Positions 1 to 64,000 of a stretch of DNA of 64,000 bases are shown here, one piece after another. The DNA is taken from assembly GCF_009569385.1 (NCBI RefSeq), contig NZ_WBOF01000001.1, positions 4,751,501-4,815,500 on the forward strand, in the 5' to 3' direction. Position 1 is the first letter of the stretch; each line of letters starts with the position of its first letter. The position numbers and the translations under genes are program-made. The notes beneath the pieces were generated by a model, which did no database searches, had not been told where the DNA came from, and saw only the letters and a list, made by a program, of their open reading frames with translations. The stretch comes from Streptomyces kaniharaensis. Lineage in GTDB: Bacteria; Actinomycetota; Actinomycetes; Streptomycetales; Streptomycetaceae.

Positions 1-1264
1 GCGCGTGCCTGGTGGCGGCGGCGCCAATGGGACCACGTCATGACGTGGTGGCGGTCCGGAGCACGGCGGCGGGGTCCAGTTGCCAGCAGACGGCGGATCT
101 CGGCCGGTGTGAGGTCCACGAGGTCGGGCGTGTCCCGTTCGGTGCCCCCTTTTCCCGTTCCTGACTGGCCATCACCGCCAGGAAGGCGTGTGCGAGCATG
201 GCGAGGGTGATGTGCCGGTACCAGCCCACGTAGCGACGGACCTCGTACTGGTCCAGCCCGCATTCGTTCTTCGCGCTCTGGAAGCACTCCTCGATCTTCC
301 AGCGGCAACCCGCGATGCGGACCAGGTCCGCGATGGTGGCCTCCAGGGGCGTGCAGGCGAGGTAGTAGGCGATCTCGTCGGGCTTGGCGATGCTGCGGCG
401 GGCCAGCATCCATCGCTGGCGGGTGGGCTGATCGCCGTCGAACTCCCAGACGGCGGGCAGGCGAGCGGCGGCCCAGTCGTAGAAGCGCTCGCCCTTGGCG
501 CCGCTTCCGGCGGACAGCCGCTGCCAGGCCTCGGGCGGGGCCTGCTTGATGAGGTGGTCGATGCGCGGACCGTGGACCTGCTGGGACTTGGGCACCGCCA
601 CCACGTAGGAGAGCTGGGCCTCTTCGAGGAAGCGGCGGAAATGGGCGTCCTGCCCGTAGGCGGCATCCGCGGTGACCCAGGCGATGGGCAGGGGCGAGGC
701 GATGGCCCGCCGGATCACGGCCCGGGCCAGCTCCAGTTTCGTGGCGAAGGCGCGGTCGTCGGGGACGCGGGCGGAGCGGCAGCGTTCGCGGTCCTCGGTC
801 CAGGACTTGGGCAGGTAGAGCTCACGGTCGACGAGGGTGTGGCCGCGGGTGGTGGCGTAGGCGGCGAAGACGCCGATCTGGCAGTTCTCGGTGCGGCCGG
901 CGGTTCCGGAGTACTGGCGCTGAACTCCGGCGGAGGTGGTGCCCTTCTTGACGAAGCCCGTGTCGTCGATGATCAACACTCCGTCGTCGGTGCCGAGGTG
1001 TTCGGCGACGTAGGCCTGCAGGTCGTCGCGGATCTCGTCCGCGTCCCAGCGGCTGCGGGACAGCAGGTGCTGCAGTCCGTCGGGGGTGGCGTGGCCCGCG
1101 TACTCGGCCAGCTGCCAGCCGTTCTTGCGGCCCACCGGGCCCAGGAGCCCGCGGACGTAGTCCCGCACACGGCGCCGGGGCTCCACACGGGTGAAGCGCG
1201 CCCCGATCATCAGGAGAAGGCGACCAAGTTCCTGTTCCCACATGCTGGTTGCTGCATCGATCAC
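1..1264 (-). pseudogene. IS701-like DDE transposase, frameshifted near C-terminus
   Basis: The protein begins at 1264 (or at the next Met at 1243, MWEQELGR) and reads as an IS701-group transposase. It has the IDDTGF block with the first catalytic Asp, the ADAAYG block with the second, and the WKIEECFQ block with the Glu. The reading frame leaves the family pattern near 145-155, where the minus strand has a run of five G. The next frame resumes a typical tail (TPAEIRRLL, then HHVMTWSHWRRRHQ) that runs off the window edge at base 1. One missing G explains the break, so this is either a decayed gene or a homopolymer sequencing error. No terminal repeats could be assigned. Confidence 0.8.
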
Positions 1265-1455
1265 ATGGGCGCACTGCCCGGAACGCTGTCACTACACGCG
1301 GCGCGGTCATCCGTTGGTGGGACCGGGCGGCGAAGACCGCCCCGCACCCGCTCCCACCCGGCTACACTCCCCACTCCCAAGCCGTTGACCAGCAGGAATG
1401 GAGAAGTCCGGCTGGAGTACTAGGACCTGTCCTGTCGATCTCGGCCATCCAACGG

Positions 1456-2139
1456 TCACACTCCGATGAAGCTCACCGTTTCCGTCATGTCCGCCCGCCC
1501 GGTGCGCAGTTGCGGCACGCCCTCCTTCTCGAACCCCACTGAGACGCCGCAGAACAGCACGAGTCCGTCATCGGCTCCGACTGCCCGGCTGACAGTCTCC
1601 CGGTACACGGTCCACATCACCTGGGGGCAGCTGTGCAGCCCCTCGGCCCTCAACAACAGCATGACCGTCTGCAGGTACATCCCCGCGTCAGCCCACTGTC
1701 CGGGCCCCATTGTCCGGTCGAGGTAGCAGAACAGGACGGCTGGCGCTCCGAACGCCTCCGAGTTCAAGGTGGCGATCTTCCTGGGCCGGTCTGGGTCGTC
1801 GCGCTCGATCCCCAGCGATTCGTACCGCTGGGCGGCGGCAGCAGCAAAGCGGTCCAGATACGGCGAGGCCAGCCCGTCCGGGTACATCGGGTACTCACGC
1901 TCGTCGCCGGGGTCCCCCACCAGTGCCCTGGCCGTCGCGGTCCGCTTGAGTTCCGCCAAGGGTTCACCGGTCACGACGTACAGATGCCACGGCTGGAGGT
2001 TCCCACTGGACGGAGCCCGCGCCGCTGCGGTCAGCACTCGTTCGAGTACCTCCTTGGGCACGGGCTCATCGCTGAACGCCCGCACGGCCCGGCGAGTGTC
2101 CACGGCCTCATACACATCCACGTCTTCGCGTCCTCTCAT
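1456..2139 (-). CDS. Nitroreductase-family FMN oxidoreductase
   Basis: The 227-residue protein has the family's N-terminal RRAVRAFSDEPV segment (FMN-phosphate binding), the PSSGNLQPWHLYVV block and a C-terminal half with the GMYLQTVMLLLRAEGL helix typical of nitroreductases. Such enzymes are cytosolic FMN proteins that reduce nitro-compounds, quinones or similar acceptors with NAD(P)H; the substrate here cannot be read from sequence. The start at 2139 (MRGRED) is the only ATG, but a GTG a few codons inside (VDVYEAVDTRR) is equally plausible. It stands on the same strand as the redox operon at 2327-6784 but is separated from it by an IS-end remnant, so co-transcription is doubtful. Confidence 0.85.
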   Translation of the reverse strand: MRGREDVDVYEAVDTRRAVRAFSDEPVPKEVLERVLTAAARAPSSGNLQPWHLYVVTGEPLAELKRTATARALVGDPGDEREYPMYPDGLASPYLDRFAAAAAQRYESLGIERDDPDRPRKIATLNSEAFGAPAVLFCYLDRTMGPGQWADAGMYLQTVMLLLRAEGLHSCPQVMWTVYRETVSRAVGADDGLVLFCGVSVGFEKEGVPQLRTGRADMTETVSFIGV

Positions 2140-2204
2140 TCAACCGGGCCTACCTCCACCGTATTCAGCCGTCAGTACCGAGCATCGCCGGGGCTGGAAG
2201 ACGT

Positions 2205-2262
2205 CCCGACGATCAGTCCAGTCGTTGATAGGACTGTGGGAGACGGAGCGGCGCACGCCCGT
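2205..2262. repeat. Probable IS5-type end remnant
   Basis: The stretch with gatcag, gtcgttgata and ggactgtgggag resembles the left end of the IS5-like element seen complete at 12788-13766 (gatcag, gtcgttgatac, gactatggggag). Only about 60 bases match and no transposase frame follows, so it is a relic between the nitroreductase and the oxidoreductase. A shorter look-alike lies near 1425-1440. Confidence 0.4.
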
Positions 2263-2326
2263 TCTGCAGCGGATGCTCGCGGCGCTCGGCATGGCGCTTG
2301 CTGCCCGCGCGGCTCACCTCAGGCGG

Positions 2327-3526
2327 CTACGCGACGGCCTTCGCGGTGGACGCGTCCGCCGTGGCGGCCAGGCGGCGCTTGCGCTTGGGCATGCCGAGGG
2401 TCGGGTGGGCGGCGGCCCATCCGGAGAGCGTGACGAGGACCGTCTTGATCCGCGCGGCCTTCCGGCCGCCCATGTGCTTCGGCTTCGCCTTCCCTTCGTT
2501 GTCGACCATCTGCAGGATCGCGTCCCGCCGCCCGAGGCTGATGTTGTTGTACGTGTAGACCAGCTTGGTGTTCGGGACCTTGCGGTCGGTCAGACGTCCG
2601 ATGATCGCCTCGATGGCCTGCACGCCGGTGTAGCCGGCCGAACCGCAGGACATCGGCAGCGGCCTGCCGTTGTCGCCGATGGCGTGGACGCTGTCGCCGA
2701 CGGCGTAGACGTTCGGGTGCGAGAGGGACCGCATGGTGCGATCGACCACGATCCGACCGTTCTCGGTGACCTCCAGCCCGCCCGCGGCGGCGATCGGGGC
2801 GACCGCGAAGCCGGCCGTCCACACGGTCGCGTCGGACGCCAGGGCGGTGCCGTCGGCGCACAGCACCCGCGTCGCTTCGACGGCTTCCACGGTGGTGTGC
2901 TCCAGGACGGTGACGCCCAGCCGGTCGCAGGCTCGGCGCAGGTGGTCGCGGGCTCCGGCGGAGAGCGGGGTGCCGAGCTCGCTGCGGGCGATGAGCGTCA
3001 CCGACAGGCCGCGCCGGGATTCGGCGATCTCGGTGGCGGTCTCGATGCCGGTCAACCCGTCGCCGACGACCACCACCCGCCCGCCCTCGCCCTGCCTGCC
3101 CAGGCCGTCCAGGCGCTCGCGGAGGCGCAGCGCCGAGGGCCGGGTGGCGACGTCGAAGGCGTGCTCGGCAGTGCCAGGGACTGCGTCTAGGTCGCCGTGG
3201 CTGCCGAGCGCGTAGACAAGCGTGTCGTAGCCGAGTTCGCCGCCGCCGTGGGCGTCGGCCATGGCGACGACCTGGCTCTCGGGGTCGACGGCGGTGACAC
3301 GGGCCAGGCGCAGCCGGATCCCCGTGCCCGCGAAGACGTCGGCGAGCTGTGGAGCCCCGATCTTCTGGCCGACCGCGAGCTGGTGCAGCCGCACGCGCTG
3401 GACGAAGTCCGGGGCGGCGTTGACCACGGTGATCTCGGTGTCCGCCGGGGACAGCCGGCGGGCCAGGTTCCCGGCCACATAGGCTCCGGCGTAGCCGGCG
3501 CCGAGGACGACGATGCGGTGCTTCAT
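2327..3526 (-). CDS. FAD-dependent NAD(P)H oxidoreductase, NDH-2-like
   Basis: This 399-residue pyridine-nucleotide-disulfide-type oxidoreductase starts with a Rossmann FAD site (VVLGAGYAGAYVAGNLARR). It has a second dinucleotide site near residue 150 (RVVVVGDGLTGIETATEI) and the C-terminal FAD block NVYAVGDS. It lacks a redox-active CxxxxC, so it resembles type II NADH dehydrogenases and related flavoproteins that pass electrons to quinones. The gene lies 24 bases after the membrane protein gene ending at 3551 and is probably the last gene of the operon that begins at 6784. A paralogue opens the same operon. The extreme C-terminus is basic (KRKRRLA). Confidence 0.85.
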   Translation of the reverse strand: MKHRIVVLGAGYAGAYVAGNLARRLSPADTEITVVNAAPDFVQRVRLHQLAVGQKIGAPQLADVFAGTGIRLRLARVTAVDPESQVVAMADAHGGGELGYDTLVYALGSHGDLDAVPGTAEHAFDVATRPSALRLRERLDGLGRQGEGGRVVVVGDGLTGIETATEIAESRRGLSVTLIARSELGTPLSAGARDHLRRACDRLGVTVLEHTTVEAVEATRVLCADGTALASDATVWTAGFAVAPIAAAGGLEVTENGRIVVDRTMRSLSHPNVYAVGDSVHAIGDNGRPLPMSCGSAGYTGVQAIEAIIGRLTDRKVPNTKLVYTYNNISLGRRDAILQMVDNEGKAKPKHMGGRKAARIKTVLVTLSGWAAAHPTLGMPKRKRRLAATADASTAKAVA

Positions 3527-3550
3527 GTGATGCTCCTGTCGATTCGTTTG

Positions 3551-4582
3551 CTACCGGTGAGTTGAACGGGACGGCGCCGCGATTGCTGACGGGAACTGCC
3601 TGTGGCGTGTGTGCAGGCTGCCGACCAGGCAGAGCGCCGCACCGAGCGCGATCCAGGCGACCAGGACGGTGACGGCGTGGGTGGCGCCGCGGCCGTCGAA
3701 GAAGGCGGTTGATCGGAGCAGCCGGCCGCCGGCCCCGGGTGGCATTAGCTGGCCGAGCGTGCCGGATCGGCCGGGCAGCATCTCGGGTGCGGTCGCCGTA
3801 CCCGAGAGGGGGTTGCCAATGAGCACCATGGCGACGGCGCCGATTCCGATTCCGAGGAATCCGAGCAGGGATTCCAGCCCGAGAACGGTCAGGGAGGTGG
3901 CCGCGATGCTCAGCGCGACGGCACCGGCGTTGGCCGGGTAGGACCCGCTCAGCGAGCCGAGCCAGAACTGCAGGATCGCTGCCACGGCCAGACCGCCGGT
4001 TGCCGCGAAGGCGAGCGCCCCCGCGACCCGCCGGACGGTGCCGCGAACGAGCCTGGCCAGCAGCACTGCGGCCAGCAGACCGCCCATGACCAGAGGCAGG
4101 GCGCCTGCGGCCAGGCCGGCGCCGCGCGGGTCGTCGGCGGGCAGGGCGGCGAGGTCGCGGACGGCGACCGCCGTATCAGGGTTCTCTTGCTGGCTGAGGC
4201 CGGTCGCCATGATCTGCAGGGTCTGGGCGACCGCGGTGCTGGCGGCGGAGGCGACGATGACGTGCGGGGTGCCGGAGCTGAGGTCGATCGCCCCGTACAC
4301 CTGCCGGTCGCGGATGAGCTGCTCGGCGGCGGCGGTGTCGGCGACCTCGGTGATCTCGAAGCCGCCCGGCAGACGTTGATCGAGTGCGGTACGGATCGGG
4401 GCTGCCGCGCCGGCCGGTCCGGCGACGGCGATCGGCACCTCGTGCACCGACGACCGTACCGACGGCCAGGCGAAGGCGGTGAGCAGCACAGTGACGATCA
4501 TTGTGAGCAGGACGACTGCTCCTGCCACCCTCGGCCATCGCGACGGAAGCGTGTCGGTGGCGAGCGGCACTCGCGCTGTCAT
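3551..4582 (-). CDS. ABC-2/DUF3533-like membrane protein
   Basis: The 343-residue protein has one N-terminal transmembrane segment (VAGAVVLLTMIVTVLLTAFAW), an extracytoplasmic domain of about 130 residues, then about five membrane segments from residue 160 to 325. This layout is shared with ABC-2-type permease relatives (YhgE/Pip, DUF3533), which act in export or envelope functions. No ATPase partner lies nearby. The start at 4582 follows an AG-rich stretch and lies 35 bases after the sigma factor stop, so it belongs to the operon starting at 6784. The substrate is unknown. Confidence 0.65.
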   Translation of the reverse strand: MTARVPLATDTLPSRWPRVAGAVVLLTMIVTVLLTAFAWPSVRSSVHEVPIAVAGPAGAAAPIRTALDQRLPGGFEITEVADTAAAEQLIRDRQVYGAIDLSSGTPHVIVASAASTAVAQTLQIMATGLSQQENPDTAVAVRDLAALPADDPRGAGLAAGALPLVMGGLLAAVLLARLVRGTVRRVAGALAFAATGGLAVAAILQFWLGSLSGSYPANAGAVALSIAATSLTVLGLESLLGFLGIGIGAVAMVLIGNPLSGTATAPEMLPGRSGTLGQLMPPGAGGRLLRSTAFFDGRGATHAVTVLVAWIALGAALCLVGSLHTRHRQFPSAIAAPSRSTHR

Positions 4583-4617
4583 GTCCCCTCCTCGAATTGT
4601 TGGGCTGTGACCTGTGT

Positions 4618-5576
4618 TCATCGCAGGGTGAGCGGGGTTTCGGATGCGATGTGGGTCAGTTTCTGCGGGTTGCGGACGTAGTAGAGGCCGGTGATGTGGG
4701 TGTCGTCGACGCGCATCGCGATGACGCCGTCGAGTTCCCCGTCCACGTGCAGGGCGAGTGCGGGGCTGCCGTTGACCACGGTCGCCTCGACGGTGAGCGC
4801 GACATCGTTCCTGGTGAGGCCGCCGACGATGAAACGGGCCACCTTGTCGGCGCCGGTGATCGGCCGTGGCGAGGCCTGCTTGATGCCGCCTCCGTCGCTG
4901 ATCGCCACGACGTCGGGGGCGAGCACGTCGAGCAGGCCCTGCAGGTCCCGGGTCTCGAGCGCGCGCCGGAACGCCTCGGCGGCCGCCTCGGCCTGGCGTG
5001 CGGTGACCGAGCGGCGCGGACGGCGGGCTTCGACGTGGCGGCGGGCGCGGTGGGCGATCTGGTACACGGCGGCGGGGGTCTTGTCGAGCGCGGCCGCGAT
5101 CTCGTCGTAGCCGATCCCGAACGCTTCGCGCAGCACGAACACCGCCCGTTCGGTCGGGGTCAGCGTTTCGAGTACGAGCATCAGCGCCATCGACACGCTC
5201 TCGGCGAGTTCGACGTCGGCGGCCACGTCCGCAGTGGTGAGTAGTGGCTCCGGCAGCCAGGAGCCCAGGTACGCCTCCCGGCGGCGTTTCACCGACCGGA
5301 GCCGGTTGAGCGCCTGACGGGTGGTGATTCGAACCAGGTAGGCGCGGGGGTCGTTGACGTGCGCCGCGTCGACTCTGACCCAGCGCAACCAGGTCTCCTG
5401 CAGGACGTCGTCGGCGTCGGCCGCCGATCCGAGATCTCGTAGGCGACGGTGAACAGCAGGTTGCGGTGGGCGACGAACGTTTCCGTCGCCTCGATGGCGG
5501 TGTGGTCGCCGCTGTCGCGGTCCGCTGGCTCGCTGCCGGTCTGCCGCTGCCCACTGGGTTCCGGGTTGATGTTCAT
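4618..5576 (-). pseudogene. ECF41-type (SigJ-like) sigma factor, single frameshift
   Basis: Translation starts at 5576, where the ATG overlaps the stop of the preceding oxidoreductase (ATGA), and runs through the sigma region 2 start (FVAHRNLLFTVAYEI). At about 5430-5434 one base appears to be missing. The next frame continues as AADADDVLQ, LRWVRVDAAHV and sigma region 4 (LTPTERAVFVLREAFG). The C-terminal third is a SnoaL-like domain. The ECF41 hallmarks are present: WLPEPL in the linker, a DGGG motif and NPQKL near the end. In this family the extension modulates activity in place of an anti-sigma factor. Restoring one C gives a full-length protein, so this may be a sequencing indel rather than a dead gene. 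Confidence 0.8.
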
Positions 5577-6784
5577 GCTGTCCTCTCCTGCTCCCATGCG
5601 ACCGGTGCCACCGCGTTGCCGCGCCGGGACCGCAGCAGAGCGGGGCGGTGCTTGCCGTCCTTGGGCCAGGAGTGCGAGCCGGGCTTGCGGGCTTCGGTCA
5701 CCAGGTGTTTGACGCTGAAGTCGCAGGACAGCTCCTTGAGCCTCCGGCCGACGGCCCCGCCGAGGTACAGGGGCATCGCGGTGTCGTTCTTGTGGGCGAA
5801 CTGGAAGATCCCGGCGCGGCGGCCGAAGCTGAGGCACATGGCCGGGAACGACAGGTCGACCGGCACCGGCCGGCCACCCGCAATCCGCTTCAGCACGGTG
5901 TCGGCCGCATGGGCGCCCAGGCACCCCGCGGCGTAGGCGCTCATCCGGAACGGCAGATCGGACGGTGCCGACGAGTCGCCCGCCGCGACGATGCGCTCGT
6001 CCTCGACGCTGGTCAGGGTCTCGTCTGTGAGCAGACGACCGGCGGCATCTGTGGACAACCCGCTGCGAGCGGCCAGATCGGGAACCCCGAAGCCCGCCGC
6101 CCAGACGGTGACCGCGCTGGCCAACGTGCGGCCGTCGTGGAGCTCCACGCCCTCCCGGATCACCGCGGTGACCGAGGTGCCGGGGCCTTCGAGAACGCTG
6201 ACCCCCAGCCCGGCGAGGTACTTACGGGCGGTGCCCCGAGCCCGGGGGTGAAGGTACGGACCGAGGACACCGCGGCAGACCAACGTGACGGTGCGACCCT
6301 GCTCGGCCAGTTCCGCAGAGGTCTCGACGCCGGTCGGACCGGCCCCCACGACCGTCACCGGGGCCATCGACGGCGTGTCGTCGAGCACCGATCGCAGCCG
6401 CTGCGCCTCCTCCAGGGTTGCTACCGGGTGGGCGAACTCGGCCGCGCCCGGCACGCGCGGGCCGGAGCTGCCGCTGCCCACCGCGTAGACCAGGTAGTCG
6501 TAGCCGATTCCGCCGCCCTCGGCCAGCGTCACACTGCGCCCGGGGGCGTTGATCCGGGTCGCGCTGTCGACGGCCAACCGGACGCCCTCGGCCAGGACTT
6601 CCCGGTAGTCGATGACCGCGTCGTGGGTCCCGCCGACCAGCTGGTGCAGGCGCAACCGCGGGACGAAGACCGGGCGCGGGTTGACCACGGTCACCGTCAC
6701 GTCGTCGCGTTGCGTCAGACGATTGGCCGCCATCACTCCGGCGTATCCGCCGCCGATCACGACCACGTCGGTGTTCTCGCCCAT
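5573..6784 (-). CDS. FAD-dependent NAD(P)H oxidoreductase, first gene of ECF41 operon
   Basis: This 403-residue flavoprotein is a paralogue of the one at 2327-3526. It has VVVIGGGYAGVMAANRL at the N-terminus, VTVVGAGPTGVETSAEL near residue 145 and the FAD block ERIVAAGDSS. It has no CxxxxC redox pair. The start at 6784 (MGENTDVV) is chosen because the GGxGxxG fold begins there and an AAGGAG motif precedes it. ECF41 sigma genes are typically linked to COE-type redox enzymes, and here the oxidoreductase overlaps the sigma gene by an ATGA junction, so the two are translationally coupled. The promoter at 6819-6845 fits control by the same sigma factor. Confidence 0.85.
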   Translation of the reverse strand: MGENTDVVVIGGGYAGVMAANRLTQRDDVTVTVVNPRPVFVPRLRLHQLVGGTHDAVIDYREVLAEGVRLAVDSATRINAPGRSVTLAEGGGIGYDYLVYAVGSGSSGPRVPGAAEFAHPVATLEEAQRLRSVLDDTPSMAPVTVVGAGPTGVETSAELAEQGRTVTLVCRGVLGPYLHPRARGTARKYLAGLGVSVLEGPGTSVTAVIREGVELHDGRTLASAVTVWAAGFGVPDLAARSGLSTDAAGRLLTDETLTSVEDERIVAAGDSSAPSDLPFRMSAYAAGCLGAHAADTVLKRIAGGRPVPVDLSFPAMCLSFGRRAGIFQFAHKNDTAMPLYLGGAVGRRLKELSCDFSVKHLVTEARKPGSHSWPKDGKHRPALLRSRRGNAVAPVAWEQERTA

Positions 6785-6818
6785 GGTGTCTCCTTCGCTC
6801 CGAGGGGCTCGAGCACAA

Positions 6819-6845
6819 GACACCGCATCGACGGAAATCCTGACA
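6819..6845 (-). promoter_or_regulatory. Candidate ECF41-type promoter of the oxidoreductase-sigma operon
   Basis: On the minus strand TGTCAGG is followed after exactly 16 bases by TGTC. The published ECF41 promoter pattern is TGTCACA, N16, CGTC. The site lies about 35 bases before the start codon at 6784, a suitable distance. The same geometry recurs at 8152-8178. Confidence 0.6.
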
Positions 6846-6939
6846 GCAATGTGAGGCGGATCACTCAGCGGCTCGGTCCTCGGTTCATCGTGTGATCGAG
6901 TGGCCGAACCCGACCCGAGAGGTGAAGACCGGAGCCGCT

Positions 6940-7698
6940 TCAGCGCGCCTGGTGGGCCGGGGGCCGCCCCATTGAGGCGGGCGTGCGTCCGAGGAGGCTG
7001 CGGGCGGTGCGGGCCAGGTGGGCCTGGTCGGCGAAGCCGGAGGACGCGGCGGCCGCGGCCACCGAACCGTCGTGCAGGGCGGCAACGGCGGTACGCAGTC
7101 GCGCCCATGTCCTCAGCTGTACGAGCGGGACTCCCACTGATACGCGAACCAGGGCGCGCAGCCGGGGCGGGGACAGCCCGACGTCCGCGGCGATGGAGCC
7201 GATCGCGGCGGGTGGGTCGGCGCGGGTGCTTTCCGCGATCGCGTGGGCGACGCGGGGATCGAGTGGGTGTGCCGCGCCGGTCAGGGCAGTCAGCTCCGCT
7301 CCGGCGGCGGCGAGGTCGGCACCCGGGCCGGGTGCCTCGCTGCGGTCCAGGGCCGCGAGGATGCGGCGCACGGCGGCCCGGTCGAGGCAGGTCAGGCCCA
7401 GTTCCGGACGGAGTCGCCAGGGGTCGAGGAACAGAGCGGTGTAGGAGGCTGAAGCGGCGGCCGTGTGGAGGAATTGGGGCGGCACGATCACGCCGGCCGA
7501 GGTGATCGGATGCTGTCCTGGCAGCCGGGTCTCGACGAGTCCGTGGGGCGACAGGACGACCTTCCAGACCGGGTGGCGGTGCGCGGTGACGCCGAACGCG
7601 CCGGTCTCGGCGAACATCGCCCCGTCGGGGCCCGAGGCGAACACCAGGCGGCGATCGTTTCGTTCAAGCGCCCAGGCGCGGGCGGGGGCGATGCTCAC
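6940..7698 (-). CDS. AraC-family transcriptional regulator
   Basis: The 252-residue protein has an N-terminal cupin-like sensing half (GVTAHRHPVWKVVLSPHG) and a C-terminal AraC DNA-binding half. The latter shows the first helix-turn-helix (SIAADVGLSPPRLRALVR) and the second (AAAASSGFADQAHLARTARSLLG). The GTG at 7698 is used as start because no ATG lies nearby in frame. The divergent DoxX gene starts at 7702, leaving only three bases between the start codons, so both promoters would have to lie inside the opposite gene. A shorter form starting further inside cannot be excluded. It probably regulates the neighbouring DoxX gene or itself. Confidence 0.8.
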   Translation of the reverse strand: MSIAPARAWALERNDRRLVFASGPDGAMFAETGAFGVTAHRHPVWKVVLSPHGLVETRLPGQHPITSAGVIVPPQFLHTAAASASYTALFLDPWRLRPELGLTCLDRAAVRRILAALDRSEAPGPGADLAAAGAELTALTGAAHPLDPRVAHAIAESTRADPPAAIGSIAADVGLSPPRLRALVRVSVGVPLVQLRTWARLRTAVAALHDGSVAAAAASSGFADQAHLARTARSLLGRTPASMGRPPAHQAR

Positions 7699-7701
7699 GC
7701 C

Positions 7702-8073
7702 ATGAACCGTATCGCGGCCGTTTCGCTGGGGATCTTCCTGTCGGGGGTGGGGGCGGCGCACTTCGTGGTGCCCGGATACTTCCGCACCCTGGTTCCGCGG
7801 TGGCTCACTCAGCCCGCGCTGCTGGTCGCCGCCGCCGGCGCGGCGGAGATCGCGGTGGGCGCGCTGGTGCTGACCCCGCGGTGGCGTGCGGCGGGCGGGT
7901 GGGCCGCCGCCGCGCTGATCACCATCTATCTGGTCTCCCACGTCGACGCCCTACGGTCTGCCCGTGCCGACCGGACCCGGTTCCTGGAGCAGCCGGTCGG
8001 AGCGGCGGCCCGGCTGGTGGTCAACCTCTTCTACATCTGCTGGTCGATCGCGGTCGCCGAGGCGGCCGCTTGA
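7702..8073 (+). CDS. DoxX-like small membrane protein
   Basis: The 123-residue protein has four predicted membrane segments (AVSLGIFLSGVGAAHFVV, LVAAAGAAEIAVGALVL, AAALITIYLVSHV, LVVNLFYICWSIAV), the DoxX-like plan. Related DoxX proteins are often linked to redox stress. The start ATG at 7702 lies just across from the start of araC on the other strand, and no ribosome binding site is obvious, so translation may be leaderless. Confidence 0.7.
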   Translation: MNRIAAVSLGIFLSGVGAAHFVVPGYFRTLVPRWLTQPALLVAAAGAAEIAVGALVLTPRWRAAGGWAAAALITIYLVSHVDALRSARADRTRFLEQPVGAAARLVVNLFYICWSIAVAEAAA

Positions 8074-8151
8074 TGCGGTACCCGACGGGACGAAGGACGC
8101 CGACCACCGCTCCTCGGCCGCCACGCCCCGACCACAGCCCTTCGGTGACGG

Positions 8152-8178
8152 TGTCACAAATCGCCGCGCCGCCCTGTC
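8152..8178 (+). promoter_or_regulatory. Candidate ECF41-type promoter upstream of DoxX genes
   Basis: TGTCACA at 8152-8158 is followed after exactly 16 bases by TGTC at 8175-8178. The -35 box is a perfect match to the ECF41 consensus and the -10 differs by one base from CGTC. Transcription would start near 8185, about 50 bases before the GTG at 8237. Confidence 0.6.
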
Positions 8179-8236
8179 TCTCAGATGTGCCCCTGCTCGA
8201 CGCACGCAGATCCGAACCTTCGAAGGAGCAACAACT

Positions 8237-8590
8237 GTGGTCCAGCCCTGGTGGCCGCTGGCCGGCCTCGCCGTCATCCATCTCGCGGACGCCGCGATGT
8301 GCCTCAAGCCGGTCGGCTTCATCCGCGACTGCCTGCAGGACGTCGGATTCCCCCGCCGGTTCTGGCCGCTCCTGCCGCTGCTGAAGACCGTGACGGCCGC
8401 AGGACTGGTCGCGGGCATCTGGTCCGCCCCGCTGGCGGTGGTGACCAGCGCCGCCGTCGTCTGCTACTTCCTCACCGCCGTGGGCATGCACATTCGCGCC
8501 CGCGATCTGGGACGCAACCTCTTCCTCAACGCCACCGGCATGCTCGTGCTCAGCACGGCCACCTTCGTATTCGCCCTGCAGAACGCCTGA
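8237..8590 (+). CDS. DoxX-like membrane protein
   Basis: The 117-residue protein starts at GTG 8237, eight bases after a strong AAGGAG. It has four hydrophobic segments (LAGLAVIHLADAAMCL, LLPLLKTVTAAGLVAGI, VTSAAVVCYFLTAVGM, ATGMLVLSTATFVFAL), the DoxX-like arrangement. It lies behind the candidate ECF41 promoter at 8152 and 64 bases before a further gene of the same kind, so the two are probably co-transcribed. Function is unknown. Confidence 0.7.
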   Translation: MVQPWWPLAGLAVIHLADAAMCLKPVGFIRDCLQDVGFPRRFWPLLPLLKTVTAAGLVAGIWSAPLAVVTSAAVVCYFLTAVGMHIRARDLGRNLFLNATGMLVLSTATFVFALQNA

Positions 8591-8654
8591 GAACGTGTTG
8601 GGAAGCCTGGTCAGATCGGCTTCGCGACGCCAAGGCCCGAAGAAGGAGACTTTC

Positions 8655-9008
8655 GTGTTCGCCACCTACCTCGTGGTCATCATCCTCACCTCGGCCGTCA
8701 ACGGCTTGGCCGCCATGGCCAACTTCATCGGCCACGAGTACCCCAAGAGCCAGGCGGACAAGTTGCGCGTGCCTCGGTCCTGGATGCGCCCGCTGGGCGC
8801 ACTGTTGGCGGCGGGGGCGCTGGGACTGCTGGCCGGGTTCGCTGTGCCGGTGCTGGGCACACTCGCCGCCGCTTGTCTCGTGCTGTACTTCCTGGGTGCG
8901 TTGTGTGCCCACCTGCGGGTCCGTGACTACCAGTTGGGCCCCTGGGCCGTATTTTTCTGTCTGCCGGTGGCCGCCCTGGCCGTGAGCTTGGTGCACAACG
9001 GCACATGA
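8655..9008 (+). CDS. DoxX-like membrane protein
   Basis: This 117-residue, four-segment membrane protein begins at GTG 8655 after AGAAGGAGA. It shares size, topology and the RVRDY/RARDL loop before the last segment with the protein at 8237-8590, and is probably a duplicate. It ends shortly before the IS-rich region that starts near 9082. Confidence 0.7.
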   Translation: MFATYLVVIILTSAVNGLAAMANFIGHEYPKSQADKLRVPRSWMRPLGALLAAGALGLLAGFAVPVLGTLAAACLVLYFLGALCAHLRVRDYQLGPWAVFFCLPVAALAVSLVHNGT

Positions 9009-9081
9009 TGAACTGGTGGCGTGATCAGCCCCGCCCAGCATGACGCCCAGTGATCCAAGACGCTGACCAGGGCGGAGGTGG

Positions 9082-10224
9082 CTACCTCATCGCCGTTCCG
9101 CGGCCAGCTACTGCCAGCCCCGCAGCGCATGGTGCCCGCTTGGTGGTGTAGCCGATCATTCGGTGGGTGTGTTGGGTAGTGCGGGGCGCTTTGGGGGAGC
9201 TTGGCCGGGTGAGCTGGTCCATGCTGCCTTTGGGCAGGTCCGGCGGCCACTGGGCGAGCAGCCAACAGGCGGGCAGGGTGCCGTCCTCCTCCAGTCGTGG
9301 ACGGCGGCCGGCCAGGCGGACGCGCAGGACGACGAAGGTCGAGGTCAGCCGGTCGCGTGAGCCGCGCCGCCAGGTCACCGTCCGGGCCGCTGCCCGGCCT
9401 GCGGCCCGGACGTGCTCGGCCAGCGAAACGGGGCGGGTGCGGTAGCGGGGCTTGGGTCTGGGGCCGAGTCCGCCGTAGGACGGCTGGTGGGTGACGGCGT
9501 CGACCGGGTGGGCGGTGGCCAGGCCCTTGACCTGCACGATCCACCGCAGCTCGCGTTCGCCGAGGGCGGCGCGGAAGTGTGCGTTGTCTCCGTAGCCGGC
9601 GTCGGCGACCACGACCGGAGGGGAGAGCTTCCACGTGGCGAGCTCGTCGATCATCTCCAAAGCCAGTTGCCACTTCGGCCGGTGGCCCTCCGCCTGCGGG
9701 ACGCCGCAGCGGGCCCTGCGGCGCTCGACGAACGCGGCCCCGGCCGGATCACCGGCCATGACTGGGTCCCAGGATGCGGGAAGGAACAGGCGCCAGTTCA
9801 GCGGGCACGACGCGCTGTCGGTGACCGCGTGCACGCTCACCCCCACCTGGCAGTTGCCGACCTTGCCGAGAGTGCCCGAGTACTGGCGGGCCACGCCCGG
9901 CGAGCCGGCGCCGTCCTTCGGGAAACCGGTGTCGTCCACGACCCACGCGTCCGGTTCGAGGGCGCGTGTCGCACGGTCGGCCAGCCTCGACCTGACCTGG
10001 TCCACCGGCCAGGTCGAGGAGGAGACGAACTGTTGCAGGCGCTGGTGGTCGATGCCCAGTCGCTCGGCCATCGGCTGCATCGACTTGCGCCGGCCGTCGA
10101 GCAGGAGGCCTCGTAGGTAGCTGATGCCCTTGTCCCGCTGGTCCGAGCGCCGCAGCGGAGCGAAGACCTCCGCCGCGAACGCCTCCAACTCATCACGTAA
10201 AGCACCAAGTTCGTCCGGAGTCAT
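9082..10224 (-). pseudogene. IS701-like transposase lacking the C-terminal catalytic block
   Basis: Starting at MTPDELGALRDELEAF (10224), the protein follows IS701-family transposases through VVDDTGFPKDG (first Asp) and VVVADAGYGDNAHF (second Asp) up to CWLLAQWPPD. It then switches to unrelated sequence (LPKGSMDQLTRP) and stops at 9082. The family's final block with the catalytic Glu (normally in a RWRIE-like motif) is absent, so it should be inactive. It differs in sequence from the IS701-like gene at 1-1264. Its 5' side is next to the IS630-like element at 10292. Confidence 0.75.
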
Positions 10225-10291
10225 GCCCGCAGAGAACCGCCGAACAGCACACGTGACCAGCCCCCGCGCACCACCTAACAAAGCACTACTA

Positions 10292-11447
10292 GTGTCCTGC
10301 GCCGGAGATCCGTCGTTAGTTGTGTGTGAGCTCTTCTTCTCCTGATCTCCCGGTGCGCCGTCGTGGTCCCGCCTTGGAACCGTTGTTGCTGTCCGACGAG
10401 GAACGGGCCACGCTGACGCGGTGGGCCCGCAGAGCCTCGTCCGCCCAGGCGTTGGCTCTGCGGGCCCGGATCGTGCTGGCCTGCGACGGTCCTGATGTGC
10501 CGTCGATCGTCGGCGTGGCAAGGGAGTTGGGCATCACTGCGGACACGGTCCGCAAGTGGCGACGCCGGTTCCTCGCCGAGAGGCTGGACGGCCTGGTAGA
10601 CGAACCCCGACCGGGCCGGCCGCCCACGATCGCGGTCGACGAGATCGAGGCGGTCGTCGTGGCGACGCTGGAGGAGATCCCGAAGAACGCGACACACTGG
10701 TCCCGGAGCTCGATGGCCGCCCGCAGCGGCCTCTCGAAGTCGACCGTCGGACGGATCTGGCGGAAGTTCCAGCTCAAGCCCCACCTGGTCGGCACCTTCA
10801 AGCTGTCCACCGACCCGCTCTTCATCGAGAAGGTCCACGACGTGATCGGCCTGTACTTCGACCCGCCCGAAGGTGCGGTGGTGCTGTCGGTCGACGAGAA
10901 GTCGCAGATCCAGGCCCTCGACCGCTCCCAGCCGGTCCTGCCCATGATGCCGGGCATGCCGGAGCGTCGAACCCACGACTACGTGCGCAACGGTCTGACC
11001 ACCCTGTTCGCCGCGTTCGACACCAGCAGCGGGAAGGTCATCACTTCACTGCACCGCCGGCACCGTGCGGCGGAGTTCAAGAAGTTCCTCGTCAAGATCG
11101 ACCGCGAGGTTCCCGACGGGCTCGACATCCACCTGATCTGCGACAATTACGGCACCCACAAGACCCCGGCCATCCGTGCCTGGCTGGCGCAACATCCCCG
11201 ATTCCATATGCACTTCACCCCGACCGGGTCCTCGTGGATCAACCAGGTGGAGCGGTGGTTCGGCTTTCTCACCGACCAGATGATCCGACGTGGTGCCCAC
11301 AAGAACGTTCAGGCCCTTGAGAGGGACATCCGCGCCTGGATCAAGAACTGGAACGAGGACCCCAAACCGTTCACCTGGACCAAGACCGCCGACGAGATCC
11401 TCGACTCCCTCGCCCGATTCTGCCGACGGATCTCCGGCGCAGGACAC
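10292..11447 (+). mobile_element. Complete IS630-family insertion sequence
   Basis: The element is bounded by inverted repeats of about 20 bases (left GTGTCCTGCGCCGGAGATCC, right its complement) and flanked by TA at 10290-10291 and 11448-11449, the target duplication expected of the IS630/Tc1 group. Length is 1156 bases with one transposase gene. It appears intact and could be active. Confidence 0.85.
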
Positions 11448-11450
11448 TAG
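10326..11450 (+). CDS. IS630-family transposase, intact
   Basis: The transposase of about 374 residues has an N-terminal helix-turn-helix part (VARELGITADTVRKWRRRF) and the IS630 DDE domain. The catalytic blocks are VVLSVDEKSQIQALDRS, HLICDNYGTHKTP and SSWINQVERWFGFL. GTG at 10326 is taken as start; a TTG lies two codons upstream. The stop TAG at 11448-11450 is formed by the duplicated target TA plus the next base, so the element borrows its stop codon from the insertion site. Confidence 0.9.
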   Translation: MSSSSPDLPVRRRGPALEPLLLSDEERATLTRWARRASSAQALALRARIVLACDGPDVPSIVGVARELGITADTVRKWRRRFLAERLDGLVDEPRPGRPPTIAVDEIEAVVVATLEEIPKNATHWSRSSMAARSGLSKSTVGRIWRKFQLKPHLVGTFKLSTDPLFIEKVHDVIGLYFDPPEGAVVLSVDEKSQIQALDRSQPVLPMMPGMPERRTHDYVRNGLTTLFAAFDTSSGKVITSLHRRHRAAEFKKFLVKIDREVPDGLDIHLICDNYGTHKTPAIRAWLAQHPRFHMHFTPTGSSWINQVERWFGFLTDQMIRRGAHKNVQALERDIRAWIKNWNEDPKPFTWTKTADEILDSLARFCRRISGAGH

Positions 11451-11507
11451 GCAGTGTCCTGGCGATCAGTTGAGTCGTTGATACGACTATGGGGAGTAGG
11501 GGTGATC
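11448..11507 (+). repeat. 60-base IS5-end fragment (inverted partner at 13710)
   Basis: These 60 bases match, in inverted orientation and without a mismatch by eye, the 5' end of the IS5-like element at 13710-13769, including the first codons of its transposase. Downstream the match stops, so this is an orphan end. The two ends face each other around tetR, the cupin gene and the complete IS5-like element. Confidence 0.8.
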
Positions 11508-11572
11508 AGGTCAGCTTCGGCCATGCCCTGGGTATTCCGGAACCTGGCCGATGAACTCATTCGCCTGGCCTG

Positions 11573-12175
11573 TCAGTTACCGACCGCTCCCACCAGCGTG
11601 ACCATGACCTCGACCGCCTCACGGTCCGTCAGCCCCTGCTCTCGGCAGAGCGACCGCCAGGTCGGGAACGCCGCTGCATGGCCGATCACCGCCCGCCGGA
11701 CGGGCTCACCCGCGGTCGGCCACGCGTCGGCCAGCACCTCGACGTAGCGCCTGTTCCTCGCCTCCCAGGCCTCGCGAATCGAGTCGGGCGCCGCGTGTAG
11801 GTCGCGGCTGACCAGCGTCAGCATCTGCTCGCCCGCGCGGTAGAAGCGGTAGAGGTCGGCGAGCCCGGCCGTCAGCCGTTCGACCGGATCCCCGATCACG
11901 CCCCACTCCTCGGGTTGGGGCAGCTGCTGCTGCGACAGCCAGTGCCCCGAGCACGCCTGGAACAGCGCGGTCTCGTCGGGGAAGTGCCGGTAGACGGTCA
12001 GTCGGGTGACCCCGGCACGTTCGGCGATCGCCGCGATGCTCGTCGCCGCCGGACCCGTGGTGCCGTGCAGATGTACGGCGGCCTCGACGATGCGCTGTCG
12101 CGTCCGGCCCATGCCCTCGGCGCGTTTGCGCATCTCGTAACCACGCGTTTTCGATGAACGCTGCTGTTCACTCAC
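11573..12175 (-). CDS. TetR-family transcriptional repressor
   Basis: The 200-residue protein has a canonical TetR N-terminus (RQRIVEAAVHLHGTTG, then SIAAIAERAGVTRLTVYRHFPDETALF) with the helix-turn-helix ending in TVYRHF. The variable C-terminal ligand domain follows. GTG at 12175 is chosen as start. It is divergent from the cupin gene at 12258, and the 82-base gap contains a near-palindrome (12214-12232). By the usual logic of the family it represses the cupin gene and itself. Confidence 0.85.
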   Translation of the reverse strand: MSEQQRSSKTRGYEMRKRAEGMGRTRQRIVEAAVHLHGTTGPAATSIAAIAERAGVTRLTVYRHFPDETALFQACSGHWLSQQQLPQPEEWGVIGDPVERLTAGLADLYRFYRAGEQMLTLVSRDLHAAPDSIREAWEARNRRYVEVLADAWPTAGEPVRRAVIGHAAAFPTWRSLCREQGLTDREAVEVMVTLVGAVGN

Positions 12176-12213
12176 CTGTTGACGCCCTGCGATCCGAGGC
12201 GGAGACTTTTTAA

Positions 12214-12232
12214 GAGAACACCAGTGTATCTC
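12214..12232. promoter_or_regulatory. Candidate TetR operator
   Basis: GAGA-ACAC-CA-GTGT-A-TCTC is a near-perfect dyad with one bulged base, centred between the divergent tetR and cupin starts. Its position fits an operator that controls both genes. Confidence 0.5.
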
Positions 12233-12257
12233 CAAAATGCATGGAGGAGTGATCACC

Positions 12258-12776
12258 ATGACAGAGCCGCTGGCCCCGCCACTCACCATCGTCCGCCCCG
12301 GCGAGGGAGGTGAGGGCTACCTCGGCTCAATCGGGGTCGCCTTCAAGCTCTGGGGCGCCGACACCAACGGCGCGGTCTCCGTCGTCGAACACCCATTCCC
12401 GGTCGGGGCGTTGGTGCCGCCGCACCTGCACACCCGGGAAGACGAATACTCGATCGTCACCGAGGGCGAGATCGGCTTCCGGTCCGGCGACCGCGAAGTT
12501 GTCCTGGGCGCCGGCGGCTACATCACCAAGCCGCGCGGGGAGCTGCACGCGATGTGGAACGCCGGTCCTGTCCCGGCCCGGATGATCGAGATCATCAGTC
12601 CGGCCGGCTTCGAGCACTGCTTCCGCGAAATGGCCGAGATGCTCGCCGACGGGCCGCCGCCGACCGAGGACGCGATACCGGCGCTCGCCGCCAAGTACGG
12701 GCTCCAGTTCGGGCAACCCGACTGGCTGCCCGACGTCATCACGCGGTACGGCCTGACCCCGCCGTTCAGCGCCTGA
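12258..12776 (+). CDS. Cupin-domain protein
   Basis: The 172-residue protein carries a single conserved cupin barrel. The metal-binding motif 1 reads GALVPPHLHTREDEYSIVTEGEIGF (His, His, Glu positions present), and motif 2 lies near GGYITKPRGELHAMWNAG. Such proteins include quercetinase-like dioxygenases and small-molecule binding proteins, and the substrate cannot be assigned. ATG 12258 follows GGAGG with ten bases of spacing. The divergent TetR gene is the likely regulator. Confidence 0.8.
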   Translation: MTEPLAPPLTIVRPGEGGEGYLGSIGVAFKLWGADTNGAVSVVEHPFPVGALVPPHLHTREDEYSIVTEGEIGFRSGDREVVLGAGGYITKPRGELHAMWNAGPVPARMIEIISPAGFEHCFREMAEMLADGPPPTEDAIPALAAKYGLQFGQPDWLPDVITRYGLTPPFSA

Positions 12777-12787
12777 GCGAGCCAGGC

Positions 12788-13766
12788 GGCGTCCTGGCGA
12801 TTACGAGCGGAGCCAGACGACGAGCGCGGCTGCGGTAACGGTGCCGAGGTAGACGTAGCCGCGCTTGTCGAACCTGGTCGCTACTGCGCGGAAGGCCTTG
12901 AGCTTGTTGATCGCCCGTTCGACGGTGTTGCGCTTCTTGTAGCGGTCCTTGTCGAAACCGGGCGGTCGGCCGCCTGCCCTGCCACGTCGGACCCGGTTGG
13001 CGGCCTGGTCGGCTTTCTCCGGGATGACGTGTCGGATCCCGCGTCTGCGCAGGTACCGGCGGATCCAGCGGTTGCTGTAGCCCTTGTCCGCGCTGACGCT
13101 GTCGGCTTCGTGCGCGGCCTCCCGGTCGTCAGCCTCGGCACGCGGATCTTGTCCATGACCGGCTCGAACTGGGTGCAGTCGGCGCACTGTCCGGGAGTGA
13201 TGACCAGCGAGAGCACCCGGCAGCGGCCGTCCGCACTCAGGTGGATCTTGGTCGTGAACCCGCCGCGCGAGCGGCCGAGCGCCTCACCTCCCGCACCACC
13301 TCCGCCAGCCGGTCGATCAGTTCCGCCCGGACTCGAGCGACTTTGACCGCTTGACCGAAGCCCCCTTTGACGACAGGTGGCGGAGCCTGCCGGGCACCGG
13401 CGGCATGGTGGTGAGCGCGCACGGACGTCGAGTCGACCGAGACGTCCCAGTCGATTTCGCCGGCCGCGTCCGCCCCGGCCTGAATCCGCTGGAGGAGCAT
13501 CTCCCACGTCCCGTCCGCCGACCAGCGACGATGCCGCTCGTGCGCCGTCTTCCACGGGCCGTACCGCTCCGGCAGATCACGCCACTGCACCCCCGTGCGT
13601 ATCCGATACAGAACCCCGTTCACGACCTGGCGATGGTCCCGCCACCTGCCACAACGCCCGTTACTCACCGGCAGAAGCGGCTCCAGCCGCTCCCACTGGG
13701 CATCCGTCAGATCACCCCTACTCCCCATAGTCGTATCAACGACTCAACTGATCGCCAGGACACTGC
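12788..13766 (-). mobile_element. IS5-like insertion sequence, nearly complete
   Basis: The ends read GGCGTCCTGGCGAT at the left and its near-complement ATCGCCAGGACACTGCC at the right, as imperfect inverted repeats. The transposase gene inside is broken (12801-13728). A 60-base copy of its right end occurs in inverted orientation at 11448. Confidence 0.7.
12801..13728 (-). pseudogene. IS5-like transposase in three frames
   Basis: The first frame (13728 downward) gives MGSRGDLTDAQWERLEPLLP, WRDLPERYGPW and the DVSVDSTSVRAHHHAAG block with the first catalytic Asp. A second frame supplies LGRSRGGFTTKIHLSADG and a third SADKGYSNRWIRRYLRRRG and NTVERAINKLKAFRAVATR. Shifts are needed near 13290 and near 13130. 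Some IS5 elements use one programmed frameshift, but two breaks make a decayed gene (or sequencing indels) more likely. Confidence 0.75.
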
Positions 13767-13866
13767 CTAGTGCCGCATCAGGCAACGTTTGCCCTGCTCT
13801 GATGCCGCTGGACAAGAGCTGATCGGCACCAGTTGATCAAGGATCTGTGCTCGTATCCTGTGCCGC

Positions 13867-14163
13867 ATGGCCGATGACATGGAGATCGAGCGCTACCGGC
13901 ATGAGACCGTGGAGCTGACGGTGGGGGAGCTACTCGAAGCCCTCAGCGAATTGCCCGCCGAGGCCCCGATTCGTATCGACGTGCCGCTGAGCCCGAGGTC
14001 AGGCGAGACGCGCGACTCGGTTGACTCGGGCGTCAGCCACTTCGTGGTGAGCGGTGTCGTCCTTCATGACGCCGACTACCTCTACCGGGACGAAGTGGTC
14101 CTCCAGGCAGATTTCTGCTCCGCGTGGTACGTACGTCCCGTCACGCCGAGGGACGAGGGGTGA
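13867..14163 (+). CDS. Small acidic hypothetical protein (IS630 passenger), DUF6225-like
   Basis: The 98-residue acidic protein (VELTVGELLEALSELPAEAPIRIDVP at its N-terminal half) resembles small streptomycete proteins of the DUF6225 type; this assignment is from memory of the pattern and uncertain. Start could be 13867 or the ATG at 13879 (MEIERY). It lies between the outer and inner end repeats of the IS630-like element, on the strand opposite to the transposase. No toxin or DNA-binding motif is visible. Confidence 0.55.
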   Translation: MADDMEIERYRHETVELTVGELLEALSELPAEAPIRIDVPLSPRSGETRDSVDSGVSHFVVSGVVLHDADYLYRDEVVLQADFCSAWYVRPVTPRDEG

Positions 14164-14179
14164 CCTGGCCGGCCCCGCG

Positions 14180-14203
14180 ATGGCAGATCAGGCGATGTTC
14201 GCC
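14180..14203. repeat. Internal copy of IS630 end repeat
   Basis: This stretch (TGGCAGATCAGGCGATGTTC and following) matches the outer end repeats at about 20 of 24 positions and overlaps the last codons of the transposase. It is the expected original end of the element if the passenger gene were absent. Confidence 0.65.
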
Positions 14204-15321
14204 CTATTGACGACCGCGCTGAGGCGTTCGTCGGCAGCGTGCTTGTTTCGCCAGATGATGTAGCGGCGGATCATGCTTCCCTGCTCCTTGTGGCTCTGGT
14301 GGTCGGTGCCGTCGAGGGCGAAGTAGCGCAGGGCGGTGAACTGGGCTTCGATCCGGTTGAGCCAGGAGCTATTGGTCGGGGTGTAGGCGATCTCCACGTT
14401 GTTCGCCGCCGCCCAGGTCCCGACCCGCTGGCACCGCTTCGTCGTCAGGTGCGGTGAGTAGTTGTCGCAGATGATCGCAATGCGAACGTCCGCCGCGTAC
14501 AGCGAGCGCAGGTAGCGGCAGAACTCCAGGAACTTGGACCGGTTCTTGGTCTTCTTGATGTGCCCGTAGAGCTGGTCCTTGGCGAGGTCGTAGGCGGCGA
14601 ACAGGTGCCGGACGCCGTGCGGTCGGGTGTAGGTGGCCCGACGCCGGGGTCTGGGCTCGCGATCGGGGGCCTTGCCCTTGCCACCGCGTTCGGCCCACTG
14701 CCGACCGGGGTGCGGTTGGAGGTTGAGTGGCCCGAACTCGTCCAGACAGAAGACGACTTCGGGCTCACCTTTCTCGGGTATGACCTCGCCGTCGGCGATC
14801 GCGTAGAGGTGCTCGACGCGGGCCTTCTTCGCTTCGTAGTCGGGATCCTTCGAGGTCTTCCAGGTCTTCACGCGTTGAAAGGAGACGCCCTCCTCGCGGA
14901 GCAGGACCCGAAGGCCCTCATGGCTGATGTCGTCGACCACCCCCTCGGCGACCAGGAAGTCGGCCAGCTTGGCCAGGCTCCAGGTCGAAAAGGGCAGGCC
15001 GTGCTCGGCCGGCTTGGACTTGGCGATCTTCTTGATCTCCCGGCGCTCGGGCAGCGTGAAGGTCCTGGGCCGTCCGCCCTTGTATTTCGGGTAGAGCGAG
15101 TCGAAGCCGTCGGCATTGAAGTTGTGGATCACGTCGCGGACCCGGTCCGCGCTGGTGAACGTGACCTCGGCGATCTTCGCCACGGGCATGCGCTGGGCAG
15201 AGAGCAACACCATGTGGGCCCGCCGCCAGGTCACCACCGACCCAGCGCCCCGGCGGACAATCCGCAGCAGCCGTCTGCCCTCGTCGTCATCGATCTCACG
15301 GACCTGCACGCGTTCAGCCAC
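14188..15321 (-). CDS. IS630-family transposase (second type)
   Basis: The 377-residue protein has an N-terminal helix-turn-helix segment (MPVAKIAEVTFTSADRVRDVIHNF) and an IS630 DDE domain with the blocks VVFCLDEFGPLN, IAIICDNYSPHL and SSWLNRIEAQFTALRYF. It is distinct from the IS630 transposase at 10326. GTG 15321 is preferred as start. The frame is open throughout, so it may be functional. Confidence 0.85.
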   Translation of the reverse strand: MAERVQVREIDDDEGRRLLRIVRRGAGSVVTWRRAHMVLLSAQRMPVAKIAEVTFTSADRVRDVIHNFNADGFDSLYPKYKGGRPRTFTLPERREIKKIAKSKPAEHGLPFSTWSLAKLADFLVAEGVVDDISHEGLRVLLREEGVSFQRVKTWKTSKDPDYEAKKARVEHLYAIADGEVIPEKGEPEVVFCLDEFGPLNLQPHPGRQWAERGGKGKAPDREPRPRRRATYTRPHGVRHLFAAYDLAKDQLYGHIKKTKNRSKFLEFCRYLRSLYAADVRIAIICDNYSPHLTTKRCQRVGTWAAANNVEIAYTPTNSSWLNRIEAQFTALRYFALDGTDHQSHKEQGSMIRRYIIWRNKHAADERLSAVVNRANIA

Positions 15322-15404
15322 GTGATCATTCTGACCGTCCGGTGCCGCCCGGCACAGCAACCAGGCGACAGGTCACGACGGGGCGAACGTTGCCTGATGC
15401 GGCA

Positions 15405-15809
15405 CTAGTGGCTGAGGTCGTCGAGCCCGATGCGGCCGAGGTTCGGGATGAGGTCGTTGGTGACGTAGTCGCGGTAGCGGACCAGGGTGGTGGGCTTGAC
15501 GGTGAGGGCCTTGGTCTGGAGCCAGGCGGTGAGGTAGTCGGCGACGGTCTGGTTGGGGTCGGCGCTGAAGCCGCCGTCCTGGCCCTCGAGTACCCGCCGG
15601 AGGGCGGTGCGGGCGGTCTCCTCGGTGGGGAAGCCGCCGCGGCGCAGGGTGTGGCGGTTGCCGTTGGCGGGGAGGTCGACGGCGAAGGTCCAGGTGCCGT
15701 GCTCGGGGTCGGCGGAGAGGCGGGGGCAGTGGGCGCCGAGTTGCTTGTGCTGTGGGTCGCGGCAGCCGCATCGGCGGTAGACGCGGCCGTTGCGGGGTGA
15801 GGAGCGCAT
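15405..15809 (-). pseudogene. Tyrosine integrase, N-terminal remnant cut by IS630-like element
   Basis: The 134 residues equal the N-terminal arm and core-binding part of the integrase family seen at 48816-50118 (shared VYRRCGCRD, GTWTF, DPNQT, ADYLT, VKPTTLVRYRDYVT, DLIPNLG, RLDDL patterns). The frame ends at a TAG created by the insertion junction at 15405-15407, so the catalytic domain is missing. The gene begins 100 bases from the palindromic repeat at 15908, the same arrangement as at 50118/50251. Confidence 0.8.
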
Positions 15810-15907
15810 GATGATCGCATCCTGACGCTGGAGGTTCTCCTGGTCCGTTCAGTCTGCGCTCACGTGCGACCACAAGCGGCGCTGAATGCCGTCCGACATG
15901 CGACAAC

Positions 15908-15929
15908 CCCTTGTCGTGGCGACAAGTGC
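15908..15929. repeat. 22-base repeat with TTGTCG/CGACAA dyad upstream of integrase
   Basis: A perfect dyad TTGTCG-TGG-CGACAA lies in a 22-base stretch (CCC before, GTGC after) that recurs identically at 50251-50272, and both copies lie 100-135 bases upstream of an integrase start. It may be a regulator operator or an excisionase/arm site. Confidence 0.6.
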
Positions 15930-16676
15930 GCTTATCGGCGGGGGAAGGATCTGATTGGTACCCATTGTTGTGCACGTGAGCGTGAGCATTGGGCGGCTGC
16001 GGTTGGTAGCACTACGCGGGTGCAGATCAACGAGGGCCGCACCACGGCCGTACCGAAACCGGATTGGCCGAGGACTTACGCCCTCCGAACTGTTCCACGC
16101 CGGTCGGTCTTACCACGAGCCTGCGCCACCACCTGAAGCGAGAGCCTGGTGTGGCGGTGACCTATCTGTTGGTCGAGATTCGCGAACTACGCTATCGGGC
16201 AGCGCCAATCTGCTAATGCGAACCTGAACCAGGGATGGCCGCGCCTGCGGGCATTCCGCCCTGGCCGCACCCACTGGTCCCGCGTCAGCACCGCCATGTC
16301 TTCGCCTGGCCGCCCGGTCGGCCTGAGGTTGCTAGCCGGGTCACCCGCAGCGTGATGCTGCCAAGCTGGCTGACCTCAGCGCGACATGTCGCTTGAGAGT
16401 GCCCATACTTGAGAAGGAGGGCTAACGAGGAGGACGAAGTGTCGCCCAGCCTGCGGAAGATTCCCTCGGTGCTCACAATCAAACACGTGCCGTCAGGTGC
16501 ATCAGTCCTGGCACTGCGCCGGTTCATCAAAGCTTGAACAAACCTTCAGCCGAACATTTTTTGCGATCTGCTGTTGGTCGGGATTGCCGTTTCGGCTCAG
16601 AGCCACGGGGACTCTTAAGGCATGGCGCATTTTCACAGCATTTCTTCGTTTGATCTCCAGGGCAAGGATTGAACAA
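15930..16676. other. Intergenic leader of the low-GC operon
   Basis: No supported gene lies in these 747 bases. Short open frames on both strands lack family features and codon bias. Composition falls from typical high GC to mixed from about 16380 onward, which marks the left limit of the foreign segment. The promoter of the operon at 16677 must lie here; a TTGAAC at about 16534 is a possible -35, but no convincing -10 was found. Confidence 0.5.
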
Positions 16677-17693
16677 ATGCGCGCTGCAGTAGTCGTTCGC
16701 CCGGGAGGGCCAGAAGTTATAGAACTTCGAGACGTCCCCCAGGGGCCACTCGCCCCTGGTATGGCTAGAGTGCAGATAGAACGAAGTTCTGTAAACGCCG
16801 CAGACTTGTGGACTCGGCATCCAGGAATAGTCTCCTCATATCCCCATATCCCCGGATCCGACGGATGTGGTGTATTGGTAGAACTGAGGGGCGAGAGCAC
16901 CATCGAAACAGGCTCAAAAGTAGTAATTAACCCAGCACTGCAGCTCCCGACTGGTGAGCGCTCATGGTCCGATCCGTATCGGGATATCGTTGACATACTG
17001 GGATACAACTGCGCTGGCACATGTGCAGAATACTGTGATGTTCCGATCGGAAACATATTTCCAGCACCAAGCCATCTAACGATCGAGGAATCAGCAGCGA
17101 TACCGCTCACCTACCTAACCGCTTGGCGCATGCTTGCAAGAAGGGGAATGGTCGAACGTGGAGAGTACGTCCTCATATGGGGTGGATCCGGCGGTCTGGG
17201 AACTGCTGCGATCGTGCTAGCTAATTATCTTGGTGCGAATGTACTCGCGACAGCTGGAAGCGACCATGATGCTGAGCAAGTAGCGGGGCTTAAGCCGAAA
17301 GGAATAATTCGCTATGATCTCGGAGAGGTGGCAAAACAGGTAATCGATCTGATAGGGAGGAAAGTAGATCTCGTGTTCGATTCTGTGGCTGGCCCCACGT
17401 GGTCTGCGACATTGCAGTCGCTGAGGCCGGGGGGACGGGTGGTTCTCGCGGGCACAACAGCTGGCGACGTTGTGACATTTGATCTGAGCGATTTCTTCTA
17501 TAACCAGTGGGCGCTATGCGGCTGCAGGATGGGCGATGAGCGAGACTTCGAGAACATGCTGAAAGCCGTCACCGAAGGGCACCTAAAGCCAGTGGTTGGA
17601 AAGGTGTACCCGCTGTCGCAGATTTCAGAAGCGCATCAAGCAATGGAAGATGGGGGCATCGTTGGAAAGATAGTGGTGAATAATTTCGAATGA
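16677..17693 (+). CDS. MDR-superfamily alcohol/quinone dehydrogenase-like oxidoreductase
   Basis: The 338-residue protein is a medium-chain dehydrogenase/reductase: GroES-like N-terminal half (IPGSDGCGVLVE), YAEY-type block NCAGTCAEYCDVP, the IPLTYLTAWRML helix and a nucleotide site VLIWGGSGGLGTAAIVLANYLGA near residue 165. The structural-zinc cysteine cluster of classical alcohol dehydrogenases is missing, being replaced by a PTGERSWSDPYRD loop. It therefore looks closer to zinc-free reductases. ATG 16677 is preceded by AAGGA with eight bases of spacing. It is the first gene of the low-GC operon and overlaps the next gene by ATGA. The likely role is an NAD(P)H-dependent reduction of an intermediate; the substrate is unknown. 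Confidence 0.8.
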   Translation: MRAAVVVRPGGPEVIELRDVPQGPLAPGMARVQIERSSVNAADLWTRHPGIVSSYPHIPGSDGCGVLVELRGESTIETGSKVVINPALQLPTGERSWSDPYRDIVDILGYNCAGTCAEYCDVPIGNIFPAPSHLTIEESAAIPLTYLTAWRMLARRGMVERGEYVLIWGGSGGLGTAAIVLANYLGANVLATAGSDHDAEQVAGLKPKGIIRYDLGEVAKQVIDLIGRKVDLVFDSVAGPTWSATLQSLRPGGRVVLAGTTAGDVVTFDLSDFFYNQWALCGCRMGDERDFENMLKAVTEGHLKPVVGKVYPLSQISEAHQAMEDGGIVGKIVVNNFE

Positions 17694-18280
17694 GCATACA
17701 TGCGCGCCCGTTCAACCATCAGTTGGATCCCGTAGCCGCTCGAGATAACCTCGAGAGGCTCCCAATAGGCTTGTGCGATGAATTCGCACACATTGAACTC
17801 GTATGCCTGGACGTCGATGGAATATTGACAGATGGTTCAATAATATACAGCGAGAGCGGGCGAGCGCTAGTAACATTCAATGCGCGGGATGGTTTGGGAA
17901 TTGCACTCTTGCAGAGGGCTGGCGTATCAGTTGCTTTTGTGTCTGCTCTAGATTCCCCGATAGTTAGAAAACGCGCCGAAGAACTGCACATCAAAAGTGT
18001 CTGCTTGGGTGTCAACGATAAGCTCAGGTGCGTCAGAGATATGCAGCGGCATACGAGAGGAAAGATACTATTTATGGGGGATGACCTTTGGGATCTGGCA
18101 GCGATGAGAGCTTGTGACGTCGCAGCGTCTTCCTGCGACGCGGCAGTAGAGGCTCTCGCTGCTGCCGACGTGATTTCTTCCTATGGAGGCGGCCGAGGGG
18201 CTGTTCGACAGATAGCCGATATGACTCTCGAGGCCCAAGATATAGATCGCGGCTCTCTAATGGCGCGATATGATGAATGA
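17690..18280 (+). CDS. KdsC-like HAD phosphatase
   Basis: The 196-residue protein carries the KdsC-type HAD signature. DVDGILTDG (nucleophile Asp41 and Asp43) is followed by the family's NARDGLGI block, a VSALDSPIVRKRAEEL segment, DK at 110-111 and GDDLWD (130-135, metal-binding Asp pair), then GGGRGAVRQIADM near the end. KdsC enzymes remove the phosphate from KDO-8-phosphate or related sugar acids and usually form tetramers. Actinobacteria lack KDO lipopolysaccharide, so here another phosphorylated sugar-like intermediate is probable. About 35 extra N-terminal residues precede the HAD core. Start and stop codons overlap those of its neighbours, showing translational coupling. Confidence 0.85.
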   Translation: MSIHARPFNHQLDPVAARDNLERLPIGLCDEFAHIELVCLDVDGILTDGSIIYSESGRALVTFNARDGLGIALLQRAGVSVAFVSALDSPIVRKRAEELHIKSVCLGVNDKLRCVRDMQRHTRGKILFMGDDLWDLAAMRACDVAASSCDAAVEALAAADVISSYGGGRGAVRQIADMTLEAQDIDRGSLMARYDE

Positions 18281-18908
18281 CGCCATGGATTCTGGAAACA
18301 CTCGTCGTGTTTATGATCTGGCAGCGCGGGATTACGAGGAGATCTTCTTTGACGACCTCAGTGATGCGCACTGGCTTGATTCGTTCTCCAGTTCTCTTGA
18401 AGCACCGTCCTTGATCCTAGATGTGGGATGTGGTCCTGGAAACTTCTCTAACTATCTTGGTAGTAGAGGACATTGTCCTGTTGGCATCGACATCTCATTC
18501 GAAATGCTATCCGTAGGACGACAGCGCAGAGGTGTTCATCATCCAATGGTTCAGGGGACCATGGAGCGACTTCCCTTCAGGTCAGGCATATTTGATGGCC
18601 TATTGATTGCCTACTCGCTGCTGCACATACCCAAGAAGAATGTCCAGTCGGTTCTGCAGGAACTCAGGAGGGTTATCAAGGCCAACGGGAGGAGTCTTCT
18701 CCTTCTGAAAGAAGGGGATGACGAGAGAGTGATAGCTGCGAGTCTCGTTGCGGGTGAATTCCTGGTCGCGTCGATGTGGCGAGTGCCGGAGCTCCAGCCT
18801 CTTCTCGAACTCGCAGGGTGGAATCTTATCTCTGCAGAACATGGTGAGCCTGCTAGGCAGGAAGAGATCCAGGAACCGAAGTTGGCTCTTACCCTGATAG
18901 CAGCGTGA
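18270..18908 (+). CDS. Class I SAM-dependent methyltransferase
   Basis: The 212-residue protein has motif I SLILDVGCGPGNFSNYL (about residues 48-64), the acidic PVGIDIS strand end (motif II) and FDGLLIAYSLLHI (post II/motif III), so it is a small class I methyltransferase of the Methyltransf_11/25 kind. No membrane segment is seen. Start may be either of the tandem ATGs at 18270 and 18273, both inside the end of the phosphatase gene. The acceptor atom (O, N or C) cannot be deduced. It is a tailoring candidate in the operon. Confidence 0.85.
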   Translation: MMNDAMDSGNTRRVYDLAARDYEEIFFDDLSDAHWLDSFSSSLEAPSLILDVGCGPGNFSNYLGSRGHCPVGIDISFEMLSVGRQRRGVHHPMVQGTMERLPFRSGIFDGLLIAYSLLHIPKKNVQSVLQELRRVIKANGRSLLLLKEGDDERVIAASLVAGEFLVASMWRVPELQPLLELAGWNLISAEHGEPARQEEIQEPKLALTLIAA

Positions 18909-18957
18909 ATGGGGCTTGGCGTAACCGGGATCTGGCGCCTGTGAGGTTTTAGCCAAA

Positions 18958-20013
18958 ATGACTGTAGCTCTTCGTACTGTGCGTGGTCTCCACTATCACC
19001 TGGACGGCTGTCCAACTGGCACACAGGTCCCTGCCCAAATAAGGGGCATAGTGGTAAAGAAATGGAGTAAGGGCGACTCCACTGGACGCTGGGTACTGGA
19101 ACTCACCGGCCGCGCGAATGTTATTGTCAACCGTCGTGATCCAGCGGTTGATATATCTCAGATGCAGGTAGGACGGCGAGTTGAGGTGACAGGGTCGGCT
19201 GTGATCTCGTCCCGTCAACAGTTGGTACTTTATCCGGACAGTATGGAGGTCTTGCCGGCAGGCTCGCTAGGGCAGCACTGGCCTGAAAAACCAGAGGTGC
19301 CAAGCCATATCTTGACAAGCTTCCTCTTAGCACGTCTCCGCAGTATCGCAACAGCATCAGCAACCAAGCTCGGCTACCGCGAGTTCGAACCGTATTACAT
19401 ATCGACCCCGCTGCAGAATAGGGACTCAGGGCCAGTGAGTGTTTCATTCGAAGGCTGGGGATCCTCACTGAGTCTGGCAATCTCGCCCGCGCCACAGCTC
19501 CTTCAAACTCTCCTTGAGACCGGAGAGCATCGGGTATTCGCAGTCGGCAGGTGTTTCTCATCGGCATATCGCGATGGTTTTTCCAGTGCAGAGGAACTGA
19601 CCCTAGTGGCAAGACAAATTGATACCTCAATTGAAGAGGTGATCTGTTTTTCTGAGACGATACTCCGGGACCTGCTTCAGGAGGGGGACACGGCGGTGTC
19701 GCGTGTCACATGGGGCGCAGATCAGTGGCCTCAAGTACCAGTTGCTGCAATGCCAAGCAAGGAGATTGACACGCCGCGCATTGAGTGGCTGCCTGAGGCC
19801 AGAGAAGACGATGGTATACATCACGCTATATTCCGTATAATTTATCCCCAAGGTATTGTTGTCGCAGAGGGCGATGTCACTGAGTGGTCATCACACGTCC
19901 GGATAGGCGGTGTCACAGTTCACCTGGAACGTCTCGTAGCACTACTGTCCCCGACGCGACTGGCGGCTATCAGAGACCTCGGCGCCCCCACGGAACGGTT
20001 GCGAAGAGCATGA
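18958..20013 (+). CDS. Degenerate Asp/Asn-tRNA synthetase-like protein
   Basis: The 351-residue protein follows the class IIb synthetase plan. An N-terminal OB-fold part covers about residues 5-100. Motif 1 is RSIATASATKLGYREFEPYYISTP (128-151), and ISPAPQLLQTLLETGEHRVFAVGRCF corresponds to the SPQLYKQ/motif 2 region. Motif 3 is GGVTVHLERLVAL (318-330, Arg325). In motif 2 the usual FRAE is replaced by FSSAYRD, so the ATP-contacting Arg-Glu pair is altered, and the protein is shorter than real AspRS/AsnRS (about 430-590). It is therefore probably not a housekeeping synthetase but a paralogue that activates or transfers an amino acid, or binds tRNA. Leu124 is a TTA codon. It ends with an ATGA overlap into the DIT1/PvcA gene. 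Confidence 0.75.
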   Translation: MTVALRTVRGLHYHLDGCPTGTQVPAQIRGIVVKKWSKGDSTGRWVLELTGRANVIVNRRDPAVDISQMQVGRRVEVTGSAVISSRQQLVLYPDSMEVLPAGSLGQHWPEKPEVPSHILTSFLLARLRSIATASATKLGYREFEPYYISTPLQNRDSGPVSVSFEGWGSSLSLAISPAPQLLQTLLETGEHRVFAVGRCFSSAYRDGFSSAEELTLVARQIDTSIEEVICFSETILRDLLQEGDTAVSRVTWGADQWPQVPVAAMPSKEIDTPRIEWLPEAREDDGIHHAIFRIIYPQGIVVAEGDVTEWSSHVRIGGVTVHLERLVALLSPTRLAAIRDLGAPTERLRRA

Positions 20014-21389
20014 CTGGGCACTTGACGAAATTGACAAGGTCTGGGAATACAGTCCTGGAGGAGAATTTTTCTGGTTTGGCTAAAGGAACGCGCCTTCGGC
20101 CTACGCGCTCAGACTCCTACGACTTCGCGAGTTGCATGTTTTTCTCGCACCTTGGATACGAGAACGAGCAGATCAGCCCTGGAGAGCGCCGCCTCAGGCC
20201 GATTTCCGAATCCGAGGTAAGAAAAGAACTATTGTCGGCCGTGAGGTCGCATGAGGGCGACACTGGATTGAGTGCAAATCCACCTCGCCCGCGGACCATG
20301 AAACACGTTAACGTGCCTGAGAGTGTGACTGCAGACTATTTGGGCTGGGCTGAGACGGCGCTTGTCGATTATGGTCCTTTGGAAGATATAGCGAAGAGCG
20401 ATCTTGACAGGACAGAAAAGATCCTGAGCGTGCTAGCTGACCCGCTCTTAGGGAACACACAGAATCGGGAGAACGTCGATTCAGTTGTGATTCACCAGCG
20501 GCTCGCTATGGCGTCGGATGGGCGCTTGCCACTGTACCTGGCCCTGCCGGCCTTCCCGTTCAAGGATCAGGGGGCATTCAATACCGACTGTAGCGCGGAC
20601 CAGCCAGACTTTGGAGAGGTGGCGCTATTAGTGAGAATGCATTGCCTGGCTCTCGCTTTGTCGCGCCTGTACGCTGAGGAGGTCCAGTGGATAATTCTCT
20701 CGGATGGGCCACTATATGCCCCCTTCTTTGGTTTGGATTCTGGCGTTGCCCAACGATATCTGCAGCGAATTCGATCCTTCCGAGACAACCTTAACCTTGG
20801 CTCTACTATCAATGTGCTATCTCTTCTGGATCTGGTGGCGAAGACTCAATATTTGTACGGGGGAAAGTCTGGCGTGGAGGCATTCGCCAAGTACTCTGCC
20901 GACATTCGCCATGCGCTTGAGTCTGTAAGCAGAAAAGATAGAGAGGTTGATGACGCGCTCCAAGTACTAGCAGGGGACATGATGTGGAACTTGGACACGC
21001 GAAGGTACGAGCAATCAATGACGCATCAAGAACTCTGGAGAATCATAAGGAGAAAGGGGCGCTCGCCGCTCCGTACCGAAGTATCTGAACAATCTCGAGA
21101 AACGACACTGCGGTACGTGTCATGCAACATTGCCCTCCGGTTGGCCCGTGTGATTGAATGTCAGTTCCCGCTTGCTATCCGGGCTACGTCCCATGCTAAG
21201 AGGGGGCAGGTGGCCATTCCCAGAATTGGCCATGTGGCGCCGTGGAATGGAGTGGCTGTGCGGCGTCGTCGGGGGCGGGGATGGGCGGACCTTGGAAGTG
21301 TGAGAATTCACCGCGCTTGGCAGCAGGGGGCAGATGTTAGCGTTCACCTGGAAGGCTGTGGAGATGCCTTCTATTACGAAGTTCCATAG
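20010..21389 (+). CDS. DIT1/PvcA-family (isocyanide synthase-like) protein
   Basis: The 459-residue protein matches the DIT1/PvcA family: LPLYLALPAFPFKDQ (Lys185), PDFGEVALL (199-207), the IILSDGPLYAPFFG strand (229-241) and the C-terminal HVAPWNGVAVR block. Family members such as PvcA and IsnA convert an amino acid amine to an isocyanide with ribulose 5-phosphate; Dit1 makes a formyl-tyrosine precursor. Deviations include PWNG where many members have PWH, and about 90 extra N-terminal residues. ATG 20010 overlaps the previous stop (ATGA). Codons 147 and 207 are TTA, so translation would need the bldA tRNA in a streptomycete. No 2-oxoglutarate oxygenase (PvcB partner) is present, so the product probably differs from known isonitriles. 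Confidence 0.8.
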   Translation: MTGHLTKLTRSGNTVLEENFSGLAKGTRLRPTRSDSYDFASCMFFSHLGYENEQISPGERRLRPISESEVRKELLSAVRSHEGDTGLSANPPRPRTMKHVNVPESVTADYLGWAETALVDYGPLEDIAKSDLDRTEKILSVLADPLLGNTQNRENVDSVVIHQRLAMASDGRLPLYLALPAFPFKDQGAFNTDCSADQPDFGEVALLVRMHCLALALSRLYAEEVQWIILSDGPLYAPFFGLDSGVAQRYLQRIRSFRDNLNLGSTINVLSLLDLVAKTQYLYGGKSGVEAFAKYSADIRHALESVSRKDREVDDALQVLAGDMMWNLDTRRYEQSMTHQELWRIIRRKGRSPLRTEVSEQSRETTLRYVSCNIALRLARVIECQFPLAIRATSHAKRGQVAIPRIGHVAPWNGVAVRRRRGRGWADLGSVRIHRAWQQGADVSVHLEGCGDAFYYEVP

Positions 21390-21460
21390 ATTCTTATGGT
21401 GGCCGCCGTCTTCTCGCCTGGGATCACTGTGTGCTGGGCGTGTGTCGCCTCAAGCGGTGG

Positions 21461-21631
21461 AAGTTCGAGCAGTTCGGGCTCGCTGTTGGGCACCCGCCGC
21501 GACAGCACCTTCGCCCCGTCGGCGTCGATCACCGTGCGGTGATGTTCGGTCTTGCCCGCGTCCGTCCCGCCCAAAGCTCGGGCACCCGTGCCTCCCTCGT
21601 CGATTCGTTGCTGTTCCCTGCAGACGACCAC
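21461..21631 (-). pseudogene. IS110-family transposase, N-terminal fragment
   Basis: About 57 residues (QQRIDEGGTG, TDAGKTEHHRTVIDADG, VLSRRVPNSEPELLEL) match the start of IS110-type DEDD transposases, including the first Asp of the catalytic set. The frame becomes unrelated before 21461. It marks the right border of the low-GC segment. Confidence 0.75.
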
Positions 21632-21885
21632 GCCGACGTGTCCTTACGAAGCGATCTTGATCGCGCGTCCCAATGAGTGGCCGTGTCGTCGCGGGGCGCC
21701 GGGCGACCACTCCGCACTGAGCGCGCTGCTGCGCCTGGATGGAGACCAGGACTGGGCCTGGCTGCACGCCCGCGCCTGCACAGCCTCTGGCCTCAACGCG
21801 GTCCGTCGGCTCCTGCAGGGCCGCTGGGTCGGGTGAGCCCGGACTCCGGTAGCTGCCTGTCGCTGGCGGCTGGGACGATCACGCG
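21632..21885. other. Intergenic debris
   Basis: A plus-strand frame ending at 21836 (SALLRLDGDQDWAWLHARACTAS) has coding-like composition but no start or recognised family. It may be the tail of a truncated gene. Nothing else is supported. Confidence 0.35.
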
Positions 21886-22317
21886 ATGGGAAACATCTAT
21901 GACTACTACGCGGCCACCGACGACACACAGGCCCTGGGCGTTTTCGAGGACGGCCGCATCGACGACCCCTTCGGTACGGTCGGTCTCAAGGGGGTTGACC
22001 CCTACCTGCTCCTCGGAGCCGTCGAGGCACACCTGACGGGAGTGCCCGAAGAGCAGGTGGAAGCCGACCCGCGCTTCTGCGAACTGCTGAGCGATCCTCA
22101 GCACGAGGGCCACTGGCTGGTCTCGCTCACGGACAGCCTTCGCGACGCGCTCGCGGTGGCCACCAGCGGGCGGTTGCAGGAGGCGGCGTTCGTTTGGACG
22201 CTCGCCGAGGACGGCGCGGGACAGGACGCGGAGCTGGTGGCCGACTTCCTGCGGCGGCTGGCCGAGCTCGCCCGCGACGCCGGGCAACGCGGCCTGTACT
22301 GCGGCATGTCCCTGTAG
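21886..22317 (+). CDS. Hypothetical protein
   Basis: The 143-residue acidic protein starts at MGNIYDYYAATDDTQALGVF. It shows no signal peptide or membrane segment and its second half is helical. Codon bias is strongly actinobacterial. No family is recognised with confidence. It begins 49 bases after a short fragment frame and is followed by a HEAT-repeat gene on the same strand. Confidence 0.6.
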   Translation: MGNIYDYYAATDDTQALGVFEDGRIDDPFGTVGLKGVDPYLLLGAVEAHLTGVPEEQVEADPRFCELLSDPQHEGHWLVSLTDSLRDALAVATSGRLQEAAFVWTLAEDGAGQDAELVADFLRRLAELARDAGQRGLYCGMSL

Positions 22318-22399
22318 GCGGGTCGCAATCGGACGCCCTTGTCGCAGCCGCAACGGCCGACAACGGAGGGATCGAACTCCATCCACGGAGGACGACCGT

Positions 22400-23593
22400 T
22401 TGTCAGCCCCGCCCGCAACACTGCCACTCATGAACACTTCTGGCGAGCCGCCCGCCGGCATCGAATCGGCCCCGCACCCCAAGACCGTCCTGCTCGACAC
22501 GCCATGGGCGGAGCTGAGCCACGCGTACGGGTCGGCCGAGGACACACCCACCCTGCTGGCCGGCCTGCTGGACGACGCCCCCGAGGTCCAGGCCCATGCC
22601 CTGGGTCAACTGCAGATGTCGGTCCTCCACCAGGGCTCGCTCTACAGCAGTACCGCGCCGGTCGCGCTTTTCGTGGCCGGCATTCTGGGCGATCCGCGCA
22701 CCTTGGCCGCGCACGCGAGCGAGTACGCGTGGGACGACCGGGTCCGCCCCCTGCGGGCCGCACTGCTGGAGTGGCTGGGCGAGATCGCCGAGTCGGTCGG
22801 TTACTACGACGACCGCGAGCAGGATCCCGAGTACGAGGCCCCAGCCGACATCGCGGCCTGCCGCGCCGCCCGCCCCGCGATCCATCAGGCGGTGACTCCC
22901 TACCTGGCTGATCCCGACCCCGTCGTTCGCGAAGCCACCGTCGGCGCCGTCGGCCACCTTCTCAAGGCACCCGAGCTCCGCGACCGGATACCCGACGCCG
23001 CCCAACGGTTGCGTACCACCCTGACCACAAGCAAAGACCGGCGCGAGCGCGCCGCGGCAGTTCTGACCCTCGTCGCCCGGGCGCAGGACACCAGCGACCT
23101 GCTCACCGACCCGGATCCGGCGATCCGCGCCTGCGCCGCCCTCGCCCCGCTCCCCGCCGACGACCCGCGCCCCACTGCCATCCTTCTGGAGGCACTGTCG
23201 GACCCGCATGCCGTGGACCACTGGTTCGACGCCGAACCCCTGCCCCAACTCGACGGCTGGTTCCGCTTCACCCTCCTCCAAGCCCTGCTCGCCCGCACCA
23301 CCACCCTGGAGGAAATCCTCGACGCCGCCCTGGCACTGATGCCCATGGCCAACGACTTCACCGTCGAACGCGACTGGGGACCGCTCCTGCTGCGCGCCTT
23401 CCCCGACGGCAACGTCAGCGAGGCCGCCCTCACCGACGCTCAGCGCCAACTCCTCAGCGCCATTGCGGCCAAGGACGACTGCTGGGGCAACATCGGCAAC
23501 AAGATCACATGGCTTCGCAGAGCTGGCCTACCGACGGACCGCGCCTCTTTCGGGGTCCTCCTGGCAAACCCCGGCCAGGCCGCCGATGTCTGA
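22400..23593 (+). CDS. HEAT-repeat protein
   Basis: The 397-residue protein is made of helical repeats, most clearly AVTPYLADPDPVVREATVGAVGHLL, RERAAAVLTLVAR and LLTDPDPAIRACAALA, the HEAT/PBS-type pattern used for protein binding. TTG 22400 has a good GGAGG nine bases before it. The first ATG (22430) has none, so the TTG start is preferred. No enzymatic motif is visible. Partner unknown. Confidence 0.7.
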   Translation: MSAPPATLPLMNTSGEPPAGIESAPHPKTVLLDTPWAELSHAYGSAEDTPTLLAGLLDDAPEVQAHALGQLQMSVLHQGSLYSSTAPVALFVAGILGDPRTLAAHASEYAWDDRVRPLRAALLEWLGEIAESVGYYDDREQDPEYEAPADIAACRAARPAIHQAVTPYLADPDPVVREATVGAVGHLLKAPELRDRIPDAAQRLRTTLTTSKDRRERAAAVLTLVARAQDTSDLLTDPDPAIRACAALAPLPADDPRPTAILLEALSDPHAVDHWFDAEPLPQLDGWFRFTLLQALLARTTTLEEILDAALALMPMANDFTVERDWGPLLLRAFPDGNVSEAALTDAQRQLLSAIAAKDDCWGNIGNKITWLRRAGLPTDRASFGVLLANPGQAADV

Positions 23594-23821
23594 CGAAGCG
23601 TGAAGAGCTCAGACCGTAACGGCCCTGCTGGTCGTCGGAGGCGGGGGCCTGAGTTCCGGTACCCGCCACAAGGCGGGCAGGCGGCGGCGCCCATGTCATC
23701 TGCGGATCGGATCAGCGTGATCGCCACGGTCTTCACCTGACATCCTCCGCCGCTGGCATCGATCCCAACTAGGCTGGCGGAGGGGTTGCAGGTGTGCGGC
23801 ATGCGGCAGTGCCTCGGGCGC

Positions 23822-24424
23822 TCATCCGATGCCCGGAGCGACTGGGTGCTCAGCTTGGAACGCCAGCCTGCGTTCGGCATCCTGGGCGATTTGGTCGAGA
23901 ACATCATCGAGTGCCACGAACGCCTCCCACGGTCGCTGGTGGCTGGCTTCGGAGAGGCGCTCGATCAGTAGTTGTTCGAGATCAGTGACGCGCTTGCCCT
24001 TCCAGACCTTGTCGGCCAGGCTCACCAGCAGGTCATCGGTGCTGACGCCGGGGGCGTTCCACGATGCGTGGCTGCGGGCGAAGCGGGCGAGCTCCTCGGT
24101 GACTCCCCGGGCGATCAGCAGGTCGTGGCCGGCCACCTCGTGTGCGGAGCCGGGCCAGGAAAGCTCCTCGGGGTGCAGGACCTTCCCGATGTCGTGGGTG
24201 GCGGCGCCGAAGAGGACGGCGTGCCGGTTGAAGTCCAGCTGGGGGTAGTGCTGTTCGGCCCAGTCGACCAGTTGGTGGGCGACGTCGTGGACGGCCCGGA
24301 GATGGGCCGCGAGCCTCGGTGGGGCCTGCAACTCTTCGAGGAGGACGGCGACCTGGGGCGGGAGGGGTCGCAGTACGGGGTCGCCGGGCAGGGTGAGGGC
24401 TCGCTGCAGTGCATTGGGGGTCAT
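23822..24424 (-). CDS. HD-domain protein
   Basis: The 200-residue protein contains an HD phosphohydrolase core: His of AVHDVAHQLVDWA, the HD pair in FGAATHDIGKVLHPEEL, HEVAGHDLL and the Asp of LLVSLADKVWKG. HD proteins are metal-dependent phosphohydrolases on nucleotides or phosphoesters, and the substrate here is unknown. ATG 24424 (MTPNALQRAL) is used as start. It is divergent from the DUF4240 gene with a 52-base gap. Confidence 0.75.
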   Translation of the reverse strand: MTPNALQRALTLPGDPVLRPLPPQVAVLLEELQAPPRLAAHLRAVHDVAHQLVDWAEQHYPQLDFNRHAVLFGAATHDIGKVLHPEELSWPGSAHEVAGHDLLIARGVTEELARFARSHASWNAPGVSTDDLLVSLADKVWKGKRVTDLEQLLIERLSEASHQRPWEAFVALDDVLDQIAQDAERRLAFQAEHPVAPGIG

Positions 24425-24476
24425 TCGGGACACGGTAGGCCTCAAATGTCGGAACCTGCTGCAAGGGTGGATGGTT

Positions 24477-25055
24477 ATGGACATCGACGGGTTCTGGAAT
24501 GTGGTCGGGGCAGCACGGGCCGAAAGCAGCGGTCCGCATGGTAAGGCGTTCGCCGAGGCAATGGTCGACCAGCTGGCGGGGCTCCCGCAGGAGGAGATCC
24601 TCGGCTATCAGGAGCGATTCGACGAGGTGCACGGCGCCGTGTACCGCTGGGACGTGTGGGCTGCCGCCTATCTCATCGGCGGAGGCTGCTCGGACGACAG
24701 CTTCATGGATTTCCGGGCCGGCCTGATCGCCCTCGGGCGGGACTGGTACGAGCTGGCAGCCGCCCGCCCGGACGATCTGGCGGACCACCCCGCAGTGATC
24801 GAGGCCGCGACCCGGGGTGACGACTACGTGATCTTCGATGAGGGCGTGAACTACGCGGCCAGCTACGCGTTCGAGCGCCTCACGGGTGACGCCGATGCCT
24901 TCCACGAGGCGTGGAAGCGCCATCGGGCCGGGCAGGACCTGGATGCGGAGCTGGAGTCCGACATGGGTGAGGACTTCGATTTCGATGACGCTGAAGAGAT
25001 GCACCGTCGCCTTCCCCGTCTTGCTGCCCTTTACCTCGGCGCAGCCGCCGGCTGA
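24477..25055 (+). CDS. DUF4240-domain protein
   Basis: The 192-residue protein is a full-length DUF4240 member: MDIDGFWNVV start, LPQEEILGYQERFDEVHG, then YRWDVWAAAYLIGGGCSDD and FMDFRAGLIALGR, which are the diagnostic blocks. The C-terminus is acidic. The family is widespread in actinobacteria and of unknown function. ATG 24471 two codons upstream is an alternative start. Confidence 0.8.
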   Translation: MDIDGFWNVVGAARAESSGPHGKAFAEAMVDQLAGLPQEEILGYQERFDEVHGAVYRWDVWAAAYLIGGGCSDDSFMDFRAGLIALGRDWYELAAARPDDLADHPAVIEAATRGDDYVIFDEGVNYAASYAFERLTGDADAFHEAWKRHRAGQDLDAELESDMGEDFDFDDAEEMHRRLPRLAALYLGAAAG

Positions 25056-25186
25056 GACGTGTCAGCGCCTTGAAGAGCGTCGCTATTCGGATGGGGCTGC
25101 TGTCCCGACTGGTTGCCGATGTCCCTTGTGTGGCGGCTTGGCGGCGACCGTGCGGGTTGTCACTGGGGTCCGCTTGGATGGTGGGC

Positions 25187-25846
25187 ATGACCGTCAACGA
25201 TGTCGCCCGTTCTCTGCCGGATCCCAACGTTCTGCGGGACCACTGCCGGGCTTTGGCGATGCTGGATGCGATCCTCAGTCCCGATTGGTCCTCGCGCTAC
25301 TACTCCTATGACGCGCGGTGGTCGCCGACGGAAGAGATGGCGTCGATGCGCAACGGTTCGGGGGATGAGTACTCGATCGTCTTCGCTTCGGCCGGTGTGT
25401 ACGTTCGGGGCTTCGACCACGAGTCGCCGATGAGCCCCTATGCCGAGGACGGAGTGCGGCCCGGCGTGGTGGACTCCGTTCCCGAAGAGTTCCGGTCCTG
25501 CGTCGAGGAACCCGCGTTCAACGACGACGGCGTACCGACGGTGACGGCCTGCCTGTGGCATAGGACGACTGATGAAAGTTGGCAGACGGGCGAGATCGAC
25601 TTCCCAGAGGGCCATGTCGACCCTGACGGGGCCGACTGGTTGTTCCGGCTCCTCGCCGACCGATCTCCGGAGGCGTACGCGAGCTTCGCCGTCGACTACT
25701 ACGAGGTACCAGTCGACCTGGATACCGTCCGGCACATCTGTGCTCTGAGGCCGCTCACCGATGACGTGGTCCGCGCCCTCAACGCCGACCTGACCCTCGA
25801 GAACCTTGCCGAGGACATCGCCGAGATCGGCTACCCCACGACGTAG
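25187..25846 (+). CDS. Conserved hypothetical protein
   Basis: The 219-residue protein (MTVNDVARSLPDPNVLRDHC, then MRNGSGDEYSIVF, YVRGFDHESPMSPY) has the look of a conserved streptomycete cytosolic protein of unknown function. Acidic residues are frequent and there is no membrane segment. ATG 25178 (MVGMTV) could also be the start. It is the last gene before the tRNA-derived repeat. Confidence 0.65.
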   Translation: MTVNDVARSLPDPNVLRDHCRALAMLDAILSPDWSSRYYSYDARWSPTEEMASMRNGSGDEYSIVFASAGVYVRGFDHESPMSPYAEDGVRPGVVDSVPEEFRSCVEEPAFNDDGVPTVTACLWHRTTDESWQTGEIDFPEGHVDPDGADWLFRLLADRSPEAYASFAVDYYEVPVDLDTVRHICALRPLTDDVVRALNADLTLENLAEDIAEIGYPTT

Positions 25847-26269
25847 GGAAAATTACCGAATGAGTAATCCGCCGCGAAGGCGGTGCGCGCCGAGATCTCT
25901 GCCGTCCCGCGCGACTGAGAGGACAGTTACGGGATGCGCGTCATGGTCCACGGCTTCCGATATCTCAGCGTTGCTGCTCCGTCAGCCACCTTGCCGGCAG
26001 TAATGCGCGTGGTTTTTCCGCGCCGAACTATTAGTGGGTGATGCGTTGCCCTGCTGCCGCGAAAGCGTGGTGATCATAGCGGTGAGTGAGTTCTAGATGT
26101 AACTGTGAGGCAAGTCACTCTCGAAGCCCCGGTCGTCAGGTGCCTCTCACGCACCTCTCACGGACTGGGCGTCATGAGGTGTCATCGGGCGTCATGCGTG
26201 GTGGACGGAGTAGGGCCCTGACCTGCAGGTTCTGGACTGAATGGACAGACCGTTACGACCTTTCGACCG
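25847..26269. other. Non-coding region left of the tRNA-Pro repeat
   Basis: No gene is supported. Between about 26140 and 26205 short direct repeats cluster (CTCTCACG twice; GGGCGTCATG twice with GTGTCAT between). They could be arm-type sites for the nearby integrase. Confidence 0.45.
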
Positions 26270-26312
26270 CTGGGGGTCAAGGGGTCGCAGGTTCAAATCC
26301 TGTCGTCCCGAC
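26270..26312 (+). repeat. Attachment-site-like repeat: 3' half of tRNA-Pro(GGG)
   Basis: These 43 bases contain the anticodon loop CTGGGGG followed by TCAAG, a variable loop, the T arm GCAGGTTCAAATCCTGT and the acceptor strand ending CCCGAC, i.e. the 3' half of a proline tRNA with anticodon GGG. The identical 43 bases recur at 47280-47322. The 5' half (D arm, acceptor 5' strand) is missing at both places, so neither is a working tRNA. Both behave like integration-site copies. Confidence 0.85.
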
Positions 26313-26330
26313 TGTAAAGTCGCAGGTCAG

Positions 26331-26361
26331 AGGCGGTTTGCTCGTAAAGAGCAGGCCGCCT
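26331..26361 (+). terminator. Terminator hairpin after tRNA-Pro fragment
   Basis: AGGCGGTTTGCTC pairs (two G-U wobbles) with GAGCAGGCCGCCT across a five-base loop and is followed by TTT. It probably was the terminator of the original tRNA gene. Confidence 0.65.
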
Positions 26362-26363
26362 TT

Positions 26364-26831
26364 GGCGGTTTTCGGACATCGCAAAACGGGCATTTGCCGC
26401 CGAAGCGCCAGGGCCTCTTCCCTGAAATCAAAGGAATTTGTCCATTCTTGCGACGGATTCGACGCTTTCACGCGTGGCTGCCCTTTGGATCGCTAGCGGG
26501 GGTGTCTGTGGCGCACTTGACCGACCGCAAGGTGGGGTCAAGTGGGTGACAGTTAGGGGCGGCGGAGAAATCCCAGGTCAGAGGCCCTGTGCGTGACTGG
26601 CCATCAGGCGTGACGGGTTCTCGGGAATACCTCGGGCGCGGCGCAGGGGTGTGAAATGGCCTAGCAGCGCCGGAATTTCGCTACTGGCGGTGACCGATGC
26701 TGGATCGTGACCTGTGATTTTCGATCACCCGCGTCGCAGTCTTCCTGGGTATTGGGCGAGTTGGGGGAGGTGGCTGAGTGTCAGGCAATTTGGTGACGCT
26801 CCGTAAGGTGTTTGAGGGCGGGTGCCCGCGA
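26364..26831. other. Non-coding region between att repeat and integrase
   Basis: No supported gene. The motif AGGTCAGAGGC seen just after the tRNA fragment recurs near 26575. The rest shows no clear structure. Confidence 0.4.
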
Positions 26832-28112
26832 CTACCAGCGGTGGGGGATCTGTCCGTTGAGGCGGAGTTGTTCGACGAGGTAGCGGGTGAGGGCTTCGCC
26901 TGCTTTAGCGAGTTCGCGGATGTCCGGGTGGAAGTAGCGCTGGGTGGTGGTGATTTCCTTGTGGCCGGCGATCTGTTGAAGGATGTGGAGCGGGATCCCG
27001 GCGTCGGCCATCCAGGTCAGGCCGGTGTGGCGCAGGTCGTGGCGGCGCAGGTGTTCGTAGCCGAGGTCGTGGGTGACGTCGTCCCACTGGGTGGCGTCAC
27101 GTAGGACGGCGGTGCTGATGCGGCCGCCGCGGGGGCCGGTGTAGAGGCGGGCGTCGGGGTCGCCGCGGGCGGCTTGGAGGCGTCGGATGATCTGCGGGCG
27201 TAGCGGTTCGATGATCGGGATGAAGCGGGCTTCCTTGCCCTTGGTGTGTTTGTCGACGAGGCCGCCGGGTGCGGGGGTGGTCTGCCGGCGGCAGGTCAGG
27301 AGCCAGTTGGTGGTGTCGATGTCGCGGGCCCGGACTCCGGAGACCTCTCCGATGCGAGTGGCGGTGCAGGCACCGTGGATGACGACGTCGCCCCAGCCTC
27401 GGTAGTGGTTGTAGGAGGCGTCGACCAGGGCGGCGGCGAGTTTGGTGAGGGCGTCCCAGTCGCGCAGGGCGAGGGCTCGGGGGTCCAGCAGTTCGTCCTC
27501 CGCCTGTTGGTATGCGCTCTGCCATCCGGTGACGCGGGCGGGTGCGCGTTCGATGAGGCCGTCCACGGCGGCCTGTTCGAGGGTGCGGAAGAGCATGGCG
27601 AGGGTGTTCTTGATGGTGGAGCGGCTGCAGCCCTCTGGGATCCAGCTGTCGACAGCATTGGCGATCGTGCCGGTGGTGACCAGGCGGATGGGGAGGTGTC
27701 CGAGGTCGGGCTCGATTCGGTGGTGCCATCCGGCGAGGTAGGGGACGTGGGTCGTGGTCTCAAGGCCGGCGAGGATGATCGGGAGGCGGAGTTCGACGTA
27801 CTCGGCCAGGGGCATCGACGCCAGGGAGGGGAGTACGGGGCTGCCGGTGGCGTCGGCGAGGATGGTCAGCCATTGGGTGACCAGTGCCGGGTCGAGCCCG
27901 TTGTGGACAGTCTCGGCCAGGAAGGTGGCCCACGCGTGTGTCTGGGCGGGGCTGACGGTGACGGGTGTCCGGAGCGCTGGGTCGATGCCGGTGGCCGGGG
28001 CGGTGCGTGCGGTGCGGTGGCGGGGCCGGCGGGTGATGAGAGGGGCCGGCGCAGGGGTGGTGGCCGCCCTCGCTGGTTCTGAAGAATTCGCGAAAGGTGT
28101 TGGCGTGCTCAT
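26832..28112 (-). CDS. Tyrosine integrase, complete
   Basis: The roughly 426-residue site-specific recombinase has an N-terminal SAM-like core-binding part and a catalytic domain with the full set of active residues: Arg in ACTATRIGEVSG, Lys in HTKGKEARFIP, His-Arg in RRHDLRHTGLTWM, His in QQIAGHKEITT and Tyr in QRYFHPD. ATG 28112 (MSTPTPF) is preferred over 28157. The gene ends 520 bases from the tRNA-Pro repeat, as expected for an element that integrates into that tRNA. It differs from the VYRRCGC-type integrase remnants elsewhere in the window. Confidence 0.9.
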   Translation of the reverse strand: MSTPTPFANSSEPARAATTPAPAPLITRRPRHRTARTAPATGIDPALRTPVTVSPAQTHAWATFLAETVHNGLDPALVTQWLTILADATGSPVLPSLASMPLAEYVELRLPIILAGLETTTHVPYLAGWHHRIEPDLGHLPIRLVTTGTIANAVDSWIPEGCSRSTIKNTLAMLFRTLEQAAVDGLIERAPARVTGWQSAYQQAEDELLDPRALALRDWDALTKLAAALVDASYNHYRGWGDVVIHGACTATRIGEVSGVRARDIDTTNWLLTCRRQTTPAPGGLVDKHTKGKEARFIPIIEPLRPQIIRRLQAARGDPDARLYTGPRGGRISTAVLRDATQWDDVTHDLGYEHLRRHDLRHTGLTWMADAGIPLHILQQIAGHKEITTTQRYFHPDIRELAKAGEALTRYLVEQLRLNGQIPHRW

Positions 28113-28171
28113 ATGCCACGGTCGCCCCGTACATCCTTGACTGATTGATGCCGTCATGGTGTCATTGCTTC

Positions 28172-29305
28172 ATGCTCTACGCTCTGCCCGCACTGCACGA
28201 CGTCGACCAGGCCGTCCTCGCGGAGATCGAGGAGATGCGGGGACGTCTGCGCCTGCATCTGCGCACGCCTCGGCGCTGGGAGGGGCAGCTGCGGCGCAAC
28301 CTGACCGCCCGGGCGATCGCCGGGTCCAACACGATCGAGGGCTATGCGGCGAGCGTGTCGGATGTCGAGGACATCATGGTCGGCGAGGCGCCGATCGAGG
28401 CTAACGACACCGTCGCGGTCGAGATCGAGGGCTACCGGCAGGCGATGACCTACATCCAGCGCCTCGCCGAGGCGGGGGAGGACTTCGCGTACAGCAAGGG
28501 GCTGCTGAATGCGCTGCACTTCATGATGCAGGGTCACCACCTGCTCAAGCGGCCCGGATGGTGGCGCACCGGCCCGGTGTACGTCACCTCGGCGGAGGAC
28601 CCGACCATCGCCGCGTACACCGCCCCGGGCGCCGAGCAGGTGCCGGCGCTGACCGGTGAGTTGGTGGACTGGCTGAACGACGGCGACTTGGACGCTCCAG
28701 GGCTGGTGCGGGCGTCGATGGCGCACCTGAACCTGGTGGCGATCCACCCGTGGTCGGACGGGAACGGGCGGATGTCCCGCGCCCTGCACACCCTGGTGCT
28801 GGCCCGCGAAGGGGTCATGGCGCCGGAGTTCTCCAGCATCGAGGAGTGGCTCGGCAGGGCCCGCAACACCTACCGCTACTACGACGTCCTCGCCGACGTC
28901 GGCGGACCCGTCTGGACCCCGGACCGCGAGACACTGCCGTGGGTCCGGTTCTGCTTGCGCGCCCATCACCAGCAGGCCCAGAGCGTCGAGCGTCAGGTGA
29001 ACACCACCCGCGAGGTCTGGACCGCCCTCGACGAAGCGATCGAAGCGCGTGGCTGGCCCGAGCGCATGCTCTACGCCCTCTACCCCGCCGCCATGGGCAA
29101 CCGCCTGCGCCGCGCCACCTACCAGGCCGACGCCGAACTCAGCGAGCAGCAGGCCCAACGCGACATCCGCGAACTCGTGCGCGCCGGCTGGCTCACCGCC
29201 AAGGGCGAGGCCCAGGGCCGTTACTACACCGCCGGCCCGGACCTCCCCGAGGCGATCACCCGCGGAGTCCGCGAACCCCGACCGCTGCGCGACCCGTACG
29301 CGTGA
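28172..29305 (+). CDS. Fic-family protein (AMPylation/NMP transfer)
   Basis: The 377-residue protein has the active-site motif HPWSDGNGR (192-200; His192, Asp196, Asn198, Arg200) and the beta-hairpin flap before it. An inhibitory helix motif S-x-x-x-E-G is present at Ser52-Glu56-Gly57, so it is a class II Fic that carries its own inhibitor. The C-terminal third contains a winged-helix-like region (LSEQQAQRDIRELVRAGWLTAKGEAQGRYY). Fic enzymes transfer AMP or another NMP to target hydroxyls. It is divergent from the integrase gene. Its target is unknown; in an island it may be a toxin-like or regulatory module. Confidence 0.85.
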   Translation: MLYALPALHDVDQAVLAEIEEMRGRLRLHLRTPRRWEGQLRRNLTARAIAGSNTIEGYAASVSDVEDIMVGEAPIEANDTVAVEIEGYRQAMTYIQRLAEAGEDFAYSKGLLNALHFMMQGHHLLKRPGWWRTGPVYVTSAEDPTIAAYTAPGAEQVPALTGELVDWLNDGDLDAPGLVRASMAHLNLVAIHPWSDGNGRMSRALHTLVLAREGVMAPEFSSIEEWLGRARNTYRYYDVLADVGGPVWTPDRETLPWVRFCLRAHHQQAQSVERQVNTTREVWTALDEAIEARGWPERMLYALYPAAMGNRLRRATYQADAELSEQQAQRDIRELVRAGWLTAKGEAQGRYYTAGPDLPEAITRGVREPRPLRDPYA

Positions 29306-29333
29306 CGAATGGTGCTGAGGCGCATGCGCGCCC

Positions 29334-30197
29334 TTACCAGCGTCTGCCGCGGGTCTTCCCGTTGCTGGGCCGGTAGGCATCTTTCACGATTTGGGCCAGA
29401 TCGTCGTTGCTGAACATGCGGTGGCTGCCGATCTCCCGGTGTGGAACCCGGCCGGCGGCTGACTCCGAGCGTAGCCAGGCCACACCCACGCCCAGGCGCT
29501 TCGCGGCTTCTGCGATGGAGTACAGCAAGGGTTCGTCGCTCTTGGCTTTGTCGTTGGCCGGCGGAGCCTTGGACTTGTTTTTGGAGCCGGGTAGCCCGGT
29601 GGGCAGGTCGAGTGCGGCCGCCTCCGCGGCGGCGAGGAGCACGCCGAGTCCGCGCAGGCGGGCTCCGTCGCCGATGCCGTCGTTGGGCCCGGGCAGGCCC
29701 AGGGCGCGGCGAGCCTGCGTCGCCGGATCCTCGGAGGGCAGTAGCAGGGAGGCGAGCCGGTAGTCCTCCTCGGTCATCGGTGCCTTGGCCTCGAAGGCGC
29801 GGAAGAGCCGCAGGCGTTCGGTCTGCAGCGAACGCTTGTCCAGGCCTCGGATGCTCTCGCGCAGTTCCTCCCAACTCGCGTGGGCCTGCACGGCCGCCAG
29901 AGCGTAGGAGGTCACATCCGCGCCGGGGTTGGCTTTCACCCGCCGGTGCTGGTAGCAGACCTCCATGCCGGGCTCGACCGGGACCTTGCAGGGGAAGCCG
30001 TAGAACGAGGCGACCGGTTCGGGGCAGCGTGGCCTGTCACGCGCCAGGGACCGGTCCGCCCCCGCCCGGATCTGGCGGATCTGCTCCGCGGCGTTCTTCA
30101 GCGCGGGCTTCGGGACGCCCCACGCCTTCGCGGCCTCCAGCGGGCTGAGGTGATCGAGCGCACGCATCCGCTCGATCGGGGTTCCAACGTCGTCCAT
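29334..30197 (-). CDS. HTH DNA-binding protein, excisionase-like C-terminus
   Basis: The 287-residue protein ends in a MerR/excisionase-type helix-turn-helix (YSIAEAAKRLGVGVAWLRSESAAGRVPHREIG, then HRMFSNDDLAQIV). The N-terminal half has a Cys/His-rich stretch (RCPEPVASFYGFPCK, CYQHRR) that may bind zinc. ATG 30197 has GGAGG seven bases upstream. In the island it may control integrase or excision, but this is inference. Confidence 0.7.
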   Translation of the reverse strand: MDDVGTPIERMRALDHLSPLEAAKAWGVPKPALKNAAEQIRQIRAGADRSLARDRPRCPEPVASFYGFPCKVPVEPGMEVCYQHRRVKANPGADVTSYALAAVQAHASWEELRESIRGLDKRSLQTERLRLFRAFEAKAPMTEEDYRLASLLLPSEDPATQARRALGLPGPNDGIGDGARLRGLGVLLAAAEAAALDLPTGLPGSKNKSKAPPANDKAKSDEPLLYSIAEAAKRLGVGVAWLRSESAAGRVPHREIGSHRMFSNDDLAQIVKDAYRPSNGKTRGRRW

Positions 30198-30410
30198 GAA
30201 TCGTCCTCCGTGGTTGCCAACGGACCGCATCGTCCCCGTCGTGCGATGCTCCCGCCTGGGCCTGGCCGATCTTGATCGACATTGATCGAGGCCGCCCACG
30301 GGTGCCTCGCGCCGGTTCATCCTCCTGCGAAGCCTGCTCGCGATCGCCGACACCCGAGGCCTGTAAGTTGGACCGATCAGGTCCGCTGTGAGCGATCTCC
30401 CAGCGCGTTG

Positions 30411-30655
30411 TCGGCGGAAGCTGGGGCAGCGGAAACCAGTTCCCCACCTCCATCACCGCCCTGACCCTCCTCGACCCCGTGCCCACAGCCGCCTACTACT
30501 TCGGCGACCTCGACGCCGCAGGACTGCGCATCGCGGCAAGCGCAGCCACCACCGCCGAGAACCTCATCGCCACCCGGCAGCGAATCCCACAGGAACGCGT
30601 CGGGCTACGGGCACTGCGAGCCGACCCCGCCCTCCTCCTCCAGGCAGTCGGGTAG
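30411..30655 (+). pseudogene. Toprim-like (DUF2220/JetD-type) C-terminal remnant
   Basis: A frame without a usable start reads GNQFPTSITALTLL, then AAYYFGDLDAAGLRIAASA and ends at TAG 30655. The FGDLDAAGLRIA block is the acidic DxD strand of Toprim-like domains in DUF2220/JetD (the nuclease subunit of Wadjet) or the related DUF2399. Only about 80 residues remain, so it is debris of a defence gene. Confidence 0.45.
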
Positions 30656-30725
30656 AGCGCGCACGGAATCAGTGATCCACGATGCTTTCCCGTCGACTCC
30701 GCTCCTGCCAGACCCATTTGTCAGA

Positions 30726-32663
30726 TCAACGGGAGGCGGGTGGCTTCGGCCAGTCGGTGCCGTCCGCGGCGGCCTTGAGGATGTCTCCCAGACGGAGCCA
30801 GGCGTTGGGGCCGGAGTAGCTGATCGGACTGTTGGCGAGTCGCTGCCAGGCCCGCTCGTCGTCCCCGAGCTTGCTGACCACCAGGTCGACGACTGCGGGA
30901 TGTGCGCTGTCATAGCGGTTTCCCCGCGTCTTGAGCGCCGTCCAGGCGGGCAACTCAAGGATGGTGTCGCTCGGGCATCCAGGCAGCGCGAGGATCTGCT
31001 GAGCCCACGCTTCCCGGTTGGCGGGATTGCCACCGAGTCGACTCCGTAGGTTCCGGGTGATGGCGCGGAGGGCCTCCTGCGGGTTCGAGTGCCGGTCGAG
31101 GACCTCGGAGAACGACGGCCCGGGCCGGTAGTGGCGATGCCAGGCGAAGGACAACAGGGCCTTGTCCACGAGCGCGTCGTCACCGGCATGCCGGTCCAGG
31201 TACTCGTCGAGGACCTCGGACGCGACCATGGACAGGCTCTGGGCTGTCACCTGGGTGGGATCGCCGAGGGCAGCACGTCGCGTGACGGGGTGCTGCGGGA
31301 GGGGGTCGGCGACGATCCGGGTGATCGTCGTCAGGAGCTCGCCGAACTGTCGGCGGTCCTCCTGGGCCGTGAAGTCGTAGGACCGGTGAGCGGCTTGGCC
31401 GCGGTGGGCGTCGCGGATCATGAGCTGGACCGTCTTCTTGACGGGCGGTGTCACCTCGGGGAGGTGGATCAGCATGTCGTGCACCCAACGGAGCTCGTCT
31501 GCCCTGCTGATCCCGGAGGAACTGTCCGGCTGCCATGTCTGCAGTGCCTCGACGGCCGTCTCGGCGAACTTCCGTCCCAGCATAGCGAGTTCGTCCGTCG
31601 GCGTGAGCCAGTGATGGGGTTCGCCGTACGAGGGCTTGGCCTCGGCGGGATTGAGCACCAGGCGCCACCGCCCGGCTGCCGCGTAACGCACCCATGAGAC
31701 CGCACTGTCGACGCCCCACTTGGCCTCGAATTTGTCCTCTTCCAGGTACAGCTCGACCTCCCGTCGACCCGCGTCGTCAAGGGCGTCGAGCTGTGTCGCG
31801 AAGTGCTGCCGGGCCTCTTCCACGGACTCGCCGTTCATGAGGAAGCGGCAGAGCCGCGTCACGAGCATGGCCGTGCTGAATAGCGAGAGGTCGGACAGCG
31901 CGATCTCCGTGAGTAGCACCGGTTCGACAGTCCACGGAATGCCGCCGAGCAACTGGTCCCGGACGACATGGTTCGCTGCGGTGTCGGCTGTCGTCTCCAC
32001 GAGCTGGGCATGCCGCTCGGGATGACGTTCGAGCACGACCCTCCACATGCGCTCCCACGCACCGTGAGCCGCCCTGATCCTCTTGGACCAGGCAACGCCG
32101 TCCTCGTCCTCCAGGCGCTTGCGAGAGGGCGCGGACGGGAGGAGGGTGACAGCGGCCTCGAACACGTCGTCATGGAGCCGACCGGTACGCAGGACCACCT
32201 GTGCGGGCGTCGGTTCCTTGATCAAGTCGGGTGTGATGTGCGGGACCTGCGGCATCCGCCTACGCAGCTCGGTGACGACGGCCTCGAGCAGAGCCGGCGG
32301 GCGGCCAGCGGTGCCGAGGGAGCCGAGCCGGCTGTCCGTGCAGCGTTGCAGCGAACTGGTCCGCAGCCTCTCTGTGCACTCGGGGTGAGCGAGGGCGAGG
32401 GCCACCAGCTCGGTCCCGTCGGTGAGGTGCTCGGACTCGGCCTGTCGCAGCCCATTCGTCACCGCTGCCTCCAGCAGCCAGGCGGGCGCCGCCTCCCGGA
32501 AGGGCTTCGCGAGGAGCGCTTCGAGCAGTCTCCCGTGATCCCGGTCATCAGTCAGGCCCCGTGCCTGCTCGGCTGCCATTCGGGCCGCCGCGGACCCAGC
32601 CTCGGCACCGGCCGCGACTGCGATCAGGAACTCCACGGGCAGCCGCAGGCCGTTGGCGGTCAT
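30726..32663 (-). CDS. Large hypothetical protein of the island
   Basis: The 645-residue soluble protein starts at ATG 32663 with an AAAGGA immediately before it. It is almost entirely helical with Leu/Ala-rich repeats (LLEALLAKPF, LVALALAHPECTERLR, LVTRLCRFLM), so a HEAT/ARM-like solenoid is likely. No nuclease, ATPase or membrane motif was found. It is divergent from 32964-34430 with 300 bases between, suggesting shared control. No family recognised. Its place in a defence island makes a role in immunity possible but unproven. Confidence 0.65.
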   Translation of the reverse strand: MTANGLRLPVEFLIAVAAGAEAGSAAARMAAEQARGLTDDRDHGRLLEALLAKPFREAAPAWLLEAAVTNGLRQAESEHLTDGTELVALALAHPECTERLRTSSLQRCTDSRLGSLGTAGRPPALLEAVVTELRRRMPQVPHITPDLIKEPTPAQVVLRTGRLHDDVFEAAVTLLPSAPSRKRLEDEDGVAWSKRIRAAHGAWERMWRVVLERHPERHAQLVETTADTAANHVVRDQLLGGIPWTVEPVLLTEIALSDLSLFSTAMLVTRLCRFLMNGESVEEARQHFATQLDALDDAGRREVELYLEEDKFEAKWGVDSAVSWVRYAAAGRWRLVLNPAEAKPSYGEPHHWLTPTDELAMLGRKFAETAVEALQTWQPDSSSGISRADELRWVHDMLIHLPEVTPPVKKTVQLMIRDAHRGQAAHRSYDFTAQEDRRQFGELLTTITRIVADPLPQHPVTRRAALGDPTQVTAQSLSMVASEVLDEYLDRHAGDDALVDKALLSFAWHRHYRPGPSFSEVLDRHSNPQEALRAITRNLRSRLGGNPANREAWAQQILALPGCPSDTILELPAWTALKTRGNRYDSAHPAVVDLVVSKLGDDERAWQRLANSPISYSGPNAWLRLGDILKAAADGTDWPKPPASR

Positions 32664-32963
32664 TCCTTTGCTTCCCTTCCTGGGGGAATCGTTGCCTCCA
32701 TCCTGCTCCACGGGTCGGACATCCCACATCGCCGGGCGGGGCGATGGGGTTTCGAGCAGGGCTGGTTGGATTTTCGCAGCGGACACCGGTGCTGACGTCA
32801 TGTACCGTGTTCGGCAGCACCCGGTCCGGGCCGCCGACAGCATCGGCGGAACCAGCTGTGGTCCATGACTTCATCACCGTCCGGGGACTCGTTAGCAGCG
32901 CGTCCACCAGCGGAACTCCACCTGCCTGCACGCCAGGTCCACTTCATCTCCGGAGTTGTCCGC
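32664..32963. promoter_or_regulatory. Divergent intergenic region
   Basis: These 300 bases separate the starts of two large unknown genes transcribed away from each other and should contain both promoters. No clear operator dyad was seen. Confidence 0.4.
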
Positions 32964-34430
32964 ATGCCCGATTACCAACTCACCTCCGTTCCTCGCGACT
33001 TTCTCTGTGAACACACACCCAGCAAGAGCCGTGTCCTCGCGCTCGTCGCTCATGACGGCGGCCCGGCCTCGCTCCAAGCGGTTCTCACCTGCCGTGAACC
33101 CGAAGTCGCCCACCGTGCGGCCCAGCTGTTGCTGAGCGCGTTGCGCTCACGGCCCGGTCCGTGGGTCGCAGAGCGTGTCGACGATCTCTGTGGACAGTTG
33201 CCGGACGCGCCGGCGGCCTCCCTGCGGCAAGCCGTTGAGCGCGCTCTCGCCGGGATCTGGACCGCCTCGGCGGGGACGCTGATCAACTGGCCCGAAGGCC
33301 GGGCGGATGCCGGGAGCGATGACGGCGACGATCTCAAGGGCGACAATCTCGACGGCGACGGTGAAAGCGACCAGGATGGGGAGGAGTCGGACCGGGCCAC
33401 CCGGACACCGCATGATGCGAGGCTGCGGGACCTCGCGGGCCCGGTCGTGCGAGTCGCCATGCTGCGGGAGTTCCACGTCCACGACCGGAAGGCCTTGCTG
33501 GACGCGGCCGCCGAGCAGGGCTGGACAGCGCTGCCCGCCGAGGACCTGACCGACGACGACCCGCACGATCTGGTCGGCGCGGTGATGTGGCTCGCCGACC
33601 CGGCCATCGAAATCGAAGGCGCCGACAGCCTCCTCGACCGCACACAGGGCTTCTGCCTCCGGCGCGACAAAGGCCACGAGGTCGCGCAGTGGAGCGCCGA
33701 GCCCATCGTCGAGGACTTCGGCGCGGGCTGGCGCCAACCAGAAACCGACCGGAGCGAGGAGAGCACCCGCGACGAAGAGCTCCCGGACTTCGCAGAGATC
33801 TTCCGCGTCGAGTCCGCGCACTGCGACGACCCGGAGTGCGGAGAGGAACCCTGCCAGTGGCAGCTCACCCCCCGTACCGCGGACATCCTCCACACCACCC
33901 TGTGCCTCCTCGCGGACGAGGCGTACGACGATGCCGATGAACTCGGCGACGGGCGGCTGGTGCCGGACGAGCACGAAGGCAACTGGGGCGTGTTCGCGCG
34001 CCTGCCGAAGCTGACGTTCGACGCGGACCTCCAGTGGCGGCGCCGGTTCGCCCGCGCCGCCGACGACCTCGCCGACGACCTCGAGCACGGCCGATGGCCG
34101 CAGCCGACCTGCACCGCCGAGGAACTCGCCCTGCACCTGGCCCTCGACGACGCCCGCGACCGCGCCACCGAACTCGACGAGGAAGACGACTCCGATACCC
34201 ACAGCATGCTGCCGACCCACCCGGACGACTACGACTACGGCACCTGTACGGAGATGTTCTTCCAGGACACCGACGTGCTCATGCTCTACAGCCCCCGTTT
34301 CGACGGCATCGAGGACCCGGACGCCGACACCAACCAGCAGCTCGGCGGCGGCGACCTGCGCGCAAAAGCCTGGTTCGAGCCGTTCCTGAACGTGAAGACC
34401 CGCGACCCCCACCGCGGCTTCCGCCGCTGA
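32964..34430 (+). CDS. Acidic hypothetical protein of the island
   Basis: The 488-residue protein (start MPDYQLTSVPRDF, after CCGGAG) is strikingly acidic. It has an Asp/Glu-rich low-complexity linker around residues 115-150 (GSDDGDDLKGDNLDGDGES) and a cysteine cluster CDDPECGEEPC that may bind a metal. The ends look folded. No catalytic motif or known family. A longer frame from 32865 exists but lacks a good ribosome site. A perfect hairpin terminator follows at 34453. Confidence 0.65.
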   Translation: MPDYQLTSVPRDFLCEHTPSKSRVLALVAHDGGPASLQAVLTCREPEVAHRAAQLLLSALRSRPGPWVAERVDDLCGQLPDAPAASLRQAVERALAGIWTASAGTLINWPEGRADAGSDDGDDLKGDNLDGDGESDQDGEESDRATRTPHDARLRDLAGPVVRVAMLREFHVHDRKALLDAAAEQGWTALPAEDLTDDDPHDLVGAVMWLADPAIEIEGADSLLDRTQGFCLRRDKGHEVAQWSAEPIVEDFGAGWRQPETDRSEESTRDEELPDFAEIFRVESAHCDDPECGEEPCQWQLTPRTADILHTTLCLLADEAYDDADELGDGRLVPDEHEGNWGVFARLPKLTFDADLQWRRRFARAADDLADDLEHGRWPQPTCTAEELALHLALDDARDRATELDEEDDSDTHSMLPTHPDDYDYGTCTEMFFQDTDVLMLYSPRFDGIEDPDADTNQQLGGGDLRAKAWFEPFLNVKTRDPHRGFRR

Positions 34431-34452
34431 GCGTCCTCGATGGCCCGCAGGT

Positions 34453-34478
34453 GGGTCGGGAGGCACGCCTCCCGACCC
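34453..34478 (+). terminator. Perfect hairpin, probable terminator
   Basis: GGGTCGGGAGG and CCTCCCGACCC form an 11-base-pair stem with a CACG loop 22 bases after the stop at 34430. There is no T tract, which is common for streptomycete terminators. Confidence 0.7.
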
Positions 34479-34710
34479 GCCCTTCTGATCCGCGCCGGCC
34501 CGCGAGCGAACCGCAAGGCTGGCAGTACTCCACGGGAACTCAGACCTCGATCATCCAGGCTGGGCCTCCGCAGAGCACGGCCACCAAGGACAGAGAGCGG
34601 CAGTTTCCCGCATACCTTCCCGGTGGAGGCAATGACCAGGGCGACGGCGCCACCGTCCTTGAGGCAGAACACAGACGGACCCTCGCTGCCCGGAAACAGG
34701 GCGCGGACAT

Positions 34711-34900
34711 CGGGTGGCCTCGCCACCGGCCCGACGAGCAGCACCGTCGCTTGATCAAGATCGGACTGGACGCCCTCGCCGAGAACACCGGCTACGCCCT
34801 CGCCGGAGGCTACGCGGTAAAGGCAGCACCGCATCGTTGACCGGCTCGGCGACGACGCGGGCCTGTTCGCCCCGATAGACCGGGCGACTGCGGAGATGAC
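34711..34900 (+). pseudogene. AbiEii-like nucleotidyltransferase toxin remnant
   Basis: One frame reads HRRLIKIGLDALAENTGYALAGGYAVKA. One base later the next frame reads HRIVDRLGDDAGLFAPID, together the N-terminal nucleotidyltransferase block of AbiEii/AbiGii toxins. The shift lies near 34826. The DxD expected in the second block is changed to DDAG, and the rest of the gene is missing. The 280 bases before it hold nothing supported. Confidence 0.55.
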
Positions 34901-35088
34901 GCCCACAGTCGCAGCAGCCGTGGCCCCTGAATTGATCGGCAGAAGGAAGCAGTCGTTCGCGGGTTCGCTGACCCCTGCGCGGGGACTGCCGGACGGGGAG
35001 ATTCTCCGGTACGGGTCGGGGCGCGGATAGAGTCGTGGCAGCGGCTCGGAAGTGAGTGGCATGGTGGGCAGGGTTGGAGGAACGGGGC

Positions 35089-36450
35089 ATGTACCTCAAG
35101 AACGTGCGGGTGCGGAACGTTCGTGGTTTCCGCGGCGCCCGTGAGGTGGACCTTGACCTCACCCGGCCCGACGGCTCGTATGCCGGGTGGACGGTTCTGG
35201 CTGGCCGCAATGGGTCTGGCAAGTCGACGTTGCTGCGCGCTGTCGCGCTGGCAGTCAGTGGGCCGAGTGCAGCACGAGGACTGGTGTCCGGCTTCGACTC
35301 GTGGATCAGCGATGAGTGCTCCGAGGCATTCGCGGAGGTATGCCTGCATCCGGACCCGTCGGAGGACAGGTTCACTACTACGGGGAGGCCTCCGGCTGGC
35401 GTGTTCTGGGCGGGCTTGAAGTGGACCGCGCCGGAAACCGCCACCGCGGCTGGAAGACATGCTCAGCCGGCCCTGAGCGCCGTGGTCTACAGGAAGGCGC
35501 CCACTGCTGCCCAGCGCGGGCCGTGGGCGGACAATCCGGTGGGGTGGTTCTGCGCGGGCTACGGGCCGTTCCGCCGGCTTGCCGGCGGATCGGGGGAGGT
35601 TCAACGGCGTATGGCGGGATCGGGCGCGGTAGCCAGGTTGACCAGTCTCTTTCACGAGGACGCCTCGCTGGCCGAGGGCGTCAGCTGGCTGATCGAGCAG
35701 CACCTTCGGTCCTTGGAGAACCGCCCGGGCGCAGCCGAGCTGAAGCAGACCGCTCTGGAGATTCTCGGCGACGAACTTCTACCTGACGACTACGCCATTG
35801 GCGACGTCGACTCCGACGGTTTGTGGGTCGCGCACGGCGGCCGGTCCTTCGCTCTACGCGAGATGAGCGACGGCTACCGGACCGTTGCTGCGCTGGTGGT
35901 CGACATCCTCAAGCAGCTCCACGACACTTACGGCGCCATTCACGTCGAACGTGACAGCGGCCACCCGGTCGTGACCGTTCCCGGTGTCGTGATCATCGAC
36001 GAGATCGATGCACACCTGCACGTGTCATGGCAGAAGCGGATTGGGGGCTGGCTCAAGCAGCATTTCCCGCTGGTGCAGTTCCTCGTCACCACCCACAGCC
36101 CCTACATCTGTCAGGCGGCCGACCCTGGCGGACTGATTCGCCTGCCTGGGCCCGATGTCGATGAAACTCCCGAAGTTGTTGGGGTGGATCTGTATGACCG
36201 GGTGGTGTTCGGCAGCGGCGACGATGCGGTGCTGTCCGAACTCTTCGGCCTCGACACTCCGTATTCGCAGCGCGCGGACGAGGCCCGGGCTCTCCTGGTG
36301 ACACTGGAAATGAAGATCGTGGCTGGCGAGGCTGACGAGCAGGAGCGGGAGCGCTACCGCCAGCTGAAGCGGATGCTGACCAGCTCCCCGTCCGCTCGAG
36401 TCGACGAGGTCGCTGCACACCTGCACTCCCTGACCGGACACGTCGCGTGA
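35089..36450 (+). CDS. ptuA: AAA ATPase, Septu PtuA-like
   Basis: The 453-residue protein starts MYLKNVRVRNVRGFRG, the typical RecF/OLD-type N-terminus. Walker A is LAGRNGSGKSTLL (near residue 45) and Walker B is VVIIDEIDAHLH (near 305), followed by the H-loop LVTTHSPYI. The signature-like stretch LREMSDGYRT lies between. It overlaps the downstream HNH nuclease gene by GTGA. An ABC-type ATPase coupled to an HNH nuclease is the composition of the Septu antiphage system (PtuA-PtuB), which restricts phage by nuclease action. ATG 35089 follows GGAGG. The specific Septu assignment rests on gene pairing, not on a database comparison. Confidence 0.75.
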   Translation: MYLKNVRVRNVRGFRGAREVDLDLTRPDGSYAGWTVLAGRNGSGKSTLLRAVALAVSGPSAARGLVSGFDSWISDECSEAFAEVCLHPDPSEDRFTTTGRPPAGVFWAGLKWTAPETATAAGRHAQPALSAVVYRKAPTAAQRGPWADNPVGWFCAGYGPFRRLAGGSGEVQRRMAGSGAVARLTSLFHEDASLAEGVSWLIEQHLRSLENRPGAAELKQTALEILGDELLPDDYAIGDVDSDGLWVAHGGRSFALREMSDGYRTVAALVVDILKQLHDTYGAIHVERDSGHPVVTVPGVVIIDEIDAHLHVSWQKRIGGWLKQHFPLVQFLVTTHSPYICQAADPGGLIRLPGPDVDETPEVVGVDLYDRVVFGSGDDAVLSELFGLDTPYSQRADEARALLVTLEMKIVAGEADEQERERYRQLKRMLTSSPSARVDEVAAHLHSLTGHVA

Positions 36451-37190
36451 TCCGGATCCGGCGGCCTCCGCTGCCGGAGCCGCCGCGCTCCCGCATGGCC
36501 GAATGCACCTGTGAGATCGCGCTGGCCCCGGAACCGGAGACCAAGGCGCGACAGCTCTGGAAGCACACGACCGTACGACGCCACGTGCACGTGCCGCTTC
36601 GAGACCTCCTCGCGGACATGGCAGCCGGACGCGAGCGGTGCATGTATTGCGGGGATAACCAAGGCACTGACATCGACCACTTCGAGCCGATCGACCGGCA
36701 CCCGATGCGCGCCTTCGACTGGACTAACCACGTCCTCGCCTGCTCTCTGTGTAACAGCCATCTGAAGGGCGCCGCGTTCCCGCTCGACGAAGACGGGAAG
36801 CCGCTGCTGATCGATCCCACGGTCGAAGACCCGACACCACACCTCCGCCTGATCCTGGCGGTCGGCATGTACCACCCGCTCACCCCCAGAGGCCAGGCCA
36901 CCATCGAGTTGTTCGACCTCAACCGGGGCCTGCTGGCCAAGGGCCGGATACACGCCTTCCACATCACCAAAGCCTGCGTCGCCCAGTGGGCCAGCGCCAC
37001 GGCCCAGGGCGACCACGAAGCCGCCGCCCACTGGGCCGCAGTCGTCAACGAACAGCCGATGGCCGACGTCGTCCAGGCGATGCTGCACCAGGCCCTCGAC
37101 CCAGCCGCTGCGGTCCTCTTCGAGGACGACCCCCAGCTCCTCGCCCACCTCCGCGAGCCCCAGCTCCGATCGGCGCTGCTCATCCAGTAA
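36447..37190 (+). CDS. ptuB: HNH endonuclease, Septu PtuB-like
   Basis: The 247-residue protein contains an HNH nuclease core with two zinc-binding CxxC knuckles: CMYCGDNQGTDIDHFEPI (residues about 66-83, with the catalytic DH) and LACSLCNSHLKG. It starts at GTG 36447, overlapping the ATPase stop codon. The layout resembles retron/Septu-associated HNH nucleases. Predicted partner is the upstream ATPase. Confidence 0.75.
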   Translation: MIRIRRPPLPEPPRSRMAECTCEIALAPEPETKARQLWKHTTVRRHVHVPLRDLLADMAAGRERCMYCGDNQGTDIDHFEPIDRHPMRAFDWTNHVLACSLCNSHLKGAAFPLDEDGKPLLIDPTVEDPTPHLRLILAVGMYHPLTPRGQATIELFDLNRGLLAKGRIHAFHITKACVAQWASATAQGDHEAAAHWAAVVNEQPMADVVQAMLHQALDPAAAVLFEDDPQLLAHLREPQLRSALLIQ

Positions 37191-37350
37191 AACGTCGGCG
37201 GCCGGGCGGGCCGGTTCGCGCACTGCGTCTTGGCACGGTAGTCCACCGATGCTGGTTGAATTGAGCCGGGACGCTCTGTCGGACAAGGCGGCCAGACCTT
37301 GACGGTGCGGCTGTAGAGCATCTCCAGGTCTTCGAACCGAATGCGGGTTT

Positions 37351-38769
37351 CTACCGGATCCGCTGCGTGCGGCGGACAGCAGGCTCCTTGGGGAGAATGC
37401 GCAGTGCCATGACGGTGCCGTCGTCACGGAAGGACGTAGGACCCCAGCCGGGTGCAGTGGTTCCGGTTGGCCATACATCCCGGCGTTCGTAGGCGAGGCG
37501 GCGGTACTCCTCCACCTTCCCCATCTCCAGGAGCTCGTACAGGGGTGCCGCCATTCCGGAGAACGCCTCGACTCGTTGTCCGTCGAGCCGGAAGACCTGG
37601 TCGGTGCCGACGAAACGCTCACCGTTGAAGGTGTGGTGGGCGTCGCGGACACTGGCCGCGCCCGCGAAGGTACGTTCCTGGTAACGGTGGCGGCCCTGTA
37701 CGGCGGTCAGGTAACGGCTGATCTCTCTGCCGGCTCCGGTCCAGGCGAGTTGCCCGGCGGCGCCGGTAGCCGCCAGTACCTGGGCGAACCAGCTGAGTTC
37801 CTTGACCGGTATGAGGAAAGCGTTGTGCCTGTGCTCTCGGGGAAGGCCTTCCGGGCCGGGAACACGGACGGTGTCTACGTACTGCAGACTGCGCTTCAGC
37901 CGGCGGTCGATGTCGGAGCCGTCCTCGAGGTCGAGGTGCGCGTTCCGCAGCTGCGCGCTGCCGGATGCCTGCAGGGCGTGGACAGTGATGCCGCCGGGGG
38001 CAAGGAGCTCGGTCGACATCAGCAAGCAGCCGGTGTTGTTCCAAGTCCCGATGTGGAGGTGTTCGACACGTTCGCTGGCCCTCGCGAGCTGGCGGAACGT
38101 GGTGCGCTGCGCCTTGCCGGTGCGCGGGGTGGCGATTTGGTGGTTGCCGCTGGCTGTCACGGCGTAGACGATCGACGGCTCGTCAGGCTTCCAGGCCTCG
38201 ATGAGGTAGTCCGGGCGGGGCCATGCGCCGAGCGTGGGTTGCTTGTCGCTGCGTGCGAATCCGGGTAGGAGTGCGGCTTCGGCGTCGATGGTGGCGATGA
38301 TGCGGTCGGGGTGGCGCAGACGGATGGTGCGCTCGGCCAGGGCGAGGCCGAAGGCGCGTCCGAGTTCCCGTGCCTGAAGGCCGCGGTGGAACTGCTCGGG
38401 ACTCTCGCCGCTGGAGCTGAGCCGTAGATGAGCGCCCTTGGGGGTGGCCATGGCTCGGCAGTACTTCAGGGACTGCCAGTGCTCGGCGAGTCCTCGACCC
38501 TGTCCGTGCCGGGCCAGTGTGCTGGACCTGGCGAGGGTGCCCAGCACCTGCCAGGTGGTGAGCGTGAGGTCCTCGCGTTCGGCGGCGGGTAGCGGCTCGG
38601 TCAACGGCTTGCGGAACACCTCCTCCTTGTTCTCGGCCTTTCGGGCGCGTTCGCGGTCGATTCCGGCGGCGGCCTTGTCAGCGTCCGACACCAGCTGGGC
38701 GGCGGAGCGGACGTGGACGCGGGTGGTGTCGGCGAGTTCGGCCAAGATCCGGTCGGTCGCTGCGGACAT
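37351..38769 (-). CDS. Hypothetical protein, third gene of helicase-nuclease operon
   Basis: The 472-residue soluble protein (MSAATDRILAELADTTRVHV) has no recognised family. An N-terminal helical region with many charged residues (DADKAAAGIDRERARKAENKEEVF) is followed by a mixed domain. IIATIDAEAALLP, PRPDYLIEAW and SIVYAVTASGNHQ could form a degenerate nuclease-like beta core, but catalytic residues are not convincing. It lies 183 bases after the HEPN-like gene on the same strand, so it is probably the last gene of the operon that begins at 44258. Confidence 0.6.
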   Translation of the reverse strand: MSAATDRILAELADTTRVHVRSAAQLVSDADKAAAGIDRERARKAENKEEVFRKPLTEPLPAAEREDLTLTTWQVLGTLARSSTLARHGQGRGLAEHWQSLKYCRAMATPKGAHLRLSSSGESPEQFHRGLQARELGRAFGLALAERTIRLRHPDRIIATIDAEAALLPGFARSDKQPTLGAWPRPDYLIEAWKPDEPSIVYAVTASGNHQIATPRTGKAQRTTFRQLARASERVEHLHIGTWNNTGCLLMSTELLAPGGITVHALQASGSAQLRNAHLDLEDGSDIDRRLKRSLQYVDTVRVPGPEGLPREHRHNAFLIPVKELSWFAQVLAATGAAGQLAWTGAGREISRYLTAVQGRHRYQERTFAGAASVRDAHHTFNGERFVGTDQVFRLDGQRVEAFSGMAAPLYELLEMGKVEEYRRLAYERRDVWPTGTTAPGWGPTSFRDDGTVMALRILPKEPAVRRTQRIR

Positions 38770-38952
38770 CTGCGGTTCCCTCACTTCCGGTTGTGGGTGG
38801 CTGCATGCGCAGTTGACGTGGGTGCGGGGTCGGGCCAGGCCCGCGCCCCTGGTGGGAGGACGCGGGTTGACTGTTTCGGCCTGATCGGCCGGCGCGGCGG
38901 TCCGGCAGGGTGCCCTCGCCTGCGTGGGGCCGGGGCTCGTTCGTGTGCCCGG

Positions 38953-39801
38953 TCAGGAGGTGGGCTGCGGTCGGCTGGCGTGGAGGTCGTTGAGCACAGC
39001 ACCAACCACCTGCCAGGACACGTTGAGCGTGTCGCGGTCGGGGGTGTGGGTGGCGTCGATCTCCTGGCGGGGGTGGACATAGTTGCGGTACTCGCGCAGC
39101 TCGTGGCAGAACTTTTCGATGTCGGCGTCGATCCAGCCGGCGGTGTGGCAGCGCTTGATGAGTTCGGCCAGGGAGATCTTGTCGACCTTGGCGTTGCCGA
39201 GCAGTGAGGGGTCGCGTTCCAGGACGGCGCGCAGCAGGACGCCTTCGAGGATGCTGCCGAGCATGATGATCGCGGCGACGTGGGCGCCGTTTTCGTAGCA
39301 GGTCTGTGCTTCGTCCATGCGGGATTGAAGGACCTGGGCGGCGCGGGGGTCGGTGATGATGTCGGCGAGGGTGCCGCGGAACTCGGCGGGGGAGTGGTGT
39401 CCGGGGCCGGCGAGTGCCGGGTCGCAGGTGATGATGCGGGGCCGGCCTCCTGGGGTGACGATGCGAAGGCCTTCGTGGATCAGGAAGGCGTTGACAGCGG
39501 TGACGACGGCGGCGAGCTGCTCCGGTTCGTCGAGGTACTCCAGTGGCTCGGCCAGCCGGAGTAGAACCTTCTCCAACTGGCCAGGCAAGTGGCGGCGTTC
39601 GATGAGGAGTTCAACAGTCCATTCGCGGCGGTATTGTCCCTGGTAGGCGGGGACGTGTTCCCAGCCAGCGCGCGTGAGGAACTCGGAGATGTCCCGGCCG
39701 CTGCGGTAGTAGAGGTCGTCGTCTCCGCAGATGACGCGGGCAAGCTCCTTGAGGGTGGCGACATCGAGCTGGGAGATGTCGGGAGCGGTGGTGTCGGTCA
39801 C
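38953..39801 (-). CDS. HEPN-like protein with N-terminal effector-associated-type domain
   Basis: The 282-residue protein starts at GTG 39801, overlapping the helicase stop (GTGA). The C-terminal part (MDEAQTCYENGAHVAAIIMLGSILEGVL, then HELREYRNYVHPRQE) is a helical HEPN-type domain with an R-x6-H motif (REYRNYVH), the usual RNase signature. The N-terminal part (LDVATLKELARVICGDDDLYYR, ISEFLTRAGW) resembles short death-like adaptor domains. This suggests a toxic effector linked to the helicase-nuclease, an idea based on motif and gene coupling only. Confidence 0.6.
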   Translation of the reverse strand: MTDTTAPDISQLDVATLKELARVICGDDDLYYRSGRDISEFLTRAGWEHVPAYQGQYRREWTVELLIERRHLPGQLEKVLLRLAEPLEYLDEPEQLAAVVTAVNAFLIHEGLRIVTPGGRPRIITCDPALAGPGHHSPAEFRGTLADIITDPRAAQVLQSRMDEAQTCYENGAHVAAIIMLGSILEGVLLRAVLERDPSLLGNAKVDKISLAELIKRCHTAGWIDADIEKFCHELREYRNYVHPRQEIDATHTPDRDTLNVSWQVVGAVLNDLHASRPQPTS

Positions 39802-42800
39802 TGGGATCCTTCCGTGGCGGTCGAGGTGGCGTGCGGGTCTTCGTCGGTGCTCTTCGGATCTATGCCGAGCCGCTGCAGGAGCGGCCACAGGCTGGCGAGG
39901 GCTGACTCGGGGTCGCGGCGGAACTCGCTGTCGCGGACGCGCCAGAACTGCCAGCCGACGCGTTCCAGATCGCGCTCGCGCTGGTGGTCCTTGCGGACAT
40001 CGTCGGCGTCGGAGTGGTAGTAGTCGCCGTCGCATTCGACGGCGAGGCGCTGGTGGGTGCCGACGACGACCAGGTCGATACGCTTGCCGCCGGCAGGGAA
40101 CTGGGGTACGACCCGGTAGCCGCGCGCGGTGATCGCCAGGTACACGCGCTGCTCGAACAGGGACTCGAATGCGCGGTTCGGTCGGTCCGGGTGGACCGGC
40201 CCGATGTCCTGGCTGTCGTAGGCAGCGCCCGGGTCTTCGATGTGGGCCAGGAGTTTCAGGCGCAGGTCGTCCGTTTTGAGGCGGTGGCGGGGCACGGAGT
40301 GGAACAGGTGCATCTGGTCGCGGGCCCGACTGGCGGCCACGTTGTAGTTTTGCCGTTCGAACCGGTTGCCTCCCCAGATGCGGCCCGGGCTAGTGACCAC
40401 CATCGACAGGAGGATCACGTCGCGTTCGTCGCCCTGGAATCCGGAGGGGACATCGACGCGCAAGGCATGCCGTTGCCGGGCGGTGGCGGGGATCTTGGCG
40501 TTGATGAGCCGTTCGATGACGCGGACCTGCTGATGGCCCTGGAGGACGATGACTCCGAAGGTACGGTCGCTGTAGGCGGGGTCGTCGATCAGGGTGGCGA
40601 GGTGGTCGACGAGGGCTTCAGCTTCGCGGACGTTGTGGATGCGGCCATCGCGGCCCGCCACGACGGCGTCCGCAATGAAGTGGGTGGCCAACGGCGGCAG
40701 CCGGTCCCCGCCGAACTGCCGCAGCGGGACGAGCGCCTTGTCGTAGAACTCGTCGGAGGACCACTTGATGATCTCCGGCATGCAGCGGAAGTGCTCGGTC
40801 AACCGGATCACTTTGGGGAAGAAGTTGGTCAGCAGCCCGTAGAGATTGGTGTGGGCGGTGTAGAGCTGCCGCAGGCGCGGGGGCAGGTCGGGCAGGTAGG
40901 CCGTGAGCCGGTCCTGCACGATCTGGAGCGGGCCGAGCGCGTTCGGCGGTGGGGTGCACTGCTTGTCGTCGCCGACGACGATGACGCGCGGCGCGAGCCA
41001 CAGCAGGAACAGGTTGTCGATACTGGCCTGGCTGGCCTCGTCGACGATGACCACATCGAAGGCGTCCCGGTGCGCCTGGAGGGTTTCGGCGACTTGGGCG
41101 ATCGGCATCACCCAGGCGGGCACGGCGTCCCGGGCCACGTTCATGGCGTCGCGTGCGGCCGCGCGATAGAGGCCGGCATGGCGGCCGGTTCCCTTGCCGA
41201 CGGATGTCATGTGGGAGCGGTATGCCTGCAGGGCGGAGCGCTGCTCGGGAGTGATCCTGGCGATCAGGTGGGCGCGGGCGCGGGCCGCGACCAGGTCTCC
41301 GGTGACGATTTCGAGTCGCTGGTCCAGCTGGGCGAGTTCGGCCTGGAGCCGGTGGTCGAGGCCTGCGGTGGGCTGCTGCGCGACGAAGCGGGACGCGGCC
41401 GCCCAGGCGAAGGCGGGGCCGAGCCGGTTCATTCGCTGGTCCCAGACGGGGTGGTTGGGGTCGCGGGTGAGTCGGTCCGCGAGCGTGGGGTGTGCCTGTT
41501 GCAGGGTGGTGAGCAGTTCGACGCAGCGGCGGTGGGACGAGGCGGCGTCGCGCGCGTCCAGGAGCATTTGGAGCGCCGCCGCGTAGGCGTTGGGGTCGCG
41601 GTCGCGCAGGGCGTCTGCGAGGGCGAGTGCGGCCGGGGCGGGAGTGGCGTGGGCGCGCAACTCCCTTTCGCGGGTGTCGAGATCGCGGTCGGCCGCGTCG
41701 GCCTCCCGGCGGCGGCCGAGCGCATCTTCTGCCTGGACGAGGTCGTGCCATTCCTCCGGGGTGTTCAACGGGATGCGCAGGCCGTGTCGGTTCAGGAGAG
41801 AGTCGGCGCTCTCGCGGGCCCTGGCGAAGGTGTCGATGGCGGCGAGTTGCTCGTGATGTTCGACCAGGCGTGCTAGCTGGGTGTGGGGGTCGGCAGGCGG
41901 CCAGGTGACACCGGCCGCGTTCCAGCGGGCGGTGGCAGCGAGGACGTCGCGGTGGGCGCGGACATGGGCGATCAAGGTGTCGAGGGCGTCGACACTCTGT
42001 GGGACGCGTCCGTCGACGGCGCAGGTCTGCAGGCTCTCCTGGGTGCGCTTTTGGACGGCCGTGGGAAAGCGGGTTCGGAGTTTGCCGCCGTCACGCAGAT
42101 AGTCCCGCAGTTCTTCCGCGCAGTGGATGAGGCTGGCTGCCCGGTCCTGAGTAAGCGGCTCGGGCAGGGCGACGGTGGCCATGCCGGTGGCCTCCAGCAG
42201 ACTGCGTGCCTGTTCCAGGTCGGGGCCGACTGCTGTGACGCGCTGCCAGACGTAGGTCTCCCGGCGTGCGAGCCGATCGGTCAGGGCGCGGGTCTGCCAG
42301 TGGTCGCGAGGCCACCGGGCGGGGCTGTCGGGCAGGCCGAGGCGGTGCAGTGCCTTCAATGCCTCGGCGAGATGGTGGGCGATCTCGTCGGTGACGGCGA
42401 TCGGGAGGCTCGTGAGCGCATCGCGAACCCGGAGTGTCGAGGTGTCGAGACCGCTGTCTGCGGAACGTGACGCTTCGATGAGCAAGCCCGTTTCATCGGC
42501 CCCGAGGAGATCGGCTTCGGCGGGGAGCCAGCCCGGGTTGTCCTCCTTCATCGCACCTGCCCGCAGCAGGAGGAGAAGCTCCAGGGCGTCAGCCGCGAGG
42601 AGCGGTGGTATTGGTGCGGCCTGCTCGGGGAGGGTACCGATCCAGTCCAGCTGGTCGGCCTCAGCCTGCACCTGCGATACGAGGGCGGCGAGGGTGCCCT
42701 CGTATCCCGGGGCGACGCCCGAGTGATGTTCGGTCTCTGCGACACGCGCGGCGACGATCCGGTCGGTGACGGAGTCAATTCGGGCACGTAGCCGGTCGCG

Positions 42801-44258
42801 TTCGGCTGTGAGCCGGTCGACGGCAGCGGTGACGGCCTCGGGGTCGGCCGCAGCGACCTGGTCGATCAGCGTGTTCACGGTCCGGTCCAGCTCGCTGGTT
42901 CCGTCGCGACTGGTGGCGCTCAGCAGGAGCACACACAGCTCCCGGACCGCCGGCGGGAGCTTGCTCAGCAGAACTGTCAGCGGCTGATCCCGGGCGCTGG
43001 TGACCAGGACGCGCTTGCCCTCCGCGAGGAGCGCGGCGGTCAGGTTCGCGATCGTGTGCGTCTTGCCAGTACCCGGCGGTCCCTGGACCACGACCCCGGT
43101 GTCCTGTTCGAGCCGCCGCAGCACCTGCCGCTGCTGCGCATTCGTCTTCAACGGGAACAGCGGGTCGTCCCCCAACAAGGGTTCGGGTAGGGCCCCGGTC
43201 CAGGCGCGGCGCTCGCTGTCGTTGGCCAGTGTCACCAGCTGCGCGATGCCCAACGGGGCGTACGCCTCGGACGCGATCGAATCGCCGATCTGCTCGTAGA
43301 CACGGATAAGGGCATTGCGGTCACGTGGGCGCAGCACCAGCGCGGGTGCGTAGGTCAGGCGCGCGACCGGGTCGCCGGCCCTGCCCGGCGCCTCCCAAGC
43401 CGCGGTGAACACCACGGGCCGGGCGAGCGCACGCTCCTGCCACTGAGCCAGCTGCTCAAGGACCGCCTCCCCCAAGGGGTGCGGGGACCGGGCCTGTAGT
43501 TCCTCCCCAACAGCGATCGCACGTTCCGGATCCCATCCGTCGTCGCTGTCGAGGAAGTCCTGGTCCTCCACCCGCAGTGCGCCCTCCGGAGCCAGCCGCA
43601 CCGTCAGCCGGGCAGTGCGCCGGTCCACGGCCGTGTGCAGCCGCTGCGTCAGCATGTGGCGGAACACGCCCGCGCCGGCAGAGTCCTCGAACGACAGCAG
43701 GCCGACCGCCAGGACGAGCTCGCGCTGGTCGTCCTGCACCGCCAGCACCTGGTGCCACGCGTACAAGCCCTCGTATAGGCTCCGACGCGGAGCGTCCTGT
43801 TGCTCTGCCTCCGCCCAACGCCGCCACCTGGCCAACCACGTCGCGTATGCGGCCAACTGCTCCGCCGCCTCATGCCGGGGAACCAACTCTCCAGCTACCG
43901 GCACCGGATCCTGCGGTCCGACCTGTACCGCCGGTCCCTCCCCCGCGAGAGGCGGATCCCCCGCGTATGGGTCAGCCGCTGCTACCGGATCCACCCACCC
44001 CTCAAGCACAGCAGGCAACTCCGGAGGTGCGGCAGGCGGAACGAAGTCCAGTGACAACACCAAGCCGTCCTCGCGCTCACACGGCTGGGCCACATCCTCC
44101 GGCAAGTCGGCCAACCACAGAATCTCCCTCGACTTGTCCCGGCAGTCCCGCACCCGGCGGGTACCGGTCTGCACCAGCTCCCGCAGGAAGCTGACCAACT
44201 GTGTCGTCGCGGCGACGATCTCCGGGTTGCGCGCATGCCGCGTGGAGGAACTCACCAT
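39798..44258 (-). CDS. SF1 helicase with C-terminal Vsr-like nuclease
   Basis: The 1486-residue protein has an N-terminal region of about 370 residues and Walker A GPPGTGKT at 393-400. A helical insertion of some 600 residues follows. Next come Walker B VVIVDEASQAS, VVGDDKQCTPP, the LTEHFRCMPEII motif, FQGDERDVI and NVAASRARDQM (motifs II to VI of SF1 DNA/RNA helicases). The last 130 residues form a DUF559/Vsr-like endonuclease: GKRIDLVVVGTHQRLAVECDGDYYH, then KDHQRERDLERVGWQFWRV. Such helicase-Vsr fusions are linked to antiphage islands. ATG 44258 is preferred (GGGAG upstream) over 44285. It heads a three-gene minus-strand operon. Confidence 0.85.
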   Translation of the reverse strand: MVSSSTRHARNPEIVAATTQLVSFLRELVQTGTRRVRDCRDKSREILWLADLPEDVAQPCEREDGLVLSLDFVPPAAPPELPAVLEGWVDPVAAADPYAGDPPLAGEGPAVQVGPQDPVPVAGELVPRHEAAEQLAAYATWLARWRRWAEAEQQDAPRRSLYEGLYAWHQVLAVQDDQRELVLAVGLLSFEDSAGAGVFRHMLTQRLHTAVDRRTARLTVRLAPEGALRVEDQDFLDSDDGWDPERAIAVGEELQARSPHPLGEAVLEQLAQWQERALARPVVFTAAWEAPGRAGDPVARLTYAPALVLRPRDRNALIRVYEQIGDSIASEAYAPLGIAQLVTLANDSERRAWTGALPEPLLGDDPLFPLKTNAQQRQVLRRLEQDTGVVVQGPPGTGKTHTIANLTAALLAEGKRVLVTSARDQPLTVLLSKLPPAVRELCVLLLSATSRDGTSELDRTVNTLIDQVAAADPEAVTAAVDRLTAERDRLRARIDSVTDRIVAARVAETEHHSGVAPGYEGTLAALVSQVQAEADQLDWIGTLPEQAAPIPPLLAADALELLLLLRAGAMKEDNPGWLPAEADLLGADETGLLIEASRSADSGLDTSTLRVRDALTSLPIAVTDEIAHHLAEALKALHRLGLPDSPARWPRDHWQTRALTDRLARRETYVWQRVTAVGPDLEQARSLLEATGMATVALPEPLTQDRAASLIHCAEELRDYLRDGGKLRTRFPTAVQKRTQESLQTCAVDGRVPQSVDALDTLIAHVRAHRDVLAATARWNAAGVTWPPADPHTQLARLVEHHEQLAAIDTFARARESADSLLNRHGLRIPLNTPEEWHDLVQAEDALGRRREADAADRDLDTRERELRAHATPAPAALALADALRDRDPNAYAAALQMLLDARDAASSHRRCVELLTTLQQAHPTLADRLTRDPNHPVWDQRMNRLGPAFAWAAASRFVAQQPTAGLDHRLQAELAQLDQRLEIVTGDLVAARARAHLIARITPEQRSALQAYRSHMTSVGKGTGRHAGLYRAAARDAMNVARDAVPAWVMPIAQVAETLQAHRDAFDVVIVDEASQASIDNLFLLWLAPRVIVVGDDKQCTPPPNALGPLQIVQDRLTAYLPDLPPRLRQLYTAHTNLYGLLTNFFPKVIRLTEHFRCMPEIIKWSSDEFYDKALVPLRQFGGDRLPPLATHFIADAVVAGRDGRIHNVREAEALVDHLATLIDDPAYSDRTFGVIVLQGHQQVRVIERLINAKIPATARQRHALRVDVPSGFQGDERDVILLSMVVTSPGRIWGGNRFERQNYNVAASRARDQMHLFHSVPRHRLKTDDLRLKLLAHIEDPGAAYDSQDIGPVHPDRPNRAFESLFEQRVYLAITARGYRVVPQFPAGGKRIDLVVVGTHQRLAVECDGDYYHSDADDVRKDHQRERDLERVGWQFWRVRDSEFRRDPESALASLWPLLQRLGIDPKSTDEDPHATSTATEGSQ

Positions 44259-44659
44259 CACTCCCTGTCGTCTGGTGGCGAACATTCAAGAATGAGGGAG
44301 TTCTCCAGGCCGAGCATGCGGACGACGAACGATGTCCTGATTCGGTGCATGCCTGGCGCAATTGTTAAGTCGGTTCTCTTCAAGGCCGACTGACGGCTGC
44401 TTGAGGATCGGTGCGGACGGGTGCCGGGATGTGCAGGTCTGTTCGTCGCGTCGTTTCCCACGGGGGGATGGCTGCTGCCGGCGGGCCCATTCTCGGCTGG
44501 CGGCTGCGACACCGGCGGCTGCGGCAGGGGCGGCTGCGGCTGGTCTGCCGGTGCGCCCAGGCCTACGTCCCGCTCCAAGAGCTGATCAGGCGGCGTTGCC
44601 GCACTGGCCGGTGCCGGCTTGATGGTGCCGACCGGCCTTGCTCGGGCAATACCGGTCGA

Positions 44660-45074
44660 TCGAACGCCTCGCGTTCCTTGCGGTCGGGGCGTCAGTGATC
44701 GCGTTGACGGAGTCGCGGGCGGCAGGGTTGATGAGGTGGCCGTAGATGTCGCTGATGGTGCGATGGCGGCGCGGCGGCGCAGGGTCTGGGAGATGACGGT
44801 GACCTCGACATGGTTCGTGAGCACAATGGTGGCCAGGTGTCGCACGTCATGGGATGGCAGCCATCTCGCGCGCGGCCTCGGCACGGCTCGCGAACACGCC
44901 CCGCCAGCGGACACGACGCAGGCCCTCCTCCCGCGCGAGATTGACGGCGTACGTCCACGTCCCGTACTTGAGGTCCCCGGCCAGCCGTGGGCACCACGGC
45001 CCGAGCTGATTCCTGTTTCCGTCCGTGCACCCACACCGCCGATAGACCCGGCCACGCCGCGAACGCTGTCCCAT
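44660..45074 (-). pseudogene. Integrase remnant with internal deletion
   Basis: The frame from 45074 gives RGRVYRRCGCTDGNRNQLGPWCPRL and GTWTYAVNL, the N-terminus of the integrase family seen at 15405 and 48816, then stops after 75 residues. Directly downstream, in other frames, the C-terminal signature DVRHLATIVL, VISQTLRR and IYGHLINPAARDSVNAI can be read. The core-binding and most of the catalytic domain are therefore deleted. Confidence 0.65.
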
Positions 45075-45366
45075 GGTTCCTCCTTCTTGGGACTCGGTGA
45101 TCCCGGATCCAAGGTTCGCTGCGGTGCCGGGCGTGTCGGCAGGGCGTACAGGGCGGTGCGCGAGGCACGTCAGAACCAGGCGGACATGACACGCTCAAGA
45201 CGACACACGACCCGAAAGGTCACGATCCGTAGCCAGTGGGTAGGCGACCTTGATCCGCCCGCTCCGACCACGCCTGGCTGCGCCGATCCTGGCCGACCGC
45301 CAGGCGCCGCTGTCGAGCGCTGCTGAGGGTCCGCCAGATATCTGTCACTCGCCGTGACCGGAGCCC

Positions 45367-45400
45367 TGGGGACCACTTGGGGACCACTTTGGGACCACAC
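45367..45400. repeat. Three tandem GGGACCAC repeats
   Basis: GGGGACCACTT occurs twice in tandem and a variant TTGGGACCACA follows, an 11-12 base period. Repeats of this kind near integrase genes often are arm-type binding sites. Short repeats with GAGCGC follow to about 45425. Confidence 0.5.
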
Positions 45401-45555
45401 GAGATGAGCGCGTATGAGCGCCCATGGGCGAAAACGGACGTCTATGTACGAAGTGAACACTGACGGTGCCTCACCCTCGGAGGCGTGCTGCAGTCGGTTC
45501 GGCACGCCGGATCTCTTCAATGACCCTGTGGTGAAGGGTAGTTGAGCAACGGAAA

Positions 45556-45579
45556 AGCCGAGACCTTGAGGTCTCGGCT
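45556..45579. terminator. Hairpin terminator
   Basis: AGCCGAGACC and GGTCTCGGCT form a perfect 10-base-pair stem with loop TTGA. On the minus strand a T run follows (TTTTCC), so it would best serve transcripts reading leftward. Confidence 0.6.
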
Positions 45580-45599
45580 GTCGACAATATTTGAACCCC

Positions 45600-47279
45600 T
45601 TAACCTCGCGCTTTCACGAGCAGCGCTGTCCGAGGCGTGATCAAAAGAACGAGGAGTGCCGCTGACCTGGGACGATTGGACTTGTCTAGGGTCATGATCG
45701 TCATCAAGAAAGCTGCACTCCTCAGGTGAAGAAGCGTAGCGGGTTGTATCCGAGTGTCCGCGTCGAGGGCGATGGTCGCGGGGTGGTCTCGCAGTCCGGC
45801 GCCGTGCTGCTGGTCGAGACCGCCCGCAAGGCGGGGCTGGACGCGGCGCTGTCGGCGGCGCTGACGCCGTGGCGCAAGCAGCGGGCGGTTCATGATCCCG
45901 GCAAGATCCTTCTGGACGTCGCGCTCGCCGTGGCCCTGGGCGGGGACTGCCTGGCCGATATCGCGATGCTGCGGGCCGAGCCCGCCCTGTTCGGCCCGGT
46001 GGCCTCCGACCCGACCGTCTCCCGCCTGGTCGACACCCTGGCCATGGCCGGACCGCGAGCGCTCGCGGCGATCCGCCGGGCCAGGGCCGAAGTCCGCGAG
46101 CAGGTCTGGCGGTTGGCCGGCAACGCTGCCCCGGACGCGGGCGGCGAGGTGATCGTGGACATCGACGGGGTCCTGGTCCTGGCGCACTCCGAGAAAGAGC
46201 ACGCCGCCAAGACCTGGAAGAAGACCTTCGGCCACCACCCGCTGTTCGCGTTCGTCGACCACGGACGCGATGGTTCCGGGGAACCGGTCGCCGGCCTGCT
46301 GAGACCGGGCAACGCGGGCAGCAACACCGCCGCCGACCACATCGAAGCGGCCCGTCTGGCGCTGGCCCAGTTGCCGAGGAAGCACCGGCGCGGACGCCGA
46401 ACGCTGATCCGGACGGACTCCGGCGGGGGCACCCACAAGTTCCTCAACTGGCTCACCACACGCGGCCGATGGCTGTCCTACTCGGTCGGGATGACTATCA
46501 CCGATGCGATCCACCAGGCCGTGCTCCTGGTCCCGGCCTCGACCTGGACGGCGGCCGTCGAGCCGGACGGCGAGGTCCGTGACGGCGCCTGGGTCGCCGA
46601 GCTCGCCGGTGACGTGCTCAAGGGCTGGCCGAAGGGGATGCGGCTGATCGTCCGCAAGGAACGGCCGCACCCCGGAGCCCAGTTGCGCTTCACCGACGCC
46701 GACGGCATGCGGCTCACCTGCTTCGCCACCAACACCGCCCACGCCCCGATCGCGCACCTGGAACTGCGGCACCGCCAGCGGGCCCGCGCCGAGGACCGCA
46801 TCCGCGCCGCCCGTGACACCGGACTGCGCAACCTGCCCCTGCACGACGCCGCCCAGAACCAGGTCTGGCTGGAGATCGTCCAGATCGCGCTCGACCTACT
46901 GGCCTGGATGCCGATGCTCGCCCTGACCGGGTCCGCTCGCCGGTGGGAGCCCAAGCGCCTGCGGCTGCGGCTGTTCTCCGCCGCCGCCCAGCTGGTCACC
47001 ACCGGCCGCCGCTGGCACCTCCGCCTCGCCCGCCACTGGCCCTGGACCGACCTGATCACAGACGCCTTCGCACGCCTGCAAGCCCTGCCGAACCCCGGCT
47101 GACCAGCGACAACACCCCGTCCCGACGAGCACCCGCCACTTTCCGGAGCCGTGGAACCCGGCGCCCACCCGACGCGACAGCCGGGCCCTCGCCATACCCG
47201 TCGGCAGAACACCCAGCCCAGCCAAGCAGAAACGGCCCGCCAGCCAGGCTGACGAGCCGTCATGCAAGATCGAGGCTAA
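45600..47279 (+). mobile_element. IS1380-family element abutting the tRNA-Pro repeat
   Basis: Imperfect inverted ends (left TTAACCTCGCGCTTTCACG, right complement TTAGCCTCGATCTTGCATG) enclose a complete transposase gene. The right end lies immediately before the tRNA-Pro fragment at 47280. Exact limits and target duplication (a shared TAA) are uncertain by a few bases. Confidence 0.7.
45726..47102 (+). CDS. IS1380-family transposase
   Basis: The 458-residue protein starts MKKRSGLYPSVRVEGDGRGVVSQSG and has the IS1380 DDE core: IVDIDGVLVLAHSEKE (first Asp), RTLIRTDSGGGTHKFL (second Asp) and HDAAQNQVWLEIVQIALDLLAW in the C-terminal half. The frame is open from end to end. It is the single gene of the element. 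Confidence 0.9.
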   Translation: MKKRSGLYPSVRVEGDGRGVVSQSGAVLLVETARKAGLDAALSAALTPWRKQRAVHDPGKILLDVALAVALGGDCLADIAMLRAEPALFGPVASDPTVSRLVDTLAMAGPRALAAIRRARAEVREQVWRLAGNAAPDAGGEVIVDIDGVLVLAHSEKEHAAKTWKKTFGHHPLFAFVDHGRDGSGEPVAGLLRPGNAGSNTAADHIEAARLALAQLPRKHRRGRRTLIRTDSGGGTHKFLNWLTTRGRWLSYSVGMTITDAIHQAVLLVPASTWTAAVEPDGEVRDGAWVAELAGDVLKGWPKGMRLIVRKERPHPGAQLRFTDADGMRLTCFATNTAHAPIAHLELRHRQRARAEDRIRAARDTGLRNLPLHDAAQNQVWLEIVQIALDLLAWMPMLALTGSARRWEPKRLRLRLFSAAAQLVTTGRRWHLRLARHWPWTDLITDAFARLQALPNPG

Positions 47280-47322
47280 CTGGGGGTCAAGGGGTCGCAG
47301 GTTCAAATCCTGTCGTCCCGAC
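47280..47322 (+). repeat. Attachment-site-like repeat: 3' half of tRNA-Pro(GGG), second copy
   Basis: This is identical over 43 bases to 26270-26312 and in the same orientation, with the same truncated tRNA structure. It delimits the right side of a 21-kb interval. The sequence after it (TCGCAGGTCGGAGGC) is also similar to that after the first copy, showing homologous flanks. Confidence 0.85.
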
Positions 47323-47341
47323 CAGCGTTTTCGCAGGTCGG

Positions 47342-47373
47342 AGGCCGTTTTCGCAGTGATGCGGAAACGGCCT
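47342..47373 (+). terminator. Terminator hairpin after second tRNA-Pro fragment
   Basis: AGGCCGTTTTCGCA pairs with TGCGGAAACGGCCT (one G-U pair) around a GTGA loop. It occupies the same position relative to the tRNA fragment as the hairpin at 26331, with only partly related sequence. Confidence 0.7.
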
Positions 47374-47499
47374 TGACGCGTTTTCGGGGCCGTGTGAGTG
47401 GACGTTAAGTCCCTTTTCTCTCGGCTCGTGATCGCTCGTTCGTGTGAACGTTGGCCGTACTGGCGTGCCAGTCGTGGTTCGGGTGATGTTCTGCGGCGC

Positions 47500-48354
47500 A
47501 TGGACAGACGGGCGTATCCGAGCGACTTATCGGACGAGCAATGGGCGTTGATCGAGCCGATGATCACGGCCTGGAAGCAGGACCGGGTGGCGCGATCGGC
47601 GACCGGGGATCCGGGGTCCTGTGATCTGCGGGAGATCGTGAACGCGGTCTTCTACCAGAACCGGACGGGCTGTCAGTGGCGCTACCTGCCCCATGACCTG
47701 CCGTCCTGGTCGGCGGTGTTCTACTACTTCGGCCTGTGGCGCCAGGATGGGCTCGACCAGCGGATCCAGGAACTCCTGCGTTGCCAAATCCGGGAGAGGG
47801 CCCGCCGATTAGAGGACCCGTCCCTCGTGATCATCGACACCCAGTCCGTCCGCGCGGCCGCCGGTGTTCCGAAGAGCACCACGGGACTGGACGCGAACAA
47901 GAAGGTGTCGGGCCGCAAGCGGGGACTGGCCGTCGACGTCATGGGGCTGATCATCGGTGTCGTCGTCCTGGCCGCCTCCGCCCACGACAACGCCGCCGGC
48001 ACCGCCCTGCTCGACCAGGCCGCCGAACGGTGCGGGATGCGTCTGGAGAAGGCCCTGGTGGACCAGGGCTTCAAGGACGAGGTCGTCATCCACGGTGCAC
48101 TGCTGGACATCGACGTCGAAGTCGTCCGCCGCAACCCGGCCGACCAGGGCAAGGGCTTCGTCCCGCAGCCGAAACGGTGGGTGGTGGAGCAGACGAACGG
48201 CACCTTGATGCTGCATCGGCGCCTCGCCCGCGAGTACGACCACCGGCCCGACACCTCCGCCTCACGCGTCTACTGGGCCTCCACCGCGAACATGACCCGC
48301 CGCCTCACCACACCAGCCCCGGCCTGGCGCGACACCCTTGGACTGGCCGCGTGA
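47500..48354 (+). CDS. IS5-family transposase
   Basis: The 284-residue protein starts MDRRAYPSDLSDEQWALIEPM and contains the CQWRYLPHDLPSWSAVFYYF insertion-domain block. Its DDE residues are visible in SLVIIDTQSVRAAAG, KALVDQGFKDEVVIHG and WVVEQTNGTLMLHRRLAREYDH. The frame is intact, and the gene overlaps the downstream small gene by GTGA. Confidence 0.9.
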   Translation: MDRRAYPSDLSDEQWALIEPMITAWKQDRVARSATGDPGSCDLREIVNAVFYQNRTGCQWRYLPHDLPSWSAVFYYFGLWRQDGLDQRIQELLRCQIRERARRLEDPSLVIIDTQSVRAAAGVPKSTTGLDANKKVSGRKRGLAVDVMGLIIGVVVLAASAHDNAAGTALLDQAAERCGMRLEKALVDQGFKDEVVIHGALLDIDVEVVRRNPADQGKGFVPQPKRWVVEQTNGTLMLHRRLAREYDHRPDTSASRVYWASTANMTRRLTTPAPAWRDTLGLAA

Positions 48355-48749
48355 ACGTCGCCGAACTCCTGGCAGACCTCCAGACCCGGCAGGACGAGGC
48401 CGCCGCCCGGGCCGCAGAACTACGGGTCCGGATCGAAGAGCTCGCCGCCGACCTGACCGAGACCGAAGCGCGGCTCACGGACCTGGCCACCACCCGAAAG
48501 ATCATCGCGGAGGTCACGCCGGCAGGAGCCGAATCCGAACCACCCGAGACGAACACCACCTACCAGGCAATCGTGAATGCCTTCAACCAGCACCCCGACC
48601 AGGCATTCCGGGCACGCGAGCTGCACAAACTCCTCGGCATACCCACCGACGAGGCGTCCGTCAACATCACCCGCAGCCGCCTCGGACGCCTCACCCGCCA
48701 AGGCTTCCTCACCCAACCCGGACGAGGCCGCTACCAGAAACGGACTTAA
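48351..48749 (+). CDS. IS5 accessory protein, coiled coil plus winged-helix-like
   Basis: The 132-residue protein begins at GTG 48351 inside the transposase stop. Its first half is a predicted coiled coil (LQTRQDEAAARAAELRVRIEEL). The second half is a winged-helix-like segment (FRARELHKLLGIPTDEASVN, LGRLTRQGFLTQPGRGRYQKR). It lies wholly inside the terminal repeats, so it travels with the element. Its role, perhaps DNA binding or transposition control, is unknown. Confidence 0.75.
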   Translation: MNVAELLADLQTRQDEAAARAAELRVRIEELAADLTETEARLTDLATTRKIIAEVTPAGAESEPPETNTTYQAIVNAFNQHPDQAFRARELHKLLGIPTDEASVNITRSRLGRLTRQGFLTQPGRGRYQKRT

Positions 48750-48815
48750 CGTCCACTGAGTGCATGGTGATATCGGGGATCTGGGATGGATCTTCTCGCC
48801 CTTCGGGCGTAGGCA

Positions 48816-50118
48816 TCAACTTGCCTTCTGTGTCGGATCCTTGTCCGTGGTGCGTTGCCTGGGGATCCGGGATGCGTGAGTCCCGGGTGTTCTCGGGCGG
48901 GGGAGCCGGATGGGGGGCGCCGGCTGGTCGGCGGTGGTGAGGGCGCGGTCGATGGTGTTGACGGCGTCGCGGGCGGCCTCGGTGGTGAGGTGGCCGTAGA
49001 TGTTCGCGGTGGTGGACAGGGTGGCGTGGCGCAGGGTCTTGGAGACGACGATGAGGGGGACGCCTGCGGTGATGGAGATGGTGGCCGCGAGGTGGCGAAG
49101 GTCGTGGACGGTGGTGCGGGGGACGTCGAACTCGCGGCAGAGGTCGTGGAAGTGGTTGAGGACGTAGGCGGGGTGGAGGGGGCGTCCGTCGGGGTGGTGG
49201 AACACGAAGCCGCCGTGGCCCGCGTGGGAGAGCGACAGGTCCTTGTTCTCGGCGCGGTGGCGCAGGGCGACGCGCGGGGAGATGGCGACCCAGGCCTTGC
49301 TGGATCGGGTCTTCGGTGAGGTGAGGATCAGGCGGTTGTTGTCGATGGCGGAGAGCGTGTAGCGGATGTAGAGGACGCGTTCGGGCAGGTGGACGTCGTT
49401 CCAGTGCAGGGCGAGGGCTTCGCCTTTGCGGATGCCGGTGCCGATGAGGACTTCGATGAGGCCGGCGAAGGCTGGGTTGGTGGCTCGGCATCAGTCCAGG
49501 AACCGGATTGCGTCCTGCACGGTCCAGATCTGCCGTTCTGCCGTTCTGCCGCTGTGGGCCTCGGGATGACGGTGGGGCGGGCGGAGTTGTAGGGGAGCCG
49601 GCGGTGGCGGACGGCGTCGCCGAGGGCGCTGGAGAGCGTGGCGAGGCAGCGGTGGGCAGTGACCTGGCCACGTCCGGCGGCGAGTTGGGTGTGGGTGAAG
49701 CGGCGATATGGGAGTGACCCAGGTCGTCGAGCCTGATCGTGCCGAGGGCGGGGATGAGGTCGTGGGTGACGTAATCGCGGTAGCGGACGTAGGTGGTGGG
49801 CTTGAGTGCGAGCTGCTTGTCCTTGAGCCAGGTCGTGAGGTAGTCGGCGAGGGTCTGGTTGGGGTCGGCGCGGTAGCCGGCGGCCTGGCCATCGATCATC
49901 CGGCGCAGCCCTGCTCGGGCGGCTTCGGCGGTGGGGTAGCCGCCGCGGCGGATGTTGTTGCGACGGCGGTCGGGGGAGGGGAGGTCGAGCGAGAAGGTCC
50001 AGGTGCCGTGATCGGGATCGGTGGCGAACTCGGGGCAGTGGGCTGCGAGCTGCTTGCCACCCTGGTCGCGGCAGCCGCATCGGCGGTATATGTGCCCGGT
50101 GTGGGCTGCGGAGCGCAT
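48816..50118 (-). pseudogene. Tyrosine integrase with several frameshifts
   Basis: From 50118 the frame reads MRSAAHTGHIYRRCGCRD, GTWTFSLDLP and YVRYRDYVTHDLIPALGTIRLDDLGHSHI, then breaks near 49700. Middle segments are in other frames (LATLSSALGDAVRHRRL). The C-terminus from 49205 is in a third frame with VHDLRHLAATISITAG, VVSKTLRHATLSTTANIYGHL including the catalytic His-Arg and Tyr. At least two shifts are needed, so it is decayed. The dyad repeat at 50251 lies 133 bases upstream of its start. Confidence 0.8.
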
Positions 50119-50250
50119 GGTGATCACTTCCAACACGGGTCGTGCGAACAGCCATGCTCATGATCTCCTGGCGGGCGTCAGCAGGCGGTGAATCCCGGCC
50201 CTCACGCCTCACCCACAAGCGGGTGAAAGGGGCCTCTGACCTGGGGCGAT

Positions 50251-50272
50251 CCCTTGTCGTGGCGACAAGTGC
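50251..50272. repeat. 22-base dyad repeat upstream of integrase, second copy
   Basis: Identical to 15908-15929 and placed similarly with respect to a homologous integrase gene. Confidence 0.6.
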
Positions 50273-50323
50273 ACCTGTCATCGGCGGGCGATCTCGATGA
50301 CGGATATGGGGGTGCAATAGGGC

Positions 50324-50592
50324 GAGCTGGAGATCCCGGCCGAGCTCAAGGAGATCGTGACCGGTGTCTTCGGCCTCGACCAGCGGCGGATGGCCCGGCG
50401 CGCGGCGTTCACGGGGACGGGATCGTTTGGATCGCTCACCCCCGGCCGACCTCGAAAGCAGTACAACTTCCCCAACGGTGACGGTAGGGCCAGCGGGCAG
50501 CCATCGCCGAGTTCGGCGGCTCCTGCCTCGACGCCGACACGGAGACCTTCAGTGCCAAGCACCAACTGCCGCAGGCGCAGGTCCGCATCGTG
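50324..50592 (+). pseudogene. Sedolisin (S53) peptidase remnant
   Basis: One frame reads ELEIPAELKEIVTGVFGLDQRRMARR and YNFPNGDG. The next gives AIAEFGGSCLDADTETFSAKHQLP. These are the end of the propeptide and the start of the catalytic domain of kumamolisin-like S53 peptidases (compare the family's VTGVFGLD, YxFP and IAILEFGGG motifs). The catalytic Glu/Asp and Ser parts are missing. Confidence 0.5.
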
Positions 50593-50696
50593 GAGCATCG
50601 ACCACCAGCTCGAGGAGTGGCAGGAGAAAGAGCGCCGGATCCGTGTCACCGGGCACGAGGCGCAGGCCGACCTGTCAGAGCCAGTCAGGACGGCCT

Positions 50697-50960
50697 GCGC
50701 CTCTCCTTCTTACGGGCAACCGCGTGGGCAGGTACCACCGGGAGCATCGTGCCGCGTTGGAGCGGGAGTTGGGCGAGGGCGCGGTGCGCCCGGGGGCTGC
50801 GGCAGCACTCAAGGCGCTGATCGAATCCCTCCGTTCCGCTGAGAACACCAGAACAACCGTCCGTGTGCTGGCATCCGTGCTGCACATGCGCTGTAACCGG
50901 ATCTTCGCCGCCGATCCCCGGCGGCTCGAGTTCCTGACCCATGAACCGTGCGAGCGGTCG
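50697..50960 (+). pseudogene. Lanthipeptide dehydratase C-terminal remnant
   Basis: The frame reads RYHREHRAALERELGEGA, LIESLRSAENTRTTVRVLASVLHMRCNRIF, then AADPRRLEFLTHEPC. The LHMxxNR block is the conserved C-terminal motif of LanB-type dehydratases and thiopeptide-type biosynthesis proteins. Only the last 85 or so residues remain. Confidence 0.45.
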
Positions 50961-51028
50961 GGTGGCGGGCCGTGGTGTTCGCCGACTGCGCCACTCGTGT
51001 GAAGCCGGCGGCGTGGCTGTCTGCCTGG

Positions 51029-52282
51029 TCAGGGCCGCGGCCGCGGCGGAGCGGTTGTGGGCTGGGGAATCCGGCTGATAACCGAGCCGATCAGCGTGCC
51101 GATGGAAACCCCGAACATGGCGGACACTGCTGCGAGCACGGCGTGTGCCCCGTTGCCGACCTCGATCTGTGCGGTGTTGAGCAGGCCGAAGGAGCCGGGC
51201 ACCACGACCCAGAATGCGGGAAGGTACAGCACCTGCCAGGATGAGCCGCCCCATAGCCAATGCGCGACGGTGGCCGCAGCCGCGGCGGCGACCGCGCCGG
51301 CCAGGCCGCCCACTGCCGCGCCGTTGGCGGAGCCCACCGTCACCTGGACGGCGGCCGCCACCGCGATCACCGCGACGATCCACGGGATGGCCGGCGGTGG
51401 CGTGTTGACGTTGATCACGAGCCCGGCCACGGCGAGCGCCAGTCCCAGGCAGATCACCCACCAACTGGGTGTGGCCACCTGGGTGTCGGCCAGCGCGGAG
51501 ACGGGAACGCCGGTGACGGTGGCGGCGGCCACCACGCCGGTGAGGAAGAGCGCCAGTTGCACGGAGCCGGATACCAGCCTGGCCGTTCCGGCGCTGGCCG
51601 CACCCGCAGCGATCTCCGACAGTCCGGTCACCAGAAGAGCGCCCGGCAGCAGGATCGCCAGGGTGGCGACGATCGTGCGCAGCGGACCGTCCAGCAGTGA
51701 GACCCGGGCTGCTCCCAGCACGAGAACGGAGACGAGGAAGCCGGCGGTGACCGGCAGCAGTGGCCGCAGCAGCGGCAGCCGGCGAGCCGTCATGGTGAGG
51801 CCCGCCACGAGCAGCGAGCCGATCGCGGCGGCGAGGACGTTCGAGGCCACCGGTTGCAGGTAGAGACAGAGCCCCACCCCGACCGGCACCATCCCGAGGT
51901 CCGCGACCCAGGCGGGCCAGCGCGCCGGTGCCCGGCGGATCGCGTCCAGGTCGCGCAGCGCCCGGTGCCCTTCGAGTCCGCCCGCGCGCAGCCGGTGCAC
52001 CACGTCGAGGAGGTCGGCCGTCTGCTCGAACCGCAGTGCGGGGCCGACGGGCTCGAACGCGGTTGCGTCGTCCGCGCTCAGCGCGACGAACAGCCCGGTG
52101 GTCAGGGCGGCGACCCGCACATCGGGCGCTCCCAGCGTCCGTCCGAGCCCGCGCAGCTCCTCCTCCACATCGTGGACGGGCAGGCCGCCGCTCAACAGGC
52201 CTGCACCGAGTTCGAGCAGGAGGCGGCGCCGCGGGTCGGCCGGGGAGTCGGGACCCCGGTCTGGCGGAACTGTGCTGAACAT
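51029..52282 (-). CDS. ThrE-type threonine/serine exporter family protein
   Basis: The 417-residue protein has a soluble N-terminal part (LLLELGAGLLSGGLPVHDVEEEL, then FVALSADDATAFEPVG) followed by about ten membrane segments from residue 125 on. This is the ThrE plan (DUF1212 plus DUF3815 fused), a proton-driven amino acid exporter in the cell membrane. ATG 52282 (MFSTVPPDRG) is used as start. It is a single gene; the 320 bases before it hold its promoter. Confidence 0.85.
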   Translation of the reverse strand: MFSTVPPDRGPDSPADPRRRLLLELGAGLLSGGLPVHDVEEELRGLGRTLGAPDVRVAALTTGLFVALSADDATAFEPVGPALRFEQTADLLDVVHRLRAGGLEGHRALRDLDAIRRAPARWPAWVADLGMVPVGVGLCLYLQPVASNVLAAAIGSLLVAGLTMTARRLPLLRPLLPVTAGFLVSVLVLGAARVSLLDGPLRTIVATLAILLPGALLVTGLSEIAAGAASAGTARLVSGSVQLALFLTGVVAAATVTGVPVSALADTQVATPSWWVICLGLALAVAGLVINVNTPPPAIPWIVAVIAVAAAVQVTVGSANGAAVGGLAGAVAAAAAATVAHWLWGGSSWQVLYLPAFWVVVPGSFGLLNTAQIEVGNGAHAVLAAVSAMFGVSIGTLIGSVISRIPQPTTAPPRPRP

Positions 52283-52604
52283 GGCGCGTACGGTCGCGTG
52301 CAACCTTTTTCCGTTTTCTACGTGTACGGGGCCGCCTTGGTGGCGATGCGGCGGCTGTGAAGCAATGCGCATCGGTCACAACTGGCCGATGCGCGACCGG
52401 TACGCCCGGGGCAGGGCCACCCGCACCGGTGACTGACCACCAAGACAAGGCGAGAGCCGAGTGCTGTCAGAAGTCCGTCATGAAGATCTCCTCGTGATCC
52501 GGGGCGCGCTGTGTGCGTCGCTCAGCCGAGATGACGGCCCCGGCCAGGCCGATGTTCAGAGGGAAGCCGCGACGAAGATCGCTGCGCCGACGCCGAACCG
52601 GGCC
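52283..52604. other. Intergenic region upstream of ThrE-type gene
   Basis: No supported gene or strong structure. It should hold the promoter of the exporter gene on the minus strand. Confidence 0.4.
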
Positions 52605-53510
52605 TCACTGGCTGCGATCAGTCGCCGTAGGCGTGGTGCGCCTACGCAGTCGGCGGCGGGAGGGCAGGGCGGTCCGTCCCAGTCGTTCGACGGCCTGGTG
52701 CAGATCGCGGGTTGGGAAGCCGAGCCGGGTGCGCCACGGGACCAGCAGAGCCGTGGCCCGAGCGGCGCGCAGCATCCCGGTCGCTACCGTCGCGGGCCGA
52801 CCGGGCCGGCCGTAGAGGTCGTGGGCCCACGAGGGCATGAGCGAGTAGCCGAGGCGGGAGGCCGCGCTCCAGATGGGGCGCAGCGCGCGGTGCGGCCCGT
52901 GCAGTGGTGGGCGGGAGACGAAGCGGTGGATGTCCAGTGCCTCGGCGGAGGCGGTCAGCACGGGCCGCATGCCCGCCAGGTAGTCCTCCAGGTCGGCGAC
53001 CGACCCGGGGGCATCGCCGGGGGCGAGCCCTATCAGTGCCGCGATGCGCCGCTGTTCGCGGACGTAGTCGTCCGCTTGCTGGGCGCGAAGCGGCAGGCCG
53101 CCTCGTTGGACGGCGTGCAGGTTGGACCTGACCAGCGCGCAGTGGACCCACAGCAGGAGGTCCGGGTCGTCGAGCCGGTGCACCGCGCCGCTGCGCGGAT
53201 CGTGGATGCGCAGCCGCTCGTGCACGGCCCGCACCCGGGCGCCGGCCTGTTCCGCCCGGGCACGGGTGCCCCAGGTGGTGGCGACGATGAAGGAGCCGGT
53301 TCCGAAGAGCCGGCCGAAGGGGTCCGTCTCGAACGAGGAGTTCTGGACGATGCCGAGCGCCGCGAGGGGATGCAGCGCCTGCAGGTGGAGTGCGCTGATC
53401 CCACCGGCCCACATGGCGGGATCGGCGTGCAGGTGCCAGGTCACCGAGGACGGGCCGAATAGCCCACAGTCGGCGGTGTCCCGGCTGGTCGGGGTGGCAA
53501 GGGTCTTCAC
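52605..53510 (-). CDS. MpaB/DUF2236-family oxygenase
   Basis: The 301-residue protein follows the DUF2236 pattern: WHLHADPAMWAGGISALHLQALHPLAALGIVQNS at the N-terminus, the TTWGTRARAEQAGARVRAVH block and LLWVHCALVRS with the conserved His. Family members (latex-clearing protein Lcp, fungal MpaB) are heme- or iron-dependent oxygenases. The substrate here is unknown. ATG 53510 is preferred. No signal peptide is evident. Confidence 0.8.
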   Translation of the reverse strand: MKTLATPTSRDTADCGLFGPSSVTWHLHADPAMWAGGISALHLQALHPLAALGIVQNSSFETDPFGRLFGTGSFIVATTWGTRARAEQAGARVRAVHERLRIHDPRSGAVHRLDDPDLLLWVHCALVRSNLHAVQRGGLPLRAQQADDYVREQRRIAALIGLAPGDAPGSVADLEDYLAGMRPVLTASAEALDIHRFVSRPPLHGPHRALRPIWSAASRLGYSLMPSWAHDLYGRPGRPATVATGMLRAARATALLVPWRTRLGFPTRDLHQAVERLGRTALPSRRRLRRRTTPTATDRSQ

Positions 53511-53746
53511 GGTCGGCCTTTACTGCTCTGCCCGGGCAGGGATTTCCTGCACCCGCCGTCTTACGGACGTGTGCAGACACTGGTTCACAGCGACGAATCG
53601 CCGGTCACCGCGGGGTCGATCTCCTCAGATCAGCAGCAACTCTTCCTCCCCTGGTCAGGTACTTCAGTGCTCGAACGGCTCCGGCCGCGAGAGTGCTGAC
53701 CTGCCGGCGGCTACGGCACCGAGTCTCTTTGACTTTGTAGCTCCCA

Positions 53747-54348
53747 TCAGGCGGCGTGCGGCAGCCCGCCCGGAGGGCGACGCCAGTGGGCGGTGGGGTC
53801 CGCAGGCCGGCGGCGGCCCTCGGGGAGGGCGGGCGGCTGGTCGGTGCCCACCAGGTCGATCACCCACAGCACCCGCCGGGCGACCCGCAGCACGGCCCGC
53901 AGTTCTGACGGATCGATGCCGAGGGCGTGGCAGATCCGCTGATTGCTCCAGCCGGCCCTGACCAAGGTGGCCGCGACGGCGGGTCGGTCCTGGCTCCGGA
54001 CCCGCACCGGCTCGCCGTACTGAAGCCGGGCCGGCACCCCGGCGGGCAGGCCGCGGAAGTTCTGCACCTGCTTGAGCAGCCCGCGGCGCTCCTGTCCGGT
54101 GAGGCCGCCCCACACGCCGTACAGTTCGCGGTCCCGGACCGCCTGACGCAGGCACCTGCGGCGGACCGGGCAGGCCCGGCAGATCTGCTTGGCCCTGGTC
54201 ACCCGGGCTTCGGCAGGGGTCCGCCGCCGCCGCGGTTGTCCGGAAAGAACAGCTCCGGGTCTACGCATCGGCAGGCGGCGTCGGCCATCGGGTCCTCGCC
54301 GGCCCGGTCCGCCGGCCAGAGCCCGGCGTGCGTTGGGGCACCGGACAT
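53747..54348 (-). pseudogene. WhiB-family regulator, frameshifted
   Basis: The reading from ATG 54348 gives MADAACRCVDPELFFPDN with the first cluster cysteine. It leaves frame in a GGC repeat near 54225-54245, and the next frame supplies AKQICRACPVRRRCLRQAV (three more cysteines) and the GVWGGLTGQERR turn. Together these are the four Fe-S ligands and signature of WhiB proteins. The C-terminal extension has an extra helix-turn-helix-like stretch (NQRICHALGIDPSELRAVL). A single indel in a repeat could be a sequencing error. Confidence 0.8.
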
Positions 54349-54430
54349 GGAACTCACCCTTTCGAGAGGAGGCTTGGACAGCGGAGAGCACGGCGGCCGG
54401 TCAGACGGCGCGCGCCGCTCCCGGGGTTGC

Positions 54431-54955
54431 TCAGTAGCCGCTGCCGCTCTGGGCGGCGCTGGCGGCGGGTGTGGCTGCGGGGGCCTTCTTGCCGGTGGGC
54501 GTGCTCCCGAACCAGGTGCAGCCGACGCCCTGGCCCTTGGTGTCGCCGGGCTTGGCGTCCGAGGCGTAGCGGTAGAGCGGCCAGCCGCCCAGGGTGAGCG
54601 GCTTGGTGCCGTCGGTCCGGGTCACGGAGCCGATCAGCGCGCTGTCGACGCCCTGTGCCCGGATGTGCTCCGCGGCGGGCACCGGCGGCCAGGTGGTGTG
54701 CGCAGGCACCGGTGCAGTTCGAGGCGGAGGATTGGCAGGGTCCTTGTCGAACCGGTAGAGCGTGTTGCTGTCGGCGTCGGTGACGATCGGTCCGAGCGTG
54801 TTCGATCCGGCCGCCACGAGCGCCGGGCCGCCGGAGGCCGCGGCGGACGATGGCGAAGCGGTCCCCGAGGTGCCGTCGGACCCGCAGGCGGCGACCAGAG
54901 TCAGGGCGGCGGCGCCGGCGACGGCGAGCAGGGCGGTCCGGCTGAACGTGGGCAT
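54431..54955 (-). CDS. COG4315-like secreted lipoprotein
   Basis: The 174-residue protein has a lipobox (LVAACGS, Cys24) after a hydrophobic signal, so it is anchored to the outer face of the membrane. It carries two repeats of the COG4315 type (NTLYRFDKD and GGWPLYRYASDA). Where relatives have a conserved cysteine pair (NCxxxCA), this frame reads RTAPVPAHT. The neighbouring frame would read SNCTGACAH, so two compensating indels have replaced the motif. Function of the family is unknown; some members act in electron transfer or haem-related processes. It sits downstream of the ECF sigma gene at 55103, on the same strand. Confidence 0.75.
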   Translation of the reverse strand: MPTFSRTALLAVAGAAALTLVAACGSDGTSGTASPSSAAASGGPALVAAGSNTLGPIVTDADSNTLYRFDKDPANPPPRTAPVPAHTTWPPVPAAEHIRAQGVDSALIGSVTRTDGTKPLTLGGWPLYRYASDAKPGDTKGQGVGCTWFGSTPTGKKAPAATPAASAAQSGSGY

Positions 54956-55102
54956 GGTGGCCTTCCTGGCTGACAGGTAGTGGGAGGTACGGGGCGGTCT
55001 TGGTCGTCGCCCGCATCCCCCCTAACGGGCCGAATGGTGTCGGGTCTCAATCCGTTCGGAATTTCTTCGCCGAATTCGCGTACCCGTCCGGGAAAAGCGC
55101 CG

Positions 55103-55669
55103 CTACCGCGGCAGGCCGTGCTCCTGGAGCGCCAGGCGTAGCGCGCGGATGGCGTAGAAGCAACGGGACTTGACGGTTCCTTCGGGAATTCCGAGCAGCT
55201 GCGCGGTCTCGGCGAGCGAGCGGTGGTTGAAGTACAGCTCGGTGAGTACGGTCCGGTGCGCTTCGCTGAGCGACGCCAGGGCCTGGCGGACCGACCAGTT
55301 GTTCAGCAGCCGGTCGATCTCGTCGCCGAGCGCGGACTTCTCCGCGAAGACGGAGAAGTCCGGCGCACCCACCTCGGTCGGCCGGCTGCCGCGGGCCCGC
55401 AGGTGGTCGATGAGCAGGTTCCGGGCCACCCGGTAGAGCCACGGCAGCGGCGTGCCGTGGTCCGTGGTGAGGATCTCCGGGTGGTGCCAGGCCCGGACGA
55501 AGACCTCCTGGGTGAGGTCCTCCGCCAGCTGGGCGTCGCCGAAGGTGCGCTTGACGATGTAGCTGTACACGGCCGGCTGGTACGTGGTCAGCACGGCGCG
55601 GAACTTGGCGTCGGTCATCCGCGTCCCGGTCGCGGGAGCGGCCTGGGGCTGACGGGCGAGCTGGGTCAT
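55103..55669 (-). CDS. ECF-type RNA polymerase sigma factor
   Basis: The 188-residue protein has region 2 (AVYSYIVKRTFGDAQLAEDLTQEVFVRAW) and region 4 (SLSEAHRTVLTELYFNHRSLAETAQLLGIPEGTVKSR) of ECF sigma factors and the short length of the group. ATG 55669 follows GAGGA. No anti-sigma gene is fused or directly adjacent. The lipoprotein downstream may be in its regulon. Confidence 0.9.
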   Translation of the reverse strand: MTQLARQPQAAPATGTRMTDAKFRAVLTTYQPAVYSYIVKRTFGDAQLAEDLTQEVFVRAWHHPEILTTDHGTPLPWLYRVARNLLIDHLRARGSRPTEVGAPDFSVFAEKSALGDEIDRLLNNWSVRQALASLSEAHRTVLTELYFNHRSLAETAQLLGIPEGTVKSRCFYAIRALRLALQEHGLPR

Positions 55670-56006
55670 GAGGGTCCTCTGATGCGGTGATTGCTGGCCT
55701 CTCTGGCGAGTCATACCGAGCCTCCCGGCTGCCGTGATCGCGCACATCCGCCAAGTGGCTCCGCAAGCGCGCGGTCCGCGCCGTTTCGGCGAGGTGACGG
55801 CACGTCCAGGGCGCCGCTGTGCGCGACGAACGGAGGATTTCGCGGGTCCAACGGTCGCCCGTTCCTCCCGGTGCACCGGCGGCTGAGCCGCGAATAGGCC
55901 TTCATCGCCGCGCTGACCTGCGACGATGTGCCAGTTGGCGGGGTTCCGTGACAGTGTCGTTCAGCGGGCGCCGCCACCGCACGCGGCGGTGGCCGGAAAC
56001 GCGGAA
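55670..56006. other. Intergenic region upstream of ECF sigma gene
   Basis: No supported gene. It separates the sigma gene from the terminator of the next operon and must contain the sigma promoter on the minus strand. Confidence 0.4.
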
Positions 56007-56033
56007 ACGGCCCGGTCCAGTGGACCGGGCCGT
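56007..56033 (-). terminator. Terminator of sigma/anti-sigma operon
   Basis: ACGGCCCGGTCC and GGACCGGGCCGT make a perfect 12-base-pair stem with a three-base loop, 26 bases beyond the anti-sigma stop. Confidence 0.75.
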
Positions 56034-56058
56034 CCCCTTCCTCAGAGGCGGAGCGGGT

Positions 56059-56802
56059 TCAGACGGGAACCGACACCAGCCGGCGGCCGTCCGCGGTGCG
56101 CACCTCGAAGTGGTCGAGCTGCGGCCGGGTCAGCGAGGTGCCGCCGTGGACGACCAGCGGATCGGGGTGACCCGCGACGCCGTACCCGGGCGACGGCACC
56201 GACCAGTTGGTCACCGGCTCCCGCTCGCCGCTCTTGGACACCGCCACCAGCGAGCAGACCAGCGGCCCGTCGACGCCGCTCAGCTGGAGCGCGACATGGG
56301 TGCCCCAGGCCTTGTCCTCCAGGCCGACCGCCCCCGTGACGCCGGTCACCGCGTCGGTGGCGGTGTGCTGCTCACCGGTCATCATCAGCATCGCGGCCGG
56401 GCTGGGCATCGAAGTGGCCGGGCCGCCGGCCACCGGCCGACCGGAGCCGGACCACAGCGCGACGAAGGGCAGCGCGACCAGCAGCGCGGCGGCAGCGGTC
56501 AGCGCCGCCACGGTCCGCCAGGTCGCGCGGTGCCGCTCCCGGGCGACGTCCCGCAGCAGCTCGTGCAGCAGGTCGTCACCCGGCGGGCCTGCGACCGGCG
56601 TGCGGCTCTCGCCGGCGACGGCGGGCTCCAGCGGCTGCCCGACGAGCGGGAGCAACAGGTCGCGCACCGACTGGAAGGATCCGATCTCGCTCAGGCACTG
56701 CTCGCAGCCGAGCAGGTGCTCCTCGAACCCGTCGGTCTCCGGCCCGTCCAGTCCGCCAAGTACGTAGGCGCCCAGGTCGGCGCAGGCGGGACTCCGGTTC
56801 AC
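56059..56802 (-). CDS. Zinc-finger anti-sigma factor
   Basis: The 247-residue protein has an N-terminal ZAS motif (His29-xxx-Cys33-xx-Cys36 in HLLGCEQC, with Cys7 upstream), a linker and a single transmembrane helix (VAALTAAAALLVALPFVALW, about residue 100). An extracytoplasmic domain of 125 residues follows. It should bind and hold the sigma factor encoded just upstream, with which it overlaps by GTGA. This makes it a membrane sensor for that sigma. Confidence 0.85.
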   Translation of the reverse strand: MNRSPACADLGAYVLGGLDGPETDGFEEHLLGCEQCLSEIGSFQSVRDLLLPLVGQPLEPAVAGESRTPVAGPPGDDLLHELLRDVARERHRATWRTVAALTAAAALLVALPFVALWSGSGRPVAGGPATSMPSPAAMLMMTGEQHTATDAVTGVTGAVGLEDKAWGTHVALQLSGVDGPLVCSLVAVSKSGEREPVTNWSVPSPGYGVAGHPDPLVVHGGTSLTRPQLDHFEVRTADGRRLVSVPV

Positions 56803-57287
56803 CAGGTCGACTCCTGCTCTTCGATCGCGAGGACAAGGCGGTGCAACCCGTAGTACAGACGGGACTTCACCGCCTGAGGCGGAACGCCGAGGGCCTCCGC
56901 GGCCTGCTGCACGGTCCGGCCCCTGAGGAAGGTCTCGACCAGGGCATCCCGGTACTCGGACGGCAGTCCGGCCAGCGTGTCCGCGATGGCTGGCGGCCCG
57001 ACGGGCGGCCGGGCGGGCTCGGGCTCGGCCGGGGCACTGCGGCGCCTTCGCAGCAGCCCGAACCGCGGGCGGGCGGCGGACCGCCGACGCAGCTCATCGG
57101 CCAGCCGGCCGCCGATGTCGGCACCGGCCGGAGCGGCCGGGCGGCGCAGAGCGCCCATCAGGGCAACCCGGAGCAGCGAACCGGCCCGCTCCCGGTCGCC
57201 GTCTGTGCGTGCGAGGGCCAGCGGATACGCCGCAGCGGCGTGCCGCGCGTACAACTCGCGCACCAGCCGCTCCTGAGCATGCTTCAT
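56799..57287 (-). CDS. Divergent ECF-type sigma factor
   Basis: The 162-residue protein has a clear region 4 (LAGLPSEYRDALVETFLRGRTVQQAAEALGVPPQAVKSRLYYGLHRL). Its region 2 is poorly conserved (ERLVRELYARHAAAAYPLALARTDGD). It is coupled to the anti-sigma gene, which supports a sigma role. A Pro/Ala/Arg-rich linker joins both parts. Confidence 0.75.
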   Translation of the reverse strand: MKHAQERLVRELYARHAAAAYPLALARTDGDRERAGSLLRVALMGALRRPAAPAGADIGGRLADELRRRSAARPRFGLLRRRRSAPAEPEPARPPVGPPAIADTLAGLPSEYRDALVETFLRGRTVQQAAEALGVPPQAVKSRLYYGLHRLVLAIEEQESTW

Positions 57288-57592
57288 CAGCCTGACAATC
57301 TTCCGGGGCAGCGGTGGGAGCGCGCGGTCGGGCCGCCTCCCACTCGACGTCCTCTCACCTTACGGACAGGCCAGGCGTCCGGTTCAGCGTGATCCCCGTC
57401 ATGGTCTCGCCACGTCGCTCGCGCCACCGGTCGGCGGCAGGCGGACGTCCGGCCGGTGTCCAGGACCATCCCCGCGTGAGTCTGACAATCGGTTGAACGG
57501 CTCTCTTTCCAGGTCAAGGGCGAACCGACAGGGCAGGACAGCGGCCAGCATGCGGAAGACCATGACGAGGCTCGCCGGCTTGAGCGCGACGG

Positions 57593-58219
57593 CGTTTCCT
57601 GCGCAAGGCGGAGAAGAAGCTCAAGGCCGCGCAGCGGGAGCTGTCCCGTAAGGCCAAGGGCAGCAGGAACCGGGCCAAGGCCCGGCGCAAGGTCGCCAAG
57701 GCGCACGCCAGGGTGGCCGACAGCCGCATGGACTGGCTGCACAAGCAGACCACCAGGATCATCCGCGAAACCCAAGCGGTGTCCCTGGAGGATCTGAACG
57801 TGCGCGGCCTCGCCCGGGGCCGTCTGGCCAAGTCCGTCCACGACGCCGGATGGGCCACCTTCCGGCGACTGCTCGAAGAGAAAGCGGCCCGGTATGGGCG
57901 CACCGTCCACATCGTGCACCGCGCGCTCCCGTCGTCCCAGCTCTGCTCGGAGTGCGGGCACCGTGACGGACCCAAGCCCCTCGCGGTGCGCGAGTGGGCC
58001 TGCCCGGCGTGCGGTGTGCTGCATGACCGTGATCTCAACGCTGCTCGCAACATCCTGGCCGCCGGGCAGGCGGACAGGCTAAACGCCCCTGGAGAGCCGG
58101 CAAGTCCCGGTGTGGCGATCCCACGCCAGGCACGGCCCGTTGAACGGGGAACCCACCTCGGCGACCTGCGACCCACGGGTGTCCGTGCCGCAGGCGCGGG
58201 AGGAATCCCCCGGCTTTAG
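57593..58219 (+). pseudogene. TnpB (IS200/IS605) C-terminal half
   Basis: The frame, open from 57593 without a start, reads FLRKAEKKLKAAQRELSRK, VSLEDLNVRGLARG (catalytic Glu), SVHDAGWATFRRLLEEKA, the zinc ribbon CSECGHRDG with CPACG, and HDRDLNAARNIL (last Asp). The N-terminal domain and the first RuvC Asp are absent, so the nuclease is dead. The 3' end with its hairpin is preserved. Confidence 0.85.
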
Positions 58220-58226
58220 CCGGGGG
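58207..58226 (+). ncRNA. IS605 right-end hairpin / omega-RNA 3' end
   Basis: CCCCCGGC-TTTA-GCCGGGGG is the characteristic right-end palindrome of IS200/IS605 elements and the 3' part of the TnpB guide RNA, overlapping the last tnpB codons. Only the right end of the element is visible; the guide would start just beyond (about 58232). Confidence 0.6.
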
Positions 58227-58236
58227 AGGAAGTCAA

Positions 58237-58986
58237 TCAGTCGCCGAACCGGATCGAGGCGATCTTCTTGTCGAAGCCGATCTTGGAAAGGTCCAGGATG
58301 CTGCTGGTCACGACGGCCGAGGTGCCGGTGCAGTCGCGGCCGGTCCAGATCTTGACCGGGCCGCCGCTGAGGTCCAGGGACAGCGCCAGGTCACCGCGGC
58401 CGGTGTTCTTGCAGCCCGGGCCGGCGATGTTCTCGGAGGCGTCGGGCTCGGTGAAGTTGAGGCCGCTGTCCAGGGTGACCACGTCGTTTCCGAGGGCCAC
58501 CGGGGAGGTAACAGGGCTGGACGGCGCGGCGGCGCTCGGCGTACCGGTGGGAGCGCTCGCCGGCGAGGAGGCGGACGCGGAGGCGCCGGCGCTCGGCGTG
58601 GCGGAGGAGGGCGCGCCCGTACCGTCCGTCGGGCGCAGGACCTTCCCACCGTGCGGGGAGGCCGCGAACCAGGTACCGCCGACACCTTCGCCGTTGGCCT
58701 GCCCTGCGGCCGTGTCCTTGCTGAAGCGATAGACCGGCCAACCCCCGATGGTGACCTGACGGGTTCCGTCGGCGCGGTCCACGATTCCGATCTCCGAGGT
58801 GGGCACGCCGTCGACGAAGATCCGCGAACCGGGCTGCACCAGGGCCGGCGGCCAGGTGGTGGCGCAGGCGTCGTGGCAGTTGGACTTGGACGGCTTCGCA
58901 ATGTCCTTGTCGAACCGGTAGAGCGTGAAGCCGGCGGCGTTGTGGACGACCGTTGCGGTGGCAGCCGTCCGGCGACTTGACGGCAC
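58237..58986 (-). CDS. COG4315-like protein, N-terminus lost
   Basis: The 249-residue frame contains COG4315 repeats (FTLYRFDKDIAKPSKSNCHDACATTWPP and VTIGGWPVYRFSKDTA), a Ser/Ala/Pro-rich linker and a C-terminal beta domain of about 85 residues (LDSGLNFTEPDASENI, IWTGRDCTG, IASIRFGD). The start at 58986 lacks the signal peptide and lipobox of its relatives, so the 5' end is probably truncated or frameshifted. The intact SNCxDAC motif contrasts with the altered one at 54431-54955. Confidence 0.65.
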   Translation of the reverse strand: MPSSRRTAATATVVHNAAGFTLYRFDKDIAKPSKSNCHDACATTWPPALVQPGSRIFVDGVPTSEIGIVDRADGTRQVTIGGWPVYRFSKDTAAGQANGEGVGGTWFAASPHGGKVLRPTDGTGAPSSATPSAGASASASSPASAPTGTPSAAAPSSPVTSPVALGNDVVTLDSGLNFTEPDASENIAGPGCKNTGRGDLALSLDLSGGPVKIWTGRDCTGTSAVVTSSILDLSKIGFDKKIASIRFGD

Positions 58987-59055
58987 CGGTCCGCGAATTC
59001 CTCAACCGCGCCCCAACTCCGGCATGTGAGGTAGGTCACCCAGGGGCTCGGCCAA

Positions 59056-59158
59056 CTGCCGCGGACAGGAACGCCGTTGGGGCGCGGTCTCCCTCGGGGT
59101 GAGCCTGCTGGTCGCCGGCCTCGCCGTGGTCGTCCCGCGCGGGCGCCGGCGCGGTTGA
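59056..59158 (+). pseudogene. Sortase-substrate (LPXTG) C-terminal remnant
   Basis: One frame contains LPRTGTPLG. One base later the frame reads AVSLGVSLLVAGLAVVVPRGRRRG and stops, i.e. an LPXTG motif, membrane span and basic tail, the cell-wall sorting signal. No upstream coding region survives. Confidence 0.45.
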
Positions 59159-59296
59159 CGGCCCGGACGGCTCTTCGGGCAATGAGCCCCTCCACTGCCT
59201 GAACCCGAGCCGGTGCACCGCCGTAAGGGTGGGCATGCGCCGGCCGGGAGAGCCCGACCGAGCGGATGCTGGATCAGAAACACGGAGGCTGCACAG

Positions 59297-59581
59297 ATGT
59301 CAACGGAAGTCCGTCAAACCAGCGGGGAAGAGGGGTCGCGCAGCCTGCCGCCGGTGACACCGGAACGGGTGCTCGCCGGGCTGGCCCTGGCCGTGCCGGT
59401 GGTTACGGTGCTGTGGGTCTCCTCCTACGCCAAGCTGACGCCGACGGTCGGCGGGATGCCGTTCTTCTACTGGTACCAGATCCTGTGGATCCCGGTGTCG
59501 GCCGTGTTCACCGGTGCGGCGTACCTGCTGGTCGGGCGGGACGAGAAGCAGCGCAAGGCTGTCCGGGGCGGTGATGTGTGA
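59297..59581 (+). CDS. DUF3311 small membrane subunit
   Basis: The 94-residue protein has two membrane segments (VLAGLALAVPVVTVLWVSSYA and FYWYQILWIPVSAVFTGAAYL) in the DUF3311 pattern. It overlaps the MctP gene, and DUF3311 proteins regularly precede such sodium:solute symporters as accessory subunits. ATG 59297 has GGAGG eight bases before it. Confidence 0.85.
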   Translation: MSTEVRQTSGEEGSRSLPPVTPERVLAGLALAVPVVTVLWVSSYAKLTPTVGGMPFFYWYQILWIPVSAVFTGAAYLLVGRDEKQRKAVRGGDV

Positions 59582-61206
59582 TGAGCAATCACGTCAATGT
59601 GCCGGCCCTCGTGGTGTGCGTGCTGTTCTTCCTGCTGGTGACGGTGCTCGGCTTCCTCGCCGCGCGCTGGCGCAAGGCGGACAACGCGCTGCACCTGCAC
59701 GAGTGGGGCCTGGGCGGGCGTTCCTTCGGGACGTGGGTCACCTGGTTCCTGCTCGGCGGTGACCTGTACACCGCGTACACCTTCATAGCCGTCCCGGCGG
59801 CGATCTACGGCACGGGTGCGGCGGGCTTCTTCGCGGTGCCGTACACGATCATCGCGTACCCGCTCGTGTTCCTGTTCCTGCCCCGGCTGTGGTCGGTGGC
59901 CCGGGTGCACGGCTATGTGACCCCGGCGGACTTCGTGCGCGGGCGGTACGGCTCCAAGGCGCTGTCGCTGGCGGTGGCGGTGACCGGCATCCTGGCGACC
60001 ATGCCGTACATCGCGCTCCAACTGGTCGGCATCCAGGCGGTGCTGGACGTGCTCGGGGTCGGCGGCAGCGGGAACTGGTTCATGAAGGACCTGCCGCTGT
60101 TCCTCGCCTTCGCCGTCCTCGCCGCGTACACCTACTCCTCGGGTCTGCGGGCGCCGGCGCTGATCGCCTTCGTCAAGGACACCCTGGTGTACATCGTGAT
60201 CATCGTCGCGGTGGTCTACCTCCCGATGAAGCTGGGCGGCTACGGGCACATCTTCGACGCGGCGGCGACCAAGTTCAGCACGGTCAGCCCCGTCACCCAC
60301 AAGCCGACCGGCTCGATGGTGACCGGCCCGAACGCCCAGTGGGCGTATGCCACGCTGGCGCTCGGCTCCGCGATGGCGCTGTTCATGTACCCGCACACCG
60401 TCACCGGTGTGCTGGCCGCCAAGTCGCGCAAGACCGTGCGCCGGAACATGGCGCTCCTGCCCGCCTACTCGCTGATGCTCGGCTTGCTGGCGCTGCTCGG
60501 CTTCATGGCGATCGCGGCCGGCGTGGGCAAGGACGTCAAGGGCTACAACGCCCAGCTCGCGGTGCCTCAGCTGTTCGACCAGCTGTTCCCGGGCTGGTTC
60601 ACCGGCGTGGCCTTCGCGGCGATCGGCATCGGCGCGCTGGTCCCGGCGGCGATCATGTCGATCGCCGCGGCCAACCTGTTCACCCGGAACATCTACAAGG
60701 AGTTCCTGAAGCCGAACGCCACGCCCGAGCAGGAGACCAAGGTCGCCAAGGTCTCCTCGCTGCTGGTCAAGGTCGGCGCGCTGGCCTTTGTGCTCAGCAT
60801 GGACAAGCAGTTCGCGATCAACCTCCAGCTGCTGGGCGGCCTGTGGATCCTGCAGACCCTGCCAGCCGTCGTCGTGGGCCTATTCACCCGGTGGTTCCAC
60901 CACTGGGCGCTGCTGGCCGGCTGGGCGGTCGGCATGGCCTACGGCACCTGGCAGGCGTACGGGATCGCCACGCCCGCCACCAAGCACTTCGGCGGCAGCA
61001 CCACGCTGATCCCGCTGATCGGCCAGAACGGCTACATCGGCCTGACCGCCTTCGTGCTCAACCTCCTGGTCGCCGCCGTGCTCACCGTCCTGTTGCGCCT
61101 CGCGCGGACTCCGCAGGGCACCGACGAGACCAGCCCGGAGGACTACCGGGCTGAAGCGGAGGCGCCCGAGCCGACGCCGGGTCCGGCCCCGGCCATGGCC
61201 GACTGA
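59581..61206 (+). CDS. mctP: Monocarboxylate uptake permease, SSS family
   Basis: The 541-residue integral membrane protein has about 13 hydrophobic segments and the sodium:solute symporter pattern (HEWGLGGRSFGTWVTWFLLGGDLYTAYTF, TPADFVRGRYGS, GIGALVPAAIMSIAAANLFTRNIYKEF). MctP proteins take up lactate, pyruvate, acetate or similar acids with Na+. The ATG at 59581 shares its A with the stop of the DUF3311 gene (a GTG one codon earlier is possible). The acidic C-terminal tail (ETSPEDYRAEAEAPE) is cytosolic. Confidence 0.9.
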   Translation: MSNHVNVPALVVCVLFFLLVTVLGFLAARWRKADNALHLHEWGLGGRSFGTWVTWFLLGGDLYTAYTFIAVPAAIYGTGAAGFFAVPYTIIAYPLVFLFLPRLWSVARVHGYVTPADFVRGRYGSKALSLAVAVTGILATMPYIALQLVGIQAVLDVLGVGGSGNWFMKDLPLFLAFAVLAAYTYSSGLRAPALIAFVKDTLVYIVIIVAVVYLPMKLGGYGHIFDAAATKFSTVSPVTHKPTGSMVTGPNAQWAYATLALGSAMALFMYPHTVTGVLAAKSRKTVRRNMALLPAYSLMLGLLALLGFMAIAAGVGKDVKGYNAQLAVPQLFDQLFPGWFTGVAFAAIGIGALVPAAIMSIAAANLFTRNIYKEFLKPNATPEQETKVAKVSSLLVKVGALAFVLSMDKQFAINLQLLGGLWILQTLPAVVVGLFTRWFHHWALLAGWAVGMAYGTWQAYGIATPATKHFGGSTTLIPLIGQNGYIGLTAFVLNLLVAAVLTVLLRLARTPQGTDETSPEDYRAEAEAPEPTPGPAPAMAD

Positions 61207-61799
61207 CCCGCTGCGGCGGGCCGGGTGCGGCGCCCGCACGGCGCCACTCCCCGGCCCGCCGGACTCGGCAGAACCCGGTCCGGACGCGATTGACCTTCCG
61301 TGCCACCGCTCGAACAGATCCTGGTGGACGAGGCCACGAAGTTCGACGCCGGGTCGGCTCCTGACGGACCGGGACCGGCTTTCGGCCACGGGCTCGCGGG
61401 CAGCAGCATCGCGATGCCGCCCGCGACGACGAGCGGTGCCTGGGTGGTCGCGTCGGTGAGGAAGAGCGCCGTCGCCGTGGCGGTGGCCACGGCTCCCCCC
61501 GGACCACCCGGAAGGACGTGGCGTGGCTGCGCGCGCCGCTGGATCCGCTCCTGGTTCGGGCACCGGCGCTCGCGGTCGAGCTGTTGCACCGTGCCACCGC
61601 CACCGCGGGCGAGAACTTCCGGGACTTTGACGTCGAACTCGCCCGGGCACTGCTCTGGGCCAGTCTGCCAGCGGAGGCCGAACACGCACCCACGGTAGCG
61701 GGTCGGCGCAGAGGACGCGCCGCGTCGGACGCCCTTGGCGACGAAGATGCAGTGACAGGCCGTCGACCGAAGTCCCGAGTCCGTGCCGGTCGGCGCAGA
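61207..61799. other. Intergenic region with unassigned open frames
   Basis: No gene is supported. A minus-strand frame with one hydrophobic stretch (ALFLTDATTQAPLVVAGGIAMLLP) and a plus-strand helical frame (LAVELLHRATATAGENFRD) both look coding-like but have no start, ribosome site or family match. It may be gene debris. Confidence 0.4.
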
Positions 61800-61920
61800 T
61801 CACCGTTCCCGCAGGTCATGGACGCGGCTGAGCTTGCCGACCGAGTGCTCCATGGTCTCGGGGTCGACGACCGCGACCTCGAGGGTGACGCCGATGCCCT
61901 CCTTGACGCTCCCGAACGGA
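61800..61920 (-). pseudogene. Phenylacetate-CoA ligase-like C-terminal remnant
   Basis: The frame GSVKEGIGVTLEVAVVDPETMEHSVGKLSRVHDLRER ending at 61800 matches the C-terminal subdomain of PaaK-type AMP-forming ligases, including the conserved Lys of the GK segment (GKLSRVHDLR). A further short coding-like tail (about 61958-62130) on the same strand is unrelated and unidentified. Confidence 0.45.
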
Positions 61921-62142
61921 GTGCGGGGCGGAAGCCGTCGGCGCCGCGCGACCTTTCTTACGGACGGAACAGCACCGCCGTCCTTACTTCCTCGACCGAG
62001 AGCCGTGCGTGTGCGGGGCTCGCACCGACGCCGGCCAGAACCTCGGGAAGCTCGGTTCGGACGTCGACCGGAGTGCTGCCCGGAGTGAGTGCGGCGCGCA
62101 GCCGGCTGTCGGAAGAGCTGGCTGACTTCTGTTCCGGACCGC

Positions 62143-63081
62143 TCAGTCGGCGTTGCGCAGGGCGGCCATCAGGGCCAGCTGGTCACGGTCGCGGGCCGCG
62201 CTCAGCTGGCCGTGGGTCCGGTCGCCGTAGGCCTCGCGCACCTGGGCGTTCAGGGTGGCGACGGTGGCCTCGTCCAAGGACGGCTTGCCGAGCAGCTGCC
62301 ACAGCATCTCCATGCCGGAGCCGAGGTGCTTCAGGAAGTGCTCGAGGCCGCCGGGGCCACCGCCGAGATTGAAGGTGAGGAACGGGCCACCGGCCGCCCA
62401 GCGCGGGCCGATCGAGCTGGTGACGATCGTGTCCAGGTCCTCGAGGCCGACGACCCCGGTGGTGACCAGGTGGACGGCCTCGCGGAACAGCGCGGACTGC
62501 AGGCGGTTGGCGACGAAGCCCGGAATCTCCCGGCGCAGGATCAGCGGCTGCTTGCCGACCTGGCGGTAGAACGCGGCGGCGTCCGCCAGGGTGCCGGCCT
62601 CGGTCTGCTCGCCGGGCACGATCTCGACCAGCGGGATGAGGTGCGGCGGGTTGAACGGGTGGCCGACCGCGACTCGGCCCGGGTCGGCCATCCGCGCGGT
62701 AAAGTCGGTGGCGCGGATGCCGGAGGTCGAGGAGAGCAGAAGGGTGCCGGGGCGGGTGGCCGCCCCCAGCCGGGCGAACAGCTCCTGCTTGAGGTTCAGG
62801 TCGTCCGGGCCGCTCTCCTGGACCACGTCGGCGTCGGCGACGGCCTTCTCCAACTCCGGCTCGAAGACGAGTCGCGCGGTGAGGTCATCGGTCGGCAGGC
62901 CGAGCGCGGCCAGCGTCGGGGTGAATGCGGCGAGCTGGGCGGTGACGTACTCCTCCAGGTCGTGGCGCGGGTCGCTGACCGTGACGTGCAGGCCGTGGGC
63001 GAGGAAGAGGGCGGCCCAGGAGGCGCCGATGGTGCCGGCGCCGACGACGGCGACGCGGGAGAAAGTCTTCGAGGTGCTCAT
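62143..63081 (-). CDS. 3-hydroxyacyl-CoA dehydrogenase family protein
   Basis: The 312-residue enzyme starts with the NAD site VAVVGAGTIGASWAALFLAHG and contains the 3HCDH blocks LLLSSTSGIRATDFTARM, VAVGHPFNPPHLIPLVEIVPG (catalytic His of GHPFNP) and REIPGFVANRLQSALFREAVHLV. It resembles the single-domain group that includes L-carnitine and L-gulonate dehydrogenases. Which hydroxy substrate it oxidises is undetermined. ATG 63081 (MSTSKTF) is the start. Confidence 0.85.
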   Translation of the reverse strand: MSTSKTFSRVAVVGAGTIGASWAALFLAHGLHVTVSDPRHDLEEYVTAQLAAFTPTLAALGLPTDDLTARLVFEPELEKAVADADVVQESGPDDLNLKQELFARLGAATRPGTLLLSSTSGIRATDFTARMADPGRVAVGHPFNPPHLIPLVEIVPGEQTEAGTLADAAAFYRQVGKQPLILRREIPGFVANRLQSALFREAVHLVTTGVVGLEDLDTIVTSSIGPRWAAGGPFLTFNLGGGPGGLEHFLKHLGSGMEMLWQLLGKPSLDEATVATLNAQVREAYGDRTHGQLSAARDRDQLALMAALRNAD

Positions 63082-63109
63082 GTGATTGCCTTTCGCGGCG
63101 GGGAGGATG

Positions 63110-63818
63110 TCAGGCCCATATCCGAGCCACCAGCGACGCGGATCCGCCGAGCGCGTACCCGAGGGCGCTGTAGGTGATGAACGGGAACTTCCGGTGTTGC
63201 GGACGGACATTCAGGAAGAGCCCGCCCGCGATCAGGAGCATCGCCACGGAGTAGACGAGGCCGACGGGGGCCCGGTCGAATCCGGCGTACGCCAGGACGG
63301 TCACCGCGTACACGGCCGCGTTGACCATGAGGGCGGCCTGTGAGCTCCCGGCGGAAGTCTCGTCCGGATTCCTGCGCTCGGTGATCAGCAGGCTCGTGTT
63401 CATCAGCAGGACGCCGACGAAGAACATCGTGTTGCCGGTGTAGAAGTCGTTGACGAACAGGCCGCCGCAGAGATCACCGCTGAAGATGTCGGGGTCGCAG
63501 TACTCGTTGAAGGCAGCAGAGGCGACTTCGTGCAGGCCGTTTCCGGTGGCGTAGAAGTACACGCCGATGACGAAGAGGAGGAAGAGCCATGTCCCCTTCC
63601 CCGACCGCAGGGCCGCGAAGTCGCGGGGACACCTCGCGGAAGATCAGAGCCGGAATGATCACTCTGACGAGGATCGGTACGGTCATCTGCAGCAGCTCGT
63701 GCAGGCGCAGGAACCCGTAGGGCTGCAGCAGGACTCCGGGGGTGAAGGAGAAGCGCTCGACGGCGACGAGCACGACGGACAGGGAGGTGAGCGTGAAAAG
63801 CGGATTGATCCTGCTCAT
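63110..63818 (-). pseudogene. Six-span membrane protein, frameshifted
   Basis: From ATG 63818 the frame reads MSRINPLFTLTSLSVVLVAVERF and VPILVRVIIPALIFREVSPR. One base is then missing near 63630, and the next frame continues DFAALRSGKGTWLFLLFVIGVYFYATGNGLHE to the end at 63110. Combined it has about six membrane segments and no recognised family. The indel may be a sequencing error. Confidence 0.65.
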
Positions 63819-64000
63819 GGCGCGCACGGCAGCGGACCTTCCGGGGCTGGGGAGGTGACGGTGGGGTTTGCACGACGAGGGCTGATTGTCGGCTCGAGCC
63901 GGTCCGGGCGGACGGTGCGGCGCACGACCGGTCGCACCGGCTGGTCGGAGATCGGCCGGAAGGTCCAGCGGGCGAGCTCGTCGACCAGTGCCTGTTCCAC
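63815..64000 (-). CDS. Partial gene at window edge
   Basis: The frame of 61 residues (DELARWTFRPISDQPVRPVVRRTVRPD) ends at 63815 and reaches the last base, so its start may lie outside. It overlaps the start of the membrane protein gene by four bases (ATGA-type), suggesting an operon. No family recognised. Confidence 0.5.
   Translation of the reverse strand: MEQALVDELARWTFRPISDQPVRPVVRRTVRPDRLEPTISPRRANPTVTSPAPEGPLPCAP

Follow-up and report, generated by a model that had tools for sequence, protein, structure and literature searches.

A low-GC operon in Streptomyces kaniharaensis joining a divergent DIT1/PvcA-family protein to a synthetase-derived protein

The window analyzed in this study is a 64-kb stretch (~69% GC) of the 8.77 Mb genome of Streptomyces kaniharaensis (G000:C1:4751501-4815500). 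It contains a low-GC segment with five intact open reading frames on the + strand, and the features of the locus are summarized in Table 1. The gene coordinates and junctions given in the initial annotation matched the open reading frames exactly: three junctions overlap (by 4, 11, and 4 nt) and one is a gap of 49 nt. The low GC content described there was reproduced by sliding GC, with values mostly between 0.48 and 0.59 (~53%) in the segment vs. about 0.69 outside. The stop-to-stop lengths on the + strand were 501, 426, 362, 215, and 198 aa. In 300 shuffles of the operon DNA, the longest frame was 248 aa and at most one exceeded 190, so the five open reading frames are far beyond chance. Scans for consensus promoters and terminators gave results at or below chance, and none of the five genes encodes a transporter, a regulator, or a resistance function.

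Table 1. Position and assignment of the operon genes and neighboring features in the window
Feature	Position	Strand	Length (aa)	Basis or remark
DDE_3 transposase (IS630-like)	14188..15360	-		PF13358/PF13565; adjoins truncated integrase
Truncated tyrosine-integrase gene, N-terminal SAM-like domain	15405..15809	-		PF14659
Low-GC segment	16450..21395	.		Sliding GC; holds the five operon genes exactly and none other
Gene 1, MDR-superfamily NAD(P)-dependent reductase/dehydrogenase	16677..17693	+	338	PF00107 78 bits, PF08240 45 bits
Gene 2, KdsC-type HAD phosphatase	17690..18280	+	196	TIGR01670 115.9 bits, cut-off 106.95
Gene 3, class I SAM-dependent methyltransferase	18270..18908	+	212	PF08241/PF13649 68 bits; motif DVGCGPG
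Gene 4, class IIb aminoacyl-tRNA-synthetase-like	18958..20013	+	351	OB fold and shortened catalytic-domain relative
Gene 5, DIT1/PvcA family, divergent subfamily	20010..21389	+	459	PF05141 59.8 bits
IS110-type transposase N-terminal fragment	21374..21631	-		PF01548 30.9 bits; at operon 3' edge
Element backbone	21834..26363	.		Colinear, at 86-89% identity, with related genomes G065 and G020 (blastn to L081, L082)
Attachment repeat, exact copy of tRNA-Pro 3' end	26282..26312	+		Next copy 2.3 kb left of the window

The functions initially assigned to the first three genes were confirmed. Gene 1 was recognized as an MDR reductase by PF00107 and PF08240, and its match to the nearest solved structure (2eih, E 3e-56) spans the full length. 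Gene 2 is a KdsC-like phosphatase according to its TIGR01670 score and its HAD motifs (DVDGILTDG, GDDLWD, and GGRGAVR), all of which are intact; it also matched the structure of H. influenzae KdsC (1j8d, E 2e-29). While the TIGR01670 subfamily and the HAD motifs are common to gene 2 and the KdsC and KDN-9-P phosphatases, the protein scored below both equivalog cut-offs (108.5 bits vs. 208 for the KdsC equivalog NF007019), and its operon contains no KDO or sialic acid genes. Gene 3 was identified as a methyltransferase by PF08241 and PF13649.

The flanks of the operon carry remains of mobile DNA. The truncated integrase gene is 92.7% identical at the DNA level to an intact integrase at the tRNA-Pro att site of the related genome G065 (blastn to L081). 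Backbone homology to related genomes stops at 21834 (blastn). Exact copies of the 31-bp tRNA-Pro 3' end were located at G000:C1 positions 4678243, 4749163, 4777782, and 4798792, the first of which belongs to an intact tRNA-Pro gene. The operon lies between the copies at 4749163 and 4777782, which are 28.6 kb apart, and thus shows the attachment repeats on both sides and the integrase fragment that mark integrative-element cargo. IS-like matches to the IS110 fragment were found in many relatives. The corresponding slot of G065, flanked by its integrase and the backbone, is occupied by a defence-like cassette consisting of a HamB/PDC-M23B-like helicase and a partner open reading frame. As the integrase-cargo-backbone layout is the same, the operon appears to be exchangeable cargo of a tRNA-Pro integrative element.

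Because of this cargo slot, a role in defence or conflict was considered, in which the operon would make an anti-phage or toxic small molecule. The helicase cargo of G065 is in line with such a role, as is the presence of relatives of genes 4 and 5 in a viral contig (L098, see below). However, genes 1, 2, 4, and 5 matched no PADLOC family, the match of the methyltransferase was generic, and position in a cargo slot alone is weak evidence. A defence function was kept as a weak rival and is considered very unlikely.

Gene 4 alone matched no Pfam or NCBIfam model. On a profile of 31 AspRS, LysRS, and AsnRS sequences, it aligned in order through the OB fold and motifs 2 and 3, and its HMMER score exceeded those of 2000 shuffles and 128 natural open reading frames. 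With hhalign, gene 4 scored 50.8 against the 31 class IIb synthetases, compared to a maximum of 24.3 among the controls (n=269; 200 shuffles and 69 natural open reading frames). Gene 4 and its homologue from L098 jointly matched class IIb synthetases with P 1e-12, and PF01336 was found in the homologue. The best solved matches of the two-member profile were lysyl-tRNA synthetases, and LysRS ranked first in PDB and NCBIfam both for this profile and for the L098 homologue. With a profile built from AsnRS alone, gene 4 could not be distinguished from shuffles. The Asp/Asn-tRNA-synthetase label of the initial annotation was therefore dropped in favor of class IIb, with LysRS closest; its description of the protein as a degenerate class II relative was retained.

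Gene 4 shares the OB fold, a collinear motif 2 region, and the profile match with class IIb synthetases, but differs from them in a shortened catalytic domain and in the loss of the motif 2 arginine and glutamate. In the alignment, FRxE is replaced by FSSA in gene 4 and by FSTS in the L098 homologue, so that Ser or Ala stands in place of both residues in the two known members. At the same site, both proteins carry a new common motif, CFSxxYRDxxSSxE. Motif 3 reads HLERLV in gene 4 and HTEHLL in L098; an arginine is present in one member only and is not conserved between the two. Since the motif 2 arginine is replaced, the earlier proposal that gene 4 activates an amino acid is without support.

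Nevertheless, gene 4 could still activate an amino acid, or make an amide, and pass the product to the DIT1-like enzyme. Besides the class IIb similarity and the retained OB fold, the adjoining methyltransferase gene and the synthetase-like enzymes known from natural product pathways (PMC12945691) are consistent with this idea. The nearest analogy by description is SlgZ, an asparaginyl-tRNA-synthetase-like protein that reportedly works together with a methyltransferase in the biosynthesis of streptolydigin (PMC5357945). By their published description, SlgZ and SlgM, from a natural product cluster of an actinomycete, resemble the operon in that a synthetase-like protein occurs alongside a methyltransferase; no PF05141 protein is mentioned there (PMC5357945). 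Considering the replaced motif 2, the unconserved motif 3 arginine, and the shortened catalytic domain, we regard retained activation as distinctly unlikely. Given the SlgZ precedent, the presence of a synthetase-like protein in a cluster of this type is not in itself novel. The literature search retrieved neither its pairing with a PF05141 protein nor, in agreement with the initial annotation, a described cluster with the five-gene set.

PF05141 enzymes catalyze an unusual reaction in which an amine receives a one-carbon unit derived from a sugar phosphate; most of their described products are isonitriles. The membership of gene 5 in this family, on which the initial annotation was built, was clear (59.8 bits vs. 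a gathering threshold of 26.4; 57.7 bits for the L098 homologue). The protein has an N-terminal extension of about 140 residues and shares the signature PAFPFKDQ ... HAKxGQVAxPxIG..PWNGVA with its L098 relative. Of 77 positions conserved in canonical isonitrile synthases (nine canonical members), gene 5 keeps 25. Residues K185, D200, E203, D232, Y250, R391, H395, and W412 are retained, while K191, D238, R404, and H413 are lost; H413 is replaced by Asn in both gene 5 and the L098 relative. In the tree, gene 5 and the L098 relative joined at 99/97, and the canonical synthases fell on one side of a 98/98 branch with gene 5 outside. Single-sequence AlphaFold models reached a pLDDT of only 35 for gene 4 and 34 for gene 5. 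As these values are low, the active sites were read from alignments only.

These data bear on the question of whether the operon encodes a true type I isonitrile pathway, in which gene 5 would form an isonitrile from ribulose 5-phosphate and an unusual amino acid, with the remaining genes tailoring it. The score above the PF05141 gathering threshold, the eight retained canonical residues, and the solved homologues matching gene 5, namely the isonitrile synthases 9dh4 and 9dhm and PvcA (3e59), are compatible with this possibility. On the other hand, gene 5 is only about 20% identical to the type I synthases (PvcA/IsnA), carries the N-terminal extension, and reached 15.4 bits with the L-tyrosine isonitrile synthase model NF045653 (cut-off 600). 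The operon also lacks an Fe/2OG oxygenase partner; the absence of PvcB noted in the initial annotation was verified for all five genes. Furthermore, yeast Dit1, a PF05141 member, forms N-formyl-tyrosine and is reported to be no isocyanide synthase (PMC7345447), so a protein of this family need not make an isocyanide. Dit1 is fungal and belongs to another context, and it is likened to gene 5 by its published description. Isonitrile formation by gene 5 is doubtful, judged from its position outside the canonical clade and the 25 canonical positions kept, and a type I pathway is accordingly rated as unlikely.

Recurrence of the genes was explored in related and unrelated DNA. The five-gene set was not detected in genomes sampled from the genus (70), the family (395), the phylum (396), and the class (331), nor in plasmids and phages. 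No relative of gene 4 was found in the genus and family genomes, and no relative of gene 5 accompanied by the rest of the set in the phylum and class genomes or plasmids. KdsC-domain matches in relatives belonged to longer reading frames, with no operon relatives in the 3.5-kb loci. A divergent PF05141 gene in G981 adjoins a TetR gene, again with no operon relatives. No match was obtained when 84,980 species genomes were scanned for patterns of gene 4 and of a two-row gene 5 alignment, such scans being insensitive to distant relatives. Plasmid and phage searches with the window and L098 proteins returned only distant PF05141 proteins or generic synthetases.

Among 2.9 million metagenomic viral contigs, a gene 5 alignment (window and Microvirga sequences, L098 not included) retrieved one true relative, L098, which is 31% identical to gene 5 over residues 11-416 (E 5e-42). 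On the opposite strand of this 11-kb locus, ≤5 kb from the gene 5 relative, lies a gene for a 374-aa protein related to gene 4 (phmmer E 5.9e-22). Rescans with two-row alignments of genes 4 and 5 found L098 again and no other contig. The pair is located in a 46-53% GC stretch of a contig of roughly 62% GC, adjoining a transposase. Genes 1-3 have no relatives at this locus; its other genes encode an EgtE/SufS-like class V PLP enzyme, a glutamine amidotransferase (GATase), a Stf0 sulfotransferase, and a transposase fragment.

The recurring unit is thus the pair of genes 4 and 5 and not the five-gene set, and of the co-occurrence elsewhere that the initial annotation had made a test of its reading, only that of the pair was found. 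The IS630, IS110, and integrase fragments on the flanks and the confinement of the full set to one searched genome might point to a decaying remnant or a chance, IS-driven assembly of unrelated genes. This is contradicted by the intact, coupled open reading frames of uniform composition, by the retention of catalytic motifs in both gene 2 and gene 3, and by the recurrence of the pair with conserved residues; we consider it highly improbable. As the subfamily residues are kept despite 27-31% identity, genes 4 and 5 are a maintained subfamily pair and not a product of decay, with two examples known. The occurrence of so unusual a pair in one unrelated DNA fragment suggests that it probably represents a real small-molecule pathway.

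Our preferred explanation, to which we give slightly less than an even chance, is that the operon is horizontally acquired cargo for small-molecule biosynthesis, with the divergent PF05141 enzyme and the synthetase-derived protein at its core performing chemistry on an amine and a ketose phosphate. This explanation draws on the intact, coupled reading frames, the KdsC motifs, the PF05141 score with eight canonical residues retained, the recurrence of the pair in L098, the sequence motifs and the clade specific to it, and the att repeats with the integrase fragment. Whereas operon structure, families, motif replacement, recurrence, and mobile context were observed, we infer substrates, order of steps, and product as follows. 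Gene 4, which has lost the signature for ATP use and aminoacylation, would bind or present the amine without adenylation, in the form of a free amino acid or of an aminoacyl-tRNA held via the retained OB fold. By condensation, the PF05141 enzyme would join this amine, which is probably an amino acid, to the carbonyl group of a ketose phosphate, e.g., ribulose 5-phosphate. The KdsC-type phosphatase would then strip the phosphate, the MDR enzyme would reduce the product, and the methyltransferase would cap it. Counting against this explanation, the accessory genes 1-3 do not recur in L098, the examples of the pair number two, the structure models are of low confidence, the operon has no gene for transport, regulation, or resistance, and gene 5 has lost the canonical residues K191, R404, and H413.

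In a broader and rather unlikely generalization, non-activating synthetase-derived proteins would be obligate partners of DIT1/PvcA-type enzymes, which would amount to a new biosynthetic logic. Such a partner would perhaps offer an amino acid or an aminoacyl-tRNA to the enzyme, which would link it to a ketose phosphate through a C-N bond; the clusters would be mobile and low in GC, and their tailoring genes exchangeable. If true, a PF05141 clade that is separate, maintained, and tied to a synthetase-derived protein would indicate a new branch of this chemistry and a new class of small molecules.

A phosphosugar-derived intermediate is favored because of the KdsC-type phosphatase and because PF05141 genes also occur in sugar-phosphate operons, which fits ketose-phosphate chemistry. 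Such genes were found in Microvirga (L004) and Agrobacterium (L006), where they adjoin a TRAP transporter, SIS, and ROK kinase genes, in Microvirga also zwf and edd. The Microvirga protein was the sole plasmid tblastn match of gene 5 (25%, 6e-6). Like gene 5, these rhizobial proteins are non-canonical, but they form a separate clade (100/100), in which H395 is replaced by Ser.

KdsC-type domains were found to be common in the family, occurring in 136 of the 249 family genomes within reading frames of approximately 340–1390 aa. Among these 249 genomes, that of S. kaniharaensis was the sole member of its genus listed with such a domain. An AsnRS-like paralogue of 389 aa, apparently without an OB fold, was observed in another member of the phylum (L047).

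Non-canonical PF05141 proteins were also encoded in sugar operons on Microvirga and Agrobacterium plasmids, with TRAP transporter, SIS, and ROK kinase genes as neighbors in both; the Microvirga operon additionally contained zwf, pgl, and edd. This PF05141 branch may play a role in sugar or Amadori-compound catabolism. After the divergent PF05141-like pair of Klebsiella variicola come genes of the methyltransferase, DJ-1/PfpI, and MFS transporter types, and similar matches were seen on K. pneumoniae plasmids. The very divergent protein of genome G981 shares the stretch AVRATIHTK with the PF05141 protein of the window.

In the compared genome G065, the slot of the tRNA-Pro element held by the operon in the window is occupied by a helicase, which is accompanied by a 297-aa partner ORF. 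The 1495-aa helicase/nuclease protein near the second integrase of the window is defence-like.

Coordinates of PF05141 loci, of the tRNA-Pro element cargo in G065 and of further genes in the window
Location	Position	Feature
L004, Microvirga plasmid	7641-10871	Sugar operon with non-canonical PF05141 protein
L006, Agrobacterium plasmid	11989-13104	Non-canonical PF05141 protein within sugar operon
L011, K. variicola plasmid	5617-11076	Two neighboring divergent PF05141-like genes
L094, G981	9281-10558	PF05141 protein; TetR gene adjoins
S. kaniharaensis contig	5077505-5078242	Another PF05141 gene, canonical (252 bits)
L081, G065	12018-16438	HamB/PDC-M23B-like DEAD-box helicase, element cargo
Window	26832-29305	Phage integrase and adjoining Fic-domain gene, directly after att copy at 26282
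Window	39798-44285	AAA helicase with MTES_1575 nuclease domain, near second integrase and att copy

Follow-up and report, generated by a model that had tools for sequence, protein, structure and literature searches.

What could a class II synthetase-like protein with a rewritten motif 2 do inside a biosynthetic-looking operon? The question is raised by a gene at 18958-20013 on the forward strand of the 64,000-nucleotide stretch of Streptomyces kaniharaensis DNA analysed here (the window), the 351-residue product of which, denoted P0001, is likely a degenerate paralogue of the class IIb aminoacyl-tRNA synthetases. The reading frame is intact, with its ATG start at 18958 and its stop codon at 20011-20013, and it is open throughout, the other reading frames across the gene containing 9-19 stops each. 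The original prediction had considered three functions for this protein, namely a ligase, a transferase or a non-catalytic binder. The sequence segments it was built on are all present, with STP at residues 149-151, SPAPQLLQTLL at 176-186, GRCFSSAYRD at 197-206 and GGVTVHLERL, including Arg325, at 317-326.

P0001 does not match any Pfam family above its cut-off, and no match is found in NCBIfam, PHROGs, PADLOC or the PDB sequences. The similarity to the Pfam family tRNA-synt_2 (PF00152, E 0.31) amounts to 10.5 bits and stays below the gathering score of 25. A relationship becomes visible upon hhalign comparison with a profile that pools 43 class IIb sequences (17 AspRS, 23 AsnRS, 2 LysRS and 1 EpmA-like), in which residues 25-242, which extend from the OB-like N-terminal part across motif 2, align with a score of 44.6 (Prob 74, E 2.7e-5). 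A second, weak match (score 21.7) places residues 317-340 on motif 3, collinear with the first. With the same profile the best of 200 shuffles scores 25.8 and the reversed P0001 sequence 17.7. A seven-sequence set yields 34.1 for P0001 versus 21.7 for the best of 50 shuffles. Profiles of single families, each compared with 40 shuffles, give 28.9 versus 26.9 for AspRS (a profile leaving out 12 of 29 loci, which the pattern had missed) and 19.8 versus 23.4 for AsnRS, both weak, as well as 22.7 versus 22.5 for LysRS, and with a five-sequence AsnRS alignment the score of 18.5 is not significant. Because the support comes from the pooled profile and from the order of the motifs, with the smaller and single-family profiles being weaker, descent of P0001 from the AspRS/AsnRS/LysRS lineage is considered likely and is not put more firmly here. 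At this strength the results support the original assignment of a class II synthetase paralogue, altered in motif 2 and encoded in a biosynthetic-looking operon.

The catalytic domain was compared with a reference alignment of 17 viral-contig sequences of AspRS and AsnRS. Fragmented rows gave a poorer alignment and were left out, and a full-length alignment, in which motif 1 was misaligned, was not folded. P0001, the single known sequence of its kind, retains 12 of the 28 near-invariant reference columns, namely Arg128, Thr150, Pro151, Leu173, Gln180, Phe200, Glu213, Pro273, Gly305, Gly318, His322 and Arg325. Motif 1 (residues 118-151, 19309-19410, forward strand), a helix followed by a strand ending in STP, keeps Arg128, Thr150 and Pro151. 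In motif 2 (residues 193-221, 19534-19620, forward strand) Phe200 and Glu213 are kept, whereas the arginine and the glutamate found in 17/17 references are replaced by Ser201 and Ala203. Following the FRxE segment, the stacking phenylalanine has become Leu214 and a further glutamate Gln220. The spacing of the motif is the same as in AsnRS although the residues differ, and the change is therefore a replacement and not a frameshift. The replacement of FRAE that had been predicted is thus present, yet the loss is wider and extends to the active-site strands, where an aspartate, a glutamate and an arginine of the references correspond to Arg293, Val301 and Thr308. A reference proline is found as Val321, and further near-invariant columns fall in gaps.

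Motif 3 survives as a remnant (residues 317-331, 19906-19950, forward strand). Its arginine, present in 17/17 references, is kept as Arg325, but the two reference glycines of GxGxG lie in a gap, so that the motif, expected to be intact, is retained in part. The helical segment that connects the last strands with motif 3 in the references is missing from P0001, and the C-terminus follows soon after motif 3. In AspRS the lost positions serve in the binding of ATP, of magnesium or of the amino acid. Judged from the alignment, P0001 seems to have kept the fold and to have lost most ATP- and amino-acid-binding positions. A complete canonical AsnRS active site, named beforehand as the finding that would speak against the paralogue proposal, is not found, most ATP-site positions being changed. 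Among the three functions originally considered, an ordinary ATP-dependent ligase appears the least likely, because the residues of the ATP site are lost.

N-terminal to the catalytic domain lies a putative OB-like region of the anticodon-binding type (residues 25-100, 19030-19257, forward strand), which is part of the full-length hhalign match. In that match the OB domain is paired with about 100 residues of the N-terminus; scored separately, they reach 20.5, which is not significant. In OB domains a conserved glutamine and a phenylalanine have an anticodon role. In P0001, by our own reading of the hhalign alignment, the glutamine is replaced by Asn54 and the phenylalanine falls on Gly43 or Trp45.

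Single-sequence AlphaFold2 prediction of P0001 is uninformative (pLDDT 35), and the OB region is without a confident model. A model of residues 105-351 derived from the synthetase alignment is of low confidence (pLDDT 61, pTM 0.58). With this modelled catalytic domain Foldseek retrieves an archaeal asparagine synthetase A first (3reu, E 1e-6), followed by LysRS and AspRS. Superposition with VIA-align results in a tie, with Z values of 12-13 for AspRS, AsnRS and AsnA alike (4j15_B: Z 13.1, rmsd 4.4, 191 aligned; 3rl6_B: Z 12.9, rmsd 5.3, 197 aligned). Since the rows of the underlying alignment were synthetases, the model is no independent proof of the fold; it shows that a synthetase fold can be built for the sequence and nothing beyond that.

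The gene of P0001 is the fourth of five co-oriented genes between 16677 and 21389. Three of the four junctions overlap and the remaining gap measures 49 bases. The P0001 stop codon and the start codon of the following gene share the sequence ATGA at 20010-20013. The whole operon lies within an AT-rich island (16500-21400), the GC content of which is mostly 0.50-0.58 versus 0.59-0.72 around it. GC3 is 0.50-0.59 in the operon genes (0.53 for P0001) and 0.83-0.91 in five genes elsewhere in the window, a transposase and an integrase gene among them. To the left of the island two DDE_3 transposases (10320-11450 and 14188-15360) and pieces of an IS4/5-type transposase (12801-13728) are located, and the island is flanked by a short piece of a phage integrase N-terminus (15405-15809) on the one side and by an integrase gene (26832-28157) on the other. 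In view of the unusual composition and the flanking transposase and integrase genes, the operon is most simply explained as a horizontally acquired island. Having retained its framework while nearly all ATP-handling residues disappeared, and being encoded in this foreign cluster, P0001 probably serves a new purpose. A search of the window finds no tRNA gene, and the surroundings of the operon have no Rfam match.

The operon, read on the forward strand, opens with P0003 (16677-17693, 338 residues), a quinone-oxidoreductase-like MDR protein matching ADH_zinc_N with E 1.1e-21 in a longer frame from 16503. It is followed by P0004 (17690-18280, 196 residues), a KdsC-like HAD phosphatase that scores 115.9 bits with TIGR01670 (cut-off 106.95) and matches KdsC structures with E 2.3e-29, well within the KdsC family. 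Plasmid-borne HAD relatives of P0004 are of the KdsC type in the 3 of 27 records that were inspected (H2, H14 and H7); two of them belong to polysaccharide loci, next to kdsA and kdsB, and the third adjoins lptC, lptA and lptB. P0005 (18270-18908, 212 residues) is a SAM-dependent methyltransferase (Methyltransf_25, E 7.4e-19). It is also similar to part of the PADLOC model mads_2 (E 1.3e-12), which most likely reflects the shared methyltransferase fold only.

Downstream of P0001 the operon ends with P0002 (20010-21389, 459 residues), a divergent member of the DIT1/PvcA family, which is of the isonitrile synthase type (PF05141, E 4.8e-16 in a longer frame from 19884). In this frame it obtains 59.5 bits, above the gathering score of 26.4, while its score of 15.1 is below the NCBIfam PvcA equivalog cut-off of 600. 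Ordinary full-length DIT1/PvcA members reach about 250 bits in the same search that gives 61 bits for P0002. An isonitrile might or might not be the product of P0002; the Dit1 protein of yeast is reported not to act as an isocyanide synthase (PMC7345447). In a comparison of P0002 with standard DIT1 proteins just 5 of 30 loci passed the pattern, and no conclusion is drawn from it. The S. kaniharaensis genome also carries an ordinary DIT1/PvcA-family gene of 252 bits (contig C1:5077505-5078242).

Searches for relatives return P0001 itself in its own genome (1/1) and in its genus (1 of 70 genomes). Within the family 2 of 394 genomes give a match, one being P0001 and the other a weak match (G021, E 0.005) that was set aside, as its frame (L002) looks like an unused GC-rich frame. 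No relative is found in 392 genomes of another genus of the same family (that of G300), a search that ran without a positive control and shared some genomes with the family search. Likewise, none of 7 pattern matches in viral contigs and none of 27 in genome contigs is a relative of P0001, and plasmids and phages yield none; relatives of moderate divergence would escape these contig scans, which depend on exact matches of eight residues, and absence is therefore unproved. A second standalone class II paralogue is encoded in the same genome (297 residues, L042:1504-2394, contig C4 near 162000). It is EpmA-like, reaches 83 bits with TIGR00462 versus a cut-off of 287, has intact-looking motifs 2 (CFRPE) and 3 and is encoded directly upstream of a TauD-type dioxygenase gene.

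At E 1e-5, a search of 396 genomes from the phylum with P0002 retrieves only P0002 itself. Its nearest relatives found share about 20-25% identity and come from alphaproteobacteria, with weak relatives in Microvirga, Devosia, Tropicimonas and Consotaella that have other gene surroundings. Six loci (L034, L053, L054, L055, L035 and L036; 1,019 ORFs) contain no ORF resembling P0001, P0003, P0004 or P0005. The Microvirga, Devosia and Consotaella loci (L034:9626-12871, L053 and L055) each carry two divergent DIT1/PvcA-family copies, near which a DctP-type solute-binding gene (tested in L053 and L055) and a ROK-family gene (tested in L034 and L055) are located; the divergent genes of these loci possibly have an uptake-linked use. 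Literature searches confined to an open-access library list no paper that connects an AspRS/AsnRS-like paralogue to a DIT1/PvcA gene.

P0001 shares with AspRS, AsnRS and LysRS the order of (putative) OB-like region, motif 1, motif 2 and motif 3 as well as the Thr-Pro end of motif 1, Gln180, Glu213 and Arg325, while it differs from them in its replaced ATP- and amino-acid-binding positions, its shorter chain and the missing helical segment before motif 3. AlaRS belongs to another class II subgroup. According to the part of the source consulted, the truncated AlaRS-like AcmF lacks most key ATP-binding residues and transfers alanine from Ala-tRNA to a natural product, ascamycin, and SbzA, an IleRS copy, does likewise with isoleucine (PMC12945691). 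P0001 resembles AcmF as described there in being a shortened synthetase paralogue that lacks most residues of the ATP site and is encoded in a biosynthetic cluster of an actinomycete, which would be a likeness of mechanism and not of descent. In contrast to the AcmF cluster, which by the same account harbors a second AlaRS (AcmD), the P0001 operon has no second copy, and P0001 belongs to class IIb and not to the AlaRS lineage.

SlgZ, an asparaginyl-tRNA synthetase-like protein, is described in the available part of its source as acting with the methyltransferase SlgM in streptolydigin tetramate biosynthesis (PMC5357945). By this description P0001 can be likened to it as an AsnRS-like protein beside a methyltransferase gene in Streptomyces; the SlgZ pathway makes a tetramic acid, and in the part of the account consulted no DIT1/PvcA-type gene is mentioned, unlike the P0001 operon. 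AS-A consists of an AspRS core that activates Asp with ATP and, in the section of the source consulted, is described as devoid of a tRNA-binding domain (PMC9437257). P0001 would resemble AS-A and archaeal AsnA, the top Foldseek match of its model, as a class II core of the AspRS/AsnRS lineage outside translation, but its ATP site is gone, as judged against AspRS and AsnRS rows with no AS-A row among them, and a putative OB-like region is present. HisZ is described in the same section as a HisRS paralogue without adenylation activity (PMC9437257); it is of the HisRS lineage with HisG as its partner, whereas P0001 is of the class IIb lineage.

Weighing these comparisons, we favour P0001 as an ATP-independent, aminoacyl-tRNA-dependent transferase, with a probability of roughly one in three; the tRNA binding, the transfer chemistry and the substrate are all putative. 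The host's own synthetase would charge a tRNA with an amino acid of the Asp, Asn or Lys type, and P0001 would take the amino acid from the charged tRNA without ATP and attach it to a small-molecule intermediate that the other operon enzymes supply, as AcmF does with Ala-tRNA. This reading is the first choice because the loss of the ATP site argues against an AS-A-like action and because the OB-like region mildly favours contact with tRNA. It is consistent with the loss of ATP- and amino-acid-site positions next to retained structural positions, Arg325 and the N-terminal OB-aligned region, and with an overlapping operon that encodes a DIT1/PvcA-family protein, a methyltransferase, a KdsC-like phosphatase and a reductase. 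Counted against it are the OB region, which by itself is not significant and has its Gln and Phe changed, and the model pLDDT of 61.

The same loss of nearly all catalytic positions with structural ones staying would also suit a non-catalytic subunit, whose class II fold would scaffold or regulate the DIT1/PvcA-like protein or the KdsC-like phosphatase. The overlap of the P0001 stop with the DIT1-like start and the precedent of HisZ speak for such a role, but it would leave the OB-like region unexplained, and to our knowledge no DIT1/PvcA protein requires a synthetase-like partner. We regard this reading as a close rival of the transferase, of somewhat lower probability. An AsnA-like, perhaps SlgZ-like, ATP-dependent amide ligase would need an ATP site rebuilt, for example with Arg205 of FSSAYRD and Arg325. 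The top Foldseek match to asparagine synthetase A and the adjoining methyltransferase gene, reminiscent of SlgZ and SlgM, point in this direction, yet the fold match is a consequence of the synthetases in the model alignment, VIA-align ties AsnA with AspRS and AsnRS, and other residues stand in for the motif 2 Arg and Glu, for the stacking Phe and for the conserved Asp, Glu and Arg on the strands of the active site. We consider a ligase unlikely, though it is again a close rival. P0001 might instead be a captured paralogue that is losing its function and is irrelevant to the pathway, as the heavy loss of conserved positions, the lack of any relative in the searches and an island bordered by insertion sequences and integrase genes could indicate. 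Decay is nevertheless improbable in view of the intact frame, a codon composition equal to that of the four neighbours, the overlap with the next gene and the AsnRS-like spacing of motif 2. That the motifs are coincidental and P0001 is not synthetase-related agrees with the missing database matches, but a profile score above the shuffle maximum and a motif 3 in the right order render this explanation very hard to sustain.

Enzymes of natural-product clusters derived from synthetases are few. SbzA (IleRS) and AcmF (AlaRS), two with a described mechanism, represent other lineages (PMC12945691). A dismantled ATP site in a protein of the AspRS/AsnRS/LysRS lineage, encoded next to a gene of the DIT1/PvcA type, would amount to a novel combination and to a five-gene pathway that is compact and testable; it would also offer a direct case of how a class II core behaves after loss of its ATP site. 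Tentatively, the class IIb fold may act here as an ATP-free aminoacyl-tRNA-dependent transferase working together with the divergent DIT1/PvcA enzyme. If this were true, tRNA-derived amino acids and isonitrile-type chemistry would be joined in one operon.
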